Of a stretch of 64,000 bases of DNA, positions 1 to 64,000 are shown piece after piece (positions within the stretch are counted from its first letter, which is position 1; each line of letters begins with the position of its first letter). Source of the stretch: a virus. The stretch spans positions 32,333 to 96,332 of IMG/VR virus record IMGVR_UViG_3300017989_000082. One strand, written 5' to 3'. Under the pieces are notes generated by a model, which ran no database searches, was not told the origin of the DNA, and saw only the letters and a list, made by a program, of their open reading frames with translations. A program made the translations under genes and the position numbers.

Positions 1-2
1 TT

Positions 3-317
3 GACTCTACAAGCTTTGCTGTCACTATTCTTGATCCTGATGGTGATGGCAGAGTTGATGGTACGGGCGCTGTTGATTGGTCTATTCAGGAAAAGGGTGT
101 AGGCACTGGCTTCTATACGCTAAGCTTTACTCCTGACCAGCTTGGCGAGTGGATCGCAAATGTTGTCCACGATGATTATTTCCCCTATGGAAAGAGTATG
201 AATTATGAAGTTGTACCGGAAGGGTTTTTCTCTTCCGGTGGTGATTCCACTTCCGATATTGCGGAATTGCTTGACATTTGCGATGACATTGTTATAATGC
301 TCTCAACATTATTATAA
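3..317 (+). CDS. C-terminal part of a phage structural protein (5' end outside window)
   Basis: An open frame enters from the left edge and stops at 315-317, giving 104 residues without a start codon. The first 70 residues alternate beta-strand-like segments with Gly/Asp turns (DPDGDG, GTGFYTL, GEWIANV), the look of an Ig-like or fibre beta-sandwich. A Gly/Ser linker (SSGGDSTS) then leads to a short hydrophobic helix-like tail of about 25 residues. The next gene starts 12 nt after the stop behind a strong Shine-Dalgarno, and a sigma70-like promoter lies inside the last 50 nt. Position next to fibre genes suggests an appendage, neck or fibre component. The family was not recognised. Confidence 0.6.
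   Translation, partial: DSTSFAVTILDPDGDGRVDGTGAVDWSIQEKGVGTGFYTLSFTPDQLGEWIANVVHDDYFPYGKSMNYEVVPEGFFSSGGDSTSDIAELLDICDDIVIMLSTLL
271..298 (+). promoter_or_regulatory. Sigma70-like promoter inside the end of the first gene
   Basis: TTGACA (271-276) and TATAAT (293-298) are both perfect consensus hexamers separated by 16 nt. The predicted start near 305 would give a short leader with an AAGGAGG-type Shine-Dalgarno at 316-322 before the ATG at 330. It overlaps codons of the upstream gene, so chance is possible, but two perfect boxes at nearly ideal spacing just before a gene start are unlikely. It could drive the fibre and lysis genes separately. Confidence 0.5.
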
Positions 318-329
318 GGAGGTTTTGCC

Positions 330-800
330 ATGATCACGGCCACCGTAATCCATCACGTTTCAGATAATTATATGGCAGAGATTAGCCGAGTGATACAGGC
401 ATACACATTTAACCCAAGCGTTGATGCCACCGGCGAGAGTTCGGAGCTTGTCAGATTTGAAATTTCAAACCTTAAAACATCGGTTACGGATGAAGATCGT
501 GATTATGCTGGAAATGCAGATGTTATGAAATTTCTCAAAATCTCTTTGTCATGTAATTCTGAAGATTTCGATTTCAGCATTCTCAACCGCGGCGACATGA
601 CATGCCTTGATACTATCAACGAAATTATTGCCTATGAGGGCGAGGTATTGTCAATGTCAGATAGCTGGCTAATGGACCTCGTTGTGAGAAACGCTGACGA
701 CATCCCTGATAATATGTTTTATGCCTGGTTTAGGAATAATGATGCCGTCAACCCCATTGGCGATGTCACAATGGAAATCGCGTTTGAAACCGTTGATTAA
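330..800 (+). CDS. Hypothetical phage protein, 156 aa
   Basis: ATG at 330 follows an AAGGAGG-like site at 316-322. The 156-residue product is acidic and predicted mostly beta, with no signal peptide, membrane segment or recognised catalytic motif. It sits between an apparent fibre C-terminus and three fibre proteins, so a small structural or fibre-associated role is an inference from position only. The next gene starts 14 nt downstream with its own GGAGG. No family was recognised. Confidence 0.7.
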   Translation: MITATVIHHVSDNYMAEISRVIQAYTFNPSVDATGESSELVRFEISNLKTSVTDEDRDYAGNADVMKFLKISLSCNSEDFDFSILNRGDMTCLDTINEIIAYEGEVLSMSDSWLMDLVVRNADDIPDNMFYAWFRNNDAVNPIGDVTMEIAFETVD

Positions 801-814
801 TATGGAGGTATATC

Positions 815-1123
815 ATGGCAAGAGTTAAGCCGGTCAATTATTTTGGAAGCGGTGGCGGCGGTTCTTATGCTCCGCTGAACCACAATCATGACTCAAGATA
901 TGCCCTCATTTTTCATTCCACAGGGCATGCAAATGGTGGGAGTGACCCCTTAAAGCTTGATGCTCTTGCTGTGCCAGATGACAGTACGAATCTTGATGTA
1001 TCTGTGTCGGCGCATGGTTTGATGCCGAAGCTTACCGGAGAAACGGATAAATTTTTTCGCGGGGATGGCTCTTGGTCTGAAGCTACCATTCCTGATAATT
1101 TAGATATGGGTTCTTTTGTATGA
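815..1123 (+). CDS. Short tail-fibre-like protein
   Basis: 102 residues from the ATG at 815, preceded by GGAGG at 803-807. A Gly-rich linker (GSGGGGS) is followed by LNHNHDSRYA, the His/Asn/Asp repeat common in trimeric phage fibre shafts. The C-terminus (FRGDGSWSEATIPDNLD) is also typical of fibre modules. At this length it could be an adaptor between the preceding protein and the longer fibres downstream. The same NHDSDYA-type motif recurs in the 907-residue protein at 2500-5223. The fibre-like assignment is good, the exact role unknown. Confidence 0.65.
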   Translation: MARVKPVNYFGSGGGGSYAPLNHNHDSRYALIFHSTGHANGGSDPLKLDALAVPDDSTNLDVSVSAHGLMPKLTGETDKFFRGDGSWSEATIPDNLDMGSFV

Positions 1124-1164
1124 GTTTTTATTAACTTATTAATCTTCAATAGGGGGTTAAAATT

Positions 1165-2421
1165 ATGCCGGTTTTTCAAGTAAAAAGAGGTACAAAGGCG
1201 GAGCTCAATGGCATTACTTTGGCGGCTGGTGAGTTGGGTTTCACCACAGACACCAAGGAGGTTTACATTGGTGACGGAGCCAGCAATAACCTGATTGGCT
1301 CTGTCAAGGTTGATGTTGTCGCCAATAAGCCCGCGGCTGGCGTTGCCGGGAGAATTTTTCACCAAACAGACGGCGATGATGCCGGGGATACATTTCTTGA
1401 TGATGGGGCACAGTGGGTTAAAATTGGCGTTTCCAACATTGGAGACCTCAGTGGAGACCTGGACGATATTGATGATGGCACCAGCTATCAGCGGGTTGCG
1501 GCTTCCGAGGTTGATGAAAGCGGCTATGTCACGCAGGTAAATGATGGGGCAAATGTGGCCACGGCATCTGATGTACGGGGGCATCTTGATGATGACTCAA
1601 TCCATCAAGAGCATCCGGCCTCAAGTGCTGTTGGCAACATTGCCACCTTTGCCGATACTACCGGCGGCCTTGATGATTCTGGTGTAAAGGTCAGCGATGC
1701 TGGCAGCAGCTCAACGGATCTCTGGTCGGCACAGAAAATCCAGAACACCATTGACCTCGCAATTGCGGGGCTTGATATCCAGGCGGATGTGCTTGATATT
1801 CAGGTGGATGATACCCTTGATCCTGGTGGTTCCCCGGATACCGGTGCCCGCTACATCATGACGGACTCAACAAATGCCCATGCCAATTTTGGCTCAATTG
1901 ATGGGCTTGAGGGTAATGACATTGTTGAATATGATGGCGATTCTTTTGAGGTTGCCTACGATGTCTCTGAGGAGGGGGAAGGCGCACTTTGCTGGGACCG
2001 TGATAGCGGCACATGGCAACGGTGGGATGGTTCCTCCTGGGATGAATTTGGTGGCTTGGCCGGAATAACGGCTGGCAACGGCCTGACCAAAGATGGCAGT
2101 ATTCTTCACGTCGGGGCAGGGGACGGCGTTGATGTTGATTCCGATGATATTGCCGTTGATGTTACCGATTTCATTGATACCGACTATGGTCTTGAGGAAA
2201 ATTCAAATGACATTCGCATTAACCTTGAAGCGGATGGCGGTTTGCAGTTTGATGGCTCCAATCATGGCATTGAAATCAAAGCGGATACCAGCACTGGCGA
2301 TACCATTGCCCCCTTGGCAGTGGGCGCTGACGGGGCCGGGGTTGAAGTGGACAACAGCACCATTAAGCATTCCAATGGTGTGCTTGAGGTTGGCGATATT
2401 GACGGCGGCTCCTTCGTTTAG
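1165..2421 (+). CDS. Tail fibre protein with Mtd-like N-terminal domain
   Basis: 418 residues. Residues 1-55 (RGTKAELNGITLAAGE, then TDTKEVYIGDG) match the pattern of the N-terminal domain of the major tropism determinant, an attachment and trimerisation module in many phage receptor-binding proteins. The rest is Asp/Gly-rich repetitive beta sequence, including an SSTDLWSAQKIQNTID segment like those in other fibre proteins. It ends in GDIDGGSFV, close to the DNLDMGSFV ending of the preceding 102-aa protein. An AGGGGG sequence precedes the ATG. It likely forms a trimeric receptor-binding fibre or its adaptor and is a homologue of the next gene. Confidence 0.75.
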   Translation: MPVFQVKRGTKAELNGITLAAGELGFTTDTKEVYIGDGASNNLIGSVKVDVVANKPAAGVAGRIFHQTDGDDAGDTFLDDGAQWVKIGVSNIGDLSGDLDDIDDGTSYQRVAASEVDESGYVTQVNDGANVATASDVRGHLDDDSIHQEHPASSAVGNIATFADTTGGLDDSGVKVSDAGSSSTDLWSAQKIQNTIDLAIAGLDIQADVLDIQVDDTLDPGGSPDTGARYIMTDSTNAHANFGSIDGLEGNDIVEYDGDSFEVAYDVSEEGEGALCWDRDSGTWQRWDGSSWDEFGGLAGITAGNGLTKDGSILHVGAGDGVDVDSDDIAVDVTDFIDTDYGLEENSNDIRINLEADGGLQFDGSNHGIEIKADTSTGDTIAPLAVGADGAGVEVDNSTIKHSNGVLEVGDIDGGSFV

Positions 2422-2444
2422 TTTTTCGGGGGTTTAATAATCCT

Positions 2445-2473
2445 TAGCGGGGTTTAAATATTTAGCCCCGCTA
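2445..2473 (+). terminator. Hairpin between two fibre genes (terminator-like)
   Basis: TAGCGGGG (2445-2452) pairs perfectly with CCCCGCTA (2466-2473) around an AT-rich 13-nt loop that can itself partly pair. A T5 run follows only after 11 more bases, so termination is probably weak. It could equally be an mRNA-stabilising or attenuating structure before the large fibre gene. Confidence 0.4.
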
Positions 2474-2499
2474 GGGCCAACCCTTTTTGGAAGGATAAT

Positions 2500-5223
2500 G
2501 TGATGTCTAACACAATACAGTTGAGAAGAGGGACAGAGTCAGAGCTTGGAGGGATTACCCTAGCTGCCGGGGAGGCTGGTTTCACCACAGATACAAAAGA
2601 GATTTTTGTTGGTGACGGCGCAAACCATCACGTTATCGGCTCTGTGAAGGTGGGGGCATTGGCCAGCAGGCCCGCGGCTGGTGCTGCCGGGAGAATTTTT
2701 CATGTTAATTCCGGCGATAGTACTGGCAACACATATATTGACGACGGTGTTGCTTGGCAAACTGTTTTTGATGCGGCTCACAGCCATGATATTATCTCCG
2801 AGGGCGATACCAGCGTAGAGATAGTAGATACTGGCAGTGGTGGCGCAATTAAGTTTAAAGCGGATAATACTCAGTGGGGAACCATTGATGCTAGCGGGGT
2901 CAGGTTTGGAAACAACCCATTGGCTCCTGTATTTGGAAACCTCCAGCTTGTTATTGATGGAGCCCATGCCCCCTTGGCCGCTATTGGGTATAGCGATGCA
3001 TTTTATGCCTCTGGAATGTTAAGTCTTGGCCACATCAGGGGGAGTATTGATTCCCCCGACCCTATTCAGAATGACGATTACATTGGAATGATAAGCTTTG
3101 GTGCCTTTGATGGGGCCACGCTTCCATCTGGCATAACCATGATTGGGTATGCAACGGAAGACTGGGACAGCGAATCTCATGGCTCAGAACTTATTATTTC
3201 CTCAACCCCTAATGGCTCGCCAACTGCCGTTGCAGCTCTCGGTATTGGCGGGAATGGAAAGGTTGTTGTTGGCGATTCAACTTTTGGGGATGAAAAGCTT
3301 CGTGTGTCCGGGGCTGTTCAGCTTGGTGCTGCTGATAGCACTAACGATGGCACCATACAGTGGACTGGAAGTGCCCTCCAGTATTATGACGGCGAGTGGA
3401 AGACATTTGAAAACACCGACCACGATCATGACTCTGATTATGCTGCATCAGATCACATACACTCTAACTATGCTGTTTCTGGCGACGAGGGAGAAATTCA
3501 GTTTAGCGATGGCAGCTCCGCGCATGCTTCGAGTTCAAAGCTTTATTGGGATACAACTAATGAGGATCTCCATGTTGATGGGGATATTTATGCTGACGGC
3601 TTTAGCTCTAACTCGCCATTTATCATAAAGGAAAATGGCACCGAGGTTGCCCGTTTTAGTGGTGGCAAGCTCGGAGTTGGTATTGACCCTGTTTATAATT
3701 TTCATCTTGATTATGATGGACAGGCCGCGGCAGCTATTGTTGGCCATGATGATGGGAGTTATAATCATGCCTACATGGCTGTTGGCAGAAGCAAGGGCAC
3801 AGCGGAAGAACCTTCCGAAATTGAAGTTGACAACACGATTGGGGCATATATAATCTCCGGCTATCATAGCGTGGCCGGGTATGTTGCCTCTGCTGGTATG
3901 TACTCGCAAGCAACTGAGAGCTGGAACGGTAGCGGCGTTGGTACAAAGCTTATGATATGTGTAACGCCGAATGCTGGGGCGGGAGCCCCTTTCAGTGCGG
4001 CGTTAACGCTTGAGAATGATTATCGGGCAACTTTTACGAGCAGCATTAAGCCGGGTAATTATGATGGCACAAATGTTTCTGGCGGCATGATTCGCTGGAC
4101 TGGAAGTGCCCTCCAGTATTATGACGGCGAGTGGAATACTTTCGAGAATACTTTCCATAATCATGACTCTGATTATGCCACAGCGGATCATACCCATGCC
4201 GGGGTCTATGCAGACAGCACCCATACGCATGATGAAATCTCAGAAGGCAACTCGAAGGTGCAGGTTGTTGATTCAGCCGAAATAACATATGGCCGAATCA
4301 GCTTTACCGTTAATGATACTTGGGCAGGTTTTATTTCTTCTACGGTTACAGATCCATGCATGATTATTACCGATAATCCGAGCGCAGTGGCACTCCATAT
4401 GCAATATGGGCCGGTCTATGGGCATATATCGGCGGTCAAAGAATCCGCTGCAATGCTCGGGGCTTTTTCATACAGTGACACCGCCACTGATTGCGGAACA
4501 TTGTATTTATTCCATGCTGGAAATGCAATCAATGGCCCAAGCTACACTGCCGACGGGCATTCATTGGGCGAGGTTGTATATGCTGGCTTTGATAATGGTC
4601 AGGGGCGTCTAACAGGTGTTCTCCGCATGAGGGCCACAGAAAGTTACAGCGGCGATGGGCGTGGCTCTGAGTTTGATATTCGCCATGTAAAAACTGGCGA
4701 AGTTTCTTATACCACGGCTTTTGCCATTGGTGGAGACTCAAAGGTTACCCTTGAGCAAGGCACAGGTATTAACAAGTTTTCAACAACCCTTCTGAGTACA
4801 AGCGATGACGAGGCCCCAACCTCAAAGGCAGTTGCAACATTTTGTAATACCAATTATGCCGATGCCACTCATAATCACGATTCTGATTACGCCGCTATAG
4901 GTCATGTCCATACTGGCAATATTAATCAAACAGCCGGGGACAGTACGAATTATCTCAGTGATATGCTTAACCTCGGCGTGAGTGAAGAGTCTGAGGCAAA
5001 AGATCTTGTCAAGCTTTTGCTGAACGGAAATATAGAGTTTTATAACTCGACACCAATGATATATTTTAGCAACGAAGGAACACGCTTAGTTCAAACCGGA
5101 GGCTATTTAAACTTCCAAAAGTGGACAGGCTCCGAATACGAGACTGTATTTTATATCAATCATATTGGAAACGATTCTACAAATTGGGAAATTGGTGGCC
5201 CAGCAGTCGTGAACGTTCTGTAA
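2500..5223 (+). CDS. Long tail fibre / receptor-binding protein with Mtd-like N-terminus
   Basis: 907 residues (a second ATG is the next codon). Residues 1-55 repeat the Mtd-like domain of the preceding fibre (RRGTESELGGITLAAGE, TDTKEIFVGDG). The body has large beta-rich modules of about 200 residues separated by His/Asp shaft motifs (HDHDSDYAASDHIHSNYA, NHDSDYATADHTHAGVY, NHDSDYAAIGHVHTG). Two modules carry the same WTGSALQYYDGEW element, encoded by a perfect 41-bp DNA repeat. There is no obvious C-terminal chaperone or peptidase domain. It is probably the main host-recognition fibre, and the repeats suggest growth by module duplication. Confidence 0.8.
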   Translation: MMSNTIQLRRGTESELGGITLAAGEAGFTTDTKEIFVGDGANHHVIGSVKVGALASRPAAGAAGRIFHVNSGDSTGNTYIDDGVAWQTVFDAAHSHDIISEGDTSVEIVDTGSGGAIKFKADNTQWGTIDASGVRFGNNPLAPVFGNLQLVIDGAHAPLAAIGYSDAFYASGMLSLGHIRGSIDSPDPIQNDDYIGMISFGAFDGATLPSGITMIGYATEDWDSESHGSELIISSTPNGSPTAVAALGIGGNGKVVVGDSTFGDEKLRVSGAVQLGAADSTNDGTIQWTGSALQYYDGEWKTFENTDHDHDSDYAASDHIHSNYAVSGDEGEIQFSDGSSAHASSSKLYWDTTNEDLHVDGDIYADGFSSNSPFIIKENGTEVARFSGGKLGVGIDPVYNFHLDYDGQAAAAIVGHDDGSYNHAYMAVGRSKGTAEEPSEIEVDNTIGAYIISGYHSVAGYVASAGMYSQATESWNGSGVGTKLMICVTPNAGAGAPFSAALTLENDYRATFTSSIKPGNYDGTNVSGGMIRWTGSALQYYDGEWNTFENTFHNHDSDYATADHTHAGVYADSTHTHDEISEGNSKVQVVDSAEITYGRISFTVNDTWAGFISSTVTDPCMIITDNPSAVALHMQYGPVYGHISAVKESAAMLGAFSYSDTATDCGTLYLFHAGNAINGPSYTADGHSLGEVVYAGFDNGQGRLTGVLRMRATESYSGDGRGSEFDIRHVKTGEVSYTTAFAIGGDSKVTLEQGTGINKFSTTLLSTSDDEAPTSKAVATFCNTNYADATHNHDSDYAAIGHVHTGNINQTAGDSTNYLSDMLNLGVSEESEAKDLVKLLLNGNIEFYNSTPMIYFSNEGTRLVQTGGYLNFQKWTGSEYETVFYINHIGNDSTNWEIGGPAVVNVL
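3361..3401 (+). repeat. Perfect 41-bp direct repeat, copy 1 (fibre gene)
   Basis: These 41 bases recur exactly at 4096-4136, 735 nt downstream in the same frame. They encode WTGSALQYYDGEW, just before a His/Asp shaft motif. Exact DNA identity within more diverged surroundings suggests recent duplication or gene conversion. Confidence 0.9.
4096..4136 (+). repeat. Perfect 41-bp direct repeat, copy 2 (fibre gene)
   Basis: Second copy of the repeat at 3361-3401. The bases flanking it differ (TTTGAAAACACC after copy 1, ACTTTCGAGAAT after copy 2), so identity is confined to this block. It could be a site for in-frame deletion or module swapping. Confidence 0.9.
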
Positions 5224-5266
5224 TAGGTGTTGTAAAATTTTAATTTGGTAAGGAGGTAACTTTGGT

Positions 5267-5806
5267 ATGACACAGAAATTTACAGTAAAAGAGACAACGT
5301 TGAAGATGAGAAGGGTAAGTGAAATCAGCGCCGCCCTTCGGGCCTTCAAAGACATGCCGGTCCTAAAGGACAACAACTACCTTAAGTTTAAGATCGCAAG
5401 AAATAGGATCTACATTAGGGACGAGTTGATGGCCCTTGAGGAGTATAATAAGACCCCTTCCGGCATTAAAGATTATGATTCTGAATATGCTATTTTGTGT
5501 CGAAAATTCTGTGATAAGGATGAAAACGGGAAGCCTATTGTTGACGAAAAAGGAAATTTCTCCATTGTTGGCAATTTAGTAGAGTTTTCCGATGAACAGA
5601 AAGTGCTTCGCAAAAAACACAAGGAAGCTCTTGATGAACTTGAAGAGAACAAGAGGTGCTTCAATGAGCTACTTGATAGCGAGGTAACGATTTTATACAT
5701 TCCGCTGCCGTATGATGATTTGCCAGAAGATGCAAGCACGGAGCAAATCGAAGCCATTATGCCGATTATTGATGGCATTGAGGTTATTGAGCCAGATAAA
5801 AAATAA
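5267..5806 (+). CDS. DUF1617-like phage protein
   Basis: 179 residues from the ATG at 5267, behind a perfect AAGGAGG. The order of features resembles the phage family DUF1617 of unknown function: an N-terminal stretch on residue selection (SEISAALRAF), a central helical part with a DKDENGKPIVDEKGNFSI turn, and a C-terminal EVTILYIPLPYDDLP segment. It is helical with no membrane segments. It lies between the fibres and the lysis genes. The family resemblance is moderate and the function unknown. Confidence 0.65.
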   Translation: MTQKFTVKETTLKMRRVSEISAALRAFKDMPVLKDNNYLKFKIARNRIYIRDELMALEEYNKTPSGIKDYDSEYAILCRKFCDKDENGKPIVDEKGNFSIVGNLVEFSDEQKVLRKKHKEALDELEENKRCFNELLDSEVTILYIPLPYDDLPEDASTEQIEAIMPIIDGIEVIEPDKK

Positions 5807-5824
5807 GAACATAGGAGGTGCAAT

Positions 5825-6343
5825 ATGCCAGACCCCAATGTCATTTCCCCGGACACATTAGCGGAAATAGTCCGCGCGGTTCGTTCAACCGGCGGCGTTT
5901 CGTCTGGGGCGTATAGCAGTGTATTTGGGGCGGCTGGTGCTTTTGTTGGTACAATTTCCTATTTTGCTTTTCGTGGAGCAAAGAGTTGGTATGTCGAAAA
6001 GAGAAATGGGAATGGTGGGAGCAGCGGGGGCAGTGGGGGTGTTACCAGCCATCAGCAAGGTAGCACATCAAACCCAAACGGCTGCTTATCTCTTTTCGAT
6101 GCCATTGGGCGCTTTGTTCAGCAAGATCATTGTAAGACTTACCATAAACAACTTTCGGAAAACCAAGAGTTAAAGCATCAAGCCCAAATGAAGGCTACAA
6201 ATGATGTTGGGGATAAAGTTGAGCGTATTGCCATTGCGATTTCTGGCGAAATGGATAATATGAAAGAAGAAATTAAATCAACCAAATCTGAAATAGTCAT
6301 TTTGGCCAAGGCTATTGACAATGGGAATGGGGTAAAAAGATAA
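5825..6343 (+). CDS. Single-span membrane protein, holin candidate
   Basis: 172 residues behind AGGAGG. A hydrophobic stretch at about residues 30-50 (SVFGAAGAFVGTISYFAF) is followed by basic residues and a Gly/Ser linker, then a hydrophilic, coiled-coil-like C-terminus (GDKVERIAIAISGEMDNMKEEI). Its stop codon overlaps the start of the NlpC/P60 endolysin by one base (TAATG), so the two are translationally coupled. Holins often sit directly before endolysins, but the single span and long cytoplasmic tail also fit a spanin-like or anchoring protein. The role is inferred from position. Confidence 0.6.
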   Translation: MPDPNVISPDTLAEIVRAVRSTGGVSSGAYSSVFGAAGAFVGTISYFAFRGAKSWYVEKRNGNGGSSGGSGGVTSHQQGSTSNPNGCLSLFDAIGRFVQQDHCKTYHKQLSENQELKHQAQMKATNDVGDKVERIAIAISGEMDNMKEEIKSTKSEIVILAKAIDNGNGVKR

Positions 6344-6810
6344 TGATTGCATTAACAGATGCCCAGCAAGGTGATTTGCGCGGCGCAATGTTGCAATACG
6401 CCATTCAGTTTCTTGGTAAATTTTATAAATGGGGCGGGGATGACCCTAGCGGTTTTGACTGTAGCGGCTTTGTCATTGAGCTAATAAAGGCTGTTGGTGC
6501 CCTTCCCCGCAGGGCCGATTATACCGCTGACGGTTTAATGAACCTCATGATTGGCTGCAAGGTGAATAACCCTTCCCTCGGTTGCCTTGTGTTTTACGTT
6601 AACGACAATGGCCGAGCATACCATGTTGAGTTTTGCGCTACTGAATTGCTTTCCATTGGTGCCAGTGGTGGCGGCAGTAATACCCGCACTATTCAGGATG
6701 CCATCAACCAGAACGCATTCATAAAAGTTCGCCCCATTAAAAGGGGAGGTGCTAAAATGGTGTTTGTGGATGTTATTAAATATTTAGTTGACAAACAAAA
6801 TTACCTGTGA
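6343..6810 (+). CDS. NlpC/P60-family endolysin
   Basis: 155 residues. NlpC/P60 enzymes are papain-like cysteine peptidases that cut peptidoglycan stem peptides. The hallmark FYKWGGDDPSGFDCSGFV is present with nucleophile Cys40, and the catalytic His is probably His94 in AYHVEF. No signal peptide or separate cell-wall-binding domain is visible, so export would rely on a holin. It starts inside the stop of the candidate holin gene. The last 25 residues (GAKMVFVDVIKYLVDKQNYL) are an extension of unknown role. Catalytic assignment is strong; use in lysis rather than virion entry is inferred from its neighbour. Confidence 0.85.
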   Translation: MIALTDAQQGDLRGAMLQYAIQFLGKFYKWGGDDPSGFDCSGFVIELIKAVGALPRRADYTADGLMNLMIGCKVNNPSLGCLVFYVNDNGRAYHVEFCATELLSIGASGGGSNTRTIQDAINQNAFIKVRPIKRGGAKMVFVDVIKYLVDKQNYL

Positions 6811-6853
6811 TAGATCAGTAACAGACAGGATTTAATACTGTTAAGGAGTTGCA

Positions 6854-8524
6854 ATGCCGAAAGAGTGGACTGACTGTGTGGCGAGCTTGATCAAAAGCGG
6901 AACCCCTAAGGATTCCGCTTACGCTATTTGTACGGCCCAGTATAAAAAGAAGCACGGCAAACCGCCACAGCGCCATGAAGAACTTTCAGTGGAGGAGAAG
7001 GCGCTCCTTGATGATTTCCTTGATAGGGAGGAAGAAATAATGGGAAAAGATATACAGAAGTATGATCGAAAATTCAAGATGCCATCAAGAGCCCTTTCAA
7101 CCTGCGTTACCCTTCCTGTCAAACTCGCCGAAGACGACTTTGAAAAAGAGAAAACCGTAAAGATTCAAATTATGCGGGAAGGCAAATGGGAACACCCGAT
7201 GTATGGGAAGTTGGAATTTAACCAAAAGAAGTTTCGCAAATTTATCCGAAATTTTAACCTGAACATCCCACAAGAGCATATCGCTTATGATTTCAAGCAC
7301 CGGCCGGACTGGGGGGCTGCGGCTTGGGTCAAGAAGTTTCATTCGAGTGGAGACAAATTCTTTGCAACCGTGGAGCTTACGCCACGAGGATATAAGAGTT
7401 TAAAGGAAAGGGAGTTTATTTATTTTTCAACCGAATTCACTGACGAGTATCAAGATTACGAAACTGGTACGAAACACGGCCCTTGTATTTTGGGCGGTGG
7501 CCTGACAAACAGACCCTTCATTAAAGACATGGACCCCGTACTTCTTTCAGAGGATGGAACGGAACAGGAATTCTCACCTTTGAGTGAGGACCGAAAGGAG
7601 GTTTCAGATCCAATGTTAAAAGAACTCATGAAAAAGTTGCAAGCCCTTGGCGAGAGCCTGAAGAAGCTTTCAGAGGGCGATGTGACAAAGGAAGACCTGA
7701 CCGCGGCGACAGACAGCTTCAACGAGGTTGAGCAGGAATTTGCGGCAATCAAGCCCGAAGACCTGAAGGCCGAAGAGAACAGCGATGCCGCTGAGAAGCT
7801 GGAAGCGCTTGGCGAAAGCGTCAAGAAGCTTGGCGAGCAGATCAGCGAAGTCAAAGATGCTGAGAGCATTGCCGGTGTCGAAAAGTACCTCAAGAAGCTG
7901 GAAGGTCGCTTCGAGAAACTGGAGCTCAAGGAAAAGACCGACGGTGACAACAAACCCCTCTCAGAAGAGAACGAGGCCCTGAAGGCCACGAACGCCAAGC
8001 TTTCCGAGGATGTTGAGAAGTTGAACGGCTCCGTGAAGGAGCTTGGCGAGAGCATCAAGGCCCTCCAGAAAAAAAACGAGGCCAATGACAAGCGGATTTA
8101 TGAGGGCAGTATCGAAGCCTTCAAGAAGGAGCTTTCCGCCGATGGTCTCTGGCCCAGCGTCGTCGAAGAGTGTTCCGCTGTCCTTCACGCCTATGAGGGC
8201 CGTGGCACCACCGTCGTTACCCTCTCCGAAGATGTTACCACCGGCGAGGGCGACGAGAAGAAGACCGAAAAGGTCGAAAGCAAACTCAGTCTCCAGGATA
8301 TCATTCGCCGAATTCTCTCCGCGATTCCCGAGGAAGGGCGTGTGAACCTGAGCGAGAACACCAAGGGCGCTGGCGGCGAAAAGCCGGGCGAGAACAAAAT
8401 GCTTTCCGTTGAGGAAATCGAAGGCATCGCCAAGGAAAGAGAAAAATCCTATGGTGAAACGCTGGTTGAGCTCTCAATGGATCCGAAGTACAAGGACCGC
8501 ATTGATCTTGGCGGCAATGTTTAG
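6854..8524 (+). CDS. Mu I-like head maturation protease fused to scaffold
   Basis: 556 residues. About residues 70-225 follow the phage Mu protease I pattern: a strand rich in basic residues, GKLEFNQKKFRKFIRNFN, then HIAYDFKHRPDWGAAAWVKK, then ATVELTPRGYKSLKEREFIYFSTEF. The rest is a long charged, coiled-coil-rich segment (repeated LGESxKKLxE), as expected for an internal scaffold released by proteolysis. The N-terminal 60 residues contain KDSAYAICTAQYKKKHGK, a short motif seen at the start of several phage head proteins. An internal ATG (MGKDIQKYDRK, near residue 63) could give a shorter form. The decoration and capsid genes follow directly. Confidence 0.8.
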   Translation: MPKEWTDCVASLIKSGTPKDSAYAICTAQYKKKHGKPPQRHEELSVEEKALLDDFLDREEEIMGKDIQKYDRKFKMPSRALSTCVTLPVKLAEDDFEKEKTVKIQIMREGKWEHPMYGKLEFNQKKFRKFIRNFNLNIPQEHIAYDFKHRPDWGAAAWVKKFHSSGDKFFATVELTPRGYKSLKEREFIYFSTEFTDEYQDYETGTKHGPCILGGGLTNRPFIKDMDPVLLSEDGTEQEFSPLSEDRKEVSDPMLKELMKKLQALGESLKKLSEGDVTKEDLTAATDSFNEVEQEFAAIKPEDLKAEENSDAAEKLEALGESVKKLGEQISEVKDAESIAGVEKYLKKLEGRFEKLELKEKTDGDNKPLSEENEALKATNAKLSEDVEKLNGSVKELGESIKALQKKNEANDKRIYEGSIEAFKKELSADGLWPSVVEECSAVLHAYEGRGTTVVTLSEDVTTGEGDEKKTEKVESKLSLQDIIRRILSAIPEEGRVNLSENTKGAGGEKPGENKMLSVEEIEGIAKEREKSYGETLVELSMDPKYKDRIDLGGNV

Positions 8525-8621
8525 CTAACCTCCTCTGACGCGCACATGGTAAGGGTAACGATCAACAGGCAGGGCTAAACACGGTAAACTCTTAATACGA
8601 ATGAAGGAGGTATAATATAAA

Positions 8622-9053
8622 ATGGCTGACCAAACCGACAACAGATACACATGGGGGAATCAGGTTGATGGTTTTCTCCACACCTTCACCGCGGAGGGTG
8701 CCATCTCCAACAACCAGATCCTGGAATTAGGTACTGCGGGGCGGCAGGCAAAACCCCATACCACCACGCAGACTGTCGCCATCCTGGGTGTTGCCCATTC
8801 CGATGCCGCCGATGGTGAAGAAATCACGGTCGTGTGCAATGCGCCCATCCGGAAAGTTATTTCCGACGGCAACATTACCCGTGGGGAAGTGGTGATTCCG
8901 TCCGCCGCCACGGCTGGCCAGTGTGCCAGTCAGGCGTTTGCTGACGGTGAAACCCTTTATGGCGCGCTGGGTATTGCGCTTGAAACGGGCGATGAGGCAG
9001 GCGAACTGGTTCCGGTGCTGTGTTCCATGCCGGGTATCATTTCAAACGCTTAG
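8622..9053 (+). CDS. Capsid decoration (cement) protein candidate, DUF2190-like
   Basis: 143 residues behind AAGGAGG. The sequence is rich in beta turns, Gly and Ala, with pieces such as ILGVAHSDAADGEEITVVC, GEVVIPSAATAG and GIALETGDEAGELVPVLC. These resemble DUF2190 head proteins, small beta proteins often found between the scaffold/protease and the capsid gene. It probably stabilises the capsid exterior. The evidence is position plus general composition. Confidence 0.7.
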   Translation: MADQTDNRYTWGNQVDGFLHTFTAEGAISNNQILELGTAGRQAKPHTTTQTVAILGVAHSDAADGEEITVVCNAPIRKVISDGNITRGEVVIPSAATAGQCASQAFADGETLYGALGIALETGDEAGELVPVLCSMPGIISNA

Positions 9054-9065
9054 AGTCCATCCTGG

Positions 9066-9081
9066 TGCCCTCTGAGGGGCA
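9066..9081 (+). terminator. Weak hairpin between decoration and capsid genes
   Basis: TGCCC (9066-9070) pairs with GGGCA (9077-9081), followed at once by TTTT. The stem is only 5-6 bp, so it would be a weak terminator or a pause/processing site before the capsid gene. Confidence 0.3.
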
Positions 9082-9134
9082 TTTTGATATGGTTTTAAGC
9101 ATAACCTTGTAACTTTCCGAAGGAGGTTAATTAA

Positions 9135-10061
9135 ATGTATAACCGACAAATGGGTTATATTCATGATGACAAGGTCCTCACAGCCTTGAGCATCAAATAT
9201 GAGAATGCCGAGTACACCGGCAATATGTGGCTCCCGGAAATGGGTGTCGCAAAGGAAACCGGTAAGTACAAGATCTACAACCGGGATGGCTGGTTCAAGG
9301 GTGCGCCCAAAAAGGCCGACGGTGCGATCACCGAAGAGGCCACGCTCAGCTACGATGAGGCGACTTACTCTTGCTACGAACGGGCCATCAAGGATATTGT
9401 CACCGATCGGGCCATGCAGCATGCCGACGCCCCCATCAAGCCGAAGGCCGATACCGTGGAGTTTCTGACTGAAAAGGTCATGCTCTCACAGGAGCTGGAT
9501 CAGTGGCTCCTTATTGTCGGCACGCAGGGCTTGAATCAGGCTACCTACAAGACGGACCTGACTGCTGCCACCGCGTGGGATGGCGGGACCGCCCCTGATA
9601 TTCTCGGCGACCTCTCCACTGCCATCAAGACCATTGCCAAGCGTATTGGCAAGCGCCCCAACCAGATTTCCTTTACCACCGATATTGCCGAGGCCGTTGC
9701 CCAGGATGACAAGATCATGGAAATCCTGAAGCATCACAGCACCGACATGATCACCGGTATGGGGCTGCCCGGCAGCCTGCGCTCCATGAAAATCATCATC
9801 ACGGACGCGCTGGCCAATGAGGCTGACGAGGGCCTGACCGCCAGTTATGAGTACATCCTGAGCGACAACATTGTGTGTGCCTATGTCAATACCGGGCACC
9901 AGTTGACGCTTGGCAGAACCTTTGTTTCCAAGAAATTCAAGGTTGCACGCTGGCGGGATGAAGACCGGGAAGGTGAGTTCATTAAGCTGAACAAGGTTTA
10001 CGCGCCCAAAATCACCACGCTGGCCGCGGGCTACCTGTTCACGAATGGCACCAATCCCTAA
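9135..10061 (+). CDS. Major capsid protein (HK97 fold expected)
   Basis: 308 residues starting after a strong AAGGAGG at 9120-9126. Order (protease/scaffold, decoration, this gene, then connector genes), size and composition fit a major capsid protein. The N-terminal arm has IKYENAEYTGNMWLPEMGV. The middle has an extended segment with KPKADTVEFLTEKVMLSQE, followed by DILGDLSTAIKTIAKRIGKRPNQI, the alpha-helical P-domain pattern of many HK97-type coat proteins. The C-terminal half is beta-rich (LSDNIVCAYVNTGHQLTLGRTFV). The short N-terminus before the arm suggests scaffolding is supplied by the upstream gene. Use of GC-rich codons matches neighbouring highly expressed genes. Confidence 0.85.
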   Translation: MYNRQMGYIHDDKVLTALSIKYENAEYTGNMWLPEMGVAKETGKYKIYNRDGWFKGAPKKADGAITEEATLSYDEATYSCYERAIKDIVTDRAMQHADAPIKPKADTVEFLTEKVMLSQELDQWLLIVGTQGLNQATYKTDLTAATAWDGGTAPDILGDLSTAIKTIAKRIGKRPNQISFTTDIAEAVAQDDKIMEILKHHSTDMITGMGLPGSLRSMKIIITDALANEADEGLTASYEYILSDNIVCAYVNTGHQLTLGRTFVSKKFKVARWRDEDREGEFIKLNKVYAPKITTLAAGYLFTNGTNP

Positions 10062-10096
10062 CCGGGGCGGGTGTTAACACTCAACACTCTGTCATA

Positions 10097-10123
10097 GGGG
10101 CAGTGGCGTAGGGCTGCTGCCCC
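10097..10123 (+). terminator. Hairpin after the capsid gene
   Basis: GGGGCAG (10097-10103) pairs with CTGCCCC (10117-10123) around a 13-nt loop. No T-run follows, so it is a poor intrinsic terminator. It could act as a 3' stabiliser or cleavage boundary that keeps capsid mRNA abundant relative to the connector genes. The rest of 10062-10163 holds nothing recognisable apart from the Shine-Dalgarno of the next gene. Confidence 0.4.
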
Positions 10124-10163
10124 GTATGGCGCAACGGTGTAATGCGATAAGGAGAAGCGACTC

Positions 10164-10355
10164 ATGAGTGAAAAAACACGTTATTTGTGGGGAACCACAA
10201 AGACCAACAAGATTCATGTCACCAATTACATTGATCTTGTTGCACAGTCTTCTGCCCCTGATGCCTACCCCGGTAGACTCTACCGGGATGCAGACGGTAA
10301 ATTACAACTGTGCGAGGATGGCACCAACTACGTTGAGGTCACAACCTCTTCATAA
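10164..10355 (+). CDS. Small hypothetical protein, 63 aa
   Basis: Starts at the ATG at 10164 behind AAGGAG. The sequence includes SSAPDAYPGRLYRDADGKL and ends QLCEDGTNYVEVTTSS, resembling short beta modules in phage structural proteins. It lies directly between the capsid gene and the connector genes and probably encodes a small virion component. No catalytic or membrane features are visible and the family was not recognised. Confidence 0.6.
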   Translation: MSEKTRYLWGTTKTNKIHVTNYIDLVAQSSAPDAYPGRLYRDADGKLQLCEDGTNYVEVTTSS

Positions 10356-10388
10356 CAACAGAAGGTTTCACTTTAGAAGGAGCTTGGT

Positions 10389-10697
10389 ATGAGGGTTATC
10401 GTAATGTTGGAGGCTGGAAAGTTTCACGATGGCAGTGGGTATATTTACCCTGAACAGGGTGAGGAGATTGATTTGCCCGACGAAATGGCCGAAAGTGAAA
10501 TCGCAGCGGGTAATGTTGTTTTGCCCGGCGAGTTGGAATCTGCTCTTCCCGGCAGAAAAAAGAAGGCCGCTGCTCCAGAACCTGACGATGATCCGGATGA
10601 AGATGAAGATGAAGGCGATGATCCGGAAGAAGATGACGAGCCAGAGTCCGAGCCGCCTAAGAAAAAGAAGAAAAAGAAGAAAAAAAAGGCGGCATAG
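10389..10697 (+). CDS. Head-region protein with acidic block and polylysine tail
   Basis: 102 residues behind AAGGAG. Residues 1-50 form a compact domain (MRVIVMLEAGKF, YIYPEQGEEIDLPDEMAESEI, NVVLPGELE) like short phage proteins that follow the capsid gene. Then come about 28 Asp/Glu/Pro-rich residues and a final run of ten lysines before Ala-Ala. The polar tail could interact with DNA or with the acidic scaffold, but that is speculation. The run of A/G bases at 10665-10690 is a potential slippage tract. Confidence 0.65.
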   Translation: MRVIVMLEAGKFHDGSGYIYPEQGEEIDLPDEMAESEIAAGNVVLPGELESALPGRKKKAAAPEPDDDPDEDEDEGDDPEEDDEPESEPPKKKKKKKKKKAA

Positions 10698-10722
10698 GGC
10701 AACCTTGTGGGGGATAGTATAA

Positions 10723-11481
10723 ATGGCTAGGCCGTACTGTGAACTTGTTGATGTTAAACGCCTACTGAGGACAGCCGCCAAGAAGGTTAAGACTTCTGAG
10801 GCTTATCGGGATCTTGGCTACGACACGAACAATAGTGGCACAGTGCGGCTTACTGCCGTGTCTTTCCTTGACAGTTATGTTGGGGTTGAGCGCTTTGAGA
10901 TTATTTTTCAGGCTGATTCAACCAATTTCGAGGTAACTGGCGAAGACATTGGATACCTTGGGAGTGGCAATATAGGCTCGGAGTTTTCGTGTCAATATTT
11001 CACCATTTCTCCTTTGCAGTGGGAGGGCACTCCTGAAGAGGGCGATATTGTTTATTTTGTCAGTAACTCCAACATTAGCGTCGATGATGCTAATGAATTC
11101 ATTCTTGATCAAAGCATTTATATCAACAACTATATCGGAAAGACTTTTGGCGACACCACCAATCTCGAGTGGGAAGAAGATCTAGGCGCAGAGCAGCCGG
11201 AGATTCTTAAATATGCTTGCACATACCGGTCGGCATTTTACATATTTATTTCTGTTTATGCCGGTGCTGAGCTTGATGGAAGCCCCGTTACGCAGTGGCG
11301 CTCAACGGCTGAATCTGCTATTAAGCTTTACATAGCCAACAGAGATAACGAGGGCATACAGAGTGTTCCTCGCTGGAAAAGTCGCCAGATTCTTGCGAAC
11401 ACGCTGGGGGTTGATGGAAGCCCGTATGACAAAGAGTACTTGACCGACCTCGTTGAGGAAGACAGGACCTATAACCGATGA
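10723..11481 (+). CDS. Head-tail connector candidate
   Basis: 252 residues. The N-terminus (PYCELVDVKRLLRTAAKK) and the later helical region (LKYACTYRSAFYIFISVYAG, STAESAIKLYIANRD) resemble phage head-tail connector proteins of the gp6/gp15 type. A beta-rich insert of about 70 residues (FEIIFQADSTNFEVTGED) separates the two parts. Position after capsid and before gpG/gp10-type tail completion genes supports this. Its stop overlaps the next start by 4 nt. Confidence 0.65.
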   Translation: MARPYCELVDVKRLLRTAAKKVKTSEAYRDLGYDTNNSGTVRLTAVSFLDSYVGVERFEIIFQADSTNFEVTGEDIGYLGSGNIGSEFSCQYFTISPLQWEGTPEEGDIVYFVSNSNISVDDANEFILDQSIYINNYIGKTFGDTTNLEWEEDLGAEQPEILKYACTYRSAFYIFISVYAGAELDGSPVTQWRSTAESAIKLYIANRDNEGIQSVPRWKSRQILANTLGVDGSPYDKEYLTDLVEEDRTYNR

Positions 11482-11948
11482 TAGGCTTTAAAACTCGCTT
11501 CAACAAAGCTGCCGCGATTAATCGCATCAAGAAGCTCCAAAATAACGAGCTTATGTTTACTCGGCCGCTAACGAAGGTTCAGGGGCGAATGAAGGAGCTT
11601 ATGAATGAACGGTTTGATTCCTTCGAGGTATATAGGCCTCTTCTTAGCGATAACTATCGGCGCCGTAAAGATCTGGAAGGCAAACAGGTTGGCGAGAAAA
11701 GTGGGGCGCTGAAAGCAAATATCAGAAAAGGTGGACTCAATAAATCAATTATTATTGGTCCGAGAATCTCCAAGGCCGAATGGGAGATTAATCCCAATAT
11801 CAATAAGAGTAGCCCGCTATATTTCCATCTCTGGTTAGCTAGAAAGGCAGGCCACGATCTTGTTGATATGACCCCCTACGATATAGAAGAGCTTGTTTCA
11901 ACATTTATAGTTGAAATGGGACTTCAAATTGCAAGGGTTTCAAAATAA
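11478..11948 (+). CDS. Tail completion / virion morphogenesis protein (HK97 gp10 / Mu gpG type)
   Basis: 156 residues, basic and helical at the start (RFNKAAAINRIKKLQ, VQGRMKELMNERFD), then KSGALKANIRKGGLNKSIIIGPRI, the SGxLxxSI-type motif usual in gp10-like neck proteins. It overlaps the upstream gene by 4 nt and the downstream gene by 1 nt (TAATG), indicating coupled translation. It probably joins head to tail. The family call rests on pattern and gene order. Confidence 0.65.
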   Translation: MIGFKTRFNKAAAINRIKKLQNNELMFTRPLTKVQGRMKELMNERFDSFEVYRPLLSDNYRRRKDLEGKQVGEKSGALKANIRKGGLNKSIIIGPRISKAEWEINPNINKSSPLYFHLWLARKAGHDLVDMTPYDIEELVSTFIVEMGLQIARVSK

Positions 11949-12433
11949 TGGCAAGAGATATTGACCTCGGCGGACTTGATAATGTTTTTGATAACGCCGC
12001 CAGAAATATTAAAGAGGTTTTTCAGCAATACGGGAAAGACGAGGCAGGTGTTCGTTTTTCCAGGATATACACTGAGGACGAACCAAACCCTCGCTCGCAC
12101 TCATTGGCTATTGTACTTGATAACCACGAGCATCAGCTTCGTTCTTGGATTGGAAGACAGAAAAGAAATTTCACAATAGTTATGAATTTTAACATTATTT
12201 ACTATCACGAGCAGCCGGAGAATGATGCAAGAAAAAAAGAGGTTCAAAAGATCATTTGGGGAATATGCCAAATTCTTCTAAAGCATAATACCCTTAATGG
12301 CTTTTGTGATAGATTGGGTAGTACGGTTACGGGGTCTGAATATGTTCGTCGGCAAATTAACAATAATATAATGTCGGCGGGATTGGTACGAGTAACACTG
12401 AGAAAGCTTCATACTGTAACTGATATTGATTAG
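11948..12433 (+). CDS. Tail terminator-like protein
   Basis: 161 residues. Mixed alpha/beta sequence with an N-terminal helix (LDNVFDNAARNIKEVFQQ), then LAIVLDNHEHQLRSWIGRQ and KRNFTIVMNFNIIYYHEQPEND. That last pattern is typical of phage tail terminator or minor tail U-like proteins, where a strand precedes a clause of helices. It lies between the gp10-like gene and the major tail tube gene, the usual place for the terminator. The assignment is by synteny and general form. Confidence 0.55.
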   Translation: MARDIDLGGLDNVFDNAARNIKEVFQQYGKDEAGVRFSRIYTEDEPNPRSHSLAIVLDNHEHQLRSWIGRQKRNFTIVMNFNIIYYHEQPENDARKKEVQKIIWGICQILLKHNTLNGFCDRLGSTVTGSEYVRRQINNNIMSAGLVRVTLRKLHTVTDID

Positions 12434-12448
12434 AAGGAGGTGCCATAA

Positions 12449-14446
12449 ATGAGCGTAACAGCCGTTGGACCTGCCGTTGGTGCGAGGGGCCAAGTTGGTA
12501 TCTCTCAGGAAGGTGCATGGGGAAAAAAGCAACCTGCCCCAACTGCCTTTATTGAGATGACCGGCGAGGGGGTTGTCAGCGAGCTTGGCTCCCTGATTTC
12601 CAATTCGCTTCGTGCTGATCGGGCGATCCACAAAAGTATCCGCGGCATTGAATCCGCTGGCGGAGACATCAATGTTGAAGTCACGGCCGAGGGGCTTGGC
12701 ACCATGTTCAAGCATGCTCTTGGTCAAGTTGAAACCACACGGCTTGATTCCGCTTTTGTTCTGAAAGTAACCGATGGCAGCGTCACGAGTGCTGTCCTCA
12801 CCATTACCACAGACGCAAGCGGATACGCCACAAACTTTGCCGTTGCCCTTACGGGTGGAACAGGGTCAGGAATTGACCAAGCCATTTCCGATACCACCGC
12901 CGATACCATTGCAGAGCTTATGGCTGCAATCAACGCAGGCGGCACAGGGTTGGCGGCATACAGTCCCACCAGTTATGCCGGTGGTGGCACAGGGGAAACC
13001 CTACTGGCCGCGGATTATGCCGATGGAACCGATGCGAGTAACCTGCTTGAAGGTGTTACGGACATCGAGCTTATCGGTGGCCCCGGCGCAACCAAGGATT
13101 TCCTTGTATGCTTTGGCTGGGGAGTGTATCAGCATGTGATTGATGCTGCGCCCACTCTGCCTGCCGGGCTGACACTTGAAATCGGAAGAGACATTGCCGC
13201 GTTTACCTATGCCGGTGCCAAGGTTGACACCATGAACATCACTGCTGAAACCGGTGAGATTCTCACCGGCACTTTCGGCATGATGGCTAAGGGAGCAACC
13301 ACAGCCAGCCGAGCCGTTGCCGCAAGTGGCAACACGGGCAATGCCAAAAATGCGCTTCGGCTGATTTATGCAGGAGAAGAAGCTGCCTGCACTGTTGAGA
13401 TTGACAAGGCCAATCACCAGTTCATTATTGACAGCGATGATGATGACGAGGATATCATCCTTGATATCAGCATTCCCTATGTTGATCCTGCAACGGGCAT
13501 GGTCTACAATGTCGATACCATTGGTGGTCTTGTCAGCTATCTTAACAGCCTGAGCTACATCACGGCCTTTATTGCCAACTACACGGACCTTGATGCTGAT
13601 TCCAGCTATCTGCTGGATGTTGGTCCCGTCAGCATTATCGCGGAAACGTGGTTGAATTTTGACACCACCGATGTTGCCAGCCAGCCTGTAACATGGGGCG
13701 ATTATATCGGTGAGGATTCCGGCACCAGTGTTGAAATCCTGTGTGATATTGTTGGCGCAGGGGCTCCTGGCGTGGCAACCATCCGGTTCAGTGGTGATGG
13801 CGGCAGTACATGGGGTGATACCTTCACCACCAGCGCCACCGTACCTACCGAGGCTCGCATCGCAAGCAATGTGAACACTGGCTTCACCGTTTTCTTCCCG
13901 GATAACACGGCACTTCAGAGTGGCGACCAGTGGACCATTGAAACCTTCAAGCTTGCTGATTCCGCAACGTACAGCGAGCTTGATCCATTTGCCGGGTTTG
14001 ACGGTGCATTGACCATTGATGGCAGTGCCCAACCGGTCATGGCATGGAATTGCACACTGAACAACAACATCTATGCCGACAAGTATGATCTCGGTTCACG
14101 GCAGCGGGCAGCATTGCCCGAGCAGCGCCGCACGACCGAGGGCACCATGACGGTTGAGTTTGACAACCTTGATCTTTATCGCCGGTTTGTCAACAACACC
14201 GAGGGGAACCTGATCATTGTGTTCACGCATGATGATTACATCGCCAATCAGGATTACTCGGCGCTTGGTAATTCCAAGACAAATTATTCCCTTACCGTCA
14301 GGCAGCCGAAGATTCGCTATGATGGCACCACGCCGGTTATTGAGGATGAAGGCATCATTGAGGTTGAGATGCCCTACACCAGCCTCCATGCCGACAGCGT
14401 GCCTGATCTGCGGATCACGCTGGTTAACAACACTCCCTGTATTTAG
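12449..14446 (+). CDS. Major tail tube protein with large beta insertions
   Basis: 665 residues behind AAGGAGG. Residues 10-95 (GQVGISQEGAWGKKQPAPTA, ISNSLRADRAIHKSIRG, then EGLGTMFKHALGQV) follow the siphovirus tail tube pattern, and the C-terminal 170 residues complete it (CTLNNNIYADKYDLGSRQR, EGTMTVEFDNLDLYRRFVN). Insertions of about 75 and 200 residues interrupt the domain, rich in Ala/Gly/Thr and Asp. They would project from the tube surface as Ig-like decorations. Codon use is GC-rich like the capsid gene, consistent with high expression. A 12-bp hairpin follows. Confidence 0.75.
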   Translation: MSVTAVGPAVGARGQVGISQEGAWGKKQPAPTAFIEMTGEGVVSELGSLISNSLRADRAIHKSIRGIESAGGDINVEVTAEGLGTMFKHALGQVETTRLDSAFVLKVTDGSVTSAVLTITTDASGYATNFAVALTGGTGSGIDQAISDTTADTIAELMAAINAGGTGLAAYSPTSYAGGGTGETLLAADYADGTDASNLLEGVTDIELIGGPGATKDFLVCFGWGVYQHVIDAAPTLPAGLTLEIGRDIAAFTYAGAKVDTMNITAETGEILTGTFGMMAKGATTASRAVAASGNTGNAKNALRLIYAGEEAACTVEIDKANHQFIIDSDDDDEDIILDISIPYVDPATGMVYNVDTIGGLVSYLNSLSYITAFIANYTDLDADSSYLLDVGPVSIIAETWLNFDTTDVASQPVTWGDYIGEDSGTSVEILCDIVGAGAPGVATIRFSGDGGSTWGDTFTTSATVPTEARIASNVNTGFTVFFPDNTALQSGDQWTIETFKLADSATYSELDPFAGFDGALTIDGSAQPVMAWNCTLNNNIYADKYDLGSRQRAALPEQRRTTEGTMTVEFDNLDLYRRFVNNTEGNLIIVFTHDDYIANQDYSALGNSKTNYSLTVRQPKIRYDGTTPVIEDEGIIEVEMPYTSLHADSVPDLRITLVNNTPCI

Positions 14447-14466
14447 CCGCGTGCAGGGGTTCACTA

Positions 14467-14499
14467 TGGCAGGGGCGGCTTCATCCACCGCCCCTGCCA
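14467..14499 (+). terminator. Strong 12-bp hairpin after the tail tube gene
   Basis: TGGCAGGGGCGG (14467-14478) pairs perfectly with CCGCCCCTGCCA (14488-14499) around a 9-nt loop, followed by CTCTCCTTT. The stem is as strong as classical terminators but the T-run is interrupted. It probably ends or reduces most transcripts so that tail tube mRNA exceeds that of the chaperone and tape measure. Confidence 0.6.
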
Positions 14500-14520
14500 C
14501 TCTCCTTTAAGGGGGTGAGC

Positions 14521-14685
14521 GTGCTTGGAGTATTATGTAGTATGGTTAATTTTTTTGCCATTTATGCTATTAACCAGATCACTCTTGCGCTTAATGCGGC
14601 TATGCCATTTTTATGCATTTGTTTACAATGGTACGTTCCGAGCCGAGGCAATGCAAATTGCCAAATGGCTCTGGAAGGTTTTTGA
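14521..14685 (+). CDS. Possible small membrane protein (GTG start, 54 aa)
   Basis: A GTG at 14521 sits about 6 nt after AAGGGGG (14509-14515). The frame encodes 54 residues with a long hydrophobic stretch (VNFFAIYAINQITLALNAAM, then PFLCICLQWYVP). It ends at 14685, before the ATG chosen for the tail chaperone. The other open frame here is also hydrophobic at its start but lacks a good start codon. It could be a real small membrane peptide or a leader that regulates the chaperone gene. Confidence 0.35.
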   Translation: MLGVLCSMVNFFAIYAINQITLALNAAMPFLCICLQWYVPSRGNANCQMALEGF

Positions 14686-14740
14686 ATACATATATGGAAA
14701 AGAAGAACTGAACGAACTGGTAGAACAAAGGAGACAAGAA

Positions 14741-15151
14741 ATGGCAGCTATTCACGGTGTACGGGCGGATGAGGCGATTCCTTACATTTCCCAAACCCAA
14801 AAAGATGACCCTGAGGACGAGCTTGTTACATGGCAGGTGAAGTTTTTGACCGTCAGAGAATATGCCGACATTCAGGATGAGCTCTTTAAGTCGAGCGGCA
14901 TGGGCAAGAAGCGGGAAGAAAAATTTCTGCTTGGTAAACAGGCCATGTTGGCGCTCCGAAAAGGGCTTGTTGGGTGGAAAAATTTCAACTATTCCGATAA
15001 AACCCCTGTCGAGTGGGAAGACCCCAATAGGGGAAGGGATGCCGCCGACCGTGACAGAATCATGGATTCAAATCTGAACAAAATTCCCCCGGAGATCCGT
15101 AACGAATTGGCGGATTACATCCGAGGGGAGTCGCGGTTGGGGGAAGATTAA
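14741..15151 (+). CDS. Tail assembly chaperone (lambda gpG position)
   Basis: 136 residues from the ATG at 14741, which has AAAGGAG 9 nt upstream; the frame stays open farther left to a TTG at 14525, but without a comparable site. The sequence TWQVKFLTVREYADIQDEL, then LLGKQAMLALRKGLVGWKNF, fits a family of phage tail assembly chaperones that end by describing 'GWxNF'. It lies between the tail tube and tape measure genes, exactly where the G/GT pair is found. The next open frame overlaps in the -1 direction, suggesting a programmed frameshift product. Confidence 0.7.
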   Translation: MAAIHGVRADEAIPYISQTQKDDPEDELVTWQVKFLTVREYADIQDELFKSSGMGKKREEKFLLGKQAMLALRKGLVGWKNFNYSDKTPVEWEDPNRGRDAADRDRIMDSNLNKIPPEIRNELADYIRGESRLGED

Positions 15152-15159
15152 CCCAAGCC

Positions 15160-15669
15160 TTGCGGCTTGCGATCCGCTGGGCAGTTTATTTAGAGGTTAA
15201 CAAGGGGAAGTCTGACTCTTACAATTGCGTGTATTGTGAGTCTAAGGGATTACAGAAGCAAAGAAATTGCGACGGAGATTTAACAGGGTATTGCAAACGG
15301 GGAGGTCATGGCTATTTTGAGTTTGAAGACCTCATTATCAATGATAAAGGGCAGGCCGTTTGTCCGGCTTGCGAAAAACCCGTTGAAATGCCCTTTAAGC
15401 TCCAACTTGGTAAGACTTTTTGGATATGGCGGTGCCCGGTATTGGAGATTGACCATTCGGCCATTCACCTAATACAAATGGTTAACTGGTCAGAGGCCAT
15501 GCACCAAACACCCTCTGGCCTGCCGCTATACGATGAAAGTAATTTGTTTTTTGAAATTCGCAATTTCGTTTTAAACGAGCAAAGAACTGCTCGTGAGGAA
15601 ATGGAAAAGAAACAACCAAGCGATGCACGCAAAAGTAAACAGGGTTCCCGCCCCCGAAAGAGGCGTTAA
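15160..15669 (+). CDS. Tail assembly chaperone C-terminal extension (GT-like), probably made by -1 frameshift
   Basis: The frame is open from 15103 and lies -1 relative to the upstream chaperone gene. Its first possible start is TTG at 15160, without a well-spaced Shine-Dalgarno. A G5AAG tract at 15139-15146 lies just before the upstream stop (15149-15151) and permits slippage. The 169 residues contain putative zinc ligands (CVYC, CPAC, plus single cysteines). A later SGLPLYDESNLFFEIRNFVL segment is like the C-terminal part of phage tail chaperones. The basic tail ends SRPRKRR. Reinitiation at TTG after the stop is the alternative. Confidence 0.6.
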   Translation: MRLAIRWAVYLEVNKGKSDSYNCVYCESKGLQKQRNCDGDLTGYCKRGGHGYFEFEDLIINDKGQAVCPACEKPVEMPFKLQLGKTFWIWRCPVLEIDHSAIHLIQMVNWSEAMHQTPSGLPLYDESNLFFEIRNFVLNEQRTAREEMEKKQPSDARKSKQGSRPRKRR

Positions 15670-15697
15670 CCCTGTTTTCTTTTTTGGAGCTTGATAA

Positions 15698-18600
15698 ATG
15701 AAAGACTTTAAGCTTTCTTTTAAAATTGTCAATGAGGCAAGCGCTACCCTCAATCAGGTAATCAAAGACATTGATGCGGTAAAGAGTGCCTCTTCCGAAT
15801 TAAACAGGGTCAAGCTTGGTGAGGTTAAACAGCAGTTTAGTCATCTGCACAAGCAGATGCTGAAAGTTCTTGGTGTATATAAGTCTATACGTAAGTCTTA
15901 TATAAAGCTAGATAATTTTAAATTTGCTAAACTGTCGGGGGAAATTGGAAAAATTAACACGGCCCTCAAAACAATTCCAGAACAAGTGAAAGAAGTGAAT
16001 AATGCTATCGCCACTATCGGTGCGGGCATGGCAGGGTCGCAGTTGCAGCTATCTTTGTCGTCTATGATTGCCAGCCTTAAGGGGGCAATTGGCGAGATTG
16101 AAAGGGCCATAGTTCGCCTCGAACGAGCTTTTAGCGCAGCCATGAAAGCCATTGGTGCTTTAGGGTCGGCCACAAAAAAACAAGGAGCCAGTGCAAAACA
16201 AACGGCAGATGAATACACTAAAATGTCTAATGCTCTTGGTTTAACTGTTGGGCAAGTTAAATCAGGAGAAGCCGCTTTTAAGGGCCTCCAGTCTACATTC
16301 CGCGGACTGGCGAATGGCCTTAAAACTACCACCACTGCACACATCAATATGACTGCCGCTACCACGACGGGCGCAAGAAAATCCCATGCTGCTCTTGCAA
16401 AAATATCTAAAGGAATAAAGGGAACTGCCGCTGCAAGTAAGGGTTTTGTTTCCACTGGCAATGTTATGCTGGATACTCTTCGTGGCATTGGCAGGGGAGC
16501 TCTCCAAGTAAATAGGGTCTATTCCCAAACCGCCTCCTCAGTACAGGGGTTTAGTGCAATAGCTTCTAGTACAAATTCAAGTTTGAAGGGGCTTGCCAGC
16601 ACCCTTCTTTCTGCCGCTAAGGGTACATCGGGGCTAACGGAAGAAACCAAAAAGGGAACCGGTGCCGCAAATGAAAACAAAAAAGCGGCTCAAGCTATGG
16701 CGGGGGCCAACCAGCAGGTTGCGGACTCTGCAAATAAAACCCAAAAGGCTGTAGGCAGGCTTTCAAGAATGTCTGTTGCCGGGTTTAAGGAAATGCTTGT
16801 TGGCCAAGCAATGTGGATGATTGGGTTTACCTTGTTGTTGGCCCCAATAGCTCTTTTTACAAGTGCATTAAGGGATGCTGTTGCTGTTCAGGATGAATTT
16901 GCAAGAACAGTTCGCGTTCTTCGCCCTGCGTCGGGTGATATGGAAGACATGGCAAAGGTTACGGCTGAAGCCTTTTCTGCCATGAACGATGAGATGGTTA
17001 GAACAGGAAAGGGCGCTCAAGACGTATCAGAGGTTCTTTATCAGTTAGGTTCTGCTGGCCTTACAGCGGAAGAGGCAGTTGCCGCCCTTCGCTCAACAAT
17101 GGATGTTATTGTCGGTACAGAAGCCGACGTTACGGCAATTACCAAAACTATTGCTGGAATTTATAATAACCTCGGAAACCAAATGTATGAGGCGGCTGAT
17201 GGCTCCATTCAGTTTGTCAATGCCCTAGATGCACAAGCGCAAGGATTAAAGAGAAATACAGATCTATCAAAGGGCTTTGCCGCTATTAATGACGTTTTGG
17301 TTGCCGCCTTCCGTGACCACCAGATAGAAATGTCAGAGTTAAATGATGGTCTTCGCTATAGTATAGCCACAGCCAGTATTGCCGGTGTAACATATACAGA
17401 GTTGGTAGGCGTTCTTGCTACCCTCAACGACCACATGGTTAAAGCGGGTGTTGCAGGCCGTTCGTTTCAGTCTATGTTATCGAGAATAGTTAAAAGCCCG
17501 GTAGATTTTGCTAAAGCGTTTCATATTGAACTTCCAGCAGATCAGCCCCTTAATGTTTTAAATCTTTTTGAACAACTACATGAGCAATTAAACCGTGGTG
17601 TTTGGACAGTTGAACAGCTTGGTGAAGCTTTTAAGCGCACTGGTCTTCGTGGTGCCAAAACATTTATTACCCTTATTCAGCATTTTAATGATGTGCAAAA
17701 AAATATACAAGATTTGACACATGATGTTACTGGGGCTGCCGAGACAATGGCAGATATTATGCTGGATCGCCCGGCCGCGGCCCTTGACAGGTTATATCAG
17801 GCGCTTGTTCAAATTATTAGAATTTCTCTTGATCCAATAATTAAAACATTTTTTGGCCTGATTAAAGTTGTAAATCTGGCATTTCGTTCTGTTTACGATC
17901 TGTATAGTTCTCTACCTATTCTGGTCCAGCGGTTTGTTGATCTTGGTATAGGGACCATAACCCTTGGTGCTTTAATTCTTGGCTTTGGAAAGCTTAAAAA
18001 GAGCATAGATATTGCCAAAAGAGTTGCGGCACTTTATCGTCTATCTATGATAAAGCTTAATACGGCCATTAAAAGTGGTACTGTTTTAAATACGGCATAT
18101 AATTTCTCTTTAAGGGCAATGAGAACAGCCTACCATCAGGTTACTAAAGCAGCCGCAGGGTTTGCGACTACAATGCTACTGATTGCAAGAAATATAAAGG
18201 CAACGGCCCTAATCCCCGTGGCATATTTTCACGAATTAGCGGTGGCGATCAGTGCGGCTGGGATTCAAATGGGGACTATGACCGGGCTGTTTGCGTTTTC
18301 AAATACCGCCATGATAGCTTTTGGCGCTACTGTTGCCACGGTAACACAGTTAGTATTGGCTTTTGTTGCTGGGACTACGATTGCAGTTTTAGCTTTTGCC
18401 GCAATGGTGTTTGGCCTGTCAAGGCTTGATGGGGCCATGAGGAAATCTGACCGAAATATAATTAAGTTTAATGAATCCTTCCAAAAGGTAGGAGACGCCA
18501 GCAAAGAATTAAAAACAAAAATACAAGATGAAGCCATTGAAGCGCAAGGCAGAATAGTTCGCAGTGTTGGGCTAGATCTTGATTTCTACTCCCGCCGGGT

Positions 18601-21600
18601 CTTTAACGCCCTAGAGGTTAATACAGACATGGGCGTTGCCCTGAGGGGAACAATTAAGCAGTTAAAAGATAATACTAAGTTTCTTGAGAGGCTAAGGAAT
18701 TCTGAAAACGCAACCAATGAAGCAAGAAAGAAATCCTTACAAACCTTAAATGAAGGCAGGTATAGAATACAGCAGGCGGAGTTAGCGCTCAAGGCTTATA
18801 ACGAGCGCATTAAAGAGGTTGGCGCTGAAGGAACAACTGTTTGGGAGGCTCTTGGCTTTGCTATTGTAGAAAGTGTTCGTTGGGCTATTTCTGGAATTAA
18901 AGAGCTTATTATCTGGGCAAAGTCTTTGCAAAATAATTTTAATAGAAATTTTGCTGCCATTACCGACAGAATAACATATGCTGTAAAGTGGTGGTCTAAG
19001 TTATTTAAAGATTTGATTGGGTTTGATGTTTTTCAAGAGCTTGAAATAGGGCGCAAAATCAAGGGGGAAGAGGATGCAATTAAGCATCTTGAGAAAATAA
19101 GAAACGAGGCAGAAGCCATTATACAATCAGAGCCGCTTCTTTTTGGTATCAGGATTCCAGAATTACAAGATCTTGATAAAACCATTTTTGGTAAAAAGAC
19201 TGAGGCTTTTGATTTAATATTTGCCAACATCAGCCAAAGTGCTTACGGAATCACTAAAGAGTTTGGCAAACAGTATGCTGTCAACAAGGCAATACTTGAA
19301 GACTCAAGAAAAAGGGCAGAAGCAGACGAGCAAAATCTTAACAACCATGATTTAATTGATGGCAAGATGGAAGAGTACCTTAAACTCCTGAAAAAAGCTA
19401 ATCAGTCACAAAAGGACCACAACGATCTTCTCGATAAAGAGATGAAGCTCTATAAGGTTATCAACGATCAAGCCCTTAGTATTGCCAAGGGAATTGAAGA
19501 GTCTCAATTTATTGGACTCTATGAGCAGTTGTCCAATAAGGGAATTGAATCATTTGCTAAATTGGAAAAAGCAAGAGAGGACTTTAATCAGGAATGGATA
19601 AATGAAACACATAAGACAACTGCCAATACCCTAGCCAGTTGGGATAAGTTGTTTAGAGAAATGGCCACAAAAGGGGAGCTCACTGTTGGCCGGGCCTTTG
19701 AGATGTGGAACACCTTCCAGAGTGAAGGTGGTGCGGCTATCAGTGCAGTTATTGGTAAAATTGAAGAGCTTAATACTGCAATAATTGAATCCGAAAGAAA
19801 GGTTCGGGGTTTAAAAGAAGAGTTACAAGAAATGGCCGCGACCAAATTTGAAGGGCTGCTTAAGCTAAGGGAAACCTTCGATATTGGTACAAGCGCTTTA
19901 ACAAAGATGGGCAAGGAGATTGAAAAAAACAGAGAAAAGCTCGATAAATTAAAGCTTAAGGCTGCTGGCCTAAAAGATAAACTTGGCGATTTTGACGTTG
20001 GAAGATTTTCATATGATCCAAAAGAGTATGCAAAATACCAAAAGAAGATGGATCAGCTTGACAAGCTTCAAAATCGTTCAAATATGACTCAGCGCCAGTA
20101 TAATAAATTACTGGTCCGCCAGCAGGGATTGATTCGCCAAGTGCAAGCCTTATATGGTGAAAATATTGTATTGCTTGAGGGAACCCTTAAGGGCTATAAG
20201 GATACCACCGCGCAAATAGAAAAGAACCTAGTTGCTGAACGAGAAATTGCGGCGCAAGCTGGAGATAATTTTAATGTAAGGGCGGGGGCGCTTGAAAAGC
20301 AAAAAGCTCTTCTTGAAAAACAATTAGGTTTTATTCAGAAGGCAGCAGATAAAGAGGTTCAAATTATTGATCTGGCTGTAGCGGCTGGGTTAAAATCTGA
20401 AGTGGAAGGAAGAGATGAAAAGGCAAAGTTATATTGGGATTATAAAAAGCAACTTGAATCAGTTTATAATGATCTAGAAAATACCCAGAGGAAACTGATT
20501 AATAATGAAGTTAAGCGCCAGCAAGAGCTAAGAGATCAAAGATTAAAGCAGCTTGATATACTTAATGATCTTAATGAAGCTATGAACCGCATGACAGAAG
20601 CCGTGGTTATTTTCATTACGCTTTTGGCTGGGGATAAAGCTGGCCCATTGCTTGATGGTCTTCTGAGGCGGCTAGATAGATCAAAAGAAAAGGTTGAAGC
20701 AACAAGGGAAGCTATAAGGGAAATGTTGAGCGAAGGTGCTTCCGGTGCTCCCACTGAGGATATGTTTGGGGTATCTGATATCGCAGCTAAGGGAGACATG
20801 CTTGCGACAAATAATATTACAGGCGCGGCAACGGCGGCAGAGAAACTTGCAAATGAGCTTGCGAGAGCCAACAAAGAAAGCAGTGCCATAAGTGATTCAA
20901 TGGATAAATTTGCAGCGGCTAATGAAAAATCTTCTTTGGGGGTTAGTGAGCAAACAGAAAAGATGATAAAGGCCACTAAAGATGCAGGGGCGCATTGGGC
21001 TGGTATATTTGATGAAGCTCTTGGTGATTTCATGCCTGTAATTTCTGCCACCGGGGAATACGAAGGCCATATTAAGACTATTGTTGATGCCTTCCAAAAA
21101 CACCGAAAAACACTTGTAGAAGTTAATGGCCACATGGAGGTAATGGATGAAAGTGGCAAAAGGTATGCATTAACAATGGATTTGTGGGAAAAGCATTTAG
21201 ATCGGATTAATACGAAATTGGCAAGCAGTGAGAATATAATTGGAAATAACAATAAAAAATCTGCAAAAATAATTGAAAACTTTAAACTATCGCAAAGAGA
21301 AATAGAGGGAATGATATCTGGAATTAGTGAATTTGGTAAGCAGTGGGGTGCGGCAGCTGATGGGTTTGCTATTGGTGGGGCCGGTATTCCGGGCTTTGAT
21401 GCTGGCTTTGAAAACGATCTTGAATTATATAAATCAAAAATAGCTGAAATTTTTGCTGCTCTACAGAAAGGCGGAGAAGCAACAAAAATAATTGGCGATC
21501 AAATAGTTTTAAACACAGAGAAAGGCAAAAGGTTTTCCATGAGCGTAAGCCTATACAGTAAGCTTATGGGTGAAGTAGCTAATAAAAACAGAGCCGCCGC

Positions 21601-22846
21601 CGAAGAGAAAGCGAGAGAGTTTGAGGAGCAGGCAAAAGTTAATAATCTAACCGCGGAGGCGGCTAAAAGGTTGGAGGCTAATAAGAATGCCGTAAATGCA
21701 ATTAAAGAAGAAACAGCGAGATTGGCTGAAGAATATAGAAGAGCAAAAGAAGAATCTAAGGAGGCGTTTGACCTTACTCCCAAACTAGATCCTGCGGCCT
21801 TTGAGGAGGTTGAAAGGATCCACCGTGAGTATATAGCCAATCCTGATCTTTTTAAGCCAAAAATAAAACCGGAAATTGATCTTTCGGAAACGTTTAGTTC
21901 AGAAAAAATAAATTTTTTAACTGCTGGGTTGTCGGAACTGCAAGCTGAAGCAGACACTATTGAGGGTTTCATGTCTAGAATTGGCTTAACTGCCTCTGAT
22001 TCTATAAGTCAGTTACAAGTTAATGCAGACACTGCCGCAATAGCTATGAAAGAGTTTGGCTTAACCGCTTCTGATTCATTAGCCCGTTTACAGGCTGATG
22101 CAGACACTGCTGCAATGGCTATAGAAGATTTTGGTTTAACCGCCTATGATTCCATAGATCAGTTGCAAGCCAATGCAGACACCGTTGCAATGGCTATGAA
22201 AGAGTTTGGCTTGTTAGATATAACAATTCCAATTGAAGATAGAGAAGTTATTGCCGCGGAAATGGAGTTGGATAAACTTAAAAACAAAATTGCTTCCTTA
22301 GATAATTCAGTAATTGATATTCGTGTAAACTATACAAGGTCAGGTAGCCCGCCAGAGGGTATGTATTATGGCGGTATTGCCAGTGGGGTGCCAATCAGGG
22401 TGACGGCCGGGGAGGGATATATACCGCCAGAGTTTACCAAGAAGAATCTTTCTATGCTTCGGGCGTTGAATGCTGGGGCGGCTGTTCCGACCGGCGGCGC
22501 TATTCCCATAGGCAGGTTTGATGGGCCAAGGGGCATTGACAAGATCAAAACTATTTTGCCAACTGGCTCTTTTGTTCTTAGCCAAAGGGGAATGGATGCT
22601 CTGCGGCAAAGCATTAATGATAGCAAGAGTCTTCCTGGTTATCAGGCTGGTGGCGTAGTGGCCAGTGATGAAAATGATTTTACAGATATTGCCCCTATTG
22701 AAGAAATGAAAGAAGAGGTTGCCGTTTTCAACCTCACCCTTGATGTAGGTGGGCAGAAAAAGACTTACCCGCTTTACGGGGATAGGGCAAATATTAACGA
22801 AATCAAAAATACCCTTGAGCGTGAAAAAATGACGAGGCTTAATTAA
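15698..22846 (+). CDS. Tail tape measure protein, 2,382 aa
   Basis: The largest gene of the window. The core at about residues 410-600 has the tape-measure pattern LGSAGLTAEEAVAALRSTMD, GLKRNTDLSKGFAAINDVLV, then GLRYSIATASIAGVTYTELV and AGVAGRSFQSMLSRIVKSP. Hydrophobic segments at about 370-395, 750-780 and 880-920 could form the membrane-active parts. Long coiled-coil-rich stretches follow. Near the C-terminus there are 25-residue repeats (21950-22219), and the last 150 residues are Gly-rich. At about 1.5 A per residue of helix the tail would be near 350 nm, unusually long. The stop overlaps the next start by 1 nt. Confidence 0.9.
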   Translation: MKDFKLSFKIVNEASATLNQVIKDIDAVKSASSELNRVKLGEVKQQFSHLHKQMLKVLGVYKSIRKSYIKLDNFKFAKLSGEIGKINTALKTIPEQVKEVNNAIATIGAGMAGSQLQLSLSSMIASLKGAIGEIERAIVRLERAFSAAMKAIGALGSATKKQGASAKQTADEYTKMSNALGLTVGQVKSGEAAFKGLQSTFRGLANGLKTTTTAHINMTAATTTGARKSHAALAKISKGIKGTAAASKGFVSTGNVMLDTLRGIGRGALQVNRVYSQTASSVQGFSAIASSTNSSLKGLASTLLSAAKGTSGLTEETKKGTGAANENKKAAQAMAGANQQVADSANKTQKAVGRLSRMSVAGFKEMLVGQAMWMIGFTLLLAPIALFTSALRDAVAVQDEFARTVRVLRPASGDMEDMAKVTAEAFSAMNDEMVRTGKGAQDVSEVLYQLGSAGLTAEEAVAALRSTMDVIVGTEADVTAITKTIAGIYNNLGNQMYEAADGSIQFVNALDAQAQGLKRNTDLSKGFAAINDVLVAAFRDHQIEMSELNDGLRYSIATASIAGVTYTELVGVLATLNDHMVKAGVAGRSFQSMLSRIVKSPVDFAKAFHIELPADQPLNVLNLFEQLHEQLNRGVWTVEQLGEAFKRTGLRGAKTFITLIQHFNDVQKNIQDLTHDVTGAAETMADIMLDRPAAALDRLYQALVQIIRISLDPIIKTFFGLIKVVNLAFRSVYDLYSSLPILVQRFVDLGIGTITLGALILGFGKLKKSIDIAKRVAALYRLSMIKLNTAIKSGTVLNTAYNFSLRAMRTAYHQVTKAAAGFATTMLLIARNIKATALIPVAYFHELAVAISAAGIQMGTMTGLFAFSNTAMIAFGATVATVTQLVLAFVAGTTIAVLAFAAMVFGLSRLDGAMRKSDRNIIKFNESFQKVGDASKELKTKIQDEAIEAQGRIVRSVGLDLDFYSRRVFNALEVNTDMGVALRGTIKQLKDNTKFLERLRNSENATNEARKKSLQTLNEGRYRIQQAELALKAYNERIKEVGAEGTTVWEALGFAIVESVRWAISGIKELIIWAKSLQNNFNRNFAAITDRITYAVKWWSKLFKDLIGFDVFQELEIGRKIKGEEDAIKHLEKIRNEAEAIIQSEPLLFGIRIPELQDLDKTIFGKKTEAFDLIFANISQSAYGITKEFGKQYAVNKAILEDSRKRAEADEQNLNNHDLIDGKMEEYLKLLKKANQSQKDHNDLLDKEMKLYKVINDQALSIAKGIEESQFIGLYEQLSNKGIESFAKLEKAREDFNQEWINETHKTTANTLASWDKLFREMATKGELTVGRAFEMWNTFQSEGGAAISAVIGKIEELNTAIIESERKVRGLKEELQEMAATKFEGLLKLRETFDIGTSALTKMGKEIEKNREKLDKLKLKAAGLKDKLGDFDVGRFSYDPKEYAKYQKKMDQLDKLQNRSNMTQRQYNKLLVRQQGLIRQVQALYGENIVLLEGTLKGYKDTTAQIEKNLVAEREIAAQAGDNFNVRAGALEKQKALLEKQLGFIQKAADKEVQIIDLAVAAGLKSEVEGRDEKAKLYWDYKKQLESVYNDLENTQRKLINNEVKRQQELRDQRLKQLDILNDLNEAMNRMTEAVVIFITLLAGDKAGPLLDGLLRRLDRSKEKVEATREAIREMLSEGASGAPTEDMFGVSDIAAKGDMLATNNITGAATAAEKLANELARANKESSAISDSMDKFAAANEKSSLGVSEQTEKMIKATKDAGAHWAGIFDEALGDFMPVISATGEYEGHIKTIVDAFQKHRKTLVEVNGHMEVMDESGKRYALTMDLWEKHLDRINTKLASSENIIGNNNKKSAKIIENFKLSQREIEGMISGISEFGKQWGAAADGFAIGGAGIPGFDAGFENDLELYKSKIAEIFAALQKGGEATKIIGDQIVLNTEKGKRFSMSVSLYSKLMGEVANKNRAAAEEKAREFEEQAKVNNLTAEAAKRLEANKNAVNAIKEETARLAEEYRRAKEESKEAFDLTPKLDPAAFEEVERIHREYIANPDLFKPKIKPEIDLSETFSSEKINFLTAGLSELQAEADTIEGFMSRIGLTASDSISQLQVNADTAAIAMKEFGLTASDSLARLQADADTAAMAIEDFGLTAYDSIDQLQANADTVAMAMKEFGLLDITIPIEDREVIAAEMELDKLKNKIASLDNSVIDIRVNYTRSGSPPEGMYYGGIASGVPIRVTAGEGYIPPEFTKKNLSMLRALNAGAAVPTGGAIPIGRFDGPRGIDKIKTILPTGSFVLSQRGMDALRQSINDSKSLPGYQAGGVVASDENDFTDIAPIEEMKEEVAVFNLTLDVGGQKKTYPLYGDRANINEIKNTLEREKMTRLN
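21950..22219 (+). repeat. 75-bp (25-residue) tandem repeats in the tape measure gene
   Basis: Units start at 21950, 22025, 22100 and 22175, the last incomplete. Each begins GCAGACAC and encodes a version of ADTAAIAMKEFGLTASDSLA followed by xLQxx. The DNA copies differ by scattered substitutions, so the duplication is not brand new. Changes in repeat number would alter tail length in 25-residue steps. Confidence 0.9.
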
Positions 22847-23997
22847 TGGGAATTTTCCACTTCGACATAGAGGGTAGTTTTAACTCCCCTAATTTTGGTC
22901 GCTCATATGTGTTTGATGTTTCCAATGAGCAAGTGCAAAAGCTTATGAATTATGCGCCGCGGGCGCAGGCCATGACTGCCCATTACCATAGCCGTATATC
23001 TGAGCGACAAACTGTAAGAGGAGAAGTAATTGCAGAATTGACATTTGATAATGTTGCTTGGTCTTATTTGTGTGGGGCGGCATTTGGCGAACGGTTGGAA
23101 ATTTCTGGCTATGAGTTTGCCCCGGCGAATAACTCTTGGGGGGTGCTTGCCGGTACTCTTACAAATGCTCTTTCTATTGATTCAACCACATTTCAAATCA
23201 CTGCTGAGGACTCTACGGCCTTTGATGGGGTTGATGCAGTCATTATTAACGATGAAATGATAGAAATAGGCTCAATCTCAGCCAATCTGACGCTTTCTTG
23301 TGTCAGGGGTGCCCAAGGTACTACCCCAAGGGCGCACGCGGCTTCAGACGCAATCTGGGGCCTCTCAGCGGCTATTTCGCGGTCAATTGTCATGTGCCAT
23401 AGGGTAAAAACCGGCCCGTTTTGCCATTTGCCCACCAGTTTGACCACAGTCATTGATAGAGGCAATGAAATTGATGCCTATAGCGGAGTGAAAATACAGG
23501 AAATGACTTTTAATTTTCGCCCCGGCGAAGTAATTAAAACACACATTAAATTTCTAGGGGCAGACTCCACCAATAATGTTGGCTTAGAGGATCTGGAAAC
23601 TGTTGACGATAACGACATGGTTGGCGTAGGCGATATACAGATTTTTTCAAATTTTGAACACGAGTACTTGGAACAATTTTACATTACCATAGGAAACGAG
23701 CTTGAGGCTCCCAGCTTTATGTTTTCAGGAAGGGCGCAGAATTATTTCTTGAAAAGTACATCCACCTATGGTACTCTGGCTTGGCTAGACGATGATCCGG
23801 ATCATGTTCGCCAGTACGAGGAAGATGATCGTCGTCATTTTGGAATAGTAATACCAAGAGGAAACTATAAGATGATTTTTAACTTTAACAATGTTCGCAT
23901 TAATACACCAAGCCACTTCTTAGATGACGATTTAATCATTGATGATATTTCCCCTTGGTATAGTTATGAGCATCCTGTAATAATGTTCCAATTTTAA
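22846..23997 (+). CDS. Minor tail / tube-like protein
   Basis: 383 residues, beta-rich. An N-terminal part (FDIEGSFNSPNFGRSYVFDV, RQTVRGEVIAELTFDNVAWS) resembles tube-type tail proteins. A middle segment, ANLTLSCVRGAQGTTPRAHA, matches the 'TRGxxGTTAxAHA' motif found in many phage virion proteins. It directly follows the tape measure gene with a 1-nt overlap, the usual place for distal tail proteins. It may form a second tube-like ring at the tail tip. No catalytic features are visible. Confidence 0.6.
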   Translation: MGIFHFDIEGSFNSPNFGRSYVFDVSNEQVQKLMNYAPRAQAMTAHYHSRISERQTVRGEVIAELTFDNVAWSYLCGAAFGERLEISGYEFAPANNSWGVLAGTLTNALSIDSTTFQITAEDSTAFDGVDAVIINDEMIEIGSISANLTLSCVRGAQGTTPRAHAASDAIWGLSAAISRSIVMCHRVKTGPFCHLPTSLTTVIDRGNEIDAYSGVKIQEMTFNFRPGEVIKTHIKFLGADSTNNVGLEDLETVDDNDMVGVGDIQIFSNFEHEYLEQFYITIGNELEAPSFMFSGRAQNYFLKSTSTYGTLAWLDDDPDHVRQYEEDDRRHFGIVIPRGNYKMIFNFNNVRINTPSHFLDDDLIIDDISPWYSYEHPVIMFQF

Positions 23998-24006
23998 GGA
24001 GCCATT

Positions 24007-24426
24007 ATGGCGACAGAGTTTTCCAGCAATGTGTCAATAGCCGGGTTGGTCTTAGAGGTTAACCCTGAGACCTTCGTAAAGGGTCGAAAGGTTTTTGGCA
24101 GTAATAGTCGCACAACCGCTGCAAACCTAGTGTTACAGGAGACAGCCAAGAAATACCTGTTTACCATATCAGGCATTACTCAAAGCCAATTTGAGGAAAT
24201 TCAGAAGCGCGCCGCGCTTGACATGAATATAGAGCTTATAGATTTCATTCCAATTTCTGAGCGAATTGAAATTACCCGAACAGTACACGAGTTGCTTTCG
24301 ACCGAAACCATTAGCGGCGAGACCATTTACCGTTATGTTCCAAGTTATCAGGTTGCTGTTATTGATTACGAAGAAGAGTGGCGAAGCAACACGATGACAT
24401 ATAAAATCATATTGGAGGAAATGTGA
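24007..24426 (+). CDS. Tail-tip protein, hypothetical, 139 aa
   Basis: The start is clear: AAGGAG lies 6 nt before the ATG. The sequence alternates strand-like pieces (SIAGLVLEVNPETF, KKYLFTISGITQSQFEEIQK, MNIELIDFIPISERIEITRT), with a short turn NSRTTAANLV. The form suggests a small beta-rich distal tail or baseplate-ring protein. The stop codon overlaps the GTG start of a zinc-ribbon gene by 3 nt. No named family was recognised. Confidence 0.55.
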   Translation: MATEFSSNVSIAGLVLEVNPETFVKGRKVFGSNSRTTAANLVLQETAKKYLFTISGITQSQFEEIQKRAALDMNIELIDFIPISERIEITRTVHELLSTETISGETIYRYVPSYQVAVIDYEEEWRSNTMTYKIILEEM

Positions 24427-24566
24427 CCCACACGAACACAACCCTATGCCCAAAGTGCAAACGCCGCATGAAGCAGGTTCAGCGGGGATGCTGTGGAGGC
24501 AGAGAGTACAGCAATGTTTTTCGGTGCGCGGGGTGCAAGCGAAGCTATATTGTAAGGGAGAAATAG
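24423..24566 (+). CDS. Small zinc-ribbon protein, 47 aa (GTG start)
   Basis: Read directly from the sequence. The GTG at 24423 overlaps the upstream TGA stop (ATGTGA), and the upstream GGAGGA at 24415-24420 can serve as its Shine-Dalgarno. The protein has two CxxC pairs, CPKC at residues 9-12 and CAGC at 35-38, with Cys23-Cys24 between, and many Arg/Lys residues. This is the arrangement of a treble-clef or ribbon knuckle that binds one zinc. Similar short zinc ribbons are frequent in phage genomes, with unknown roles. Its place inside the tail operon is unusual. Confidence 0.6.
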   Translation: MTHTNTTLCPKCKRRMKQVQRGCCGGREYSNVFRCAGCKRSYIVREK

Positions 24567-24569
24567 GAA

Positions 24570-24944
24570 ATGATTGATGACATCCTAATGTTTTTCTTCA
24601 TGCTACCAATCGCCTGCGAAGCACTCACTCAGGTCATTGGCAGTGGAAGCCTTTTCAAGAAGCCGCGGGAGTGGGTAGTTGAAAAGAATATCCCATTTCT
24701 ATCAGAATTATGGGCTTGTAAATATTGCATAAGCGTGTGGGCGGCGGCTACGCTTACTTTTCCTTATTTTTACATCAAAACAGGAGGAAATATTACTGCC
24801 AGCAATATCTTGTTAACACTGACGGCCACCCTCATTGTTCACAGGATTTCAAATATTTGGAATCTCGTTTTTGATATAATACAGGAGTACAGAATAAACC
24901 GATGGTTGATTGATTTAACCGTAAAAGAAACGGAGGAAAAGTGA
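24570..24944 (+). CDS. DUF1360-like membrane protein
   Basis: 124 residues with three hydrophobic segments: residues 4-22, about 48-70 (ELWACKYCISVWAAATLTFP) and 78-98 (ITASNILLTLTATLIVHRIS). The CxxC in a membrane-near segment followed by SVW matches the DUF1360 pattern (CxxCxGfW), a family found in phages and bacteria. It starts 4 nt after the zinc-ribbon gene and ends just before a virion protein gene. The function is unknown; the CxxC could bind metal or form a disulfide. Confidence 0.65.
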   Translation: MIDDILMFFFMLPIACEALTQVIGSGSLFKKPREWVVEKNIPFLSELWACKYCISVWAAATLTFPYFYIKTGGNITASNILLTLTATLIVHRISNIWNLVFDIIQEYRINRWLIDLTVKETEEK

Positions 24945-24945
24945 G

Positions 24946-25932
24946 ATGGCAATTGAAGCTACTGATTTAAAAATGTATAAGAGCGCGGTGGTCAATGACG
25001 CCGACTCTAACGGTGGCCGGATGAGCTACAACGAGGTTGTCAGCAATCAAGCCACGAATCTGTTCCCAAACGTTACGCAGGCAGAGCGCACTGCTGGCCT
25101 CACCCGCTATCGGAAGGCGTTCTGTAAATTGCATGACGATGGGAATGAGGTACTCTACAACCACAAGGTGTGGATTCGGATTGAAACCCCTGCCGGTGAT
25201 TACATCCAAATCAAGGAGGGCACCAATGAGGATGTCCAGAGCGAAGCCGACGATTACACCGAATGGTTGGGGTGCGGCACGCTGAATGCCCCGGCTAGCA
25301 TTGATGCCACCAGCATTGATGTTCTGTTTGAAACCAACAGCGGTGTTCAGACTGGCGACGCCGGTTGGCTCAGTGATGGCACCAATGAGGAGTTTGTTGA
25401 GGTCGCCGGGGTTAGCTGGTCTGTAAATGTTGCGACCATCACCCTGTCCAGTGGCCTGAGCTATGAATACGCTGCCCATACTCCGAGTGCGCCTGTTCGC
25501 TACGGCGGAGTTCTTGAGCTTAGCGACACAACCAGCAGCGTTGATAGTATCTCCATTACTGGCAGCGGCACTTTCGATGAAGACAAAATCAATACCTATA
25601 ATCAGGGCACTGTCGAGGATGATTGGGAAATTGAAATCAATGCCGGAGACACTACCTACACCTGCACTGGCACCAACACTGGCGAGCTCACTTCCAGCCA
25701 GAACATTGCCAGCGAGTTCAAGCCCAGTAATCCGAATGTCAGTGGCACGCAAGGGTATTACTTCAGAATCCAGGCGCTGGCCTTTGGTGGAAGCTGGGTA
25801 GAAGGCGATAAGCTGAACTTCAGCACGCATCATGCGGCCAAGGCTATTTGGGCGAAGGAGGTCGTGCCTGCTTCTACTTCCAGCTACAGCAATAACAATC
25901 CGTATATACGCATGAGTGGGGAAAGTGCGTAG
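24946..25932 (+). CDS. Virion-associated protein, 328 aa
   Basis: The N-terminal 100 residues (LKMYKSAVVNDADSNGGRMS, then LFPNVTQAERTAGLTRYRKA, LYNHKVWIRIET) match a family of phage virion proteins that describe 'Y R K xF xK' and act as beta-sandwich surface proteins. An insert with SWSVNVATITLSSGLSYEYA is another beta module. Codon use is GC-rich, like the capsid and tube genes, suggesting high expression. The starting ATG overlaps no gene and follows GGAGGAAAAG. It may decorate the tail. The exact role is unknown. Confidence 0.6.
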   Translation: MAIEATDLKMYKSAVVNDADSNGGRMSYNEVVSNQATNLFPNVTQAERTAGLTRYRKAFCKLHDDGNEVLYNHKVWIRIETPAGDYIQIKEGTNEDVQSEADDYTEWLGCGTLNAPASIDATSIDVLFETNSGVQTGDAGWLSDGTNEEFVEVAGVSWSVNVATITLSSGLSYEYAAHTPSAPVRYGGVLELSDTTSSVDSISITGSGTFDEDKINTYNQGTVEDDWEIEINAGDTTYTCTGTNTGELTSSQNIASEFKPSNPNVSGTQGYYFRIQALAFGGSWVEGDKLNFSTHHAAKAIWAKEVVPASTSSYSNNNPYIRMSGESA

Positions 25933-25968
25933 TTTGCTGTAAACATTATTTGGTAAGGAAGTGGCTTA

Positions 25969-28900
25969 ATGGGCACTCTTACAATACATTCTACTGCCTG
26001 GACTGGTGCGGCCTATTCAGACTGCCAATTTGGCGGTAATACTGAGTTATTACAACATACAGGCGTTGCTTTTCTCACTCCCATAGATGGTGTTGTCGTT
26101 GGGGAAGTTAAGGTCTTCATGAAGAAGAATAACTCCCCGACGACAACTGTCTATTGTGCCATATGGGATGCCGAGAATGATGATGAATGGAAGCCGGGCA
26201 GTGAGTTAGGGGTTGTAACAGTTGATACCTCTGGCGTTGGGGCTAGCTACTCTGAGGTAACTATTGATTTATCTGGCCAAAACATAACGCTCTCAAAGAA
26301 CACGAAGTATTGGTTGATATTTTATACCAATGTATATGATGGCTCTGATTATTGGCACTTAAGGGCGGTTGAGAATACGAATGCTCCATTCGCAATGGGG
26401 TATGGTGTTAGCAATGTATGGAGTCGTTGCCGCGGCAATGGCTCTGCTTGGTATACTTCCAGCAGTTATTATTTCCAGTGCCAAATAAGCGCTACAAAAG
26501 CCAGCTACCAGACAATTGTTGGCTGGAATGGTGATCAAGACCCTGCAAATTATAAGGGAATTTTTTGGGAAGATGGCTCAAGCGAACAGGGGGTATTGCA
26601 AAAATTCAGAACGCCAAGCGCAAGCGGAAAGTGGCAAGTCCATGGCCTATCAGCACATTTACAAATTGATGATGACGAGTATTATAGGCAAGTTCGGTTT
26701 AACTTTTTTGAGTATTCTGACACAACTGATTTTTCCGAGCTAATTCCCGTTGGCGATGGAGGGGTGTTTGGCGTAAAGGATTTTTATTGCGGTAGTGTTA
26801 CGCCGGGGACAACAAGCGCTCTTGAAATTAAAGAAAAAAGAAAGCCCATTCTTGAACCGGACACTGACTATTACCTTGGAATTACCGCAAATTTTAGTAA
26901 CAGAGCATATGCTTTGTTTGATGATACAACCTGTTGTGAAAACGCCAGCCTCTTTACCATTGGTTGGGACAACTCAATAACTGAAAATGTTGGGGAAAAT
27001 ATTTCCCTTTTCAATATACACGGCACAGAAGTTGCCATTGATCCTGAGTACACTCAAGACCCGATTTTATTTTCTCCATTATGGCCTAATCCTGGTGGCG
27101 GGTATGAAAACATTGGCTATGCCGCTGGGAATAAATATTTTGCAGTTGCTTTTACGACTAATATATCGAACTGCACACTTAAAGAAATCAGGGCAACTCT
27201 TGTTAAGCACTATCGGCCAATTTCAACGCCGTTGCATTTAAAAATTCATGCTGCCGACTCAACCAGTGGTGAAATTGGGGACGAGCTTCTTGATATTGGC
27301 GAAATTGAAGATTATGTTCATATAACTGGAACCGAAGCTGTCATTCCGTGCGGAAGCACCCTGGAGTTAACTCCGTACATTAAATATTGGGCCGTGTTCT
27401 ATTTCGATGGAACCCCTACCACGGATCGCTATTATAGGATTTATGGGGACGGCGATTTATTTGGTATGGGGATGATTGGTGTCTTGCCTGATGATGACAG
27501 CAAGTGCTCTGCGTACAGTGCAGATGGCTCTAGTTGGACCTATGAGTCCGACTATTATCACATACGGTTTATTGGCTCTAGTGAATATAAAATAACAATT
27601 CTAGATCCCCGTTGTGATCGCTTCTTTCCTTCTCCAAATGACAGACAGAGATCTTTTTACGATAATACCGATAAATATGTTGCACAAAAAATAAGAATAC
27701 CAAATATTTCCGAGGCAATGAAAATAGAAGGGCTTGGCGTTATAGCCAGAGCCTACGGCGAGGCAGAGGGTAATGTATGGGTTGAAATTTATGAAGCAGA
27801 CGGGGATGCCCTTGGCGAGCTAATAAGCAATGGCACTTCTGACACGCTAGACCATAATGCCACTCACACCGACACTGATACTGGTCAGTTTCCACCAATG
27901 GTATTATTCAGATTTTCTGATTTACCATTGGTTCAGCCTAATACAGATTATATTTTTGTTTTCAGGGCTGATGTCATTGATACAGGCTCGACGTGGTATT
28001 TTTATTATAACCACAACTCAGACTCTGCAAGCTATGCTAACCAAGGATTATGCGAAGGGGATGGCGCAACAAATATTATTGGGAAATCTTATACTGTCAA
28101 TAGCAGTGATGAACTCACAGAACTTTCAGATACGGGCGGCATGTTTTACGGGCTACAGCTTGTTGGTGGTCCGCCAGTACTTATTCCCGTTGATAATGAC
28201 AATGTACTTAATTGGTCGTTAAATGATTATATTTTTAAGGATAACATTACCCGCTTTACTATTACTGATCAAAAAATAGATCAGGATAATATAATTCTTT
28301 TCAACATTGCCCCGTTTCTATATCAAGACTTTATTCTTAACTGGCCCTTGACGACCAGAATTAATCAAGATACAACCCTACGCTGGCCACTTACAACATA
28401 TGTTGAGGGTGATTTAATTATCCCTTGGAATATTATAGTTAGTGCCGATAGTGGTCTTTCTTGGAAAATTCTTGAGCAAATTAATAAGGATCAAATACTC
28501 AACTGGCCGTTGACTACATATTTTGATTCAGACTTTATTTTACGCTGGCAGTTAATTCTTTCAAATGACATTGGCATTAATTTCTCCCTGATTGAGTATA
28601 TTTGGAGAAATCTTGGGCTGAAGATTCCAATTGTAATTGAAACGGATACCGTTCTTGACTTTGGTATAATGGGTCCAATAAGTGCTGATTTTATTATCAG
28701 GAACATGATTGACTCCAGTGTATACAGTGATGTTGGAATAAAGAATAATATCTTTGTTACAAACGATCTTATTCTCAATAACTCTTTAAACCCTGTTGTT
28801 TCGCGAGACCTTATTTTAAGAAACGAGATCAGCTCTCGCATTTGGAAAGATATTGTTGCGATAAATAATATTTTTGTTTCCACTGATGTCGGGCTGATAA

Positions 28901-29316
28901 ACTCCCTTCGCTCGCCTATAAATAAAGACATTATTGCAAAATACAATATTGATTCCAGTATATGGAGTGATGTTGTACTTCGCAATGCTGTTTTTGTATC
29001 AAATGATATTGCCGTCGTTAACTCTCTAAACGACGTAATTGACAAAGATATAATTGCTCGCTGGAAAATTGATTCTCAAGTTGCTAATGATATTGGCATT
29101 AAATATGCAATCCGAATTGAGCAAGATGTTGTGCTTGTAATTCCATTTAACACCGTCAACAAAGACATAATTCTTGATAATAAACTTATGCAGGAAACCA
29201 GTAAAGATACAATCATAAGAAATAATATTCTTGAGTATGATCCTGTGCAAAAGGATCTAATAGTAAGGAATGCGCTCTTGGGGTCAGTACGACGGTATAA
29301 GATTAAATTCGTATAA
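25969..29316 (+). CDS. Large virion adhesin with beta-sandwich modules and C-terminal 40-residue super-repeats
   Basis: 1,115 residues. Residues 1-735 contain at least four beta-sandwich modules of about 170-190 residues with recurring pieces such as LSKNTKYWLIFYTNV, LEPDTDYYLGITANF, LTPYIKYWAVFYFDG and VQPNTDYIFVFRADV, the 'choice-of-anchor' type of surface module. Residues 742-1115 consist of about 27 short units of 12-15 residues (consensus xxD-hydrophobic-x-hydrophobic-x-N/W-x-hydrophobic-xxx), arranged as 40-residue triplets. This looks like a beta-solenoid or beta-prism. It is probably a tail-tip adhesin. Codons are A/T-richer than in the previous gene. Confidence 0.7.
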   Translation: MGTLTIHSTAWTGAAYSDCQFGGNTELLQHTGVAFLTPIDGVVVGEVKVFMKKNNSPTTTVYCAIWDAENDDEWKPGSELGVVTVDTSGVGASYSEVTIDLSGQNITLSKNTKYWLIFYTNVYDGSDYWHLRAVENTNAPFAMGYGVSNVWSRCRGNGSAWYTSSSYYFQCQISATKASYQTIVGWNGDQDPANYKGIFWEDGSSEQGVLQKFRTPSASGKWQVHGLSAHLQIDDDEYYRQVRFNFFEYSDTTDFSELIPVGDGGVFGVKDFYCGSVTPGTTSALEIKEKRKPILEPDTDYYLGITANFSNRAYALFDDTTCCENASLFTIGWDNSITENVGENISLFNIHGTEVAIDPEYTQDPILFSPLWPNPGGGYENIGYAAGNKYFAVAFTTNISNCTLKEIRATLVKHYRPISTPLHLKIHAADSTSGEIGDELLDIGEIEDYVHITGTEAVIPCGSTLELTPYIKYWAVFYFDGTPTTDRYYRIYGDGDLFGMGMIGVLPDDDSKCSAYSADGSSWTYESDYYHIRFIGSSEYKITILDPRCDRFFPSPNDRQRSFYDNTDKYVAQKIRIPNISEAMKIEGLGVIARAYGEAEGNVWVEIYEADGDALGELISNGTSDTLDHNATHTDTDTGQFPPMVLFRFSDLPLVQPNTDYIFVFRADVIDTGSTWYFYYNHNSDSASYANQGLCEGDGATNIIGKSYTVNSSDELTELSDTGGMFYGLQLVGGPPVLIPVDNDNVLNWSLNDYIFKDNITRFTITDQKIDQDNIILFNIAPFLYQDFILNWPLTTRINQDTTLRWPLTTYVEGDLIIPWNIIVSADSGLSWKILEQINKDQILNWPLTTYFDSDFILRWQLILSNDIGINFSLIEYIWRNLGLKIPIVIETDTVLDFGIMGPISADFIIRNMIDSSVYSDVGIKNNIFVTNDLILNNSLNPVVSRDLILRNEISSRIWKDIVAINNIFVSTDVGLINSLRSPINKDIIAKYNIDSSIWSDVVLRNAVFVSNDIAVVNSLNDVIDKDIIARWKIDSQVANDIGIKYAIRIEQDVVLVIPFNTVNKDIILDNKLMQETSKDTIIRNNILEYDPVQKDLIVRNALLGSVRRYKIKFV
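28192..29310 (+). repeat. Protein-level tandem repeat region, 13-14 residue units in 40-residue super-repeats
   Basis: About 27 units are visible in the translation. Good examples are INKDQILNWPLTTY, FDSDFILRWQLILS, VSRDLILRNEISSR, IWKDIVAINNIFV and STDVGLINSLRSP. Six triplets measure exactly 40 residues (14+14+12 or 14+13+13), for example those starting at INQD, INKDQ, ISAD, VSRD, INKDI and IDKD. DNA identity between copies is low, so the repeat is old and kept by selection on protein form. Confidence 0.85.
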
Positions 29317-29332
29317 TACGGAGGGTCTAGCT

Positions 29333-29863
29333 ATGGCTGACAGAACCACCGGAAGTTTAACCGTAACCATTGAGGCAAGTTGTGCCGCTGATGCGGCAGA
29401 ACTTATCCGCATTGAGCTTGATGAAGATTTGAACGGCGGGCGAACTTGCTTTGAGCCAAATCAGGATATTTATTTGAGGCTATATACTTCGCCAACAGAT
29501 CTTGATTTAACCCTTGCTGTCACTCTTGGCAGCATTAGCATTGTGGGCGGGGGTGTTTCCAGTCATGAAGAAAGCATTACCGTGCAGGATGGCGAGGGAA
29601 ATGCCGGGTATCCCATAAAGGCCATTTCAAGTAAGGAGTGGCATGGTAATGCTCCTTGTCCTGCTGCAAGCGTTACTTTTACAGCAGGCTATACGCAACT
29701 ACTGTGCCCTACTGAAAATTGCAGTGGAAGCCCTCTTGGTGATGATACCTGCGAAATAACCTATGGCGTTTTGGATGTTGATTATACCTCTGATTACAGG
29801 AGCCTTGTGCTTAATGTTTCTGAACCGGGGGATGTCATTGTTTACGCTTATGCCAATGATTAA
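29333..29863 (+). CDS. Small virion protein with a beta domain shared by two downstream genes
   Basis: The ATG at 29333 follows CGGAGGG at 29319-29325; the frame is open farther left but those codons overlap the previous gene. 176 residues begin MADRTTGSLTVTIEASC. The main domain (CFEPNQDIYLRLYTSPTDLD, SSHEESITVQDGEGNAGYPI, EWHGN, FTAGYTQL) recurs in the C-terminal part of the next gene and in the one after it. A Cys-rich insert (LLCPTENCSGSPLGDDTC) is special to this copy. It ends EPGDVIVYAYAND. It is probably a beta-sandwich of the tail tip. No named family was recognised. Confidence 0.6.
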   Translation: MADRTTGSLTVTIEASCAADAAELIRIELDEDLNGGRTCFEPNQDIYLRLYTSPTDLDLTLAVTLGSISIVGGGVSSHEESITVQDGEGNAGYPIKAISSKEWHGNAPCPAASVTFTAGYTQLLCPTENCSGSPLGDDTCEITYGVLDVDYTSDYRSLVLNVSEPGDVIVYAYAND

Positions 29864-29879
29864 TTAAGAGCCCATTGTA

Positions 29880-31016
29880 ATGTACGAAAATGAAATTGAA
29901 TATACTGTCACGGTTGAAATTGATGGGGTAAAGGTGCATAGCTATATGGAGAGCCTCACGGTGCTTATGAGTGAGGAAAGCTACTGCAACGATATTACCA
30001 TTAATTTCAACAAGCATGGGTGGGATCTTTTTAAGACCCTCTGTAACCCCCATGTGAATGCTGGCCAAGAGCGCATTGTTGTTACCGTCAACAGTGTTGA
30101 ACATAAATTTTTATTAGAGAAGAGAATTTCAAGAGCTGATGCCGAAGAAAGAAAGTTTTATGTTTGGGGTCGGTCAAAAGCGGCTACGTTAGATCAATAC
30201 TATTCCTTACCAATTACGGATGATGAAACCGAGAGCAATCCGTGGCAAACGGCAAACATGAGGGCATCCTCAATAATTAATTACCTTCTGACGGGAACCG
30301 GCATTACTGTTGATTTCCGGATTGACGATTTCACTGTTTACCCCGAAGCCTTCAGTGTTGAGAATGAAGTCCCTATTGATATAATAAACAGGCTTGCAAA
30401 AGTCCCAGGTGGGAGAGTAAGGAGTGGAAGAGATGGTAATTTGATTATTGACTATAAAGAGTTTTCAACGAACTTCGTCGCTGATGATCCATCTGAAGAG
30501 TATACAGATGTTGATGAAATTATTCAGGTTGATGAAGAGGTAGTGATTCCTCCTGGCTATAATAAGGTTCGCGTCACTGGCTACGATGAACTCGCCGAAG
30601 ATGCTGATAAAAGTATAAAGATTGAGAGAGTTGATACAGGCTGTATTGAGCCGGGGCAGGAATTCAGGGTAAAAGTATATACATCTCCTACAAATCTTGA
30701 TTACACTTTTGATACGACCATAGGAACCTTTTTTCATATAGGGGAGTATACCGAGCAACATTCTGAAACCATATTTTTCACCGATGGGGCTGGGAATACA
30801 CAATACCCAATTTATTCGGTCCAAAATGCTGATTGGCATGGAGATGACCTCGGTGCCATAACATATACGGCTGGCTTCGACAGCATAATTACTGCCGAGG
30901 AAACATTTGGTGTTCTTGAAATATCATATACGGCCAAATACACCCTTTATGGTGTGATTATTAATGAGTCTGGCGGGGCAATTGTTTTCGCAGAGGAGAA
31001 CTTAGAAGATGGCTGA
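29880..31016 (+). CDS. Baseplate hub-like protein with C-terminal shared beta domain
   Basis: 378 residues. The N-terminal 240 residues look like phage tail hub proteins: an opening beta domain (YTVTVEIDGVKVHSYMESLT, NDITINFNKHGWDLF), then VWGRSKAATLDQYYSLP, a helix-rich part (MRASSIINYLLTGTGITVDF, PIDIINRLAKVPGGRVRSGR), then a basic strand pair (DGNLIIDYKEFS, YNKVRVTGYDELAE). Residues 250-378 repeat the beta domain of the previous gene (CIEPGQEFRVKVYTSPTNLD, DWHGDDLGAITYTAGFD). Fusion of a shared adhesin-like module to the hub suggests a tail-tip complex. It overlaps the next gene by 8 nt. Confidence 0.65.
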   Translation: MYENEIEYTVTVEIDGVKVHSYMESLTVLMSEESYCNDITINFNKHGWDLFKTLCNPHVNAGQERIVVTVNSVEHKFLLEKRISRADAEERKFYVWGRSKAATLDQYYSLPITDDETESNPWQTANMRASSIINYLLTGTGITVDFRIDDFTVYPEAFSVENEVPIDIINRLAKVPGGRVRSGRDGNLIIDYKEFSTNFVADDPSEEYTDVDEIIQVDEEVVIPPGYNKVRVTGYDELAEDADKSIKIERVDTGCIEPGQEFRVKVYTSPTNLDYTFDTTIGTFFHIGEYTEQHSETIFFTDGAGNTQYPIYSVQNADWHGDDLGAITYTAGFDSIITAEETFGVLEISYTAKYTLYGVIINESGGAIVFAEENLEDG

Positions 31017-31788
31017 TAAAACCCAAGGCTCCCAGACAGTAACCATTGAAGAGTTATGTGAAGCTTTATCTTGCGATATTGCAATAGAGCTTGACGAGGA
31101 ATATAACGATGGTAGAAGTTGCTTTGCCCCGAATGATCCAATATATGTTCGGGTATTTTGCAGAAAGACATATACTGTTAAAGCCACGCTTGGTAATGCG
31201 AGAATATTTGCATCTGGCATTCCACAAGAAATTACAGAATATGTTGATTTCAACAATTGGCGTGGGAGCACTGAAAAGCCAATTCATGAGATTACAAGCT
31301 ATAACTGGAATGGCATAAGCCTTGGGGCAATTCGCTGGGAAAGGGGCAGCGAAAGCCTTGTTGCGGATGAAAGCATGGCAGATGGCTATGGTGTTCTTGA
31401 ATTAACATATATTACAGCCTTTGATAGATGGGAGTATAAAAGCCCTGTTGCTGGTGATGTTATTGTTTACGCCATAGGAACAGGCAATTGTGTTGATTCC
31501 AATGGAGATTACCCCTCAGCAAGTTTAACCCTTGATATTGATGAAACTTGCGCTGAAGAGGCCAATGAGGTTACAATCGTTGTTAAAGATTTTGTAACTG
31601 GAAATGTAATATCAGGGGCGAGTGTAGTTATAGACAGAAACTTTGTTGGTACGACAGATGTAAATGGAACGGTATATGCAGGCTTGCTTGCTGGCGGCTC
31701 CCATCAGATAAGAACTACAGCGCCGGGCTATACTGATTCCGATAATGATTTACTTGGTAATGACGAGTTTGTAGTTTCAAGCTCTTAG
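31009..31788 (+). CDS. Virion protein: shared beta domain plus carboxypeptidase-regulatory-like domain
   Basis: 259 residues. The start, MADKTQGSQTVTIEELCEA, parallels MADRTTGSLTVTIEASCAA two genes upstream. The shared domain follows (CFAPNDPIYVRVFCRKTY, YNWNGISLGAIRWERGSE). After residue 165 a second domain appears with VTIVVKDFVTGNVISGASVV, TDVNGTVYAGLLAGGSHQIR and TTAPGYTDSDND, the pattern of carboxypeptidase regulatory-like (CarboxypepD_reg/PEGA) beta-sandwiches that often bind surfaces. It is probably a tail-tip or surface adhesin. Confidence 0.65.
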   Translation: MADKTQGSQTVTIEELCEALSCDIAIELDEEYNDGRSCFAPNDPIYVRVFCRKTYTVKATLGNARIFASGIPQEITEYVDFNNWRGSTEKPIHEITSYNWNGISLGAIRWERGSESLVADESMADGYGVLELTYITAFDRWEYKSPVAGDVIVYAIGTGNCVDSNGDYPSASLTLDIDETCAEEANEVTIVVKDFVTGNVISGASVVIDRNFVGTTDVNGTVYAGLLAGGSHQIRTTAPGYTDSDNDLLGNDEFVVSSS

Positions 31789-31799
31789 TAGGTGATAAC

Positions 31800-32699
31800 A
31801 TGAGATTTACAATTGGCCTCTGCCCCGAGGAAATAAGGGACAGCGCAGTCAAATATGATTTGGGACGGGAGGCAATATCTGTTGCTCAAGATGATGATGG
31901 CAACAATGTTGTTACTGTTTTTATTTGCCCGCAAGGTAGTGAATGTCACGACGGCCTTACCGTTGCCGTTAAAATATGCCCCGTTGGCGAAGATTGCGAA
32001 TGTGATTATTCTGTAGATAATCTTGGCTGGTATGACACCGGCCATTGCACTATAAATATAAGTTGGCGAAACCCTGATAATTGTGTCCTACAAGAAATTC
32101 GGTTAATAAGGGTTTCCGATTGGGAAGCTGATGCTACCAAATATATTCACCAAAGAGTTGGCGATCCAAACCTACCTGTTTACCCCGATGGGGACAGTAG
32201 AAATAACAGCTATTGCCATGGCTGCGGCATAGGCGGCGAAGGGGGCCCTTCCCATGAGGCAGCAAATGAAACCCTCCACGCGGTTAATGATCTTACTCCT
32301 GGAACACTATATAAGGTCGTTGGCTACTTCAGAGACGGCAGTTGCGGTGGCGTTACAAACCCCGTAGACCTTGCAATGGTTGTTTATCAAACCACTGGCC
32401 TAACCAGTGGGGTTATTAAGGCCAAGGTCCAAGATGAGCCGCCCATGTATACCGTTGGTTATTATTGGCAGGGGGATTCAACAAACATTGCTGATATTGA
32501 AATAATGCCGGGGGTAAATTATGCTGAGCGTGATCTTTATACTGTTGATCGCCACGAGTGGGAAGTTGATAATGCTGTAATGCTCGTTAAGACTGGCACA
32601 GATTTCCCCGGCGAATTTTATAACGATCAAACAATAACAAGCGATAGTGTCCAGGAAACAGAAGAGCTATTCATAGCCCCATACCAGCAATTAGGATAA
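31800..32699 (+). CDS. Cysteine-rich virion protein, 299 aa
   Basis: 299 residues, with cysteines concentrated in the first two thirds (FICPQGSEC, KICPVGEDCECDY, NSYCHGCGIGG, GSCGGV). A fibronectin-III-like stretch is visible: CTINISWRNPDNCVLQEIRL, then LHAVNDLTPGTLYKVVGYFR. This ordering (W in strand B, then L-x-P-G-T-x-Y) is typical of FN3 modules in phage tail proteins. The cysteines could bind metal or form disulfides outside the cell. It lies between two probable tail-tip proteins. Specific function unknown. Confidence 0.55.
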   Translation: MRFTIGLCPEEIRDSAVKYDLGREAISVAQDDDGNNVVTVFICPQGSECHDGLTVAVKICPVGEDCECDYSVDNLGWYDTGHCTINISWRNPDNCVLQEIRLIRVSDWEADATKYIHQRVGDPNLPVYPDGDSRNNSYCHGCGIGGEGGPSHEAANETLHAVNDLTPGTLYKVVGYFRDGSCGGVTNPVDLAMVVYQTTGLTSGVIKAKVQDEPPMYTVGYYWQGDSTNIADIEIMPGVNYAERDLYTVDRHEWEVDNAVMLVKTGTDFPGEFYNDQTITSDSVQETEELFIAPYQQLG

Positions 32700-32703
32700 C
32701 GGC

Positions 32704-35097
32704 ATGAGCAAGTATAACTTGGAAGGCACACAAACCCCCTGCGAAGTTTTATTTCGCCAAGCAGTTTACAAAGGCTCTGTTGTTAATGGCGATGGGTTTC
32801 AGGGCTACTATGTTAGGGTTGAATACGATGAAGGCTTATATGAGATAGATTGGCACTATAATTGCGGTTCTGGTGAAGACAACCACCCTTCATCGCCAGA
32901 CATTGTTTTTTCGGAAAACGATTTAATAATTGTTGAGTTTAATAAAGAGGGGGTTCCGCTGAAGGCCATTGGCCATGCAGATGGTGCAAAAAATTGCCTT
33001 GGGAAATATTGGATTGCTGAGGAAAGAAATAACAACCTATACGTTGATGCTGATGGTTCCTCTGCAATACTTGTTTTTTATGACGAGGGGACTGGAGATG
33101 AATTAGAAACACCGAGAAATTACCGTAAGTGTTCAGAAGATGCCGCTAAGATAATGCACGATTTATGGGATGAAGCAGTATCATACCGCGGAATAGACTC
33201 TGTTAGGTTTGCCGAAAATTACCCATTTAAAATTGGAGTGTTGATTGAAATAAGGGCTTTGCCATGGAGCGCTCTTTCAGACCCAAATGTTGATGATTAT
33301 ATATATACTCATTTATATATTGAATACTCAATTTCACAAACCACAAAAGAGATAACCATTTCCGACTACACCCCGATTTTAGACCCATCGATATATACGT
33401 CTCCTGTTGCCTTATTATCGAGTTATGATGAAATAATGGCAGTCAGAAATGAAAATGGTGAGGTTGGAAACCCTCATGGTACTGGTTGCCGTGGGGTTGG
33501 CTTTACAGCCCATTGTGATGAAAAAGACATTTGTTCTTTTAGTAAGACCTGCGATCTTTCAAGTTCATATGGCCCAGACGAATATGGCAATAATTGGATA
33601 AATGATGAAACAAAATATTCCCAAAAAAGGATGGAGCATTCGTATCCAAATGAGCCAACGTGTTATTGGAATCAACCAATGGTATACAAAAATGCTGGCA
33701 TGCACGTTTCCCAATATGCTGAAACAAAAATAACTGTTGGTGGAACCTTTAGTAAAATAATATCCATGAACGCGCAAAAAGAAAATGAATTGCAATATAC
33801 GCACGATAAACATAAAGTTGGAGATCAATATATTTGGGGAAGAGGTCCATGGTGTGCTGAAAATAAAACAGCGGGGAGGTGGTGGTCCCCATTGGATTTT
33901 CATATTGAGAGAACCCGCATAAGTGAAAATAGTTATTATTACGATGTACCAGAGTATGGGCTTCCAACCGTAACTCAAGATATTTACTATTATTGCAAAG
34001 GAAAGTTTTATGGCAGGGGCTATGGGGTTAGTCAAGTTGAATGCGTTGGGTATGATTATGTGTGGCCGTGGACATGCGATTGCCATGATAATTGTGCAGA
34101 CCCAAACGATGATACTTGCGAATATGGGGGAAAAGATTGCAACCCAGATTTAACAGATACCAGTACCCAAAGTGAAACTGTTATGGGTCCATATAATGAG
34201 TATGATGACGGGTCATTTTCAATAACAGTTTTCCAAACCCCGGTTAGTACAATGGAAAGTTCAGATGAGGTTTTTTCGGAGCCATTACACCAAAAAATAA
34301 GAGATGTAGATCTTGAGTATTGGGGCTATCATGTTGATTATAACCCAATTTGGAGTGATCAGTGTGTAGATTTATATGGGTCCATTGTAGACCCATGCAA
34401 ACTTAGCGAACCAGCAAGCCCTAGTTTCCCGCAACAATGGTATAACTGTGCTGAGCAGATAATTCCAAACCAAATGTTTCCCGGCTGGATATATTATATG
34501 CCATCAAATGTATATGTCATGAGAGGGTGGCCCGTGTATACATTGGGCGATGGAAAGGTTTTCTGTAAACAGAGGATAATTGAGCTTAGTGAGAGGCTTG
34601 TTGTTCTTAGTGATGAAGAGGAATTTAAAGGCTTGGGGGTTAACTCCTATTACCCGCCAGAAGGGTATGGGTTGTTTACAGGGCTAAATGGGGGAGAGAA
34701 TTTTATAATTGGAAAAACAGACCCAATTGGTTTTCCGGATTATATATTGTATCCAATAGATATAACAGGAGGGTGTGGTGAGAGCAAAGAAGATCTTTTA
34801 TCAACAACGGAATATTTTGGTGGATACAATTATCAATTGCATGAAAGTCTTGAAAATGATATAAGTAATCTTTATGACGCTACTAGGGGTGGGGCACTGA
34901 TCAACGATCAGGGGAATGGATTTCTATTGTATGCAACTTACCCAGGAGGAAAAGTAAACCAGATAAAAGGGTATAACGGATGGGAGCTTGTAGATGGAAA
35001 AATTAGGCCAATTAACCCTGATAGCCCCGTTTTTGAAGATCTCATCAGTGTAGATAAATGCAGTAATGGTATAGATTTTTTAATTTATGAGCCATAA
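32704..35097 (+). CDS. Large cysteine- and aromatic-rich virion protein, 797 aa
   Basis: 797 residues without recognised domains. It starts 4 nt after the previous gene. The N-terminal 110 residues look like an OB/beta domain (VLFRQAVYKGSVVNGDGFQG, IVEFNKEGVPLKAIGHADGA). From about 270 to 570 it is rich in Cys, Tyr and Trp (CRGVGFTAHCDEKDICSFSK, WPWTCDCHDNCADPNDDTCE). The Asp-rich DPNDDTCEYGGKDCNPD segment could bind calcium. The C-terminal quarter is beta-like. Codons are A/T-rich compared with the capsid genes. It may be a receptor-binding or tip protein, by position only. Confidence 0.6.
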   Translation: MSKYNLEGTQTPCEVLFRQAVYKGSVVNGDGFQGYYVRVEYDEGLYEIDWHYNCGSGEDNHPSSPDIVFSENDLIIVEFNKEGVPLKAIGHADGAKNCLGKYWIAEERNNNLYVDADGSSAILVFYDEGTGDELETPRNYRKCSEDAAKIMHDLWDEAVSYRGIDSVRFAENYPFKIGVLIEIRALPWSALSDPNVDDYIYTHLYIEYSISQTTKEITISDYTPILDPSIYTSPVALLSSYDEIMAVRNENGEVGNPHGTGCRGVGFTAHCDEKDICSFSKTCDLSSSYGPDEYGNNWINDETKYSQKRMEHSYPNEPTCYWNQPMVYKNAGMHVSQYAETKITVGGTFSKIISMNAQKENELQYTHDKHKVGDQYIWGRGPWCAENKTAGRWWSPLDFHIERTRISENSYYYDVPEYGLPTVTQDIYYYCKGKFYGRGYGVSQVECVGYDYVWPWTCDCHDNCADPNDDTCEYGGKDCNPDLTDTSTQSETVMGPYNEYDDGSFSITVFQTPVSTMESSDEVFSEPLHQKIRDVDLEYWGYHVDYNPIWSDQCVDLYGSIVDPCKLSEPASPSFPQQWYNCAEQIIPNQMFPGWIYYMPSNVYVMRGWPVYTLGDGKVFCKQRIIELSERLVVLSDEEEFKGLGVNSYYPPEGYGLFTGLNGGENFIIGKTDPIGFPDYILYPIDITGGCGESKEDLLSTTEYFGGYNYQLHESLENDISNLYDATRGGALINDQGNGFLLYATYPGGKVNQIKGYNGWELVDGKIRPINPDSPVFEDLISVDKCSNGIDFLIYEP

Positions 35098-35116
35098 TTT
35101 AATAGGAGAATTTGGT

Positions 35117-35608
35117 ATGACTGAGAAAACAAATCGCTCTCCAATTACAGAGGGGGAAAAGTATTTTGACAATGGAGAAGTTAAAACAACATACAAGTTT
35201 ACTAATGGTAGAATATCTTCTATAACAATAGAGGTATTTGATGAAGATGTTATACCAAAGGTCGACCTATTAAATAAAAGAATCAATAGTGTGTGGCTGA
35301 ATAGAATAAACGCTATGCTTGTTGATATGATGTCTTCGCCCCCGCAACGGGCTGAAAGGGTTATTCAGAACAGACCTAACCCCGAATTAATGCCGCCAAA
35401 AGATTACAGGAAGATTGATCCTGCAATGATCAATGAGATGGATTTGCCATATTGCAAACTGTGCAACAGCAAAGGCGAGAAGATAAAAATGGTTATAACA
35501 AGACCATGTTGCGGAAAAGATATGCACACCATTATTTGCCCGAAGTGTGGGTTTAGAGCTAAAATCAAAGTAAACCCAATTAAGGAAGGGAAAGAGAATA
35601 ATGATTGA
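35117..35608 (+). CDS. Zinc-ribbon protein of the tail-tip operon, 163 aa
   Basis: The ATG at 35117 has AGGAGA 9 nt upstream; a longer frame begins at 35087 inside the previous gene and is less likely. The first 100 residues are charged and partly helical (VDLLNKRINSVWLNRINAML). The C-terminal 50 residues hold CKLC, RPCCGK, and CPKCGF, that is six cysteines spaced as a double-knuckle zinc ribbon. Similar zinc-bearing proteins are part of some tail-tip gene sets. It overlaps the next gene by 8 nt. Confidence 0.6.
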   Translation: MTEKTNRSPITEGEKYFDNGEVKTTYKFTNGRISSITIEVFDEDVIPKVDLLNKRINSVWLNRINAMLVDMMSSPPQRAERVIQNRPNPELMPPKDYRKIDPAMINEMDLPYCKLCNSKGEKIKMVITRPCCGKDMHTIICPKCGFRAKIKVNPIKEGKENND

Positions 35609-35912
35609 TATTGTTTGCATTCGTGGTGCTGGCGACAAAGAAGCCCCCGAAATTAATGACCCCCTCATTAATAGCGAATATATTGCGAAGGTTCGCGGAA
35701 CCAATTTCATTAATGAAAATTGGTATAAGCGATCTAAGCGCACTCTGCGAGTTCCCTACAAGGATGGCATTTTCATTAACCAGAAATTAAACGTATATGA
35801 AAGCCTTCTGGATATTGTTGATGTCCATATAGCCACCGATTACAGTTTCACCATTAGCAATGAAGGCATTTGGGCCGAAATTAATGTTGAGCAGCATGAG
35901 GAGGGCGAATGA
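35601..35912 (+). CDS. Hypothetical tail-tip protein, 103 aa
   Basis: 103 residues: IDIVCIRGAGDKEAPEINDP, then SEYIAKVRGTNFINENWYKR, a basic middle, and FTISNEGIWAEINVEQHEEG. The 'RGxxxINENxxxR' run and the final strand pair resemble short phage tail proteins, but no family was recognised. It overlaps both neighbours (8 nt and 4 nt), so it belongs to a tightly coupled set with the zinc-ribbon and OB-like genes. Confidence 0.55.
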   Translation: MIDIVCIRGAGDKEAPEINDPLINSEYIAKVRGTNFINENWYKRSKRTLRVPYKDGIFINQKLNVYESLLDIVDVHIATDYSFTISNEGIWAEINVEQHEEGE

Positions 35913-36178
35913 TGCTTAAGATAATAAAGGAGATATCAAAGAAGGCCCAAGTTGATAATATTCAGGATGCTACAATACATTCCCGCAACCCTGATGGAAC
36001 CTATAATATTATCATGAGAACCGGGGCAATAAAAAAGAGTGCAATCAATTCAACAGACATGACCTTTAAGAGAAACGAACGGGTCAACATTAGCATGGTT
36101 ACTGGCAATAAGGAAACAGCTAAAATTATCGGCAGGGGGTCAAAGAAAAATACGGGCGAAAAAATAATTTATGTTTGA
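35909..36178 (+). CDS. Small OB-fold-like baseplate protein, 89 aa
   Basis: 89 residues (a second ATG follows immediately). After a helical start, five short strand-like pieces follow: ATIHSRNPDGTYNIIMRTG, KKSAINST, FKRNERVNISMVTGN, and ETAKIIGRGSKK. The order, with a 'xGDxVxV...G....IIG' rhythm, resembles OB domains of phage baseplate spike or assembly proteins. The gene is the last of the structural set; the modification cassette begins 14 nt later. Confidence 0.5.
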   Translation: MMLKIIKEISKKAQVDNIQDATIHSRNPDGTYNIIMRTGAIKKSAINSTDMTFKRNERVNISMVTGNKETAKIIGRGSKKNTGEKIIYV

Positions 36179-36192
36179 GGCGAGAATACAGA

Positions 36193-37167
36193 ATGAGAGT
36201 TGAACTTATTAACATTCCTTTTACCGATAATATTTCAAGTAGACTTGATCCGCCGCTGTTTTTGCTACAGATTGCCCCGATATTCCAAAAGGAAAATTAT
36301 GCCGTCAGGGTTAACGACCTTAATGGTATTAACAGGAATCATTGGGGCTTTGGAAGTTGTCCGCTATACGTTATATATGCCGACATAAACAGCTACAGCG
36401 TAGCGGTTGAAATATCCAGAATGTGCAGGGAAATAAACAACAAGTCTGCCATTATTGTTTGCGGTAGTGGTCCCAGCAAGTATACTGGAAAATATGCAAA
36501 CACAAGAAGTTTCAATGTTGTTATAAAAGGAGAGGCAGAGCTTTCGGTTGCCAATTTTCTTACGGATATAATCCACGATGTTGACAGCGTTCAGCATGTG
36601 TATAGCGAAGAGGTTAGGAATGTAAATCGTTTACCATTTCCAGCCCGCAATCTTGTTGAAATGAATACCTATGCCCGAAGGCTTGATGGCATGAGAGCCA
36701 CAATGATCATGGGTAGCCGGGGAAGTCCTTTTGGCCCTACATGGCTATGTAAAAAATTAAAGCTGTTCAGCATCAACAGAATAAAGAACGAGGTTGTTGG
36801 AGTTGTTAATAAATATGGAATAAAAAATTTCTTTTTTGGTGACACAACCTTTACCTTTAACGAGCAAAGAGCATTAGATATAGGTAAAGTTATGGCCAAT
36901 AAAAACTTGCTTTTTGGCTTTAATGATGTTATATCAGAAGTTAAGCTTCCGCTATATAAAGAGTTAATAAGGTTGGGAGCTAGAGAGGTCTTCATTAACC
37001 CAATCGGAGCATCAAGCCAAGAGGAGGTTTCAGAACTTAAGAGCCAGATTGCATCTGAAACCGGCATGCGGGTTATTGTCCGCAAGGATGCCAAGTACCA
37101 AGATAGAAGGGGCTCTAATAATGGTAAGGGAAACAACAATGGAAAACAAGAAGATAGTATGCTTTAA
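36193..37167 (+). CDS. B12-binding-type radical SAM homologue lacking the Fe-S cysteines
   Basis: 324 residues from the ATG at 36193. Residues 1-125 follow the cobalamin-binding N-domain (PPLFLLQIAPIFQKENYAVR, IIVCGSGPSKYTGKY, VVIKGEAELSVANFL). Then come LPFPARNLVEMNTYARR and the radical SAM entry, but the usual SRGCPxxCxxC reads SRGSPFGPTWLC: all three cluster cysteines are replaced by Ser, Pro and Leu. The rest (KYGIKNFFFGDTTFTFNEQR) retains the barrel. It cannot bind the normal [4Fe-4S] cluster there, so it is either non-catalytic or repurposed. The C-terminal 25 residues are a short Asn/Gly/Lys-rich tail. Confidence 0.75.
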   Translation: MRVELINIPFTDNISSRLDPPLFLLQIAPIFQKENYAVRVNDLNGINRNHWGFGSCPLYVIYADINSYSVAVEISRMCREINNKSAIIVCGSGPSKYTGKYANTRSFNVVIKGEAELSVANFLTDIIHDVDSVQHVYSEEVRNVNRLPFPARNLVEMNTYARRLDGMRATMIMGSRGSPFGPTWLCKKLKLFSINRIKNEVVGVVNKYGIKNFFFGDTTFTFNEQRALDIGKVMANKNLLFGFNDVISEVKLPLYKELIRLGAREVFINPIGASSQEEVSELKSQIASETGMRVIVRKDAKYQDRRGSNNGKGNNNGKQEDSML

Positions 37168-38062
37168 TGAAAGACTTGGCGACCGCATTATTGTTAAATA
37201 TTTTGCAGAAAATGTAAAAACAGAATTTCCAGAATTTGAGCTATACGCCTTCCAGAGTTTTAAATACCCTTCCGTAAAAGGCTTTGATATGGAGCTTTGG
37301 GCTCCTGATTTATTTGCCGGGTTTCTTTACCCTGAAGATGGATACCGCAGTTGCCTTGATGCCGAAAATAAAACTGGCTACAGGGTTCTTTATCCAACTT
37401 GGGGGAATCTGTTTGTTTATGCCCCGAACATGATCAGAAAAACGGGGCGCTACCCTACTCTTGAAATTCCTGATCGCTACAAGCAATGGCTTGATACGGA
37501 ATTTGATGAAATGGTCTGGCGTCACTATTGCCGTTTCGCAGTTGGACCGCCTGCCGGTATAGTTGTGTGGCATATTCTTACAGATGCCCCTTACAGTAGG
37601 AGCCGCAACCACAACTTTAAACACCACGCCGCGGCCATTAAAATGCTGGCCAGAAAGTACCCTGATTGGCTGTTTATCCGAATAGGCCGTATGGATGCTG
37701 AGAATGGACTTCTGAGGGGTGATTTCAAGAACATAATTGACCTAACCCAATATGATTTAACGCCGTCTAGGTCTATCTCAGTGATATCCAGGGGTGATAT
37801 TTACGTCGGGGGTGATACAGGCATGACCCATGCGGCCAGCGCGTTGAAAAAGAAGATAGTGGCCATATGGGGTGATATAACCCACATGCTCAGGGACAGA
37901 TCAACAAGAAATAACATACAGCCCGGCGATTGGAATAGCGGCCCCTATGTTCCAGAAGAAGATTGCTATATTTTACGCCGTAACGGCGGTGAGCATATTA
38001 TGCGGCCAATTTATACAGCAGAGGAAATAGTTAATGGCGTAGAACATTTCATCAAGAGGTGA
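37139..38062 (+). CDS. Glycosyltransferase family 9-like (heptosyltransferase type)
   Basis: 307 residues from the ATG at 37139, chosen because AAGGGA lies 8 nt upstream; an ATG at 37121 is possible. The start overlaps the previous gene by 29 nt. The N-terminus is MENKKIVCFNERLGDRIIVK, the GT9 start with GDRI in place of GDxL. The C-terminal donor-binding motif GGDTGMTHAASA (residues 224-235) followed by IVAIWG is the strongest marker. GT9 enzymes transfer heptose or other sugars to lipid A core or similar acceptors. The acceptor here is unknown. It may initiate or extend a glycan on virion or host surface. Confidence 0.75.
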   Translation: MENKKIVCFNERLGDRIIVKYFAENVKTEFPEFELYAFQSFKYPSVKGFDMELWAPDLFAGFLYPEDGYRSCLDAENKTGYRVLYPTWGNLFVYAPNMIRKTGRYPTLEIPDRYKQWLDTEFDEMVWRHYCRFAVGPPAGIVVWHILTDAPYSRSRNHNFKHHAAAIKMLARKYPDWLFIRIGRMDAENGLLRGDFKNIIDLTQYDLTPSRSISVISRGDIYVGGDTGMTHAASALKKKIVAIWGDITHMLRDRSTRNNIQPGDWNSGPYVPEEDCYILRRNGGEHIMRPIYTAEEIVNGVEHFIKR

Positions 38063-38066
38063 CATC

Positions 38067-38786
38067 ATGGATCCATTCTCCGTAATACTGATATCGTATT
38101 TCAAATTGCATAGGCTGAGGGCGTGTGTTGATTCAATGCTTGGGCAAATGCGCCCGTGCGACGAACTTGTCATCATTGACAACTCTGTCAGCACTGCCGG
38201 TGAAGTGGATCTAGAATTGAGAGAATATCTTGGTGATGTTTTTAATAGGAACTTTGATGATGACTCTCCTGCAATTAGCATATATTTGAATAAATGGAAC
38301 CATTTTTTTACAAGCTCGGTTAATGAGGGCATAAGAAAAAGCAGCAACGAATATATCTTCCTTGTAAATAATGATACCGAGGTTGTTACTCCAAATACAT
38401 TTAAGACCCTCATTAATTTTGCAAAAACTGATCCGACCATTGCCACGGTCACGCCCGTTACGCTTCAGAGTAATGACAGTGTGTATTGCAGCGGAGCTTA
38501 TGGCGGTGGAGCACACAAAAAAGATAAAATAAAAGAGCCGCGGGAAGCAGAATGGAGCAATTTCGCTTTCGTGCTTATTAAAAGAAAAGTCATAGAGAAA
38601 ATTGGCCCAATGGCTCTTGGCAGAAAAAAAGTCGGTACAAGGGAGGTTGAATTAACCCATTATCATTCGGATGAAGAATTCTGTAGAAGAGCCACAGGGC
38701 ATGGTTTTACTCATTGGGTCCACCCCTTGATTGTTAGACACTATCACAAAGAGGATGAAACATGGCAACATGGCAATACTGGTTAG
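38067..38786 (+). CDS. Family 2 glycosyltransferase (GT-A)
   Basis: 239 residues. Features of GT2: SVILISYFKLHRLRACVDSM, DELVIIDNSVS, then NEGIRKSSNEYIFLVNNDTE, where NNDTE stands for the metal- and donor-binding DxD. The C-terminal region has HYHSDEEFCRRATGHGFTHW, the catalytic ED/DEE-type motif. GT2 enzymes invert the anomeric centre and use nucleotide sugars. It overlaps the following membrane/AdoMetDC frame by 25 nt. Confidence 0.8.
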   Translation: MDPFSVILISYFKLHRLRACVDSMLGQMRPCDELVIIDNSVSTAGEVDLELREYLGDVFNRNFDDDSPAISIYLNKWNHFFTSSVNEGIRKSSNEYIFLVNNDTEVVTPNTFKTLINFAKTDPTIATVTPVTLQSNDSVYCSGAYGGGAHKKDKIKEPREAEWSNFAFVLIKRKVIEKIGPMALGRKKVGTREVELTHYHSDEEFCRRATGHGFTHWVHPLIVRHYHKEDETWQHGNTG

Positions 38787-38890
38787 GGTGGGGAATTGTA
38801 TTTATACTGTCGGTTACTGTGGTGTTCGGTGCGGTATATTTTGCCGTACATTTATTTGTTAAACTTTTGAAAAGAAAAGGAGCATTTGGT
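38762..38890 (+). other. In-frame N-terminal membrane-anchor extension of the AdoMetDC gene
   Basis: Starting at the ATG at 38762, the frame encodes 43 residues that run without stop into the decarboxylase. They contain a strongly hydrophobic helix (WLGWGIVFILSVTVVFGAVY) followed by LLKRKG. The start lies in the end of the GT2 gene (25-nt overlap) and has a weak upstream GAGG. Two alternative products, soluble and anchored, could be made from two starts. Confidence 0.45.
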
Positions 38891-39301
38891 ATGGAAACAA
38901 CAGTTAAGGCCCGTGGCCTGCACGCAATTGTGGACCTTGCTGGCTGTCCATCAGGCCTGCTCGGGGACCAAGAAATACTCACCAGTATCATGAGGGAAGC
39001 AGCCAACAAAGCACAGGCAACAATCATGAAGGTGGTAAGTTACCGGCTAGGTGGTCCTCCCAGCCTGCACCCTGCCGCAAAGAAGACTCCTGACGGCATC
39101 AGCGTATACGTTGGCCTTGATGAAAGCCATGTCACCTGTCACACTTATCAGGAGGACGGCCTTATTGCCATAGATATTTTTGTCTGTGGTCGTAATGCGA
39201 TTGCCCGCGCCGCGGTAGGGTATTTATTGAAGGAGATTCCACATAAAAAACAAAGCGTGCATTACATTAACAGGTTTGTGGAGGAAGATGATAATGAATA
39301 A
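38891..39301 (+). CDS. Pyruvoyl-dependent S-adenosylmethionine decarboxylase homologue
   Basis: 136 residues from the ATG at 38891, which has AAAGGAG 10 nt upstream. The frame is open back to 38762, adding 43 residues with a transmembrane helix, so a membrane-anchored form is possible. Marks of bacterial AdoMetDC: HAIVDLAGC, LDESHVTCHTYQEDG and IDIFVCG. Ser79 (self-cleavage between Glu78 and Ser79 forms the pyruvoyl group), His84 and Cys99 align with the catalytic Ser, His and Cys. The usual HTxPE is HTYQE, and a Pro/Gly-rich insert precedes the core. Some homologues decarboxylate ornithine or arginine instead, so substrate is open. Confidence 0.8.
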   Translation: METTVKARGLHAIVDLAGCPSGLLGDQEILTSIMREAANKAQATIMKVVSYRLGGPPSLHPAAKKTPDGISVYVGLDESHVTCHTYQEDGLIAIDIFVCGRNAIARAAVGYLLKEIPHKKQSVHYINRFVEEDDNE

Positions 39302-39509
39302 GGGAATAAAAATTGTCAACGATACTGGTAACCCAATTGATACGAAAATTTATGATTCTGATGGCAACGATATTTCTTCTGCTCTTCAGGTCCGTAAAAT
39401 ATCCATTGACATCACTAGATACAGATTAGAGGCTATCCTGATTTGCGTTGACCCAACTATCAGCCTGCGGGGCGTTGAGGGAATTGCTATTAAGGAGGAG
39501 GAGCCGTAA
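39294..39509 (+). CDS. Small hypothetical phage protein, 71 aa
   Basis: The ATG at 39294 lies 7 nt after GAGGAAG and overlaps the AdoMetDC stop by 8 nt. The 71 residues (KGIKIVNDTGNPIDTKIYDS, DGNDISSALQVRKISIDITR) form a short beta domain like a common set of small phage proteins that begin 'I-x-I-x-N/G-D-G'. Its stop overlaps the next start by one base. It may be a structural partner of the cassette, for instance an acceptor protein, but nothing proves that. Confidence 0.55.
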   Translation: MNKGIKIVNDTGNPIDTKIYDSDGNDISSALQVRKISIDITRYRLEAILICVDPTISLRGVEGIAIKEEEP

Positions 39510-40189
39510 TGGACATTCATGTCCTAACACCGTTTTATCGTGACTATTTGGCTCCTACACTTATTCATTACCTGGAGCCAATGGGAATAATATGGCATCC
39601 CATTGTGACGGTTGAAGAAAGATGGCCTACGGTAGCGCAGGCTAAGGGCCACAAAAAACAAAAATATTGGATTCATCCGTTAGTTGTTCCAAAGCTTGCT
39701 CCCGGTATGAATGCCTTTAAGAAAATTAACGACTTCATTGAGATGCGCCATATTGTTGACGATGATTATTATGGCTTCATGTGCGATGATAACATGTACT
39801 CCCCTAATTTCTTTGATGTAATTCGCCAGCAAACAGCTAAGATTCTCATGTTCTCAATGTACCGTGGTGATACGGTTCCTGATCGAAAGGGAGAGGTGCC
39901 ACACCATGCCACTACCCTAAGAATTGCTGAACCGTGGGATGTGCGCCACGGCAACATTGATATCATGCAGTATATTATCAAGGGAGAAATATTCAGAAAG
40001 TATCGTTTTGATGTGTACGATCATGCTTACAGTGATGGCCACTACGCTGAGCGCCTGAAGTTTCAACACCCGGATGATATTCAGTTTCTCCCTAACCTAT
40101 ATTGTTTTTTCAATTATTTTCAGCCGGGTCGCTATACTGACCCGAGCAAATTTTTAGATCCTACATGGAAAATGCCTAAGTTTGTATGA
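39509..40189 (+). CDS. GT-A-like glycosyltransferase, paralogue A
   Basis: 226 residues starting MDIHVLTPFYRDYLAPTLIH. A DxD-like centre is present as HIVDDDYYGFMCDDNMYSP, and later QYIIKGEIFRKYRF followed by YSDGHYAERLKF corresponds to the acceptor-side part of GT2-like enzymes. It is about 45 percent identical by eye to the gene at 40816, and their first 75 nt are nearly the same. An HNH endonuclease gene sits between them. Donor and acceptor are unknown; the glycosyltransferase call rests on the motif pattern and neighbours. Confidence 0.65.
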   Translation: MDIHVLTPFYRDYLAPTLIHYLEPMGIIWHPIVTVEERWPTVAQAKGHKKQKYWIHPLVVPKLAPGMNAFKKINDFIEMRHIVDDDYYGFMCDDNMYSPNFFDVIRQQTAKILMFSMYRGDTVPDRKGEVPHHATTLRIAEPWDVRHGNIDIMQYIIKGEIFRKYRFDVYDHAYSDGHYAERLKFQHPDDIQFLPNLYCFFNYFQPGRYTDPSKFLDPTWKMPKFV

Positions 40190-40201
40190 GCGGAGTGATA
40201 A

Positions 40202-40819
40202 ATGAGAACATGTAAGATAAAAAATTGTGATAAAAAACATCACGGGAGGGGATATTGCAAAAGGCATTATTTACAATTAAAAAGATATGGAAAAATTTTA
40301 AAAAGAACAAGGCGTGATCCAAATAGGTTTATTTTTGAAAAGAATATTTGTAAGATAGAATTATATAATCATAAAAATGAAGTGGTTGGGTATGGAATAA
40401 TAGATAAAGAAGATTATAGAAAAATCAAAAAATATAAGTGGTGTTTATCGCCACAAGGGTATGTTGTTACTTGGGATGGAAAAAGATTGCATAGACTTAT
40501 AAATAATACTTTCTATAATTATGACACTGATCATATTGATAACAATAAACTAAACAATAGAAAGGAAAATCTTAGAGTTTGCACTAAGCTGGAGAATTCA
40601 AGGAATGTTGGCTTGAGTAGTAATAACTCTTCTGGATTTAAAGGTGTGTGGTGGGAAAATGGAAATAAAAAATGGAGAGCATTAATAAATGCTAATGGTA
40701 TGGCAATTCATTTAGGGTGCTTTGCGAATAAAAATGATGCTGCCAGAGCATATAACTGTGCAGCCATTAAATATCATGGTGAATTTGCAAAACTCAACAG
40801 AGTAAGGATGGCAATATGA
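40202..40819 (+). CDS. HNH homing endonuclease with AP2 DNA-binding domain
   Basis: 205 residues. Residues 1-35 have a CxxxxC-H-C-H zinc-like start (CKIKNCDKKHHGRGYCKRHY). The HNH nuclease core lies at about 95-128, with LHRLI, DTDHIDNNKLNNRKENLRV. The AP2-like domain is at about 145-198 (GFKGVWWENGNKKWRALINA, FANKNDAARAYNCAAIKYHG). This architecture is usual for free-standing homing endonucleases in phages. The gene is visibly richer in A/T than its neighbours, and it separates two paralogous genes, the signature of a mobile intruder. Its stop overlaps the next start by 4 nt. Confidence 0.9.
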   Translation: MRTCKIKNCDKKHHGRGYCKRHYLQLKRYGKILKRTRRDPNRFIFEKNICKIELYNHKNEVVGYGIIDKEDYRKIKKYKWCLSPQGYVVTWDGKRLHRLINNTFYNYDTDHIDNNKLNNRKENLRVCTKLENSRNVGLSSNNSSGFKGVWWENGNKKWRALINANGMAIHLGCFANKNDAARAYNCAAIKYHGEFAKLNRVRMAI

Positions 40820-41475
40820 AAGACATTCATGTGTTGACACCGTTTTACAGAACTCATTTGGCCCCAACCCTTATTCATTATCTTGAGCCTATGGGGGTGC
40901 AGTGGTATCCTATTTGCGAAGATAGACATTATAGTAGTGAGTTTTCTTCCCGTAATTGGATTACCCCTCTTCTTGTTGATGCTCTTTCTGAGAGCGATCA
41001 GTGTTATATTCGCTTTAATCAATTTCAGGATGCTCATTTGGTAGACGATAATGATTATTATTGTTTCATGGGCGATGACGACGCATACGAGCCGGGCTTT
41101 TTTGATATCATCAGAAGACAAACGGCTAAGATTCTCATTGTCTCTCTTTCTCGCGGCGATAGAATACCTGAGTGTGACCCTGAAAAGCACCCGACCAACC
41201 CGCTTATCATGAATAGCATTCGTGATGTGCAGGTATGCAATATTGGTTTGCCGCAGTATATTATTAAGGGGGAAATATTTAAACAGATGCGTTTCCGAAA
41301 TGACCACTGCTGGAATGATGGCCACTTTGCCGAGAAGCTTAAAGAGTGGTTCCCGAACGACTTTCACTTCTTGCCTGACACATTCGTTTTCGGAAATTAT
41401 TTTCAAGAGGGAAGGTATTTCGGAACACAATGGATGTTGAAACCAACATGGCGGCACCCGAGGATAATTAAATGA
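40816..41475 (+). CDS. GT-A-like glycosyltransferase, paralogue B
   Basis: 219 residues starting MKDIHVLTPFYRTHLAPTLI, paralogous to the gene at 39509. The central motif reads VDDNDYYCFMGDDDAYEPGF and the C-terminal part QYIIKGEIFKQMRF, then WNDGHFAEKLKEW. Divergence from paralogue A is spread over the whole length, so the copies are not recent. It begins a run of six 4-nt stop/start overlaps through 45473. Enzymatic role is inferred as for paralogue A. Confidence 0.65.
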   Translation: MKDIHVLTPFYRTHLAPTLIHYLEPMGVQWYPICEDRHYSSEFSSRNWITPLLVDALSESDQCYIRFNQFQDAHLVDDNDYYCFMGDDDAYEPGFFDIIRRQTAKILIVSLSRGDRIPECDPEKHPTNPLIMNSIRDVQVCNIGLPQYIIKGEIFKQMRFRNDHCWNDGHFAEKLKEWFPNDFHFLPDTFVFGNYFQEGRYFGTQWMLKPTWRHPRIIK

Positions 41476-42443
41476 AACGCTTTCGTGAAAAAAATGTTGA
41501 ACCGCTTGGCCCTGCCCTTCCATTAAGTACGCCATGGGTAATTAATGTTGATCCATCATCAATGTGTGATCTGAGATGCAAATATTGCTTTCACTATAAA
41601 AACAGAAACCCGAAGAATTATGGCATGATGGAGTGGAGTCTTTACAGGAAGCTCATTAGCGACATAAAGAAATTTCCCCGTAAGCTTAAAACATTGCGCC
41701 TGTATGCTTTTGGCGAGCCAATGATGAATCCATTATTTGCTGATATGGTTCGCTTGGCTAAAGATGAAAATGTATCTTTTGACATTGACACCACTACAAA
41801 TGGAATGTTTTTAAACCCATCAAGAAACCTTGATATAATCAATGCCGGTATTGATAGAATCAATTTATCGGTAGTTGGCGTGAGTGACTCGAAATATTTG
41901 GAATTCTCTGGAAGAAAGGTTAATTTTGTTAAGTTCGTCGAAAACGTTTCGCACCTGTATCACAACAGAAGACAATGCATACTGTTTATTAAGCTCAATG
42001 GCGATATTGTTTCAACAGAAGATCAGGAAAAGTTTCTTGAAATATTTACACCAATCTGCGATGGCATAGCCGTTGAGCATGTTATGGATTGTTGGTATGA
42101 TTTTAAAATGGAAGGAATTATTCGCAACAAGGATGTTGGCGTTTACGGCCAGCCGTTAACGAAGGTTGATGTGTGCCCGTATATATTTTACTCCTTCTGT
42201 GTTCAGTATGATGGCGAGGTTAGTGCCTGCTTTTTGGATTGGAACAGGAAGCTTATTATTGGCGACGCTAAGAAAGAAAAGCTTAAAGATATTTGGAATG
42301 GTAAATCCCTAAGAGGCATTCGTAAACTCATGTTGTGTAAGCAAAGGGATTGCATAATTGCCTGTAAAGGTTGTAATCAGCTTGAGGCTGGGAACCCTGT
42401 TAATATTGATCCCCTGGCAAAGGAGCTATTGGAGAAGATATGA
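41472..42443 (+). CDS. Radical SAM enzyme with SPASM-type C-terminus
   Basis: 323 residues. The radical SAM cluster motif CDLRCKYC is at Cys32, Cys36 and Cys39, binding the SAM-cleaving [4Fe-4S] cluster. Further barrel elements are LYAFGEPMMNPLF (the GGEP-like strand) and TTTNGMFL. The C-terminus carries SPASM-type cysteines: CPYIFYSFCVQYDGEVSACF, GDAKKEKLKDIWNGKSLR, then CKQRDCIIACKGC, for auxiliary clusters. SPASM proteins modify peptides or act on sugars and other small molecules. The substrate is unknown. 4-nt overlaps tie it to the neighbours on both sides. Confidence 0.85.
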   Translation: MKRFREKNVEPLGPALPLSTPWVINVDPSSMCDLRCKYCFHYKNRNPKNYGMMEWSLYRKLISDIKKFPRKLKTLRLYAFGEPMMNPLFADMVRLAKDENVSFDIDTTTNGMFLNPSRNLDIINAGIDRINLSVVGVSDSKYLEFSGRKVNFVKFVENVSHLYHNRRQCILFIKLNGDIVSTEDQEKFLEIFTPICDGIAVEHVMDCWYDFKMEGIIRNKDVGVYGQPLTKVDVCPYIFYSFCVQYDGEVSACFLDWNRKLIIGDAKKEKLKDIWNGKSLRGIRKLMLCKQRDCIIACKGCNQLEAGNPVNIDPLAKELLEKI

Positions 42444-43633
42444 GTTGTCCAGTATGCGGTAATTTGTCTATTGATGAAATTCTGTTTCTTGAGTGTGGGA
42501 AGTTTGATGACTCGCCAATATATGACCCCCTCAGGATTGCGACCTGCACTGTCTGCGGGCATGTTTATAATTTGCTGACTGAAAACGAAATATTGGGGTT
42601 GATGCAATACTATGAGACAGAATATGCAATGAATAATCTATACTCCCCAAACATCAATGGGGATACACCAGGAAGCATAGGGCGTAATAGTGTGGAACGG
42701 TACGCTTTGCTTTATGAATTCATTAGCGGTTGGATTACCCGCCACGATCGGGTTCTTGATGTAGGGTGTGCGGCAGGTGGTTTCCTGCAAACACTTAAGA
42801 AGATGAACTATAGGCACTTATCAGGAATTGAATTTTCAGAACCTTATGTTGAGGCGGCATCAAAACTTCCCGATATAGAGATAAAAAAAGGCATTGCGGA
42901 AGAAATTCCCTACGATAATGACAGCTTTGATTTCGTTGTTGCCGATCAGGTTGTAGAGCACCTTGCTGATCCAAGCTCTATATTCAAAGAAGCAAGGCGT
43001 GTGCTTGATGACAGGGGACTTCTTTGCATTAGCGTTCCCAATGCCATATTTTACGAGGAAACACACTTTTTTGATTTTTACTGGTTTCTCATGCGGGAGC
43101 ATATTCAACATTTCGACTTAATACATTTGGCCATGATTGCTGAAAAACATGGCTTCACCCTTATTGACAGCAAGACTACATTTTCAAATATGATTAGCGA
43201 TCGCTCTATTCTCCCTAACCTTTCCACACTGTTCATGCTGAAAGATACTAATGTTTGTAGGTCTTGGCTGCCATCAGGTCTTGGCGAAAAAATGAAGAGC
43301 TACATTAAAACCAGCTATGAAGATTTGAACAAGAAAAGAAGGTTTATCGGCCATATGGCCGATACGAAAATGCCGCTTTATGTTTATGGCATAGGCAGGG
43401 AGTTTATGTACCTGTATAAAAACACTCGCCTTCCTGAATGCGAAATTCCTGGCCTCATTGATGACACCAAATATAAACAGGATTTCCTCAAGTTTGATGG
43501 AAGAAATATCCTTGGAAGCGAATTTATAAAATATACCAGTGAAAATGTAATAATTACTGCTACGGCCCATTCAGCGAAGCTTAAGGCAAGGCTCAACGAT
43601 TTAGATGTCAAGGGAAAGATCATTGAGATATGA
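42440..43633 (+). CDS. SAM-dependent (sugar) C-methyltransferase-like protein
   Basis: 397 residues in three parts as in TDP-sugar C-methyltransferases. Zinc knuckle: CPVC at 3-6 and CTVC at 36-39. Middle Rossmann methyltransferase: VLDVGCAAGGFL at 105-116, then FDFVVADQVVEHLADP. C-terminal Rossmann-like domain: MPLYVYGIGREFMYLYKNTR, then GRNILGSEFIKY. This order (zinc-binding, methyltransferase, C-terminal domain) suggests methylation of a nucleotide-linked deoxysugar. It sits between a SPASM enzyme and a GT4 enzyme, with overlaps of 4 nt to both. Confidence 0.8.
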   Translation: MSCPVCGNLSIDEILFLECGKFDDSPIYDPLRIATCTVCGHVYNLLTENEILGLMQYYETEYAMNNLYSPNINGDTPGSIGRNSVERYALLYEFISGWITRHDRVLDVGCAAGGFLQTLKKMNYRHLSGIEFSEPYVEAASKLPDIEIKKGIAEEIPYDNDSFDFVVADQVVEHLADPSSIFKEARRVLDDRGLLCISVPNAIFYEETHFFDFYWFLMREHIQHFDLIHLAMIAEKHGFTLIDSKTTFSNMISDRSILPNLSTLFMLKDTNVCRSWLPSGLGEKMKSYIKTSYEDLNKKRRFIGHMADTKMPLYVYGIGREFMYLYKNTRLPECEIPGLIDDTKYKQDFLKFDGRNILGSEFIKYTSENVIITATAHSAKLKARLNDLDVKGKIIEI

Positions 43634-44910
43634 AACATGAAATACTCCATATAGCGGTTCATCTGGGTGGCGGCGTAGGGTCAGTTGTTATGAATTGGAT
43701 TAACACTGACACCATTAATAACCATACTGTTCTCTGCTTAAACGAGAACTACTATTACAAGGAGAAGTTTCCAGAAGATACCGTTAAAGAAAAAATGAGA
43801 GGCAGAACCGGAGAAATTCTTAATCATATAAGCAATTCAGATGTTGTAGTGGTTCACTTTTGGAATCACCCCATGTTGTACGAGCTTCTTGTCAACACCT
43901 ATCTGCCGCCTTGCAGGCTGGTGATGTGGTCGCATGTTTCAGGGTTGAGCGCGCCATATGTGTTCCCGCATAAACTTATAGAAATGTCTGATTGCTTCAT
44001 ATTTTCATCTCCTATAAGTTACAAGGCGAAAGAAATTGAAAGCTTGCCCGCTAAACAACGCCGGAAGCTAAGCCATATATGGACAACTGGTGACATTAAT
44101 AACTATTCAGAAATTGAACCGCTTAAACACGACGGCTTCAACATTGGCTTTATTGGCACATTGGATTATTCAAAGCTACACCCAAACTTCATAGATTTCT
44201 GTAGTAGGATTAACATACCAGATGTGAAGTTCATCATGTGCGGCACTGGCTGCGATGAAGAGCTTATTCGGCGACAAGTCAAAGACCGCGGCATGGGGGA
44301 CAAATTCATCTTTACTGGCATTATTGAAGACATCAAGCCCTATCTTGCTATTATTGATGTGTTTGGCTACCCGCTTAACCCGAATCACTTTGGAACCTGC
44401 GAGCAAGTACTTGGCGAGGCTATTGCCGCGGGGGTTATTCCGGTTGTCATGAAAAACCCTGCCGAGGAATATATACTTTACCAGAGCATTGTCAAGTTTG
44501 TTTGCAGTACTGAAGAAGACTACATAAACAACATTGAGCTGTTATACCGTGATCGGAAGGAGCGGGCCAAACTTATTTCATACATCCAGAAGCATGTAGT
44601 TGGCCTGTATGATACTGAAAAAATGGTGATGTCATGGAACCTTGTTTTCAGTGATATGATCAGTAATGTTAAGAAGACAAAAAAGGAATGGCCTAAGCCA
44701 AACCCCGATCAGGTATACTTAGGGCATAAAATATTTATTGAATCGCTTGGCGAGTATGGTAAAATACTCGAAGGGGGTTCGCACAAAATCATAAGAGCTC
44801 TTTTTGGTGAAAATCGCCAATGGAGAAGCAGAAGCAAGGGAAGTGTAATTCAATATTCAGAATGTTTTCCTCAAGATGCTACACTTAAGGAGTGGGCTAA
44901 GCTGATATGA
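43630..44910 (+). CDS. Family 4 glycosyltransferase (GT-B)
   Basis: 426 residues. N-terminal acceptor domain MKHEILHIAVHLGGGVGSVV; C-terminal donor domain with FNIGFIGTLDYSKLHPNF, KFIMCGTGCDEELIRRQV and the GT4 block NPNHFGTCEQVLGEAIAAGV, which holds the E-x7-E-type residues that bind the nucleotide sugar. A C-terminal extension of about 80 residues is special. It overlaps the genes on both sides by 4 nt. It is probably a retaining glycosyltransferase of the cassette. Confidence 0.8.
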   Translation: MKHEILHIAVHLGGGVGSVVMNWINTDTINNHTVLCLNENYYYKEKFPEDTVKEKMRGRTGEILNHISNSDVVVVHFWNHPMLYELLVNTYLPPCRLVMWSHVSGLSAPYVFPHKLIEMSDCFIFSSPISYKAKEIESLPAKQRRKLSHIWTTGDINNYSEIEPLKHDGFNIGFIGTLDYSKLHPNFIDFCSRINIPDVKFIMCGTGCDEELIRRQVKDRGMGDKFIFTGIIEDIKPYLAIIDVFGYPLNPNHFGTCEQVLGEAIAAGVIPVVMKNPAEEYILYQSIVKFVCSTEEDYINNIELLYRDRKERAKLISYIQKHVVGLYDTEKMVMSWNLVFSDMISNVKKTKKEWPKPNPDQVYLGHKIFIESLGEYGKILEGGSHKIIRALFGENRQWRSRSKGSVIQYSECFPQDATLKEWAKLI

Positions 44911-45473
44911 ATATTTTCAGGGAAATTTTCAGTAAATACGATACCGATAAGGTGAATGGCTCATACGAGCTTGCTTATGAAGATTGTTTTGCTCAAATAA
45001 GGGAGAATGTAGAGCTTGTTTATGAAATAGGTGTTAACCGTGGCGGCAGTGTTCAGGCATGGCGGGAATATTTTCCGAATGCCTTTATTGTTGGCCTTGA
45101 GATCGAAAAACGTATTTACCCTGACTGGAGTGGCATTAAAATAGAGTTTGGCGATGCTACTGATTATGATTTTCTCGGTGATGTGCTGAAAAAATATGGC
45201 AAACCCGATATTGTTATTGATGATGGCTCACACTTCGGTAAGGATATTATTGCTACTCATAATTTTCTATGGCGGCACACCGAGCTATGTTATGTCATTG
45301 AAGACCTTGGCACCCAAGATCCTGATTATAAGAATGGCTTTTATATGCCCGGCGGGTTCTCTGCAATGACCTTGGTGGATACAATGATTGAAGAGTTAAT
45401 GTTTTGTAAAAGAAAATGCAGTGCCATTAAACTTTACCATTCAATCTGTTTCATGTTTAAGGGAATACAATGA
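44907..45473 (+). CDS. Class I SAM methyltransferase, CmcI/sugar O-methyltransferase-like
   Basis: 188 residues. Motif I is VYEIGVNRGGSVQAWREYFP and the metal-binding centre is PDIVIDDGSHFGKDI. These match the CmcI/MycE-type family that O-methylates sugars and polyketides. The N-terminal YDTDKVNGSYELAYEDCF is also typical (tDK...H..Y). Only the core is present; there is no fused partner. It probably adds a methyl group to a sugar made by the neighbouring glycosyltransferases. 4-nt overlaps on both sides. Confidence 0.75.
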   Translation: MNIFREIFSKYDTDKVNGSYELAYEDCFAQIRENVELVYEIGVNRGGSVQAWREYFPNAFIVGLEIEKRIYPDWSGIKIEFGDATDYDFLGDVLKKYGKPDIVIDDGSHFGKDIIATHNFLWRHTELCYVIEDLGTQDPDYKNGFYMPGGFSAMTLVDTMIEELMFCKRKCSAIKLYHSICFMFKGIQ

Positions 45474-46561
45474 ATATTTTCGACTTTAAAGGCAAAAACC
45501 TTATTGTTATCAGCGGCGAACCTGATACTGGTAAGACTACAATGGCAAGGGAGCTTCATGGCAAGCTTCCAAATTCAGTAATTTTGGAGACTGATTGGCT
45601 TATTATTAGCCACATTAATATGGGCATACTGATTCCACCGGAAAAATACAAAGACACATATGGGAAAAACCTTGGCGCTGTTATTAACGAAATGTGTCTT
45701 GCGTGGAGAAATGACTTGCGTGATTTGCTCAAATTTGAGTTGCAGATTTTGTATTTTAATAATGACACTGTAATCACCGAAGGCTATTTGTGGGGAATAC
45801 CAGAGTTCAGGTGCATACTGATTGACTATGAAAATGTTTGCTTTATTCATAGAAGGAAGGATCGACAATTTACAATAACTATGAACGAGCATGGAAAGAC
45901 TGTTGGAGACCTTGCCATAAAGGATCAGGCCAACGAAGTTATCCAAGCTATTAAGGCTGATGCCATTGAGCGTGTTATTCCATCATACGGATGGTATCAG
46001 AGTTTTGATTTCCTGCCCAAGCCTGCTTCCAGTAACAGTGCTGGAAAACTTGCGGCTTTAAATTTGCCAGAGCATATGCTTCACGATACCGTTCTGGACA
46101 TTGGCTGCAACACTGGCTACTTCAGCCTTGAATGTGCTAGGCGGGGTGCAAAGGTCATAGGAATTGAGAAGATTGAATTCATAGTGGACATTGCCAAGCG
46201 CATTCAGCGCAATATATATTTTCAACCCAACGTGCGCTTCTATGCCATGGATACCACGGATGACCTTTCCCAGCTTGGCCGCTTTACATATATTCTTGTG
46301 CTTGGCTTGTTTCACTATATTGTGGATCAGGAAGATACACTAAATAGATTAATGAATATACTTTTGCCAGAGGGAAAACTTAAGCTGGAAGTTGGAATAC
46401 ACCCTTCTGAAGCAAATAAAACCATCATTGTTGACGGCAAGTCTTATCCAACCTTGAAGCGCCTCGAAAGCTGGCTTAATGGTTACGACTACAACATTGT
46501 ACCATCCGTAAATCAGGCTGGCGACGCCTTCCCGCGGTCTATGGTTACGGTAACGAAATAA
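45470..46561 (+). CDS. P-loop kinase-methyltransferase fusion
   Basis: 363 residues. Residues 10-180 form a P-loop NTPase of the small-molecule kinase type: LIVISGEPDTGKTTMARELH with Walker A at 16-23, LETDWLI and the strand TVITEGYLWG. Residues 195-363 form a class I methyltransferase: motif I VLDIGCNTGYFSLECARRGA at 208-227, then FTYILVLGLFHYIVDQED, resembling CmoB-like methyltransferases. A kinase joined to a methyltransferase in one chain suggests sequential phosphorylation and methylation of the same compound. The substrate is unknown. It closes the run of 4-nt overlaps. Confidence 0.75.
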   Translation: MNIFDFKGKNLIVISGEPDTGKTTMARELHGKLPNSVILETDWLIISHINMGILIPPEKYKDTYGKNLGAVINEMCLAWRNDLRDLLKFELQILYFNNDTVITEGYLWGIPEFRCILIDYENVCFIHRRKDRQFTITMNEHGKTVGDLAIKDQANEVIQAIKADAIERVIPSYGWYQSFDFLPKPASSNSAGKLAALNLPEHMLHDTVLDIGCNTGYFSLECARRGAKVIGIEKIEFIVDIAKRIQRNIYFQPNVRFYAMDTTDDLSQLGRFTYILVLGLFHYIVDQEDTLNRLMNILLPEGKLKLEVGIHPSEANKTIIVDGKSYPTLKRLESWLNGYDYNIVPSVNQAGDAFPRSMVTVTK

Positions 46562-46632
46562 AAACGCCTGTGGTTGATAAAGAGTATTGGCCATGCTATT
46601 ATAAAACATACCCTTTAATTAAGGAGGCACCA

Positions 46633-47682
46633 GTGCGCTTTGATGTATTTAACCCATATAAAATGTTGGCCCATACCGATAAAATAAGCAAAATTCTAAA
46701 ATATGAAAACGAGCCACCAATCAGTGTCAGCATTGACCCTACCAGCAAGTGTAATCACAATTGTATGTGGTGCAGCAGCTCTGGTTACAGAATGGACAAC
46801 AAAAACGTAAGCCTGTCGCCTGATATATTGAGAGCCCTATGTAATGAATTTAAGGATATGGGAATTGAGGGGGTATATTTCGAGGGAGGCGGAGAGCCCC
46901 TATGCAACCTAAGCACTATTCACGCTATTGAAAACCTGAAGCGCCTTGAAATACCTACTGGTCTGATAACCAATGGCGTGCTCCTTAAGAAGGGAAGGGA
47001 TATGGACTCCCTTCTTGAGAGTTGTGAATTTATACGAATCAGTATTGATGCCGCCAGCGCTGAAACCTATTATCATATACGCGGTGCGAACGATTTTGAA
47101 ACAGTGAGAAGAAATGTTGAAGAACTTGCTCGGCGTAAAATAAATATTAAAAGCTCTTGTGAGATAGGGTTATCTTTCCTTATATATAAAAACAATTATA
47201 CCGAGATTGAACAATTTGTTCGTATCTTCAGGGATGCGGGGGCCAACTATATTCAATTCAAGCCCGTCATCATGAATGAAGATTGGCTTGATGATCGCCT
47301 ATATGATTACCTTACCTATCACTTGTGGATGGTTGAAAACAAATATGCCAGCCCCGAATTCAGGGTTACGGCAAACATACGACGGCTCCGTGAGGTTAGG
47401 GACAGGTATCAGCGGCTTTATGGGGAATGCCTTGGCCATAATCTTGTGGCAATTATCATGTCTTCTGGCGAGCTGAGCATATGCTGCCAGCACAGAGGAG
47501 TCAAACCTTTAACGTTTGGAAATCTTCGGGTAAATAGTTTTAGGGAGATATGGAATGGCAAGGCTAGGCAGGAAGCTATTAAGAAGATTAACCTCAGCAG
47601 ATGCCCTACCTGTAAATACGAGTCATATAATCAAATGCTCTGGGCTATGAAGTACCCTAACAAACATGCCTGCTTTCTATAA
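46633..47682 (+). CDS. Second radical SAM enzyme, SPASM-like
   Basis: 349 residues from a GTG at 46633, chosen because AAGGAGG lies 5 nt upstream; another GTG at 46570 would add 21 residues. Cluster motif CNHNCMWC at Cys40, Cys44 and Cys47. Barrel elements: GVYFEGGGEPLCN, PTGLITNGVLL, FIRISIDAASAETYYHIRG. C-terminal SPASM-like part: LYGECLGHNLVAIIMSSGEL, CCQHRG, then FREIWNGKARQE and CPTCKY. It is the last gene of the plus-strand set, before the convergent terminator. Confidence 0.85.
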   Translation: MRFDVFNPYKMLAHTDKISKILKYENEPPISVSIDPTSKCNHNCMWCSSSGYRMDNKNVSLSPDILRALCNEFKDMGIEGVYFEGGGEPLCNLSTIHAIENLKRLEIPTGLITNGVLLKKGRDMDSLLESCEFIRISIDAASAETYYHIRGANDFETVRRNVEELARRKINIKSSCEIGLSFLIYKNNYTEIEQFVRIFRDAGANYIQFKPVIMNEDWLDDRLYDYLTYHLWMVENKYASPEFRVTANIRRLREVRDRYQRLYGECLGHNLVAIIMSSGELSICCQHRGVKPLTFGNLRVNSFREIWNGKARQEAIKKINLSRCPTCKYESYNQMLWAMKYPNKHACFL

Positions 47683-47699
47683 CGAGGCCCGTAGAAGCG

Positions 47700-47766
47700 C
47701 CTCAGAGCAAAAAGAAGGGCCGAAGCGGGCCTGAACCCGCCCCGGCCCATGAAAAGGCGTCTGAGG
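47700..47766. terminator. Nested inverted repeat, bidirectional terminator at the convergence point
   Basis: Outer arms CCTCAGA (47700-47706) and TCTGAGG (47760-47766) enclose an inner hairpin: GGGCCG (47717-47722) pairs with CGGCCC (47743-47748), and GCGGG (47725-47729) with CCCGC (47736-47740). The element lies between the stop of the last plus-strand gene (47682) and the stop of the last minus-strand gene (47795). It lacks long T-runs but is symmetrical, so it can act on both strands. Confidence 0.65.
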
Positions 47767-47794
47767 GCATCCTGATGGCCAATGCTGGTGTTTT

Positions 47795-48016
47795 CTAGGG
47801 CATGATTCCCCTGTTAATGCTTAAATGTGGCCTTTCACCTGCTTTTTTGAGTGATTTATACCTCTTTTTAAACTCAAGGTATATTCCATGGAGGCTGTCG
47901 CCGGGGTGCAAAAGCATTCCGTTTTCAGTCTTAAATATACCGGACTTCGGATTACCTCTTCTTTGGAACTCTTTAACGGCAATTCTCTTAATCGCCTTTG
48001 CCTTCTTACCGTTCAT
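47795..48016 (-). CDS. Small basic protein, 73 aa, coupled to a membrane peptide
   Basis: The chosen start is the ATG at 48016, whose first bases overlap the stop of the upstream 33-residue membrane peptide (ATGA). An ATG five codons earlier, at 48031, lies inside that peptide gene. The product is highly basic (KKAKAIKRIAVKEFQRRGNP, EFKKRYKSLKKAGE) with a LLHPGDSLHG turn. No family was recognised. It is the last gene of the long leftward transcript. Confidence 0.55.
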   Translation of the reverse strand: MNGKKAKAIKRIAVKEFQRRGNPKSGIFKTENGMLLHPGDSLHGIYLEFKKRYKSLKKAGERPHLSINRGIMP

Positions 48017-48114
48017 ATTGTCTGCCCCCATAGCGCCAGCATAATAAGCCCGGCACTAATTATTGTGAAGGATAAAAATAAGAAAAATACTTTATTCTCT
48101 TCATCATCACGCAT
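48013..48114 (-). CDS. Small single-span membrane peptide, 33 aa
   Basis: Read directly from the sequence. The ATG at 48114 follows GGAG by 6 nt. The peptide starts with charged MRDDEENK and continues with a typical transmembrane helix (VFFLFLSFTIISAGLIMLAL), then WGQTI. Its stop overlaps the next ATG by 4 nt. Tiny membrane proteins of phages often act in host membrane takeover or superinfection exclusion; no specific role can be assigned. Confidence 0.6.
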   Translation of the reverse strand: MRDDEENKVFFLFLSFTIISAGLIMLALWGQTI

Positions 48115-48117
48115 TCA

Positions 48118-48597
48118 TCACTCCAAGAGTATTGGCGCAATGGCCGGTTTACTGCAACCGATGGCGATGTTCTTTCTGTAGGCATATTGAACTTTATACT
48201 CGTTACATTCTGATTCGTCAACAGTTAGAACTCCGTCATCGTTTGTGTCAACCAACACCTGACACATAGCGGGTGTCCAGGAGAAGCCTATTACTTCGCT
48301 CATTGTTCTGACTGCGGCATATTTTGCCTTCATGTCATTTATCATGTTTGGCGAAGCGCTTGCGGGCAACACAATCACAGGCTCGCTGTCGTCACTGAAT
48401 TCACCAGCAGTAGCGCATCCGTTCTGGCAAGCCTGAACCCTGACAGTAATGATGCCCGGTCTTTGCAAGAGCGGCGCTATGTCCACCTGATTGGTGGTTA
48501 CTACGCCAGCGTCAATAAACTCTTGTGCCGGGGCGGGGGTGACGGTAAGCAGTACAAAGAAGATTGCAGAAAATAACAATACCAGACTCTTTTTCAT
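48118..48597 (-). CDS. Secreted protein with EF-hand loop, 159 aa
   Basis: The ATG at 48597 has AAGGAGG 7 nt upstream; the frame is open farther upstream but those codons lack features. Residues 1-24 form a signal peptide (KK, then SLVLLFSAIFFVLLTVT, APA) with likely cleavage after Ala24. The mature part is beta-like with five cysteines. Residues 117-128 (DTNDDGVLTVDE) fit the EF-hand calcium-binding loop exactly. Secreted phage proteins can block receptor access or later infection. The preceding and following genes are unknown small proteins. Confidence 0.7.
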   Translation of the reverse strand: MKKSLVLLFSAIFFVLLTVTPAPAQEFIDAGVVTTNQVDIAPLLQRPGIITVRVQACQNGCATAGEFSDDSEPVIVLPASASPNMINDMKAKYAAVRTMSEVIGFSWTPAMCQVLVDTNDDGVLTVDESECNEYKVQYAYRKNIAIGCSKPAIAPILLE

Positions 48598-48610
48598 TAA
48601 GCTCCTCCTT

Positions 48611-48922
48611 TCAGTATGGTACATCGTCCTCAAGGAAATCATCGTAATAGCGTTCAAACGCTTTTCGTACCAAGCTAACAAAGGCGGTATCGAATTTGTT
48701 TTCCCGTACCAACAGAAAATTTTGTATATAATTAATTCCAGAAGGGTCGTGAACCATGTCTCTAATCCTCATATTTACGAATTGGCCAAACCCTAACCGG
48801 ACATCAACCGTCTTGCCTTTTTTATTCTTTATCTTCGTGTACCTTGTTTTTGCCTTTGGTCCTTCGGCCCTCCGCAATTCTCTTTTTTCTTTCTCTTTTT
48901 TTAATTTTTTTAAGTTCACCAT
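48611..48922 (-). CDS. Hypothetical basic protein, 103 aa
   Basis: AAGGAG lies 8 nt before the ATG at 48922. The N-terminal 40 residues are strongly basic (LKKLKKEKEKRELRRAEGPK), and the rest (VRLGFGQFVNMRIRDMVHDP, then ENKFDTAFVSLVRKAFERYY) is helical. The first 101 nt overlap the end of the upstream gene in another frame. No family recognised. Basic N-terminus may bind nucleic acid. Confidence 0.6.
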   Translation of the reverse strand: MVNLKKLKKEKEKRELRRAEGPKAKTRYTKIKNKKGKTVDVRLGFGQFVNMRIRDMVHDPSGINYIQNFLLVRENKFDTAFVSLVRKAFERYYDDFLEDDVPY

Positions 48923-49313
48923 ACATCCGTCTCCTTAATAACAACCTTAACTCTTTTGTTTCTTCATCTACTCTATGGGCTAGCGTCTTTACTTCTATTT
49001 CTCTCTCCACTTCTCGTTCTGATGCTAGCAGGTCTATTATGAATTTGTCAAGATCGCTTTTTGGTTTTTCCCCTAGCTGATATTTAATTAAAGCCTTTCG
49101 TATTTTCAGCGGTTCAATTCCAAACCAGCGACATATATTGAGGAAGCTGTGAGGGTTATCCGAAAGATCATCTAAAAAAAAGTACTCCTGCGCTAATAGT
49201 CTATTGTTAAGATCTTCATCATTGGCAACAGGGCGGAGAAGTTCCTTTGCGGCCTCGTTCAATTGAGAGGCCATAATTCTCTCTTCTTCTGTTATTAATT
49301 CATATTCATCCAT
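48822..49313 (-). CDS. Hypothetical helical protein, 163 aa
   Basis: The ATG at 49313 overlaps the upstream stop by 1 nt (TAATG). The product is helical: SQLNEAAKELLRPVAND, a middle SFLNICRWFGIEPLKIRKAL that resembles a small DNA-binding or terminase-small-like helix set, then a coiled coil with basic end (LKKIKKRERKKRIAEGRRTK). Its last 101 nt also code in another frame for the next gene. No family was recognised. Confidence 0.6.
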   Translation of the reverse strand: MDEYELITEEERIMASQLNEAAKELLRPVANDEDLNNRLLAQEYFFLDDLSDNPHSFLNICRWFGIEPLKIRKALIKYQLGEKPKSDLDKFIIDLLASEREVEREIEVKTLAHRVDEETKELRLLLRRRMYGELKKIKKRERKKRIAEGRRTKGKNKVHEDKE

Positions 49314-49951
49314 TATACAGCTTTTCGCTTTTTCTTTTTCTTCTCTTTTGGTGGTTCAGGCTGCTTTTTGCTTTCTATAATTTCCTCTTCTGTTTCCAGT
49401 GACTCTTCATCATCTGGTAATTCCGGTGCAATTATGGCATAAGCCAATATGTATCGGTTAACAAACGTCTTGAAGGTGCCAAAGGCTTTACAGCGAACCC
49501 CTTCATCTTGACACTTGTTTACCTGTTCGTCTTCGCAACGCAGGGCTTTGCATATGAATTGGCTACTCGTATAATAGGTGCATTTTCCCCGGCATACATA
49601 ATTACATACGCAGGGGTCAACTTGCCCACCACGCTTATCTGGACAGTGTATAAAGCTTGGGGCATTATTGACCCCTAGCCATGCCCTGTAAAATTCAATG
49701 GGCGTCTGGGCGGCATCTATGGCCTCAATGCTGGCTTCTATTCTGGCCTGTAGTTGCTTAAGCCCTATTAGGGCGGTTATTAATGATCGGCCTTTTCTTT
49801 TTGCATCTTTTTCTTTGCCACCTTCGATTTTTTCTTTGTCTGGGTTGTACTGTGGGCGGTTTTTTTTGGCAAGAAGCTCTTTTCCTGTAGCGATCTTCTT
49901 ATTACTTTTCTTTGGTTTTTTTAAGTTCTTCTTTGCCTTTGCTGAATTCAT
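49313..49951 (-). CDS. Hypothetical cysteine-rich protein, 212 aa
   Basis: The frame overlaps the end of the resolvase gene by 50 nt. The Lys-rich N-terminus is followed by a helix (LIGLKQLQARIEASIEAIDA), then nine cysteines within 60 residues: HCPDKRGGQVDPCVCNYVCR, GKCTYYTSSQFICKALRC, NKCQDEGVRC. That density suggests two or more zinc sites. The C-terminus is acidic, then Lys-rich. It may bind nucleic acid, but no family was recognised. Confidence 0.6.
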   Translation of the reverse strand: MNSAKAKKNLKKPKKSNKKIATGKELLAKKNRPQYNPDKEKIEGGKEKDAKRKGRSLITALIGLKQLQARIEASIEAIDAAQTPIEFYRAWLGVNNAPSFIHCPDKRGGQVDPCVCNYVCRGKCTYYTSSQFICKALRCEDEQVNKCQDEGVRCKAFGTFKTFVNRYILAYAIIAPELPDDEESLETEEEIIESKKQPEPPKEKKKKKRKAV

Positions 49952-50612
49952 AAGCTGTTTTCCCTTTATTTACCAAAATGTCTTTGACGGTTCCTGCATC
50001 CTTGACATTAAGCGAGCAAAAATTATGAGGTTTTGATTCTATCTTTGATATGTTTTCTTGATTCATTTTTTTGCTTAGTTCATTAACCGCATTATATAGC
50101 ATTTTTCCAATTAAGGCCAGCACAAAAGCATCAGCTTGGTTGTCGTCCTTTACATCAATTTCAAACTTCTTATATACCTCCTTCATGATGTGGCTCTTGT
50201 CACTTGCGCCTATGGTCTTTTTGAGTGTCAGGGCGGATACGGGTATGCAGGGGATTCCCCTTTCCCATAGGTAGGCTCGTATAACACCGCCAAGCTCACC
50301 TGCTCCTTCTCGGCCAAACTTGGAATTGTAAGAATAGTCTTCAATCATAACCATCATAATCTTTTTACCGCCAATAATGCTATCAATCCACTTCTTGACT
50401 TCTATAACCTTTGAGAAGCCTTTTGATTGCGTGGCCACTGAGTAAACCTTGAATGAGTCTTTCTTTGGCCGGTAAATAGCCAGCCCCGGCTTCCCGCGGG
50501 CGGGATCAAGCCCTACTATGAGACCTCCCCTTCTGGCAAGGAAGCGGCTGTATGTCTTAGTCCACTTCAAGAACAATTCGTTTCGTTCTTCTTTTAGCAC
50601 CTTCCTAGCCAT
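49902..50612 (-). CDS. RuvC-like Holliday junction resolvase
   Basis: 236 residues from the ATG at 50612, preceded by GGAGG; its first base overlaps the stop of the Rad50-like gene. RNase H-fold catalytic acids: Asp36 in IVGLDPARGKPGLAIY, Glu91 in MVMIEDYSY, and the late pair in DDNQADAFVLALIG near residues 157-161. The intermediate GVIRAYLWERGIPCIPVSAL is the typical substrate-side helix. RuvC family enzymes cut four-way junctions during recombination and packaging. It lies directly after the gp46-like gene, consistent with one recombination pathway. Confidence 0.8.
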   Translation of the reverse strand: MARKVLKEERNELFLKWTKTYSRFLARRGGLIVGLDPARGKPGLAIYRPKKDSFKVYSVATQSKGFSKVIEVKKWIDSIIGGKKIMMVMIEDYSYNSKFGREGAGELGGVIRAYLWERGIPCIPVSALTLKKTIGASDKSHIMKEVYKKFEIDVKDDNQADAFVLALIGKMLYNAVNELSKKMNQENISKIESKPHNFCSLNVKDAGTVKDILVNKGKTAYEFSKGKEELKKTKEK

Positions 50613-52426
50613 TACATCCTCCAATCAACGTGGGTTTGTTCGTTCTTCATTTTTAAATCAATGCGGTAATCAAAAAAGCGAGAAATTTCCTTATTGTTAG
50701 TCGCCATAAAAATTTGCTGGTCTGGAAATATCTGCTTCATTAATTGGACAACACGATCGTAACCCTGTTGAGACAGGGCGCGGCCTATTTCATCAAACAG
50801 TTTAAACTTTATGTGATCCCCCTGTAGGCCCATGATGCCAAGGGTGACAGCTTTTTCTATTCTGTTCTTTTGCCCGCCAGAGTATATTCGGAAGTCTCTG
50901 GCTTTTCCTCCTTTGAGGATATTTATAACTATTTCATTTTTCTTTTTAGATTTTGTTATTTTCTGCGATAAAATTTCTATTCCAATTTCCCCGTCGGTAA
51001 GCTCTTGGGAATATTCACTCGCCTTATAGCTTAATTCTTCAACAAGGTCTTCAATAAGTTTGGCCTGATATCCGTACTGGCCTGTTTGCCTAACCCAAAA
51101 TGCGATAAGATCAACTTCCCTTTTTAATTTATTCCTCTTTATAACAGCCTTGGCGTATTTTGAGTGTAGGGCGCGGCATGATTCTTCGCTGGAGCGAATT
51201 GACCCTTCAATAATAGACCGTGACTCATTTATATATGCCATCGCTCCTCTTATTGTTTTAGCTTGGGTTTCTTTATGCTCAATAATTTCGATTCGATTTT
51301 TTATTTCATCAGCGATCTTTAGGTTAAGCTCAAGGGCTTCCTTGGTTGCTTTAATTTTTGACTCAAGCGCTTCAACTATTTTAAATTCTGAGTCTTTATC
51401 TTTTAATTTCTTTTCAATAAATTTTTTCTTGGCTTTCTCTTCGGATAGGTTTGTTTTGATTGTCTCTATATCTACGTCTTTAGAGCTTGTTCCGCAGTAT
51501 GGGCAAACACCATATTTTTTGATTGAAGCTATGCGAGCCTTGTAGTCTTCAATAACACCTTTCGCAGTTTTCATTACATCTACCATGCTTGTTATTTCAT
51601 CTACCAGTTTTGCCTTGTTTCTTTTTTTTAGTCTAGCTTCGGTGTTGAGAATTTTTGATCTATTATCGCTTATTTCGATTAACAGATCTTTTTCCTGCTT
51701 CTTTAATATAGACTTTGTTTTAATTTTGCCTTCCAGCGCTTTCAGTCTAGCCTTGTGTGATGAAATTGTTTTCTCTTTGTCTTTATCGAAAAATTCCAAC
51801 TCTTTCTTTTTTGCTTCAAGAGTATTTGCTGCCCCTTGATATGCCTCCAAGGCTGCTTCGGAAATAACTTGTACTTTGCCGTATTCCTCTTTTACCGTTT
51901 TCAGATCTTTAAATGCTATTTTGTTGGCAACCCTAAAGTGCAGGGTGTTTGCTATTTCCTGTAATATAAATTTTCGCTGATTATCTGCAACATGAAGGAA
52001 ATGGCTGGCTAGGATATCATTACTGAACATGCAGCAGTTTTTAAAGGTCTCCCAACTGATTCCTAGCTCTTGGTTGACAACGGGCTGCATGCGGGTAGGG
52101 GTGCCACTAGATTTATTCCACATAAGTTTTTGACCGCCAGTTTTTGTCTTACTCCTCATTATGGAATCACCATTGGCAAATATAATTCTGGCAGTAGTGC
52201 TTGGGTTGAAGGTCCCCATGACATTAGTTTTTTTCTTACGAGCTATTTCCCCGAACAAGGCCCAAGTGATAGAGTCCAGTAGTACGCTCTTACCAATGGC
52301 ATTGCTACCCATGACGGGGTTATCCTCGTTTACACCAGTAATGCCAATAAGCCCGTACTCTGGAAGTTTCATGTTCCAGTTGCGGTAGCAAACAAAATTA
52401 TCTACATGAAGCGACTCTATTATCAC
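50612..52426 (-). CDS. SbcC/Rad50-like (T4 gp46-type) ATPase subunit of recombination nuclease
   Basis: 604 residues, near T4 gp46 size. Walker A GSNAIGKS at 40-47; signature YSGGQKNR at 515-522; Walker B-type KLFDEIGRALS with Asp545-Glu546. Between them long coiled coils surround CPYC (308-311), the zinc hook that joins two molecules. The gp47/Mre11-like nuclease is encoded three genes upstream at 52890-53984. The pair resects DNA ends to start recombination-dependent replication. Its start overlaps the zinc-finger gene by 4 nt. Confidence 0.9.
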   Translation of the reverse strand: MIIESLHVDNFVCYRNWNMKLPEYGLIGITGVNEDNPVMGSNAIGKSVLLDSITWALFGEIARKKKTNVMGTFNPSTTARIIFANGDSIMRSKTKTGGQKLMWNKSSGTPTRMQPVVNQELGISWETFKNCCMFSNDILASHFLHVADNQRKFILQEIANTLHFRVANKIAFKDLKTVKEEYGKVQVISEAALEAYQGAANTLEAKKKELEFFDKDKEKTISSHKARLKALEGKIKTKSILKKQEKDLLIEISDNRSKILNTEARLKKRNKAKLVDEITSMVDVMKTAKGVIEDYKARIASIKKYGVCPYCGTSSKDVDIETIKTNLSEEKAKKKFIEKKLKDKDSEFKIVEALESKIKATKEALELNLKIADEIKNRIEIIEHKETQAKTIRGAMAYINESRSIIEGSIRSSEESCRALHSKYAKAVIKRNKLKREVDLIAFWVRQTGQYGYQAKLIEDLVEELSYKASEYSQELTDGEIGIEILSQKITKSKKKNEIVINILKGGKARDFRIYSGGQKNRIEKAVTLGIMGLQGDHIKFKLFDEIGRALSQQGYDRVVQLMKQIFPDQQIFMATNNKEISRFFDYRIDLKMKNEQTHVDWRM

Positions 52427-52626
52427 GAGCTGGCCTTCCGCTTTTTCTTTTCGGGTTTGATTTTGTTGTGCTCCATTCTATTTTTCAGCACTTGCTCGAC
52501 AAGGTTGTTGGCACAGGTCTTGTGAATGCATCGCTCCTCTTTGTGAATTTTCCACGCCTCCTGAGGAACCTCCGGCGGAACATACTGATCACATAGCGGA
52601 CATTGACGGTTGCTGACTACGCTCAT
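52423..52626 (-). CDS. Small zinc-finger protein, 67 aa
   Basis: Putative zinc ligands: CPLC at 9-12, His28, Cys33, His35 and Cys38 (IHKEERCIHKTC). The C-terminus is basic (KPEKKKRKASS). It lies between the gp46-like and gp47-like genes with a 4-nt overlap to the former. It may act as an accessory factor of that nuclease, an inference from position alone. Confidence 0.6.
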   Translation of the reverse strand: MSVVSNRQCPLCDQYVPPEVPQEAWKIHKEERCIHKTCANNLVEQVLKNRMEHNKIKPEKKKRKASS

Positions 52627-52638
52627 TTCAATTTCTCC

Positions 52639-52893
52639 TTATATTGCTCTGAAGATTGCTTCACATATATTTCTTACCACAGTAACTTCTTTTGAGTTTA
52701 AAACACTGCCACTGCTTAGTTTTAAACTTGTGTCTGTTTTTTCTCTGATTATTTCATTGCAAATTTCTGACATTATATCAGTGGCCATTCTTAGCGCCAT
52801 TAATTCTTCAGGATTTTTAATTCTTATAACTATTTCTTCTGACATCACAGATGCCCTATCTACACGAGACTTAGTTTCTTTTTCTATTATCAT
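52639..52893 (-). CDS. Hypothetical protein, 84 aa, between the nuclease subunits
   Basis: 84 residues starting MIIEKETKSRVDRASVMSEE, then IVIRIKNPEELMALRMATDI and a helical middle. It overlaps the upstream gp47-like gene by 4 nt. The sequence is a short alpha/beta protein without cysteines or membrane parts. No family was recognised; it could be a small subunit of the recombination complex. Confidence 0.55.
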   Translation of the reverse strand: MIIEKETKSRVDRASVMSEEIVIRIKNPEELMALRMATDIMSEICNEIIREKTDTSLKLSSGSVLNSKEVTVVRNICEAIFRAI

Positions 52894-53984
52894 TTCATTT
52901 TCTCCCTTGCTCTCCTTAAATAGTATATGCCCTTTTCGTACACTGCCCTTTCCGATAGGTTCTCTTCTCTGGAATGTTCTATGATGGCGTTAACCATATC
53001 TTCATCGCCCATGTTTCGCTTAACGCCACCGCCAGTCTCTATTAATATTTTATCAGTTGCAAATCGCTGTATGTTTATTTTCTTGGGGGCATATTTTTTC
53101 TCTAGCCTCAATAGTAGTCTAGCGGGGTCCCAGGCTTTCAGGAAAGCCCTTGTTCCCGTTACCACTACCCTGATATAAGAATTTGGTTTAACGGCCTTAA
53201 AATCAATCCTGGTGCCCTCTGACACATGAATTATGTGGAATGTGGGGGCTTGCACATCAATACTTTCAAAATTTGGCAAATCATCGGTATCAAATACATG
53301 AAATAGTGTCGGGCCACCTTCATCCCTGAAGTCATTTTGAGTTAGAGACCCTGTATATATGCCCTTCTTGTATGGGAGCCATTGGTGTTTGTGGAAGTCG
53401 CCAAAAATGCTGAAGTCAAAATTCTTACCTATGATGCCTTTCCTTTTGAATAAATCTTTAGGTAGACCGCTTCTGCTTTTGGTTAGCTTAAACCATCGGC
53501 CCTGTACGGGCTGGTGGGCAATTAGGATTTGTTTATCATTTACGCCAGGATTATTCGTGAAAGCTTCGAGCTGATCAATAAACTCTGTTGTGGAGTGGGC
53601 ATAGTTAATCATTGTAAAATCAGCATCGTCAATTGCCAACCGTCGTATTGACGGGTAAGATACTATATTTGGGTAACGTATTAGATGATTAAACAAGGAG
53701 TTGCCACCTTCATCTATTTCATGGTTGCCATTAATGAAGTTGGCCTCTAGGTTTGCTAACCAGAGGTTTTCCACGAATCTTGTAAAAACCTGAAATTCTG
53801 ATGGGGAAACCTTAAATGAATCAAAGGTATCTCCGGCAACAAATATGTGTTTTATCTTTTCAGTTGATGCATAATCCACAACCTTGGCCAAGGCCATATT
53901 TATTTCTGCAAGCCGATTGTTTCCGGGGGAATGAAAGGGCATGCTGTCACTAATATGTACGTCCCCAAAAGCAATAAACTTCAA
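52890..53984 (-). CDS. SbcD/Mre11-like (T4 gp47-type) nuclease subunit
   Basis: 364 residues. All metallophosphatase motifs are present in order: GDVHISD (Asp8, His10), GDTFDS (51-56), GNHE (86-89), IAHQP (His157) and GDFHKHQ (195-201), so the two-metal active site should be intact. T4 gp47 has a similar length. It pairs with the gp46-like ATPase at 50612-52426. The start overlaps the RecA-like gene's end by 4 nt. Confidence 0.9.
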   Translation of the reverse strand: MKFIAFGDVHISDSMPFHSPGNNRLAEINMALAKVVDYASTEKIKHIFVAGDTFDSFKVSPSEFQVFTRFVENLWLANLEANFINGNHEIDEGGNSLFNHLIRYPNIVSYPSIRRLAIDDADFTMINYAHSTTEFIDQLEAFTNNPGVNDKQILIAHQPVQGRWFKLTKSRSGLPKDLFKRKGIIGKNFDFSIFGDFHKHQWLPYKKGIYTGSLTQNDFRDEGGPTLFHVFDTDDLPNFESIDVQAPTFHIIHVSEGTRIDFKAVKPNSYIRVVVTGTRAFLKAWDPARLLLRLEKKYAPKKINIQRFATDKILIETGGGVKRNMGDEDMVNAIIEHSREENLSERAVYEKGIYYLRRAREKMK

Positions 53985-55084
53985 GACCTTTTCCTCGCTG
54001 GCTTCTTGAGTAGTTTTCGTATCCTACGGGCTGTTTTCGGTTGGGTCTCAAATACTTTTTTCAACCCGCCCTTGTCGGTCCATTCAACGTCAGGGTTTTT
54101 AAGTTTATATTTGCGGCCTGTCTTCCTAGCTCCGTAATATTTTTCCAATGCACTGCACAGGCTTATATAATAATTTATGCCCTTACCGAAATATATTTCA
54201 AACTGGCCACTCTTAAAAGGTATGGAGTTACTGTTTTTTGAGTTTAAAGCTTTTACAATGGAGCCAACCTTATCATCTTCATCTTCACCGGACTTAAGAA
54301 TTTTAATTCGTATAAGCTTAATGCCTACTGTTGCGTGAAAGCGCAGGGCTGATTCCCCCAAGAAGGTTTCTCCCGGCCCGAACATGGCCGCGTAGCCAGT
54401 GCTGATTTTTTGCTTCCGTTGGCATACATAAACAATAGCGATATTGAGGCGGTCCACGTCACCAATTATGAGCCGTAAATGCTTGCTTATGCTTCGGCTG
54501 TGGCCCCCTACCTCCCCACTGCCACGGGACTCCGCATTGGTTTTAATACTGGTACTGTCAAAAGCTATGAATATGGGCATATTGAGAATTGCGTTAAGCT
54601 CTTCTTCTGCTGCCTCCGCTTTAGCCTTATCCTTTTGTGTTGTCTTTTTCTCCAGGGTTTGGATTTCCCTGATAAGTATTTCAATATTCTCCTCAACAAT
54701 CTCAAGCCCTTCCTCAAGGGTTTCAGGTTTTCCATAAATAAGCCTATCAACATCCACGCCTATGGACTCTGCATAGTTCTTGTCAAGCCTGTGCTCGCAG
54801 TCTATAAATATGGCTATGCCGCCACGCGATTGTGCTTCGGCACAACAATGTAACATGAGAGTTGTTTTGCCAACTCCGGGCTCGCTGAATACAAAACTGA
54901 CTTTTCCGCATGGGAAGCCCCAATTTCCCCTATTATCGCAGGCTAGGGTTCGGTCAACGCTTGGAGCTTGCGTACTTATTACGTTGGTAACTTTTCCAAG
55001 GGAGCCAGTTAATAAAAACAGTCGGCTACTTTTCTTATTAATGCTGGCCATAATCTTATCACTATAACTTGCCGCTATATTCAT
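53981..55084 (-). CDS. RecA/UvsX-like recombinase
   Basis: 367 residues. ATP site: Walker A SEPGVGKT (67-74) and Walker B IFIAFDS (171-177). Typical RecA elements follow: ESRGSGEVGGHSRSISKHL, then NIAIVYVCQRKQKISTGYAA with the L2-region-like loop, and FGPGETFLGESALRFHATVG. The insert of charged coil between residues 135 and 165 is not in bacterial RecA. The basic C-terminus ends RRIRKLLKKPARKRS. Together with the gp46/gp47-like pair and an SSB-like protein it forms a strand-exchange set. Confidence 0.85.
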   Translation of the reverse strand: MNIAASYSDKIMASINKKSSRLFLLTGSLGKVTNVISTQAPSVDRTLACDNRGNWGFPCGKVSFVFSEPGVGKTTLMLHCCAEAQSRGGIAIFIDCEHRLDKNYAESIGVDVDRLIYGKPETLEEGLEIVEENIEILIREIQTLEKKTTQKDKAKAEAAEEELNAILNMPIFIAFDSTSIKTNAESRGSGEVGGHSRSISKHLRLIIGDVDRLNIAIVYVCQRKQKISTGYAAMFGPGETFLGESALRFHATVGIKLIRIKILKSGEDEDDKVGSIVKALNSKNSNSIPFKSGQFEIYFGKGINYYISLCSALEKYYGARKTGRKYKLKNPDVEWTDKGGLKKVFETQPKTARRIRKLLKKPARKRS

Positions 55085-55117
55085 AACTGGCTCCCTTGGT
55101 GGTTTCTTGGTTTAGGA

Positions 55118-56380
55118 CTACTTCTTTGTTTTCTTCTTTTTCTTGGCCGCGGCTTTCTCCTTCAGTTTTTTCTCAAGGGACTTCTTTCCCTCGTCTTCGT
55201 CGTCCTCTTCCTCTTCTTCTTCCTCGTCGTCGTCTTCTTCGTCTTCTTCTTCCTCGTCGTCCTCTTCCTCTTCTTCTTCCTCGTCGTCCTCTTCCTCGTC
55301 GTCCTCTTCCTCGTCCTCGTCGTCCTCTTCCTCGTCTTCGTCCTCGTCGTCCTCTTCCTCGTCCTCGTCTTCGTCCTCTTCTTTTTTCTTCGCCGCCGCC
55401 GCCTTCTTTTTCGGTTTTTTCTTCTTGGTATCTTCTTCCTCTTCCTCTTCCTCCTCGCCTTCAGTATCTACTTCGCAAGCTTCTTTTGAGGCGCACTTAT
55501 CGCATTTCTTTTTGCCATCTTTGTACTCTCCGTAGCATTCTGGAAGATCGCTGTCTTCATCATCTGGAGCATCTTCCAGGTCCATACCGGCCATGATGGC
55601 TTTGATTTCCTCAATGCTTTTGGGTACGCCAACAACAGTGAGGTCAATAAGCTTTTCCTCTATTCGAGCAATGACCTCGTCGGGAAGCACTATTGGCTTC
55701 TTTAGGGCCTTAACCTTCTCATAGCTGATTGAGAAGGGATCCCCCTTTTTGGCTTGCTTCTTGGTGAACTTGATAGGGTACATGGCCTTGGGGTCGGTAA
55801 TGTCGCCTATGTCTTCAAACTCACCAATGATTGCTTCATGAATGGTGGTGCCGCAACTCATTACCATGATATCCGAAATGCAACCGTCTTTGAAGTCACA
55901 ACGGTTGCAACCCCGTTTTTTTATGGCTTTAGTGTTTTCCTCGCCGGGGTGATCAATAAAGCACTTCGGCACTTTGGGCATTTCGTCATCCAGTACCAGT
56001 GCAATTAGATCAATGACTCCGTAATAGAACCGGCTTCCACGTTTTCGCTTGTTGGCAATATCTTTTCTTGACTGCTTACTGCTTGACCAGTCTGCAAAGT
56101 TCTGCTCGCACTGCGGGCACTTTTCAGCCGGATCATCCAGCGTCATGCGGCGACAATTGAACTGACTTTTGCTTTCGGGGCCGCAATTTCTGTGAACGCC
56201 GCGTTCAGCGTAAGGAAGGCCATCCATGTTGGGGTGATCATATAAAATTCCAACACAATTGGCGCCGATTTTTGTGGCATACCAATTTACCTTTCCCTTG
56301 CCTCGGCGCTTTTCCCTCTCTTCCCTGCTTTTCTCTCGCTTCTTTTTTTCTTTTCTGATCTTGCCTAAATTAACCGCCAT
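55118..56380 (-). CDS. Single-strand DNA-binding protein candidate with acidic C-terminus
   Basis: 420 residues from the ATG at 56380, which follows AAGGAGA; the frame is open upstream but there overlaps another gene. Residues 20-60 are basic, as in T4 gp32. Then come a core with a gp32-like zinc pattern (GPESKSQFNCRRMTLDDPAE, CPQC, CNRC, FKDGC) and about 120 residues of Asp/Glu with Lys blocks. An acidic tail is the hallmark of SSBs and gp32, where it binds partner proteins. RecA-like and polymerase genes are neighbours. The assignment is by architecture. Confidence 0.65.
   Translation of the reverse strand: MAVNLGKIRKEKKKREKSREEREKRRGKGKVNWYATKIGANCVGILYDHPNMDGLPYAERGVHRNCGPESKSQFNCRRMTLDDPAEKCPQCEQNFADWSSSKQSRKDIANKRKRGSRFYYGVIDLIALVLDDEMPKVPKCFIDHPGEENTKAIKKRGCNRCDFKDGCISDIMVMSCGTTIHEAIIGEFEDIGDITDPKAMYPIKFTKKQAKKGDPFSISYEKVKALKKPIVLPDEVIARIEEKLIDLTVVGVPKSIEEIKAIMAGMDLEDAPDDEDSDLPECYGEYKDGKKKCDKCASKEACEVDTEGEEEEEEEEDTKKKKPKKKAAAAKKKEEDEDEDEEEDDEDEDEEEDDEDEEEDDEEEDDEEEEEEEDDEEEEDEEDDDEEEEEEEDDEDEGKKSLEKKLKEKAAAKKKKKTKK
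55181..55392 (-). repeat. Low-complexity trinucleotide tract (GAN) encoding the acidic tail
   Basis: About 210 bp of nearly pure pyrimidine on the plus strand, made of CTT/CTC/GTC/TCC triplets, codes for Asp/Glu runs on the minus strand. Tracts of this type are prone to slippage and length change in whole codons. The tract may also form purine-pyrimidine triplex structures. Confidence 0.85.
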
Positions 56381-56405
56381 TTTTTTCTCTCCTTTCTCTT
56401 GGTAG

Positions 56406-56573
56406 CTAACCTTTTCTGCCGCCACCTTTTCCGCGGCCGCCGCCCTTGCCTTTGCCAGGACCACCCTTGTTGCAACCGCCGGTGTTTCTGCCGCCACCAC
56501 TACCACCTTTTACCCCGCTGCCATTTCCTCTTCCGTCCTGTGGGCGGGATTGCCCTCTTGGGTTATTAGCCAT
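56406..56573 (-). CDS. Glycine/arginine/lysine-rich small protein, 55 aa
   Basis: Read directly from the sequence. The ATG at 56573 follows GGAGG (56579-56583 on the plus strand as cctcc). The protein is MANNPRGQSRPQDGRGNGSG, then alternating Gly, Arg and Lys to the end, with one Cys. The order resembles RGG-box RNA- or ssDNA-binding tails. It lies directly upstream of the SSB candidate in the same operon, so a nucleic-acid-binding or condensate-forming role is plausible. Low complexity makes homology calls unsafe. Confidence 0.6.
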   Translation of the reverse strand: MANNPRGQSRPQDGRGNGSGVKGGSGGGRNTGGCNKGGPGKGKGGGRGKGGGRKG

Positions 56574-56594
56574 TTTAACCTCCTTTCTTTTTTT

Positions 56595-57179
56595 TTATAC
56601 TGCTGCTCTTCGCTTCTTTACCCCTTTCTTCTTTGTTTTTTTTATTTTACCCTTAACCATGTCTGCATCACCTTTTCTTTTTTCAGAGATGTTAAAATTT
56701 CTGCGCTTTCCATATTGCTCCATAGTGCTAGAGAGCTCGCCATGTTTTCGGTAAGTACTATCTTTTGTGCGAACAACATCCAGCTTGGCATAGTATGAGC
56801 GCAATATGCCCCGAATAGTCTCCACTTCTTTTTTTGCGGCATTAATGGTGTAGCGCTGGTCTAGCCAGTGGCTTTTTCTCCTTATGGCTTGGGTTATTTT
56901 GGCTTCCCCCTTAGCAAAGCCGCGTGTGTTGCGAACAATTCCATCTTGTTCAGCTACCCAAGCGTCGAGCTCGGCCTTTAAATTTTCAAGCTCTTCTTCC
57001 TTGGTTACAGCCCATACCTCCAATAGCCCTATCATGGTAGGGGCAGTGTTCAGGCCGTTGGCAACGTCACGTGGGTCTAAGTCTTTAGCTACATCAACGG
57101 TGATTTCTTCTCCATTATCCTTTACGAAGGTTAGGAGCAGACTATCCTCAAGAATTTCCAGTTGGGCTTTTGTCGCCAT
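56595..57179 (-). CDS. Hypothetical coiled-coil protein, 194 aa
   Basis: The ATG at 57179 follows AAGGAG by 7 nt. The N-terminus is beta-like (LEILEDSLLLTFVKDNGEEI), then a long helix (TKEEELENLKAELDAWVAEQ), a second helix (YTINAAKKEVETIRGILRSY), and a basic Lys-rich end. It starts inside the previous gene (32-nt overlap). Its place beside the SSB candidate suggests a replication or recombination accessory role. Not recognised. Confidence 0.6.
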   Translation of the reverse strand: MATKAQLEILEDSLLLTFVKDNGEEITVDVAKDLDPRDVANGLNTAPTMIGLLEVWAVTKEEELENLKAELDAWVAEQDGIVRNTRGFAKGEAKITQAIRRKSHWLDQRYTINAAKKEVETIRGILRSYYAKLDVVRTKDSTYRKHGELSSTMEQYGKRRNFNISEKRKGDADMVKGKIKKTKKKGVKKRRAAV

Positions 57180-57585
57180 CAAGAATCTCCTTTGCTATGC
57201 CGGGTATTTCTGAACGCTCTTCAATTTTACGCTTTACTTCCTCCCAAATCTTATTCTTTTCTGATTCTTTTTTTATAAGCCATAAACCGTAAAGGCTGTA
57301 GTTGGCAAGATCAAGAAGGCCATCGGCTAAATAAACAACTTCATCCATTTTTGGTGTTTCTCGTTTCTTAATCATCTTGCCCCACATGATTTCATCAACA
57401 ATATCATATTTCCTGCTGATATTCTGGTACAGGCTGTCCCATGATCGGCGCATCCAACTCATGCCGTACACTTTCATTTTTTCCTTCCGAAGCATGGCTA
57501 TGAAGTTTGAGAAACGGCGAACTGTATCAAGAAAATCTTTTCTGTTGTTTTCTGTGTCGGGCGGAGTCTCCATAAAATAGCTCAT
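57148..57585 (-). CDS. Hypothetical protein resembling nucleotide-modification-associated DUF1599
   Basis: 145 residues behind AAGGAA; the start overlaps the upstream stop (ATGA). The segment SWDSLYQNISRKYDIVDEIM, then DEVVYLADGLLDLANYSLYG, resembles DUF1599/Nmad1 proteins, where 'DxLLDLANYA' is characteristic. That family appears near base-modification genes in phages and may be MazG-like. Here no base-modification gene is obvious. The match is from memory of the pattern, so moderate. Confidence 0.5.
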   Translation of the reverse strand: MSYFMETPPDTENNRKDFLDTVRRFSNFIAMLRKEKMKVYGMSWMRRSWDSLYQNISRKYDIVDEIMWGKMIKKRETPKMDEVVYLADGLLDLANYSLYGLWLIKKESEKNKIWEEVKRKIEERSEIPGIAKEILDGDKSPTGNS

Positions 57586-58466
57586 CTTAATTCCTTTTTA
57601 AGTTTTAATAAATCTTTTGAGGTCATATACCCTTTTAGCTTTGGTCTCTTCTTTTTTATTTTTGAGTTTATTTTTTCTGAAATCCCTTCCCAATCACCCT
57701 GTATCGCCCTTATAATATGTTCTTGTTCAATGTTTAATATTCCCATTGCCTTTTCAATTTCATCTTTTGTGAGGCTTGGGGAATCTGAAGCGGTAGTTGC
57801 GGTAGTTACTTTTGCGCTAGTAAATGGGCCAATATCAATTTTAACAGGTTCCCCTGCGGCTGCGCCAGCCCTAGCAATACCAATAGCTGTTTTACTGGTG
57901 CCGCTGCCCATGTCTACTACCGTTCTAGGGGTCTTCTTTTCATAATAATTAGGAACAACAGCATTAGAGCCGGAGAACATGGTAAATCTTATTGGTTCAT
58001 CTGGGGAGAATGTAATTTCCATTACCCTTTTGGATCCGCTATTTGGAATCGTTATTTCCTTCGGCCCCATTTTAGATAGAATAGTTGCCCCGACAATACT
58101 ATGTTTACTCTCTGCACCATTATCTGTAATATAGAAACCAACAGCGCCGGGGTTGTGGCCATCAGGTTTGTTAAGGATAGGAGATATTCCAAGGTGCATT
58201 GTTGGGGACTTACGCCTTCTGATAAAATCTCCTTCTATGTAGGCAAATACATACTCTTTGCCACGGAGATTATATGTAACATCATAGCGAAGATTTTTTA
58301 TATCTCTTTGCAAAAAGAATTCTTCAGTAAATCCAGCATATATTTGATTGAGAATAACTGCTACTAGCCGATCGAAGAACAGGGCTGGATCATTATACAG
58401 CTCTGCGCTTACGGGTAGGCTTGATATTATTAGTGGTTTTGCGCTTGGGTAGTGGAATTGAGGCAT
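57582..58466 (-). CDS. Hypothetical protein, 294 aa
   Basis: The ATG at 58466 lies inside the upstream gene (74-nt overlap). The N-terminal 170 residues are alpha/beta (PALFFDRLVAVILNQIYAGF, YVFAYIEGDFIRRRKSPTMH, VGFYITDNGAESKHSIVGAT). A Thr/Ser/Ala-rich linker follows, then a C-terminal helical part (SLTKDEIEKAMGILNIEQEH) and a basic end. No catalytic motif was recognised. Its position between a zinc ribbon and DUF1599-like gene suggests a replication-associated role. Confidence 0.55.
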   Translation of the reverse strand: MPQFHYPSAKPLIISSLPVSAELYNDPALFFDRLVAVILNQIYAGFTEEFFLQRDIKNLRYDVTYNLRGKEYVFAYIEGDFIRRRKSPTMHLGISPILNKPDGHNPGAVGFYITDNGAESKHSIVGATILSKMGPKEITIPNSGSKRVMEITFSPDEPIRFTMFSGSNAVVPNYYEKKTPRTVVDMGSGTSKTAIGIARAGAAAGEPVKIDIGPFTSAKVTTATTASDSPSLTKDEIEKAMGILNIEQEHIIRAIQGDWEGISEKINSKIKKKRPKLKGYMTSKDLLKLKKELR

Positions 58467-58650
58467 TTAAGCTCTTTACTTTCTTATATACGGCCTTACC
58501 GGGTTCGTATTCTATTAACTCAAAACTCTTACTTGTAAACTTCTTGTTCATTTCGAGAGCCCACCCCCTGTCACCCTCATTTTGGAAATCGTACCGAAGA
58601 GTTATTCGGCGTTCGATTTCGCGGGACTTACTGCTAATCTTCGTCTGCAT
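58393..58650 (-). CDS. Small basic protein, 85 aa
   Basis: The start is the ATG at 58650, giving MQTKISSKSREIERRITLRY; a longer frame reaches 58779 but those codons are antisense-like low-quality sequence inside the FmdB-type gene. The middle (EMNKKFTSKSFELIEYEPGK, AVYKKVKSLNAS) looks like a short beta-alpha domain, and the end is Arg/Lys-rich. It overlaps both neighbours. No family was recognised. Confidence 0.5.
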   Translation of the reverse strand: MQTKISSKSREIERRITLRYDFQNEGDRGWALEMNKKFTSKSFELIEYEPGKAVYKKVKSLNASIPLPKRKTTNNIKPTRKRRAV

Positions 58651-58975
58651 TTTGCGAGAATTTGTACCTTTCTTGACGCTCCTTATATGCCGCCTTGCCC
58701 TTGGCGTATTTCTCTGCCCGTTCACGTTCTTTCCTTTTGGACTCGGCTGGCATACCTCTGTTGGCAACAAGCTTACCAATAGTCAATTCGTCGGTGTCGT
58801 CGACCCCGCTTAGGGGTTTCATCAGGCTATCAGATGTTCTAAATTTCGACATGATTGGCTTGCACATGCTGGAGCACACCAAGCATTCAACTTCCTTTTT
58901 CTTAAGCCTGTAGCTGGCGGCAAACATTTCAAACCGCTCTTCGCAATTTGTGCATTTATATTCATAGATAGGCAA
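58634..58975 (-). CDS. FmdB-type zinc ribbon protein
   Basis: The start codon is TTG at 58975; it is supported by the family's conserved opening MPIYEYKCTNC. Zinc ligands are CTNC at 8-11 and CLVCSSMC at 31-38. FmdB-like zinc ribbons are common in phages and bacteria and are often called regulatory proteins without proof. After residue 45 a charged helical tail follows (KRKERERAEKYAKGKAAYKE). It lies between the HIRAN gene and a small basic protein gene in the replication operon. Confidence 0.75.
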   Translation of the reverse strand: MPIYEYKCTNCEERFEMFAASYRLKKKEVECLVCSSMCKPIMSKFRTSDSLMKPLSGVDDTDELTIGKLVANRGMPAESKRKERERAEKYAKGKAAYKERQERYKFSQNADED

Positions 58976-58979
58976 AATA

Positions 58980-59627
58980 TTACCTCTTTTTACTTAAGAT
59001 TTTCTTCATTTCGTCCATTGATTTAACTGCTATATTTTGTACCTTGTGCAAGGGAACAGATTTAAATTCTTGAGATTCCACCGGGGTCAATTCTAACCCG
59101 ATACTACACGGGAAGTTCATTTTCCCCCCTTGGAAGTTTAGATTTGATTTAAACTTAACAACTTTTGCTTTATAGCTCATTTTATACCGTTCCTTTATTT
59201 CTGTCAACAATTTCGCCAGTTCTTTCGGAAGGTATCCAACGATTCTTGGCTCTCTAAACGGCTTTTTGTTTGGAGAAGTTGCAAGATAGGCCATTACCCT
59301 TATGGCGTTTGAATCGTATGGGTTTGTTTTCTCTGCAAATAGTTTAATGTAGATAAAATTCTTTACATCATCAATATAATCGTCTGACGGGAAAGATAAC
59401 TCTTCATCAACACTAATGTCTATGTCATCGAAATCCTCATAGATAGTGTTTATATTGTTTTCATATTTTGTAACTCCGGCAACTTTGGAAAATATGATAG
59501 GGTATTTGCCATTATAATCAATGGCGCTAAACCGTTTCATTCCTGCTGGAATGATTATTTTGTCTTCATCCTTGTCATATGGCGCATCTAAACTTATAGA
59601 TACTGCTTTTCTTTTCTTTTCTGGCAT
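58980..59627 (-). CDS. HIRAN-domain protein
   Basis: 215 residues. The HIRAN pattern is visible at about 90-140: KLFAEKTNPYDSNAIRVMAY, then RIVGYLPKELAKLLTEI. HIRAN domains bind 3' ends of single-stranded DNA, for example at stalled forks in the eukaryotic HLTF protein. The N-terminal 85 residues and the C-terminal 60 residues are of unknown fold. It is encoded just downstream of the DNA polymerase gene, which suggests a role in fork or primer-end handling. Confidence 0.7.
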   Translation of the reverse strand: MPEKKRKAVSISLDAPYDKDEDKIIIPAGMKRFSAIDYNGKYPIIFSKVAGVTKYENNINTIYEDFDDIDISVDEELSFPSDDYIDDVKNFIYIKLFAEKTNPYDSNAIRVMAYLATSPNKKPFREPRIVGYLPKELAKLLTEIKERYKMSYKAKVVKFKSNLNFQGGKMNFPCSIGLELTPVESQEFKSVPLHKVQNIAVKSMDEMKKILSKKR

Positions 59628-59684
59628 GGCCCTTCCTTTATTTTTTTAAACTTATCTATTTGGCAAACCTATTGTTTTTGCGTT

Positions 59685-62600
59685 TTATCTGCTGACTACC
59701 TTTATAATTCCCTCTTTACCTATACTGACGTTATAGTCATCTCGGTTGCGCTTACGCATCCCCCCTATAAGAATAAGACCACCGTTCCGAACAACCTCCT
59801 TACCCTTTATCATTTCATATTTATCCTTCCACACAACAAAGTCAGTATGCCCGTCAATATCAAAGATTTGTCCTGACATTATTCGTCCAACCTTGCTGTC
59901 AAACACTCTCACATTTTTGGCTTGGCCAAACATGAGAACATGCTCTCCCTCAAGGCGCTTGTCAAACTCGCTAATTCTAATCAGGCTATCAAGATTTATA
60001 GGCAAATCATTAAGCTTGTCTTTATACATTTTTATAAAGCTGCGGGTCTGAAACCCAAGGGCTTCAGTTTTATCTTTTTCCCAGTCTTCCTTGTCATAGT
60101 TGTAAAATTTTGGATCAACATTCTCCTCTAATTTTTTCTTGCCGCGGGCAACTTCCCTGCGTCTCTCAAACATGAATTTCATTAATTCAAGAGGGCTACC
60201 AAAATTTCTGAATGCACCCGCAACTATTAGACTAAGAATTCTGGCCTTGTTTACGGTGCGCTTGTTGACGCGGCTGAAAAAATCTTCAAAGCTGCTGTAT
60301 GGCTGTTTCTCTATAATTTCTTCCAATGCTTTACCGCCAACCCCTTTAATACCAGCCAGTGCCCATATTATTTTGCCCCTACGGGCTACGAAGACGCCCG
60401 TAGACTTGTTTATTTCAGGCATGATGAACTTGACCCCGTATTCCCGCTTTGCAACGGCCCTGATTTGAGCATATTCGTCGTGATTAGAGTAATTCAACAC
60501 ATTGGCAAAGAATTCCGCAGGGTAATTTGTTTTAAGAAACATAGTTGCCCACGATATCAACCCATAGCTTGTTGCGTGGGCCTTGGGGAAGGCGTAAGCT
60601 CCAAATTTAAGAATTACCTTCCAAAGCTTTTTGGCTTTTTCCTCAACTTCATCGCCGTGTATGACTTTTGCTCCCTCAATAAATTTTTCCTCATATTGTG
60701 CAAATATCTTGCGGTCTTTGCTCTTCATTAACTGACGGAGCTTTTCAGCCTCTACAGGCTTAAACCCTGCAAAGGCCATACTGATCAACATAATGTGTTC
60801 GGAAAACAGCGGGATTCCAAGTGTGTCGGCAAGAACAGGCTTGACACTCTTATGGTAGTATTTGATTGATTCTGATCCGCTTTTACGCTTGGCATATGTG
60901 ATGTGGGCTTTATTAGCCAAGGCTCCTGGGCGATCAATTGCCATGAGGTTGACAACATCTGCAAAACAATCGGGTTTAATATCTTTAACGATTTGAGTGA
61001 TGGTGGGGGCTGATAGCTGGAATACCTCAAGTGTTTCTCCCTTCTTAAAGCCTTCAATGGTCTTTTTATCATCCATGGGAAGAGTACTCATATCCCATTT
61101 AACGCCGTGGTTTTTCTCAACATCACGGAAAGTTTTGGCAATAATAGATAGAGTTTTTACACCTAATATATCTAGGGCCATAGTACCATAGGCGCGAAGG
61201 TCTTCCCTGCCAGTGTGGCTGCATTCCCACTGTGAACAAAGGATTCTCTCACTCTTATTCTTTGGGTCAGCCTGACTGCGTACCGGAAGCCACTCGTCAA
61301 TATGGCTTGGGAGAATTAGTACACTGGCAGGGTGTATTGAAGCTGATTTCCTGATTCCAACAATAGGCTCAACAAATTTTTCAATCCATTCTTCATTTTT
61401 GCTCCACCACTTTGCTAAATCGGGATATTTCTCAATGCTTTCTTCAACGGAAATATCGCCACCTTCCTGTTTACTTCCCGGCTCTAATAATCGGGTTATT
61501 TTATTCATTTCGGTAAAGCTGAATTGCTCCAGCTTACTTTCTAGGACACGGCGCTCGGTGCTGTTGGCGGTTTCCAGTTCCTTCTTTAACTCCATGGCTT
61601 CAACGCGGGCCATATCTTTTATGCAGGCCCGCCACATCAAGCGCCCGTAACTGCCTACGTTACATATTTTCTCTTCACCATATTTCTCCTTAAGATAAGC
61701 AACAGCTTCAGTGCGTTCCTCGCTTTCCATGTCAATGTCAATGTCAACGTCGAACAGGCCACTCTTGACACGGGCAGGCGATATGAATCGCTCGAACAAT
61801 ATATTGTGCTTGATAGGGTCAATGTGCCCAAATCCCAACAGATAGCATATAAGGCTACCGTTGGCACTGCCCCTGATCATGACCAGTTTATTTTTTCTTC
61901 GTAGGTGGTTGCAAAGGTCCTCGACAATAAGAAAGTAATCAACGGCGTCCATTGCAAAGATCGCGTGTAGCTCTTTCCCAATACGATCTTCATAAACACT
62001 TTTCTTAGGGACTTTTCCACTTCGTCTATATCGTTTATGGGCCTTGAACACAAGATTGGTAAAGAATTCTTTCTTATCTTTCTCCCCCTTGTACTCTGGG
62101 TGTGAGGTAAAATCAAACACTGGAATGTGCTGGTCGCCAACCTTGATTTTGTGGTCACACTTGTTGGCTATCTCATGTGTGTTCTCAATAGCCCTGTCAA
62201 AGTCCGTAGCTGACATTTCAGGGAAGTATTTTTTACGGGCCTTGTTAAGTGCCTTGCGGGTTTTAAGCCAAAGGTCTTCGGTTTCAAAAACGAAGCCATC
62301 CCGGCTAAGTTGTAGCACCTTTTGATGCAGAATGTGATCATGCTTGCCCATGTAGTGAATATCGTTAGTGATGATGAAGGGAATGTTTAATGCCTTGGCT
62401 ATTTTTAATATCTTTTTGTTAATTGCTGTCTGAAGGTTCTTGCCTTCTTTGTCAATGTCAATGAGTTGAATCTCAAGATAAAAATCATCACCGAAAAGTT
62501 TTTTAAATCTTTTTGCTCGATCCTTTGATTCCTGATACATTTCCTTGGTAATCTTAGCATCGTCAGTACACATATTATTTGTGATAATGCCCTTACAACA

Positions 62601-63023
62601 GGCGGATGTGCATATTAATCCTTCCCGGTGCTTTTTGAGAATGGGAAAATCTATGCGGGGGGTGTAATAGAAGTGGTCTCGCCATGCGGTGTTGTTCAGG
62701 GCTACTAGATTATTATAGCCCTGCTGATTTTTGGCGAGAAGAATAATGTGGCGGCGCTTCTGAGATTTATCTCGAACATCAACATCATCAACAAAATACA
62801 TTTCACTGCCGAAAATAATCTTGGGGCAATTTTCAATAGTTTCCCCCTCAATTTGTGCTTCTAAATGTGATCCACAATTGCCATGATCTGTAAAGGCTAC
62901 GGCAGGAATGCCCTTCTTGGCCGCGGCAAGTAATAAATCTTTAGGCTTAATGACTCCGTCCAAAAGTGAAGAGTCTGTATGAACGTGCAAATGTGCCACT
63001 TCTAACATTGTTTCTTTCTTCAT
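59685..63023 (-). CDS. dnaE: DNA polymerase III alpha subunit (DnaE type)
   Basis: 1,112 residues, near bacterial DnaE length. PHP domain: HLHVHTDSSLLDG (11-23), FTDHGN (44-49) and further His residues (NDIHYMG) suggest an intact metal site that could proofread. Palm domain: RGSANGSLICYLLGFGHIDP at 384-403 and DVDIDID (425-431) with two catalytic Asp. Thumb/fingers: HPASVLILP and NLMAIDRPGALAN, AFPKAHATSYGLISWATMFL. The C-terminus holds a helix-hairpin-helix (IKGVGGKALEEII) and an OB fold (EHVLMFGQAKNV). Phages rarely carry C-family polymerases as their own replicase. Confidence 0.95.
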   Translation of the reverse strand: MKKETMLEVAHLHVHTDSSLLDGVIKPKDLLLAAAKKGIPAVAFTDHGNCGSHLEAQIEGETIENCPKIIFGSEMYFVDDVDVRDKSQKRRHIILLAKNQQGYNNLVALNNTAWRDHFYYTPRIDFPILKKHREGLICTSACCKGIITNNMCTDDAKITKEMYQESKDRAKRFKKLFGDDFYLEIQLIDIDKEGKNLQTAINKKILKIAKALNIPFIITNDIHYMGKHDHILHQKVLQLSRDGFVFETEDLWLKTRKALNKARKKYFPEMSATDFDRAIENTHEIANKCDHKIKVGDQHIPVFDFTSHPEYKGEKDKKEFFTNLVFKAHKRYRRSGKVPKKSVYEDRIGKELHAIFAMDAVDYFLIVEDLCNHLRRKNKLVMIRGSANGSLICYLLGFGHIDPIKHNILFERFISPARVKSGLFDVDIDIDMESEERTEAVAYLKEKYGEEKICNVGSYGRLMWRACIKDMARVEAMELKKELETANSTERRVLESKLEQFSFTEMNKITRLLEPGSKQEGGDISVEESIEKYPDLAKWWSKNEEWIEKFVEPIVGIRKSASIHPASVLILPSHIDEWLPVRSQADPKNKSERILCSQWECSHTGREDLRAYGTMALDILGVKTLSIIAKTFRDVEKNHGVKWDMSTLPMDDKKTIEGFKKGETLEVFQLSAPTITQIVKDIKPDCFADVVNLMAIDRPGALANKAHITYAKRKSGSESIKYYHKSVKPVLADTLGIPLFSEHIMLISMAFAGFKPVEAEKLRQLMKSKDRKIFAQYEEKFIEGAKVIHGDEVEEKAKKLWKVILKFGAYAFPKAHATSYGLISWATMFLKTNYPAEFFANVLNYSNHDEYAQIRAVAKREYGVKFIMPEINKSTGVFVARRGKIIWALAGIKGVGGKALEEIIEKQPYSSFEDFFSRVNKRTVNKARILSLIVAGAFRNFGSPLELMKFMFERRREVARGKKKLEENVDPKFYNYDKEDWEKDKTEALGFQTRSFIKMYKDKLNDLPINLDSLIRISEFDKRLEGEHVLMFGQAKNVRVFDSKVGRIMSGQIFDIDGHTDFVVWKDKYEMIKGKEVVRNGGLILIGGMRKRNRDDYNVSIGKEGIIKVVSR

Positions 63024-63083
63024 AACACCCCCTGCTTTCTATATTGGTTGTGATATTTCCATTATTTCTCCTAATTAAAAGTT

Positions 63084-63203
63084 GCCCTCGGCGGGAATTT
63101 AACCCGCTGCTCCTCAGCGATTACCTAGGCTCGCTGAAGTGTGTTATGCAAAGCAACCCAAAACAGCGTCCCGTAACAAGTTACTTCCCTACACCACGAG
63201 GGC
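63084..63203 (-). ncRNA. tRNA-like element with enlarged D-loop and anticodon loop (tRNA remnant or structured RNA)
   Basis: Read on the minus strand, GCCCTCG and CGAGGGC form a perfect 7-bp acceptor-like stem at the ends. Just before the 3' arm, GCGGG/CCCGC closes a 7-nt TTAAATT loop, a T-arm-like hairpin. Position 8 is T. GTGT at the start and ACAC 43 nt later would close a D-arm, with about 36 extra nt between TAAC repeats. CTTCA/TGAGG form an anticodon-like stem whose loop is 18 nt. Without the additional 36 and 11 nt the length would be 73. No 3' CCA is encoded, and the T-loop lacks C56. Confidence 0.4.
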
Positions 63204-63211
63204 ATAAATTA

Positions 63212-63355
63212 TTATAAATATTTTTCGACGTACTCACTCAAAGCCCTTCTTGCTTTTTCTTCGGTTTCATATGGGCCATATTTATCGGCCCATATTTCAT
63301 TCCAGAACCACCATCCTTCATCATCCTGAAAAACAGGGCCGCTTCCATTTTCCAT
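63212..63355 (-). CDS. Small acidic protein, 47 aa
   Basis: Read directly from the sequence. The ATG at 63355 overlaps the stop of the upstream gene by one base (TAATG). The protein has the pattern DDEGWWFWNEIWADKYGPYE, then TEEKARRALSEYVEKYL. This 'FW-x-E...GPY-x-T-x-x-x-A' form occurs in many small phage proteins of unknown function. It is eight bases from the tRNA-like element, on the same strand. Confidence 0.65.
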   Translation of the reverse strand: MENGSGPVFQDDEGWWFWNEIWADKYGPYETEEKARRALSEYVEKYL

Positions 63356-63573
63356 TAAAAGTTGCCCTCCGCTATATTGTGCAGGGCCAGAAGCATTCGC
63401 TCCCGGGTATCCAGCTTAACTAAGCCTAACTCAATTTGATTAAACAGAATCTTGCATAGTAAATAATGCACACACTCAATGAACTGGTCCGGGGACAAGC
63501 CTTCGTCGTTCTTGGCTTCGTTCTCAACGATCAACTTCATTGTGTGTTCTGGATTGGTGCTGTACTCGGGCAT
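63355..63573 (-). CDS. Hypothetical protein, 72 aa
   Basis: AAGGAG lies 9 nt before the ATG at 63573. The product is helical: HTMKLIVENEAKNDEGLSPD, then QFIECVHYLLCKILFNQIEL. No transmembrane segment or motif was recognised. It lies second in the leftward operon; its stop overlaps the next ATG by one base. Confidence 0.6.
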   Translation of the reverse strand: MPEYSTNPEHTMKLIVENEAKNDEGLSPDQFIECVHYLLCKILFNQIELGLVKLDTRERMLLALHNIAEGNF

Positions 63574-63578
63574 TTTTG

Positions 63579-63824
63579 CTACTCCTTAATTTCTAATGTT
63601 AATTCGGGGCATCCTTTCATTCCATCATCAAACCATTGTCGCCATACTTTTGCCCAATCTTTCCTATATTCCTCTGGTTCTAGCAAAACAAAAGTGTCTC
63701 CTTTGGCGGGAACACAATTAAAAACAGGACAACGGTGACAAAGTCCTCCCTGAGAGAAAGCCATTTTCTTACCGGGACATTCTTCGGGGCATTTCGGGTC
63801 AAACTCTTGGCCACCTATGAGCAT
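63579..63824 (-). CDS. Small cysteine-rich protein, 81 aa
   Basis: The ATG at 63824 follows AAGGAG; the frame is open to 63881 but without an upstream site. Six cysteines, in FDPKCPEECPGKK, LCHRCPVFNC and later GC, suggest a zinc or Fe-S site. The rest has EEYRKDWAKVWRQWFDDGMK. Short proteins with a 'C-x-C-P-x-F-x-C' pattern are common in phage early operons, with unknown function. It is the first gene after the strong leftward promoter. Confidence 0.65.
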   Translation of the reverse strand: MLIGGQEFDPKCPEECPGKKMAFSQGGLCHRCPVFNCVPAKGDTFVLLEPEEYRKDWAKVWRQWFDDGMKGCPELTLEIKE

Positions 63825-63847
63825 GGGTTTCTCCTTATTGGGTTGAA

Positions 63848-63932
63848 TTGCGCTCGGCAAAGCGCTTGAATTTATCCCCAAATCCCGCTATGATTAAGGT
63901 TAAATTTTTCCGCAAACACCAGCCGAGCGCAA
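63848..63932 (-). promoter_or_regulatory. Leader stem-loop of the replication operon
   Basis: TTGCGCTCGGC (63848-63858) and GCCGAGCGCAA (63922-63932) on the plus strand are perfect complements, closing a 63-nt loop. The structure lies in the 5' leader between the promoter and the first Shine-Dalgarno. It could stabilise the mRNA, bind a regulator, or act as a protein-binding DNA inverted repeat. No known riboswitch was recognised. Confidence 0.5.
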
Positions 63933-63951
63933 AATTTTTTGATATGCTTAT

Positions 63952-63980
63952 ATTATATAACTACATATGGGTATAGTCAA
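63952..63980 (-). promoter_or_regulatory. Strong sigma70-type promoter for the leftward replication operon
   Basis: On the minus strand TTGACT (63975-63980) and TATAAT (63952-63957) are separated by exactly 17 nt. The surrounding DNA is A/T-rich. Transcription would begin near 63945 and yield a leader of about 120 nt before the first gene. It matches the host housekeeping promoter consensus, so the operon is probably transcribed early, before any phage regulator is made. Confidence 0.8.
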
Positions 63981-64000
63981 TTGCCTTTTTAATCCTTGGC

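Follow-up and report, generated by a model that had tools for sequence, protein, structure and literature searches.

The described systems closest to the element examined here are tRNA itself (RF00005), tmRNA and species 1 RNA (rnaC) of phage T4. rnaC, which is found in Tequatrovirus and has homologues in other Straboviridae, is a real RNA, described in a passage of PMC9697503 as a late RNA validated by northern blotting, and passages of PMC3014915, PMC9697503 and PMC12685909 describe its role as unknown. The T4 RNA folds into an acceptor stem, a long hairpin, a second hairpin and a T arm beside the acceptor, and it did not reach the gathering score of any family when compared to Rfam. T4 rnaD was also considered as a parallel and was set aside, as it has no similar fold (z -0.83).

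Homologues of rnaC were sought in a phage collection using blastn, where 718 and 675 records matched, and were taken from among the matches listed (60 each). The alignment of 13 rows includes T4 (L121:1409-1547) and 12 homologues chosen for divergence, and leaves out many near-identical Tequatrovirus copies. When the structure was applied to these rows 89.3 % of cells were paired, compared to 36–44 % when it was slid, though the structure was taken from the fold of T4 itself, which favours it over the slid versions. Changes on both sides were found for 29 of the 54 pairs, and none of 500 shuffles reached any of five measures, a test in which related rows can beat shuffles even without structure. 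The acceptor includes two U-U pairs in 12 of the 13 sequences, and Yersinia phage TG1 has a full 7 bp stem. In all 13 sequences, 6 nt in the apical loop of one hairpin (UUGACG) are complementary to 6 nt in that of the other (CGUCAA), with compensatory changes to UUGAUG/CAUCAA in TG1 and to UUGGCG/CGCCAA in Klebsiella phage Clarke. Judging from these sequences, a kissing loop between the two long hairpins of T4 species 1 RNA is likely; a full-text literature search on rnaC with kissing loops found nothing relevant.

The window analysed here is a stretch of 64,000 nt (bases 32333-96332 of an IMG/VR virus contig of 96332 bases), and the element lies approximately 0.8 kb from one contig end (Table 1). 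A preliminary description had reported a tRNA-like layout for the 120 nt at 63084-63203, with coordinates and letters that proved correct when checked against the window sequence. The element as defined here includes one further base at each end, 63204 and 63083, which form an eighth pair outside the 7 bp acceptor stem. The layout was borne out, but the strand had been left unsaid and the layout holds only on the minus strand, a reading that fits the neighbouring ORFs taken as genes, which are also on the minus strand. The plus-strand reading (fold z -3.24) was rejected, as the geometry of the T arm and acceptor fits the minus strand. The perfect acceptor-like stem (GCCCTCG/CGAGGGC, all 7 bp paired) and the T-arm-like hairpin with a 7 nt loop in the expected place (GCGGG-TTAAATT-CCCGC, adjoining the acceptor) were both recovered, as were the pairings earlier considered possible for the D arm (GTGT/ACAC around a 46 nt loop) and for the anticodon arm (CTTCA/TGAGG). 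Copies of TAAC do bound the extra nucleotides of the D region, though the spacing measured is 37 nt rather than the approximately 36 nt claimed. The anticodon loop is indeed 11 nt over size at 18 nt (7 + 11), and 72–73 nt would remain after removal of the extras, in agreement with the earlier figure of 73 nt.

Table 1. Features of the element and its surroundings (window positions)
Feature	Position	Strand	Basis
Candidate tRNA-scaffold RNA element	63083..63204	-	Sequence, fold, descriptor, model R1
Acceptor 5' strand UGCCCUCG	63197..63204	-	Six pairs with probability 1.0; end pairs 0.83 and 0.54
Acceptor 3' strand CGAGGGCA, then no encoded CCA	63083..63090	-	Sequence, fold
D arm: D stem GUGU/ACAC	63141..63194 (63191-63194 with 63141-63144)	-	Fold
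D arm: 11-pair helix	63177-63187 with 63150-63160	-	Fold; 4-pair tip beyond
Anticodon-position hairpin: 9 bp CUUCAGCGA/UCGCUGAGG	63112..63139	-	Fold
Anticodon-position hairpin: 10 nt loop GCCUAGGUAA, two further pairs possible	63112..63139	-	Fold
T arm GCGGG-UUAAAUU-CCCGC	63091..63107	-	Sequence, fold
dnaE, DNA polymerase III alpha, 1112 aa	59685..63023	-	phrog_405, E 1.1e-240
47 aa ORF just upstream	63212..63355	-	No PHROGs or Pfam match
Possible 7-codon leader ORF MEISQPI, AGGAG ahead of it	63039..63062	-	Sequence reading; candidate
Direct repeat copy 1, 19 nt, acceptor 3' strand and 3' flank	63074..63092		Repeat search
Direct repeat copy 2, last codons and stop of 72 aa ORF	63354..63372		Repeat search
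TATAAT, 6 nt before 63204	63211..63216	-	Sequence reading
TTGAGT, 19 nt spacer to TATAAT	63236-63241	-	Sequence reading

Like tRNA, the element has its four stems (acceptor, D, anticodon and T) in register, together with U8, A14, A21, a variable loop of 4 nt and a discriminator A; T54, T55, A58 and C61 of the T arm are also tRNA-like. Unlike tRNA, in which C56 pairs with G19, it has an A at position 56, a D loop of 46 nt that is folded as a hairpin and an anticodon loop of 18 nt. Traits of a decoding tRNA are missing from this fold: the loop at the anticodon position folds on itself, starts with G32-C33 and has no U33, and there is no short D loop with a GG free to meet the T loop (UUAAAUU). 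The element probably cannot decode, because no 7 nt anticodon loop is left in this fold.

The minus-strand fold over 124 nt has an energy of -56.8 kcal/mol (z -4.88), and none of 200 shuffles was as good. All four arms are present in the lowest-energy fold of the element, namely an acceptor of 8 bp, the D stem, the anticodon stem (CUUCA/UGAGG) and the T arm, and 39 of 44 pairs have a probability of at least 0.8, the other five (0.54–0.72) closing or ending helices. The fold is unchanged inside a 215 nt stretch reaching the dnaE start. When the D region (63139-63194) was folded alone it reached -19.9 kcal/mol (z -4.13), which none of 200 shuffles equalled, and four of the 11 pairs of the D hairpin link the extra bases to bases 5' of the first TAAC copy. 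Four Watson-Crick pairs (GCGA/UCGC) lengthen the anticodon stem to 9 bp, unbroken and in register; folded alone, the anticodon region (63109-63138) gives a modest z of -2.06, with 7 of 200 shuffles as good. The GC content of the element is 54 %, compared to 32 % and 29 % in the flanks.

To gauge rarity, a cloverleaf descriptor was written that specifies a 7 bp acceptor, U8, a 4 bp D stem, A14, GG in the D loop, a 5 bp anticodon stem, a variable loop of 3–6 and a T arm with TT and A58, does not require C56, and leaves the D loop (7–60) and anticodon loop (7–40) free. On both strands of the 64 kb window it matched the element only, in two alternative pairings, and it had no matches on either strand of 400 dinucleotide shuffles of the 64 kb, though the descriptor was written after the element had been seen and the counts show the rarity of such a structure, not its rarity among all noticeable structures. 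A relaxed descriptor, applied to 96 loci, matched the element and one AT-rich place in L073 that was taken as chance; it missed all three of the ARAGORN tRNAs in the 96 loci and is, hence, strict. Only two of 4122 tiles (124 nt, 31 nt steps, both strands) reached -56 kcal/mol or lower, both at a hairpin between convergent genes at approximately 47.7 kb. None of the best 15 tiles by energy was at the element, because no tile fell on its exact frame, and with the tiles off that frame the ranking favours the element. The structure of the element is well supported by computation, as is the tRNA ancestry considered below, and, from the way the extra bases fold, the structure may have been kept by selection.

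The hairpin that gave the two best tiles (47664-47787) is very stable and nested (-58.4 kcal/mol, z -3.71), lies between convergent gene sets and beside T-rich stretches, and is perhaps a bidirectional terminator.

Default ARAGORN (tRNA and tmRNA), run on the window, called nothing at the element, and no Rfam family reached its gathering score there. The RF00005 tRNA model did not match the element, and gave matches in all 14 control genomes; that this model and default ARAGORN are blind to the element is as expected for such long loops. Relaxed cutoffs had been advocated in the preliminary description, but when the Rfam covariance models were relaxed to E 10 the only result was a weak match to an lncRNA, which falls outside the element on the opposite strand. 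Four ARAGORN settings with introns or a lowered score gave no genes in the window, and the 80 % threshold without introns gave nothing at the element. At the 50 % threshold with introns to 100 there were 466 candidates in the window, and the one at the element (63081-63204, minus strand), a tRNA-Glu(ttc) with a 36 nt intron, was taken as weak; its parse differs, the D stem being weak and the variable region long. No tRNA was called across 96 kb of the contig.

A model (R1) was built from this single sequence and its fold. In an unfiltered search of 13 loci of T4-like phages, the best match was T4 tRNA-Thr (24.6 bits, E 5.5e-4); this alignment skips the long inserts and is in register at the acceptor, at U8, in the stems of the D and anticodon arms and in the T arm. 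Matches overlapped all eight annotated T4 tRNAs (5.1–24.6 bits). Background was gauged on 12.6 kb of phage polymerase-gene DNA in which ARAGORN finds no tRNA, where the best score was 6.4 bits; seven of the eight tRNA matches exceed the background and that to tRNA-Gln (5.1 bits) lies below its maximum. The element is probably tRNA-derived, because R1 finds T4 tRNAs above a tRNA-free background.

R1 also touches rnaC in seven of the 13 loci (5.2–13.7 bits), and T4 rnaC (13.7 bits) ranks below four of the eight T4 tRNAs. Since R1 ranks tRNA-Thr best and rnaC lower, it is a true tRNA, rather than rnaC, that the element resembles most. Conversely, a model of rnaC (R2) gave 11.3 bits at the element when 1 kb was searched unfiltered (E 0.0084); a filtered search of the whole 64 kb window had no match at E 10. 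What the two share is the order of parts: the acceptor is followed by a long hairpin where the D arm would be and then by another hairpin, and the T arm adjoins the acceptor. Both are phage-coded and have no decodable anticodon loop, and they are near in size (120–122 nt for the element, 139 nt for rnaC). Only rnaC has a 3 bp AGG/CCU stem directly after the acceptor and an A-rich linker between the hairpins, its T loop starts TTCGA in 11 of 13 rows, and the U-U mismatches of its acceptor are a further difference. The loop-loop pairing of rnaC (UUGACG:CGUCAA type) was not seen in the element, for which the best duplex between loops is -3.3 kcal/mol and 67 % of loop shuffles are as good. T4 rnaC also sits in a tRNA cluster, whereas the contig carrying the element is without a called tRNA. 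By analogy in layout the element possibly works like rnaC; the sequence models give no clear link that would make it a member of the same family. As for tmRNA, the element, at approximately 120 nt, is too short to be one; none was reported by ARAGORN and there is no Rfam match. It does share with the tRNA-like domain of tmRNA a full acceptor/T-arm half with the lower half replaced (PMC3985003).

On the evidence of its proteins, the phage is poorly related to phages of the searched collections. For DnaE, identity to the best phages and IMG/VR contigs among the matches listed is 28–32 %, and the terminase is 37 % identical to that of Brevibacillus phage Emery and 37–43 % to those of 11 IMG/VR contigs. 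Two contigs of nearly the same phage (G001 and G002) share 100 % terminase identity, and in the parts of them fetched the stretches matching the phage stop well before the element region. No relatives holding the element region were found in the searches made, and one copy of the element is known. An exact 17-mer of the acceptor/D region was found at five places in viral contigs, all unrelated on inspection, and searching with an exact 19-mer of the T arm found none. A blastn search of phages with the element to E 10 gave two records of one Acinetobacter phage (28 nt, E 1), which were dismissed as chance. For dnaE relatives in IMG/VR, the best 80 of at least 584 were kept (≤32 % identity), and R1 found only the element itself in 87 sources (the window, six loci of this phage's contigs and the 80 relatives). 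The 1 kb element region was sought in 10 of 13 records found via the terminase, and DnaE in all 13, with no match. R1 at E 0.01 also gave no match in 299 genomes from the phylum to which Brevibacillus massiliensis belongs, a result that shows little since the positive control was also silent, and none in three genomes with related terminases, where the positive control was likewise silent. The idea of a Ro-associated RNA (YrlA) was abandoned, as no Ro-type family was found among 20 window proteins scanned with Pfam.

The first 9036 fetched bases of G001 are 100 % identical to window positions 9729-18764, and G001:60037-70393 (L113:9037-19393) stops matching the window from 18764, inside a 2382 aa ORF (15698-22846), a break that may reflect recombination or misassembly.

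The element is found between the 47 aa ORF and dnaE in a compact run of minus-strand ORFs. The 188 nt gap directly before dnaE is the second largest of 15 gaps between listed ORFs, and the dnaE start codon is 59 nt 3' of the element. The candidate leader ORF, which has a good ribosome site, lies between the two. TTGAGT and TATAAT, with their 19 nt spacer, would make a weak promoter-like site with a predicted start at the 5' end of the element; this site was not listed in a promoter scan with spacers of 16–18, and a scan for a standard promoter or terminator at the element found none. The promoter scan found three sites, compared to 2.3 expected from shuffles, and TTGACT-17-TATAAT (11/12; 63980-63952) stands where the ORF run begins. 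The two copies of the 19 nt direct repeat have 18 identical positions, 16 in a row, and are 280 nt apart. Exact repeats of at least 16 were seen in none of 2000 shuffles of this 1.1 kb, and of at least 15 in six; comparable 16-mers within 500 nt were seen twice elsewhere in the window, in one case in a repeat-rich gene. The stretch comprising the 47 aa ORF and the element may have arrived as one unit, inserted or duplicated, or the ORF end carrying the repeat may be a remnant of another tRNA 3' end.

Further repeats and genes in the window were noted. A cluster of short exact repeats at 55197-55330 lies near the C-terminal end of a 462 aa ORF (55118-56506) that has no PHROG or Pfam match. The region 37049-47682 (plus strand) includes a weak family-9 glycosyltransferase match, two radical SAM/SPASM genes and two methyltransferase genes, and is apparently a modification cluster, unusual for a phage.

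On balance, and with modest confidence, we favour the reading that the element is a non-decoding phage RNA gene on a tRNA scaffold. The 'new structured RNA beside dnaE' of the preliminary description is the version of it that we prefer, its interpretation as a whole being supported in part. Its 'tRNA with insertions' stands as to ancestry, as the stems are in tRNA register and R1 finds real tRNAs. A disrupted tRNA is less likely than was implied, the extra bases forming helices that lengthen the D and anticodon arms. In that explanation, a phage tRNA received two insertions, of approximately 37 nt in the D loop and 11 nt in the anticodon loop, and has been drifting since; we consider this doubtful, though clearly the strongest competitor. 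The stems in tRNA register, the TAAC copies bounding the D-loop extra, the loss of C56 and the single known copy are all consistent with it, as is the lack of any tRNA call on 96 kb of contig, which leaves no sign that the phage uses tRNAs. However, all four stems are intact, with 7–8 bp in the acceptor, the D-region extra not only folds (z -4.13) but pairs with bases 5' of the first TAAC copy, and the anticodon stem gains four Watson-Crick pairs in register; that two independent random insertions would both lengthen arms is unlikely. A recent insertion event that has not yet drifted is a possible variant. For an RNA gene we count the GC-rich element in an AT-rich gap and the strong folding of the D-region extra alone, and against it the single known copy, the origin of R1 from one sequence, the tRNA-Gln match below the background maximum, the loss of C56, the lack of a standard promoter or terminator at the element and of any tRNA call there by Rfam or default ARAGORN, the modest result for the anticodon hairpin alone, the likeness to rnaC stopping short of sequence models and of its loop-loop pairing, and the fact that an insertion that was itself hairpin-shaped would fold well too.

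The position directly before dnaE raises the question of whether the element instead belongs to the dnaE messenger, as a tRNA-shaped leader, cut by RNase P or bound by protein, that sets dnaE translation or mRNA ends. The 188 nt gap, the start codon 59 nt on and the possible leader ORF after the element would suit this, and in the one 215 nt fold, made with no control, the 9 nt that follow the element are paired to early codons of dnaE, with the ribosome site enclosed by this pairing; a passage of PMC3014915 describes the T4 polymerase gene as under the control of its own RNA operator. Yet that fold has no contact between the element itself and the ribosome site, no known RNA family matches, and a plain hairpin would suffice, so that the tRNA scaffold would need another reason; we regard a cis element as improbable. 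Least credible by far is a working tRNA with one or two small spliced introns, despite the 72–73 nt left after the extras are removed and the tRNA-Glu(ttc) with a 36 nt intron that ARAGORN gives at its loosest setting, as that setting yields 466 candidates in the window and stricter ones none at the element. In the better fold the anticodon stem runs unbroken into the extra bases with no bulge-helix-bulge, and the loop is without U33. Group I and II introns are far longer than these inserts, which are far too short for either, and the phage looks bacterial (dnaE, terminase).

If the element is an RNA gene derived from a tRNA, the acceptor, T arm, D stem and anticodon stem would have been kept while the D and anticodon loops became long hairpins. 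It would be transcribed as part of the dnaE operon, from a start of its own, or both ways. RNase P cuts the 5' end of tRNA, and trimming and CCA addition follow at the 3' end; host tRNA-processing enzymes could act on the element through its intact acceptor/T-arm half, which would release a stable RNA of approximately 120 nt. This RNA may act in trans via the two long arms, presumably like T4 species 1 RNA, and could plausibly serve to occupy or misdirect a host factor involved in tRNA handling or cleavage, though this function is a guess.

Phage tRNAs have been linked to escape from tRNA-cutting defences in the abstracts of PMC10264068 and PMC11555353, and this tie provides a concrete hypothesis for the role of the element. 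By analogy, it is conceivable, but at present speculative, that phages have repeatedly made non-decoding RNAs from tRNAs by turning the D and anticodon loops into hairpins and keeping the acceptor/T-arm half, and that the element and rnaC, perhaps convergent, serve as decoys or guides for the host's tRNA-handling or tRNA-cleaving factors. A second phage RNA on the rnaC plan, in a phage without a called tRNA on its contig, would suggest that the plan itself is useful, and the element would be an independent object for tests of it. As default ARAGORN and Rfam miss the element, and Rfam misses rnaC, more such RNAs may be present but unannotated in phages.
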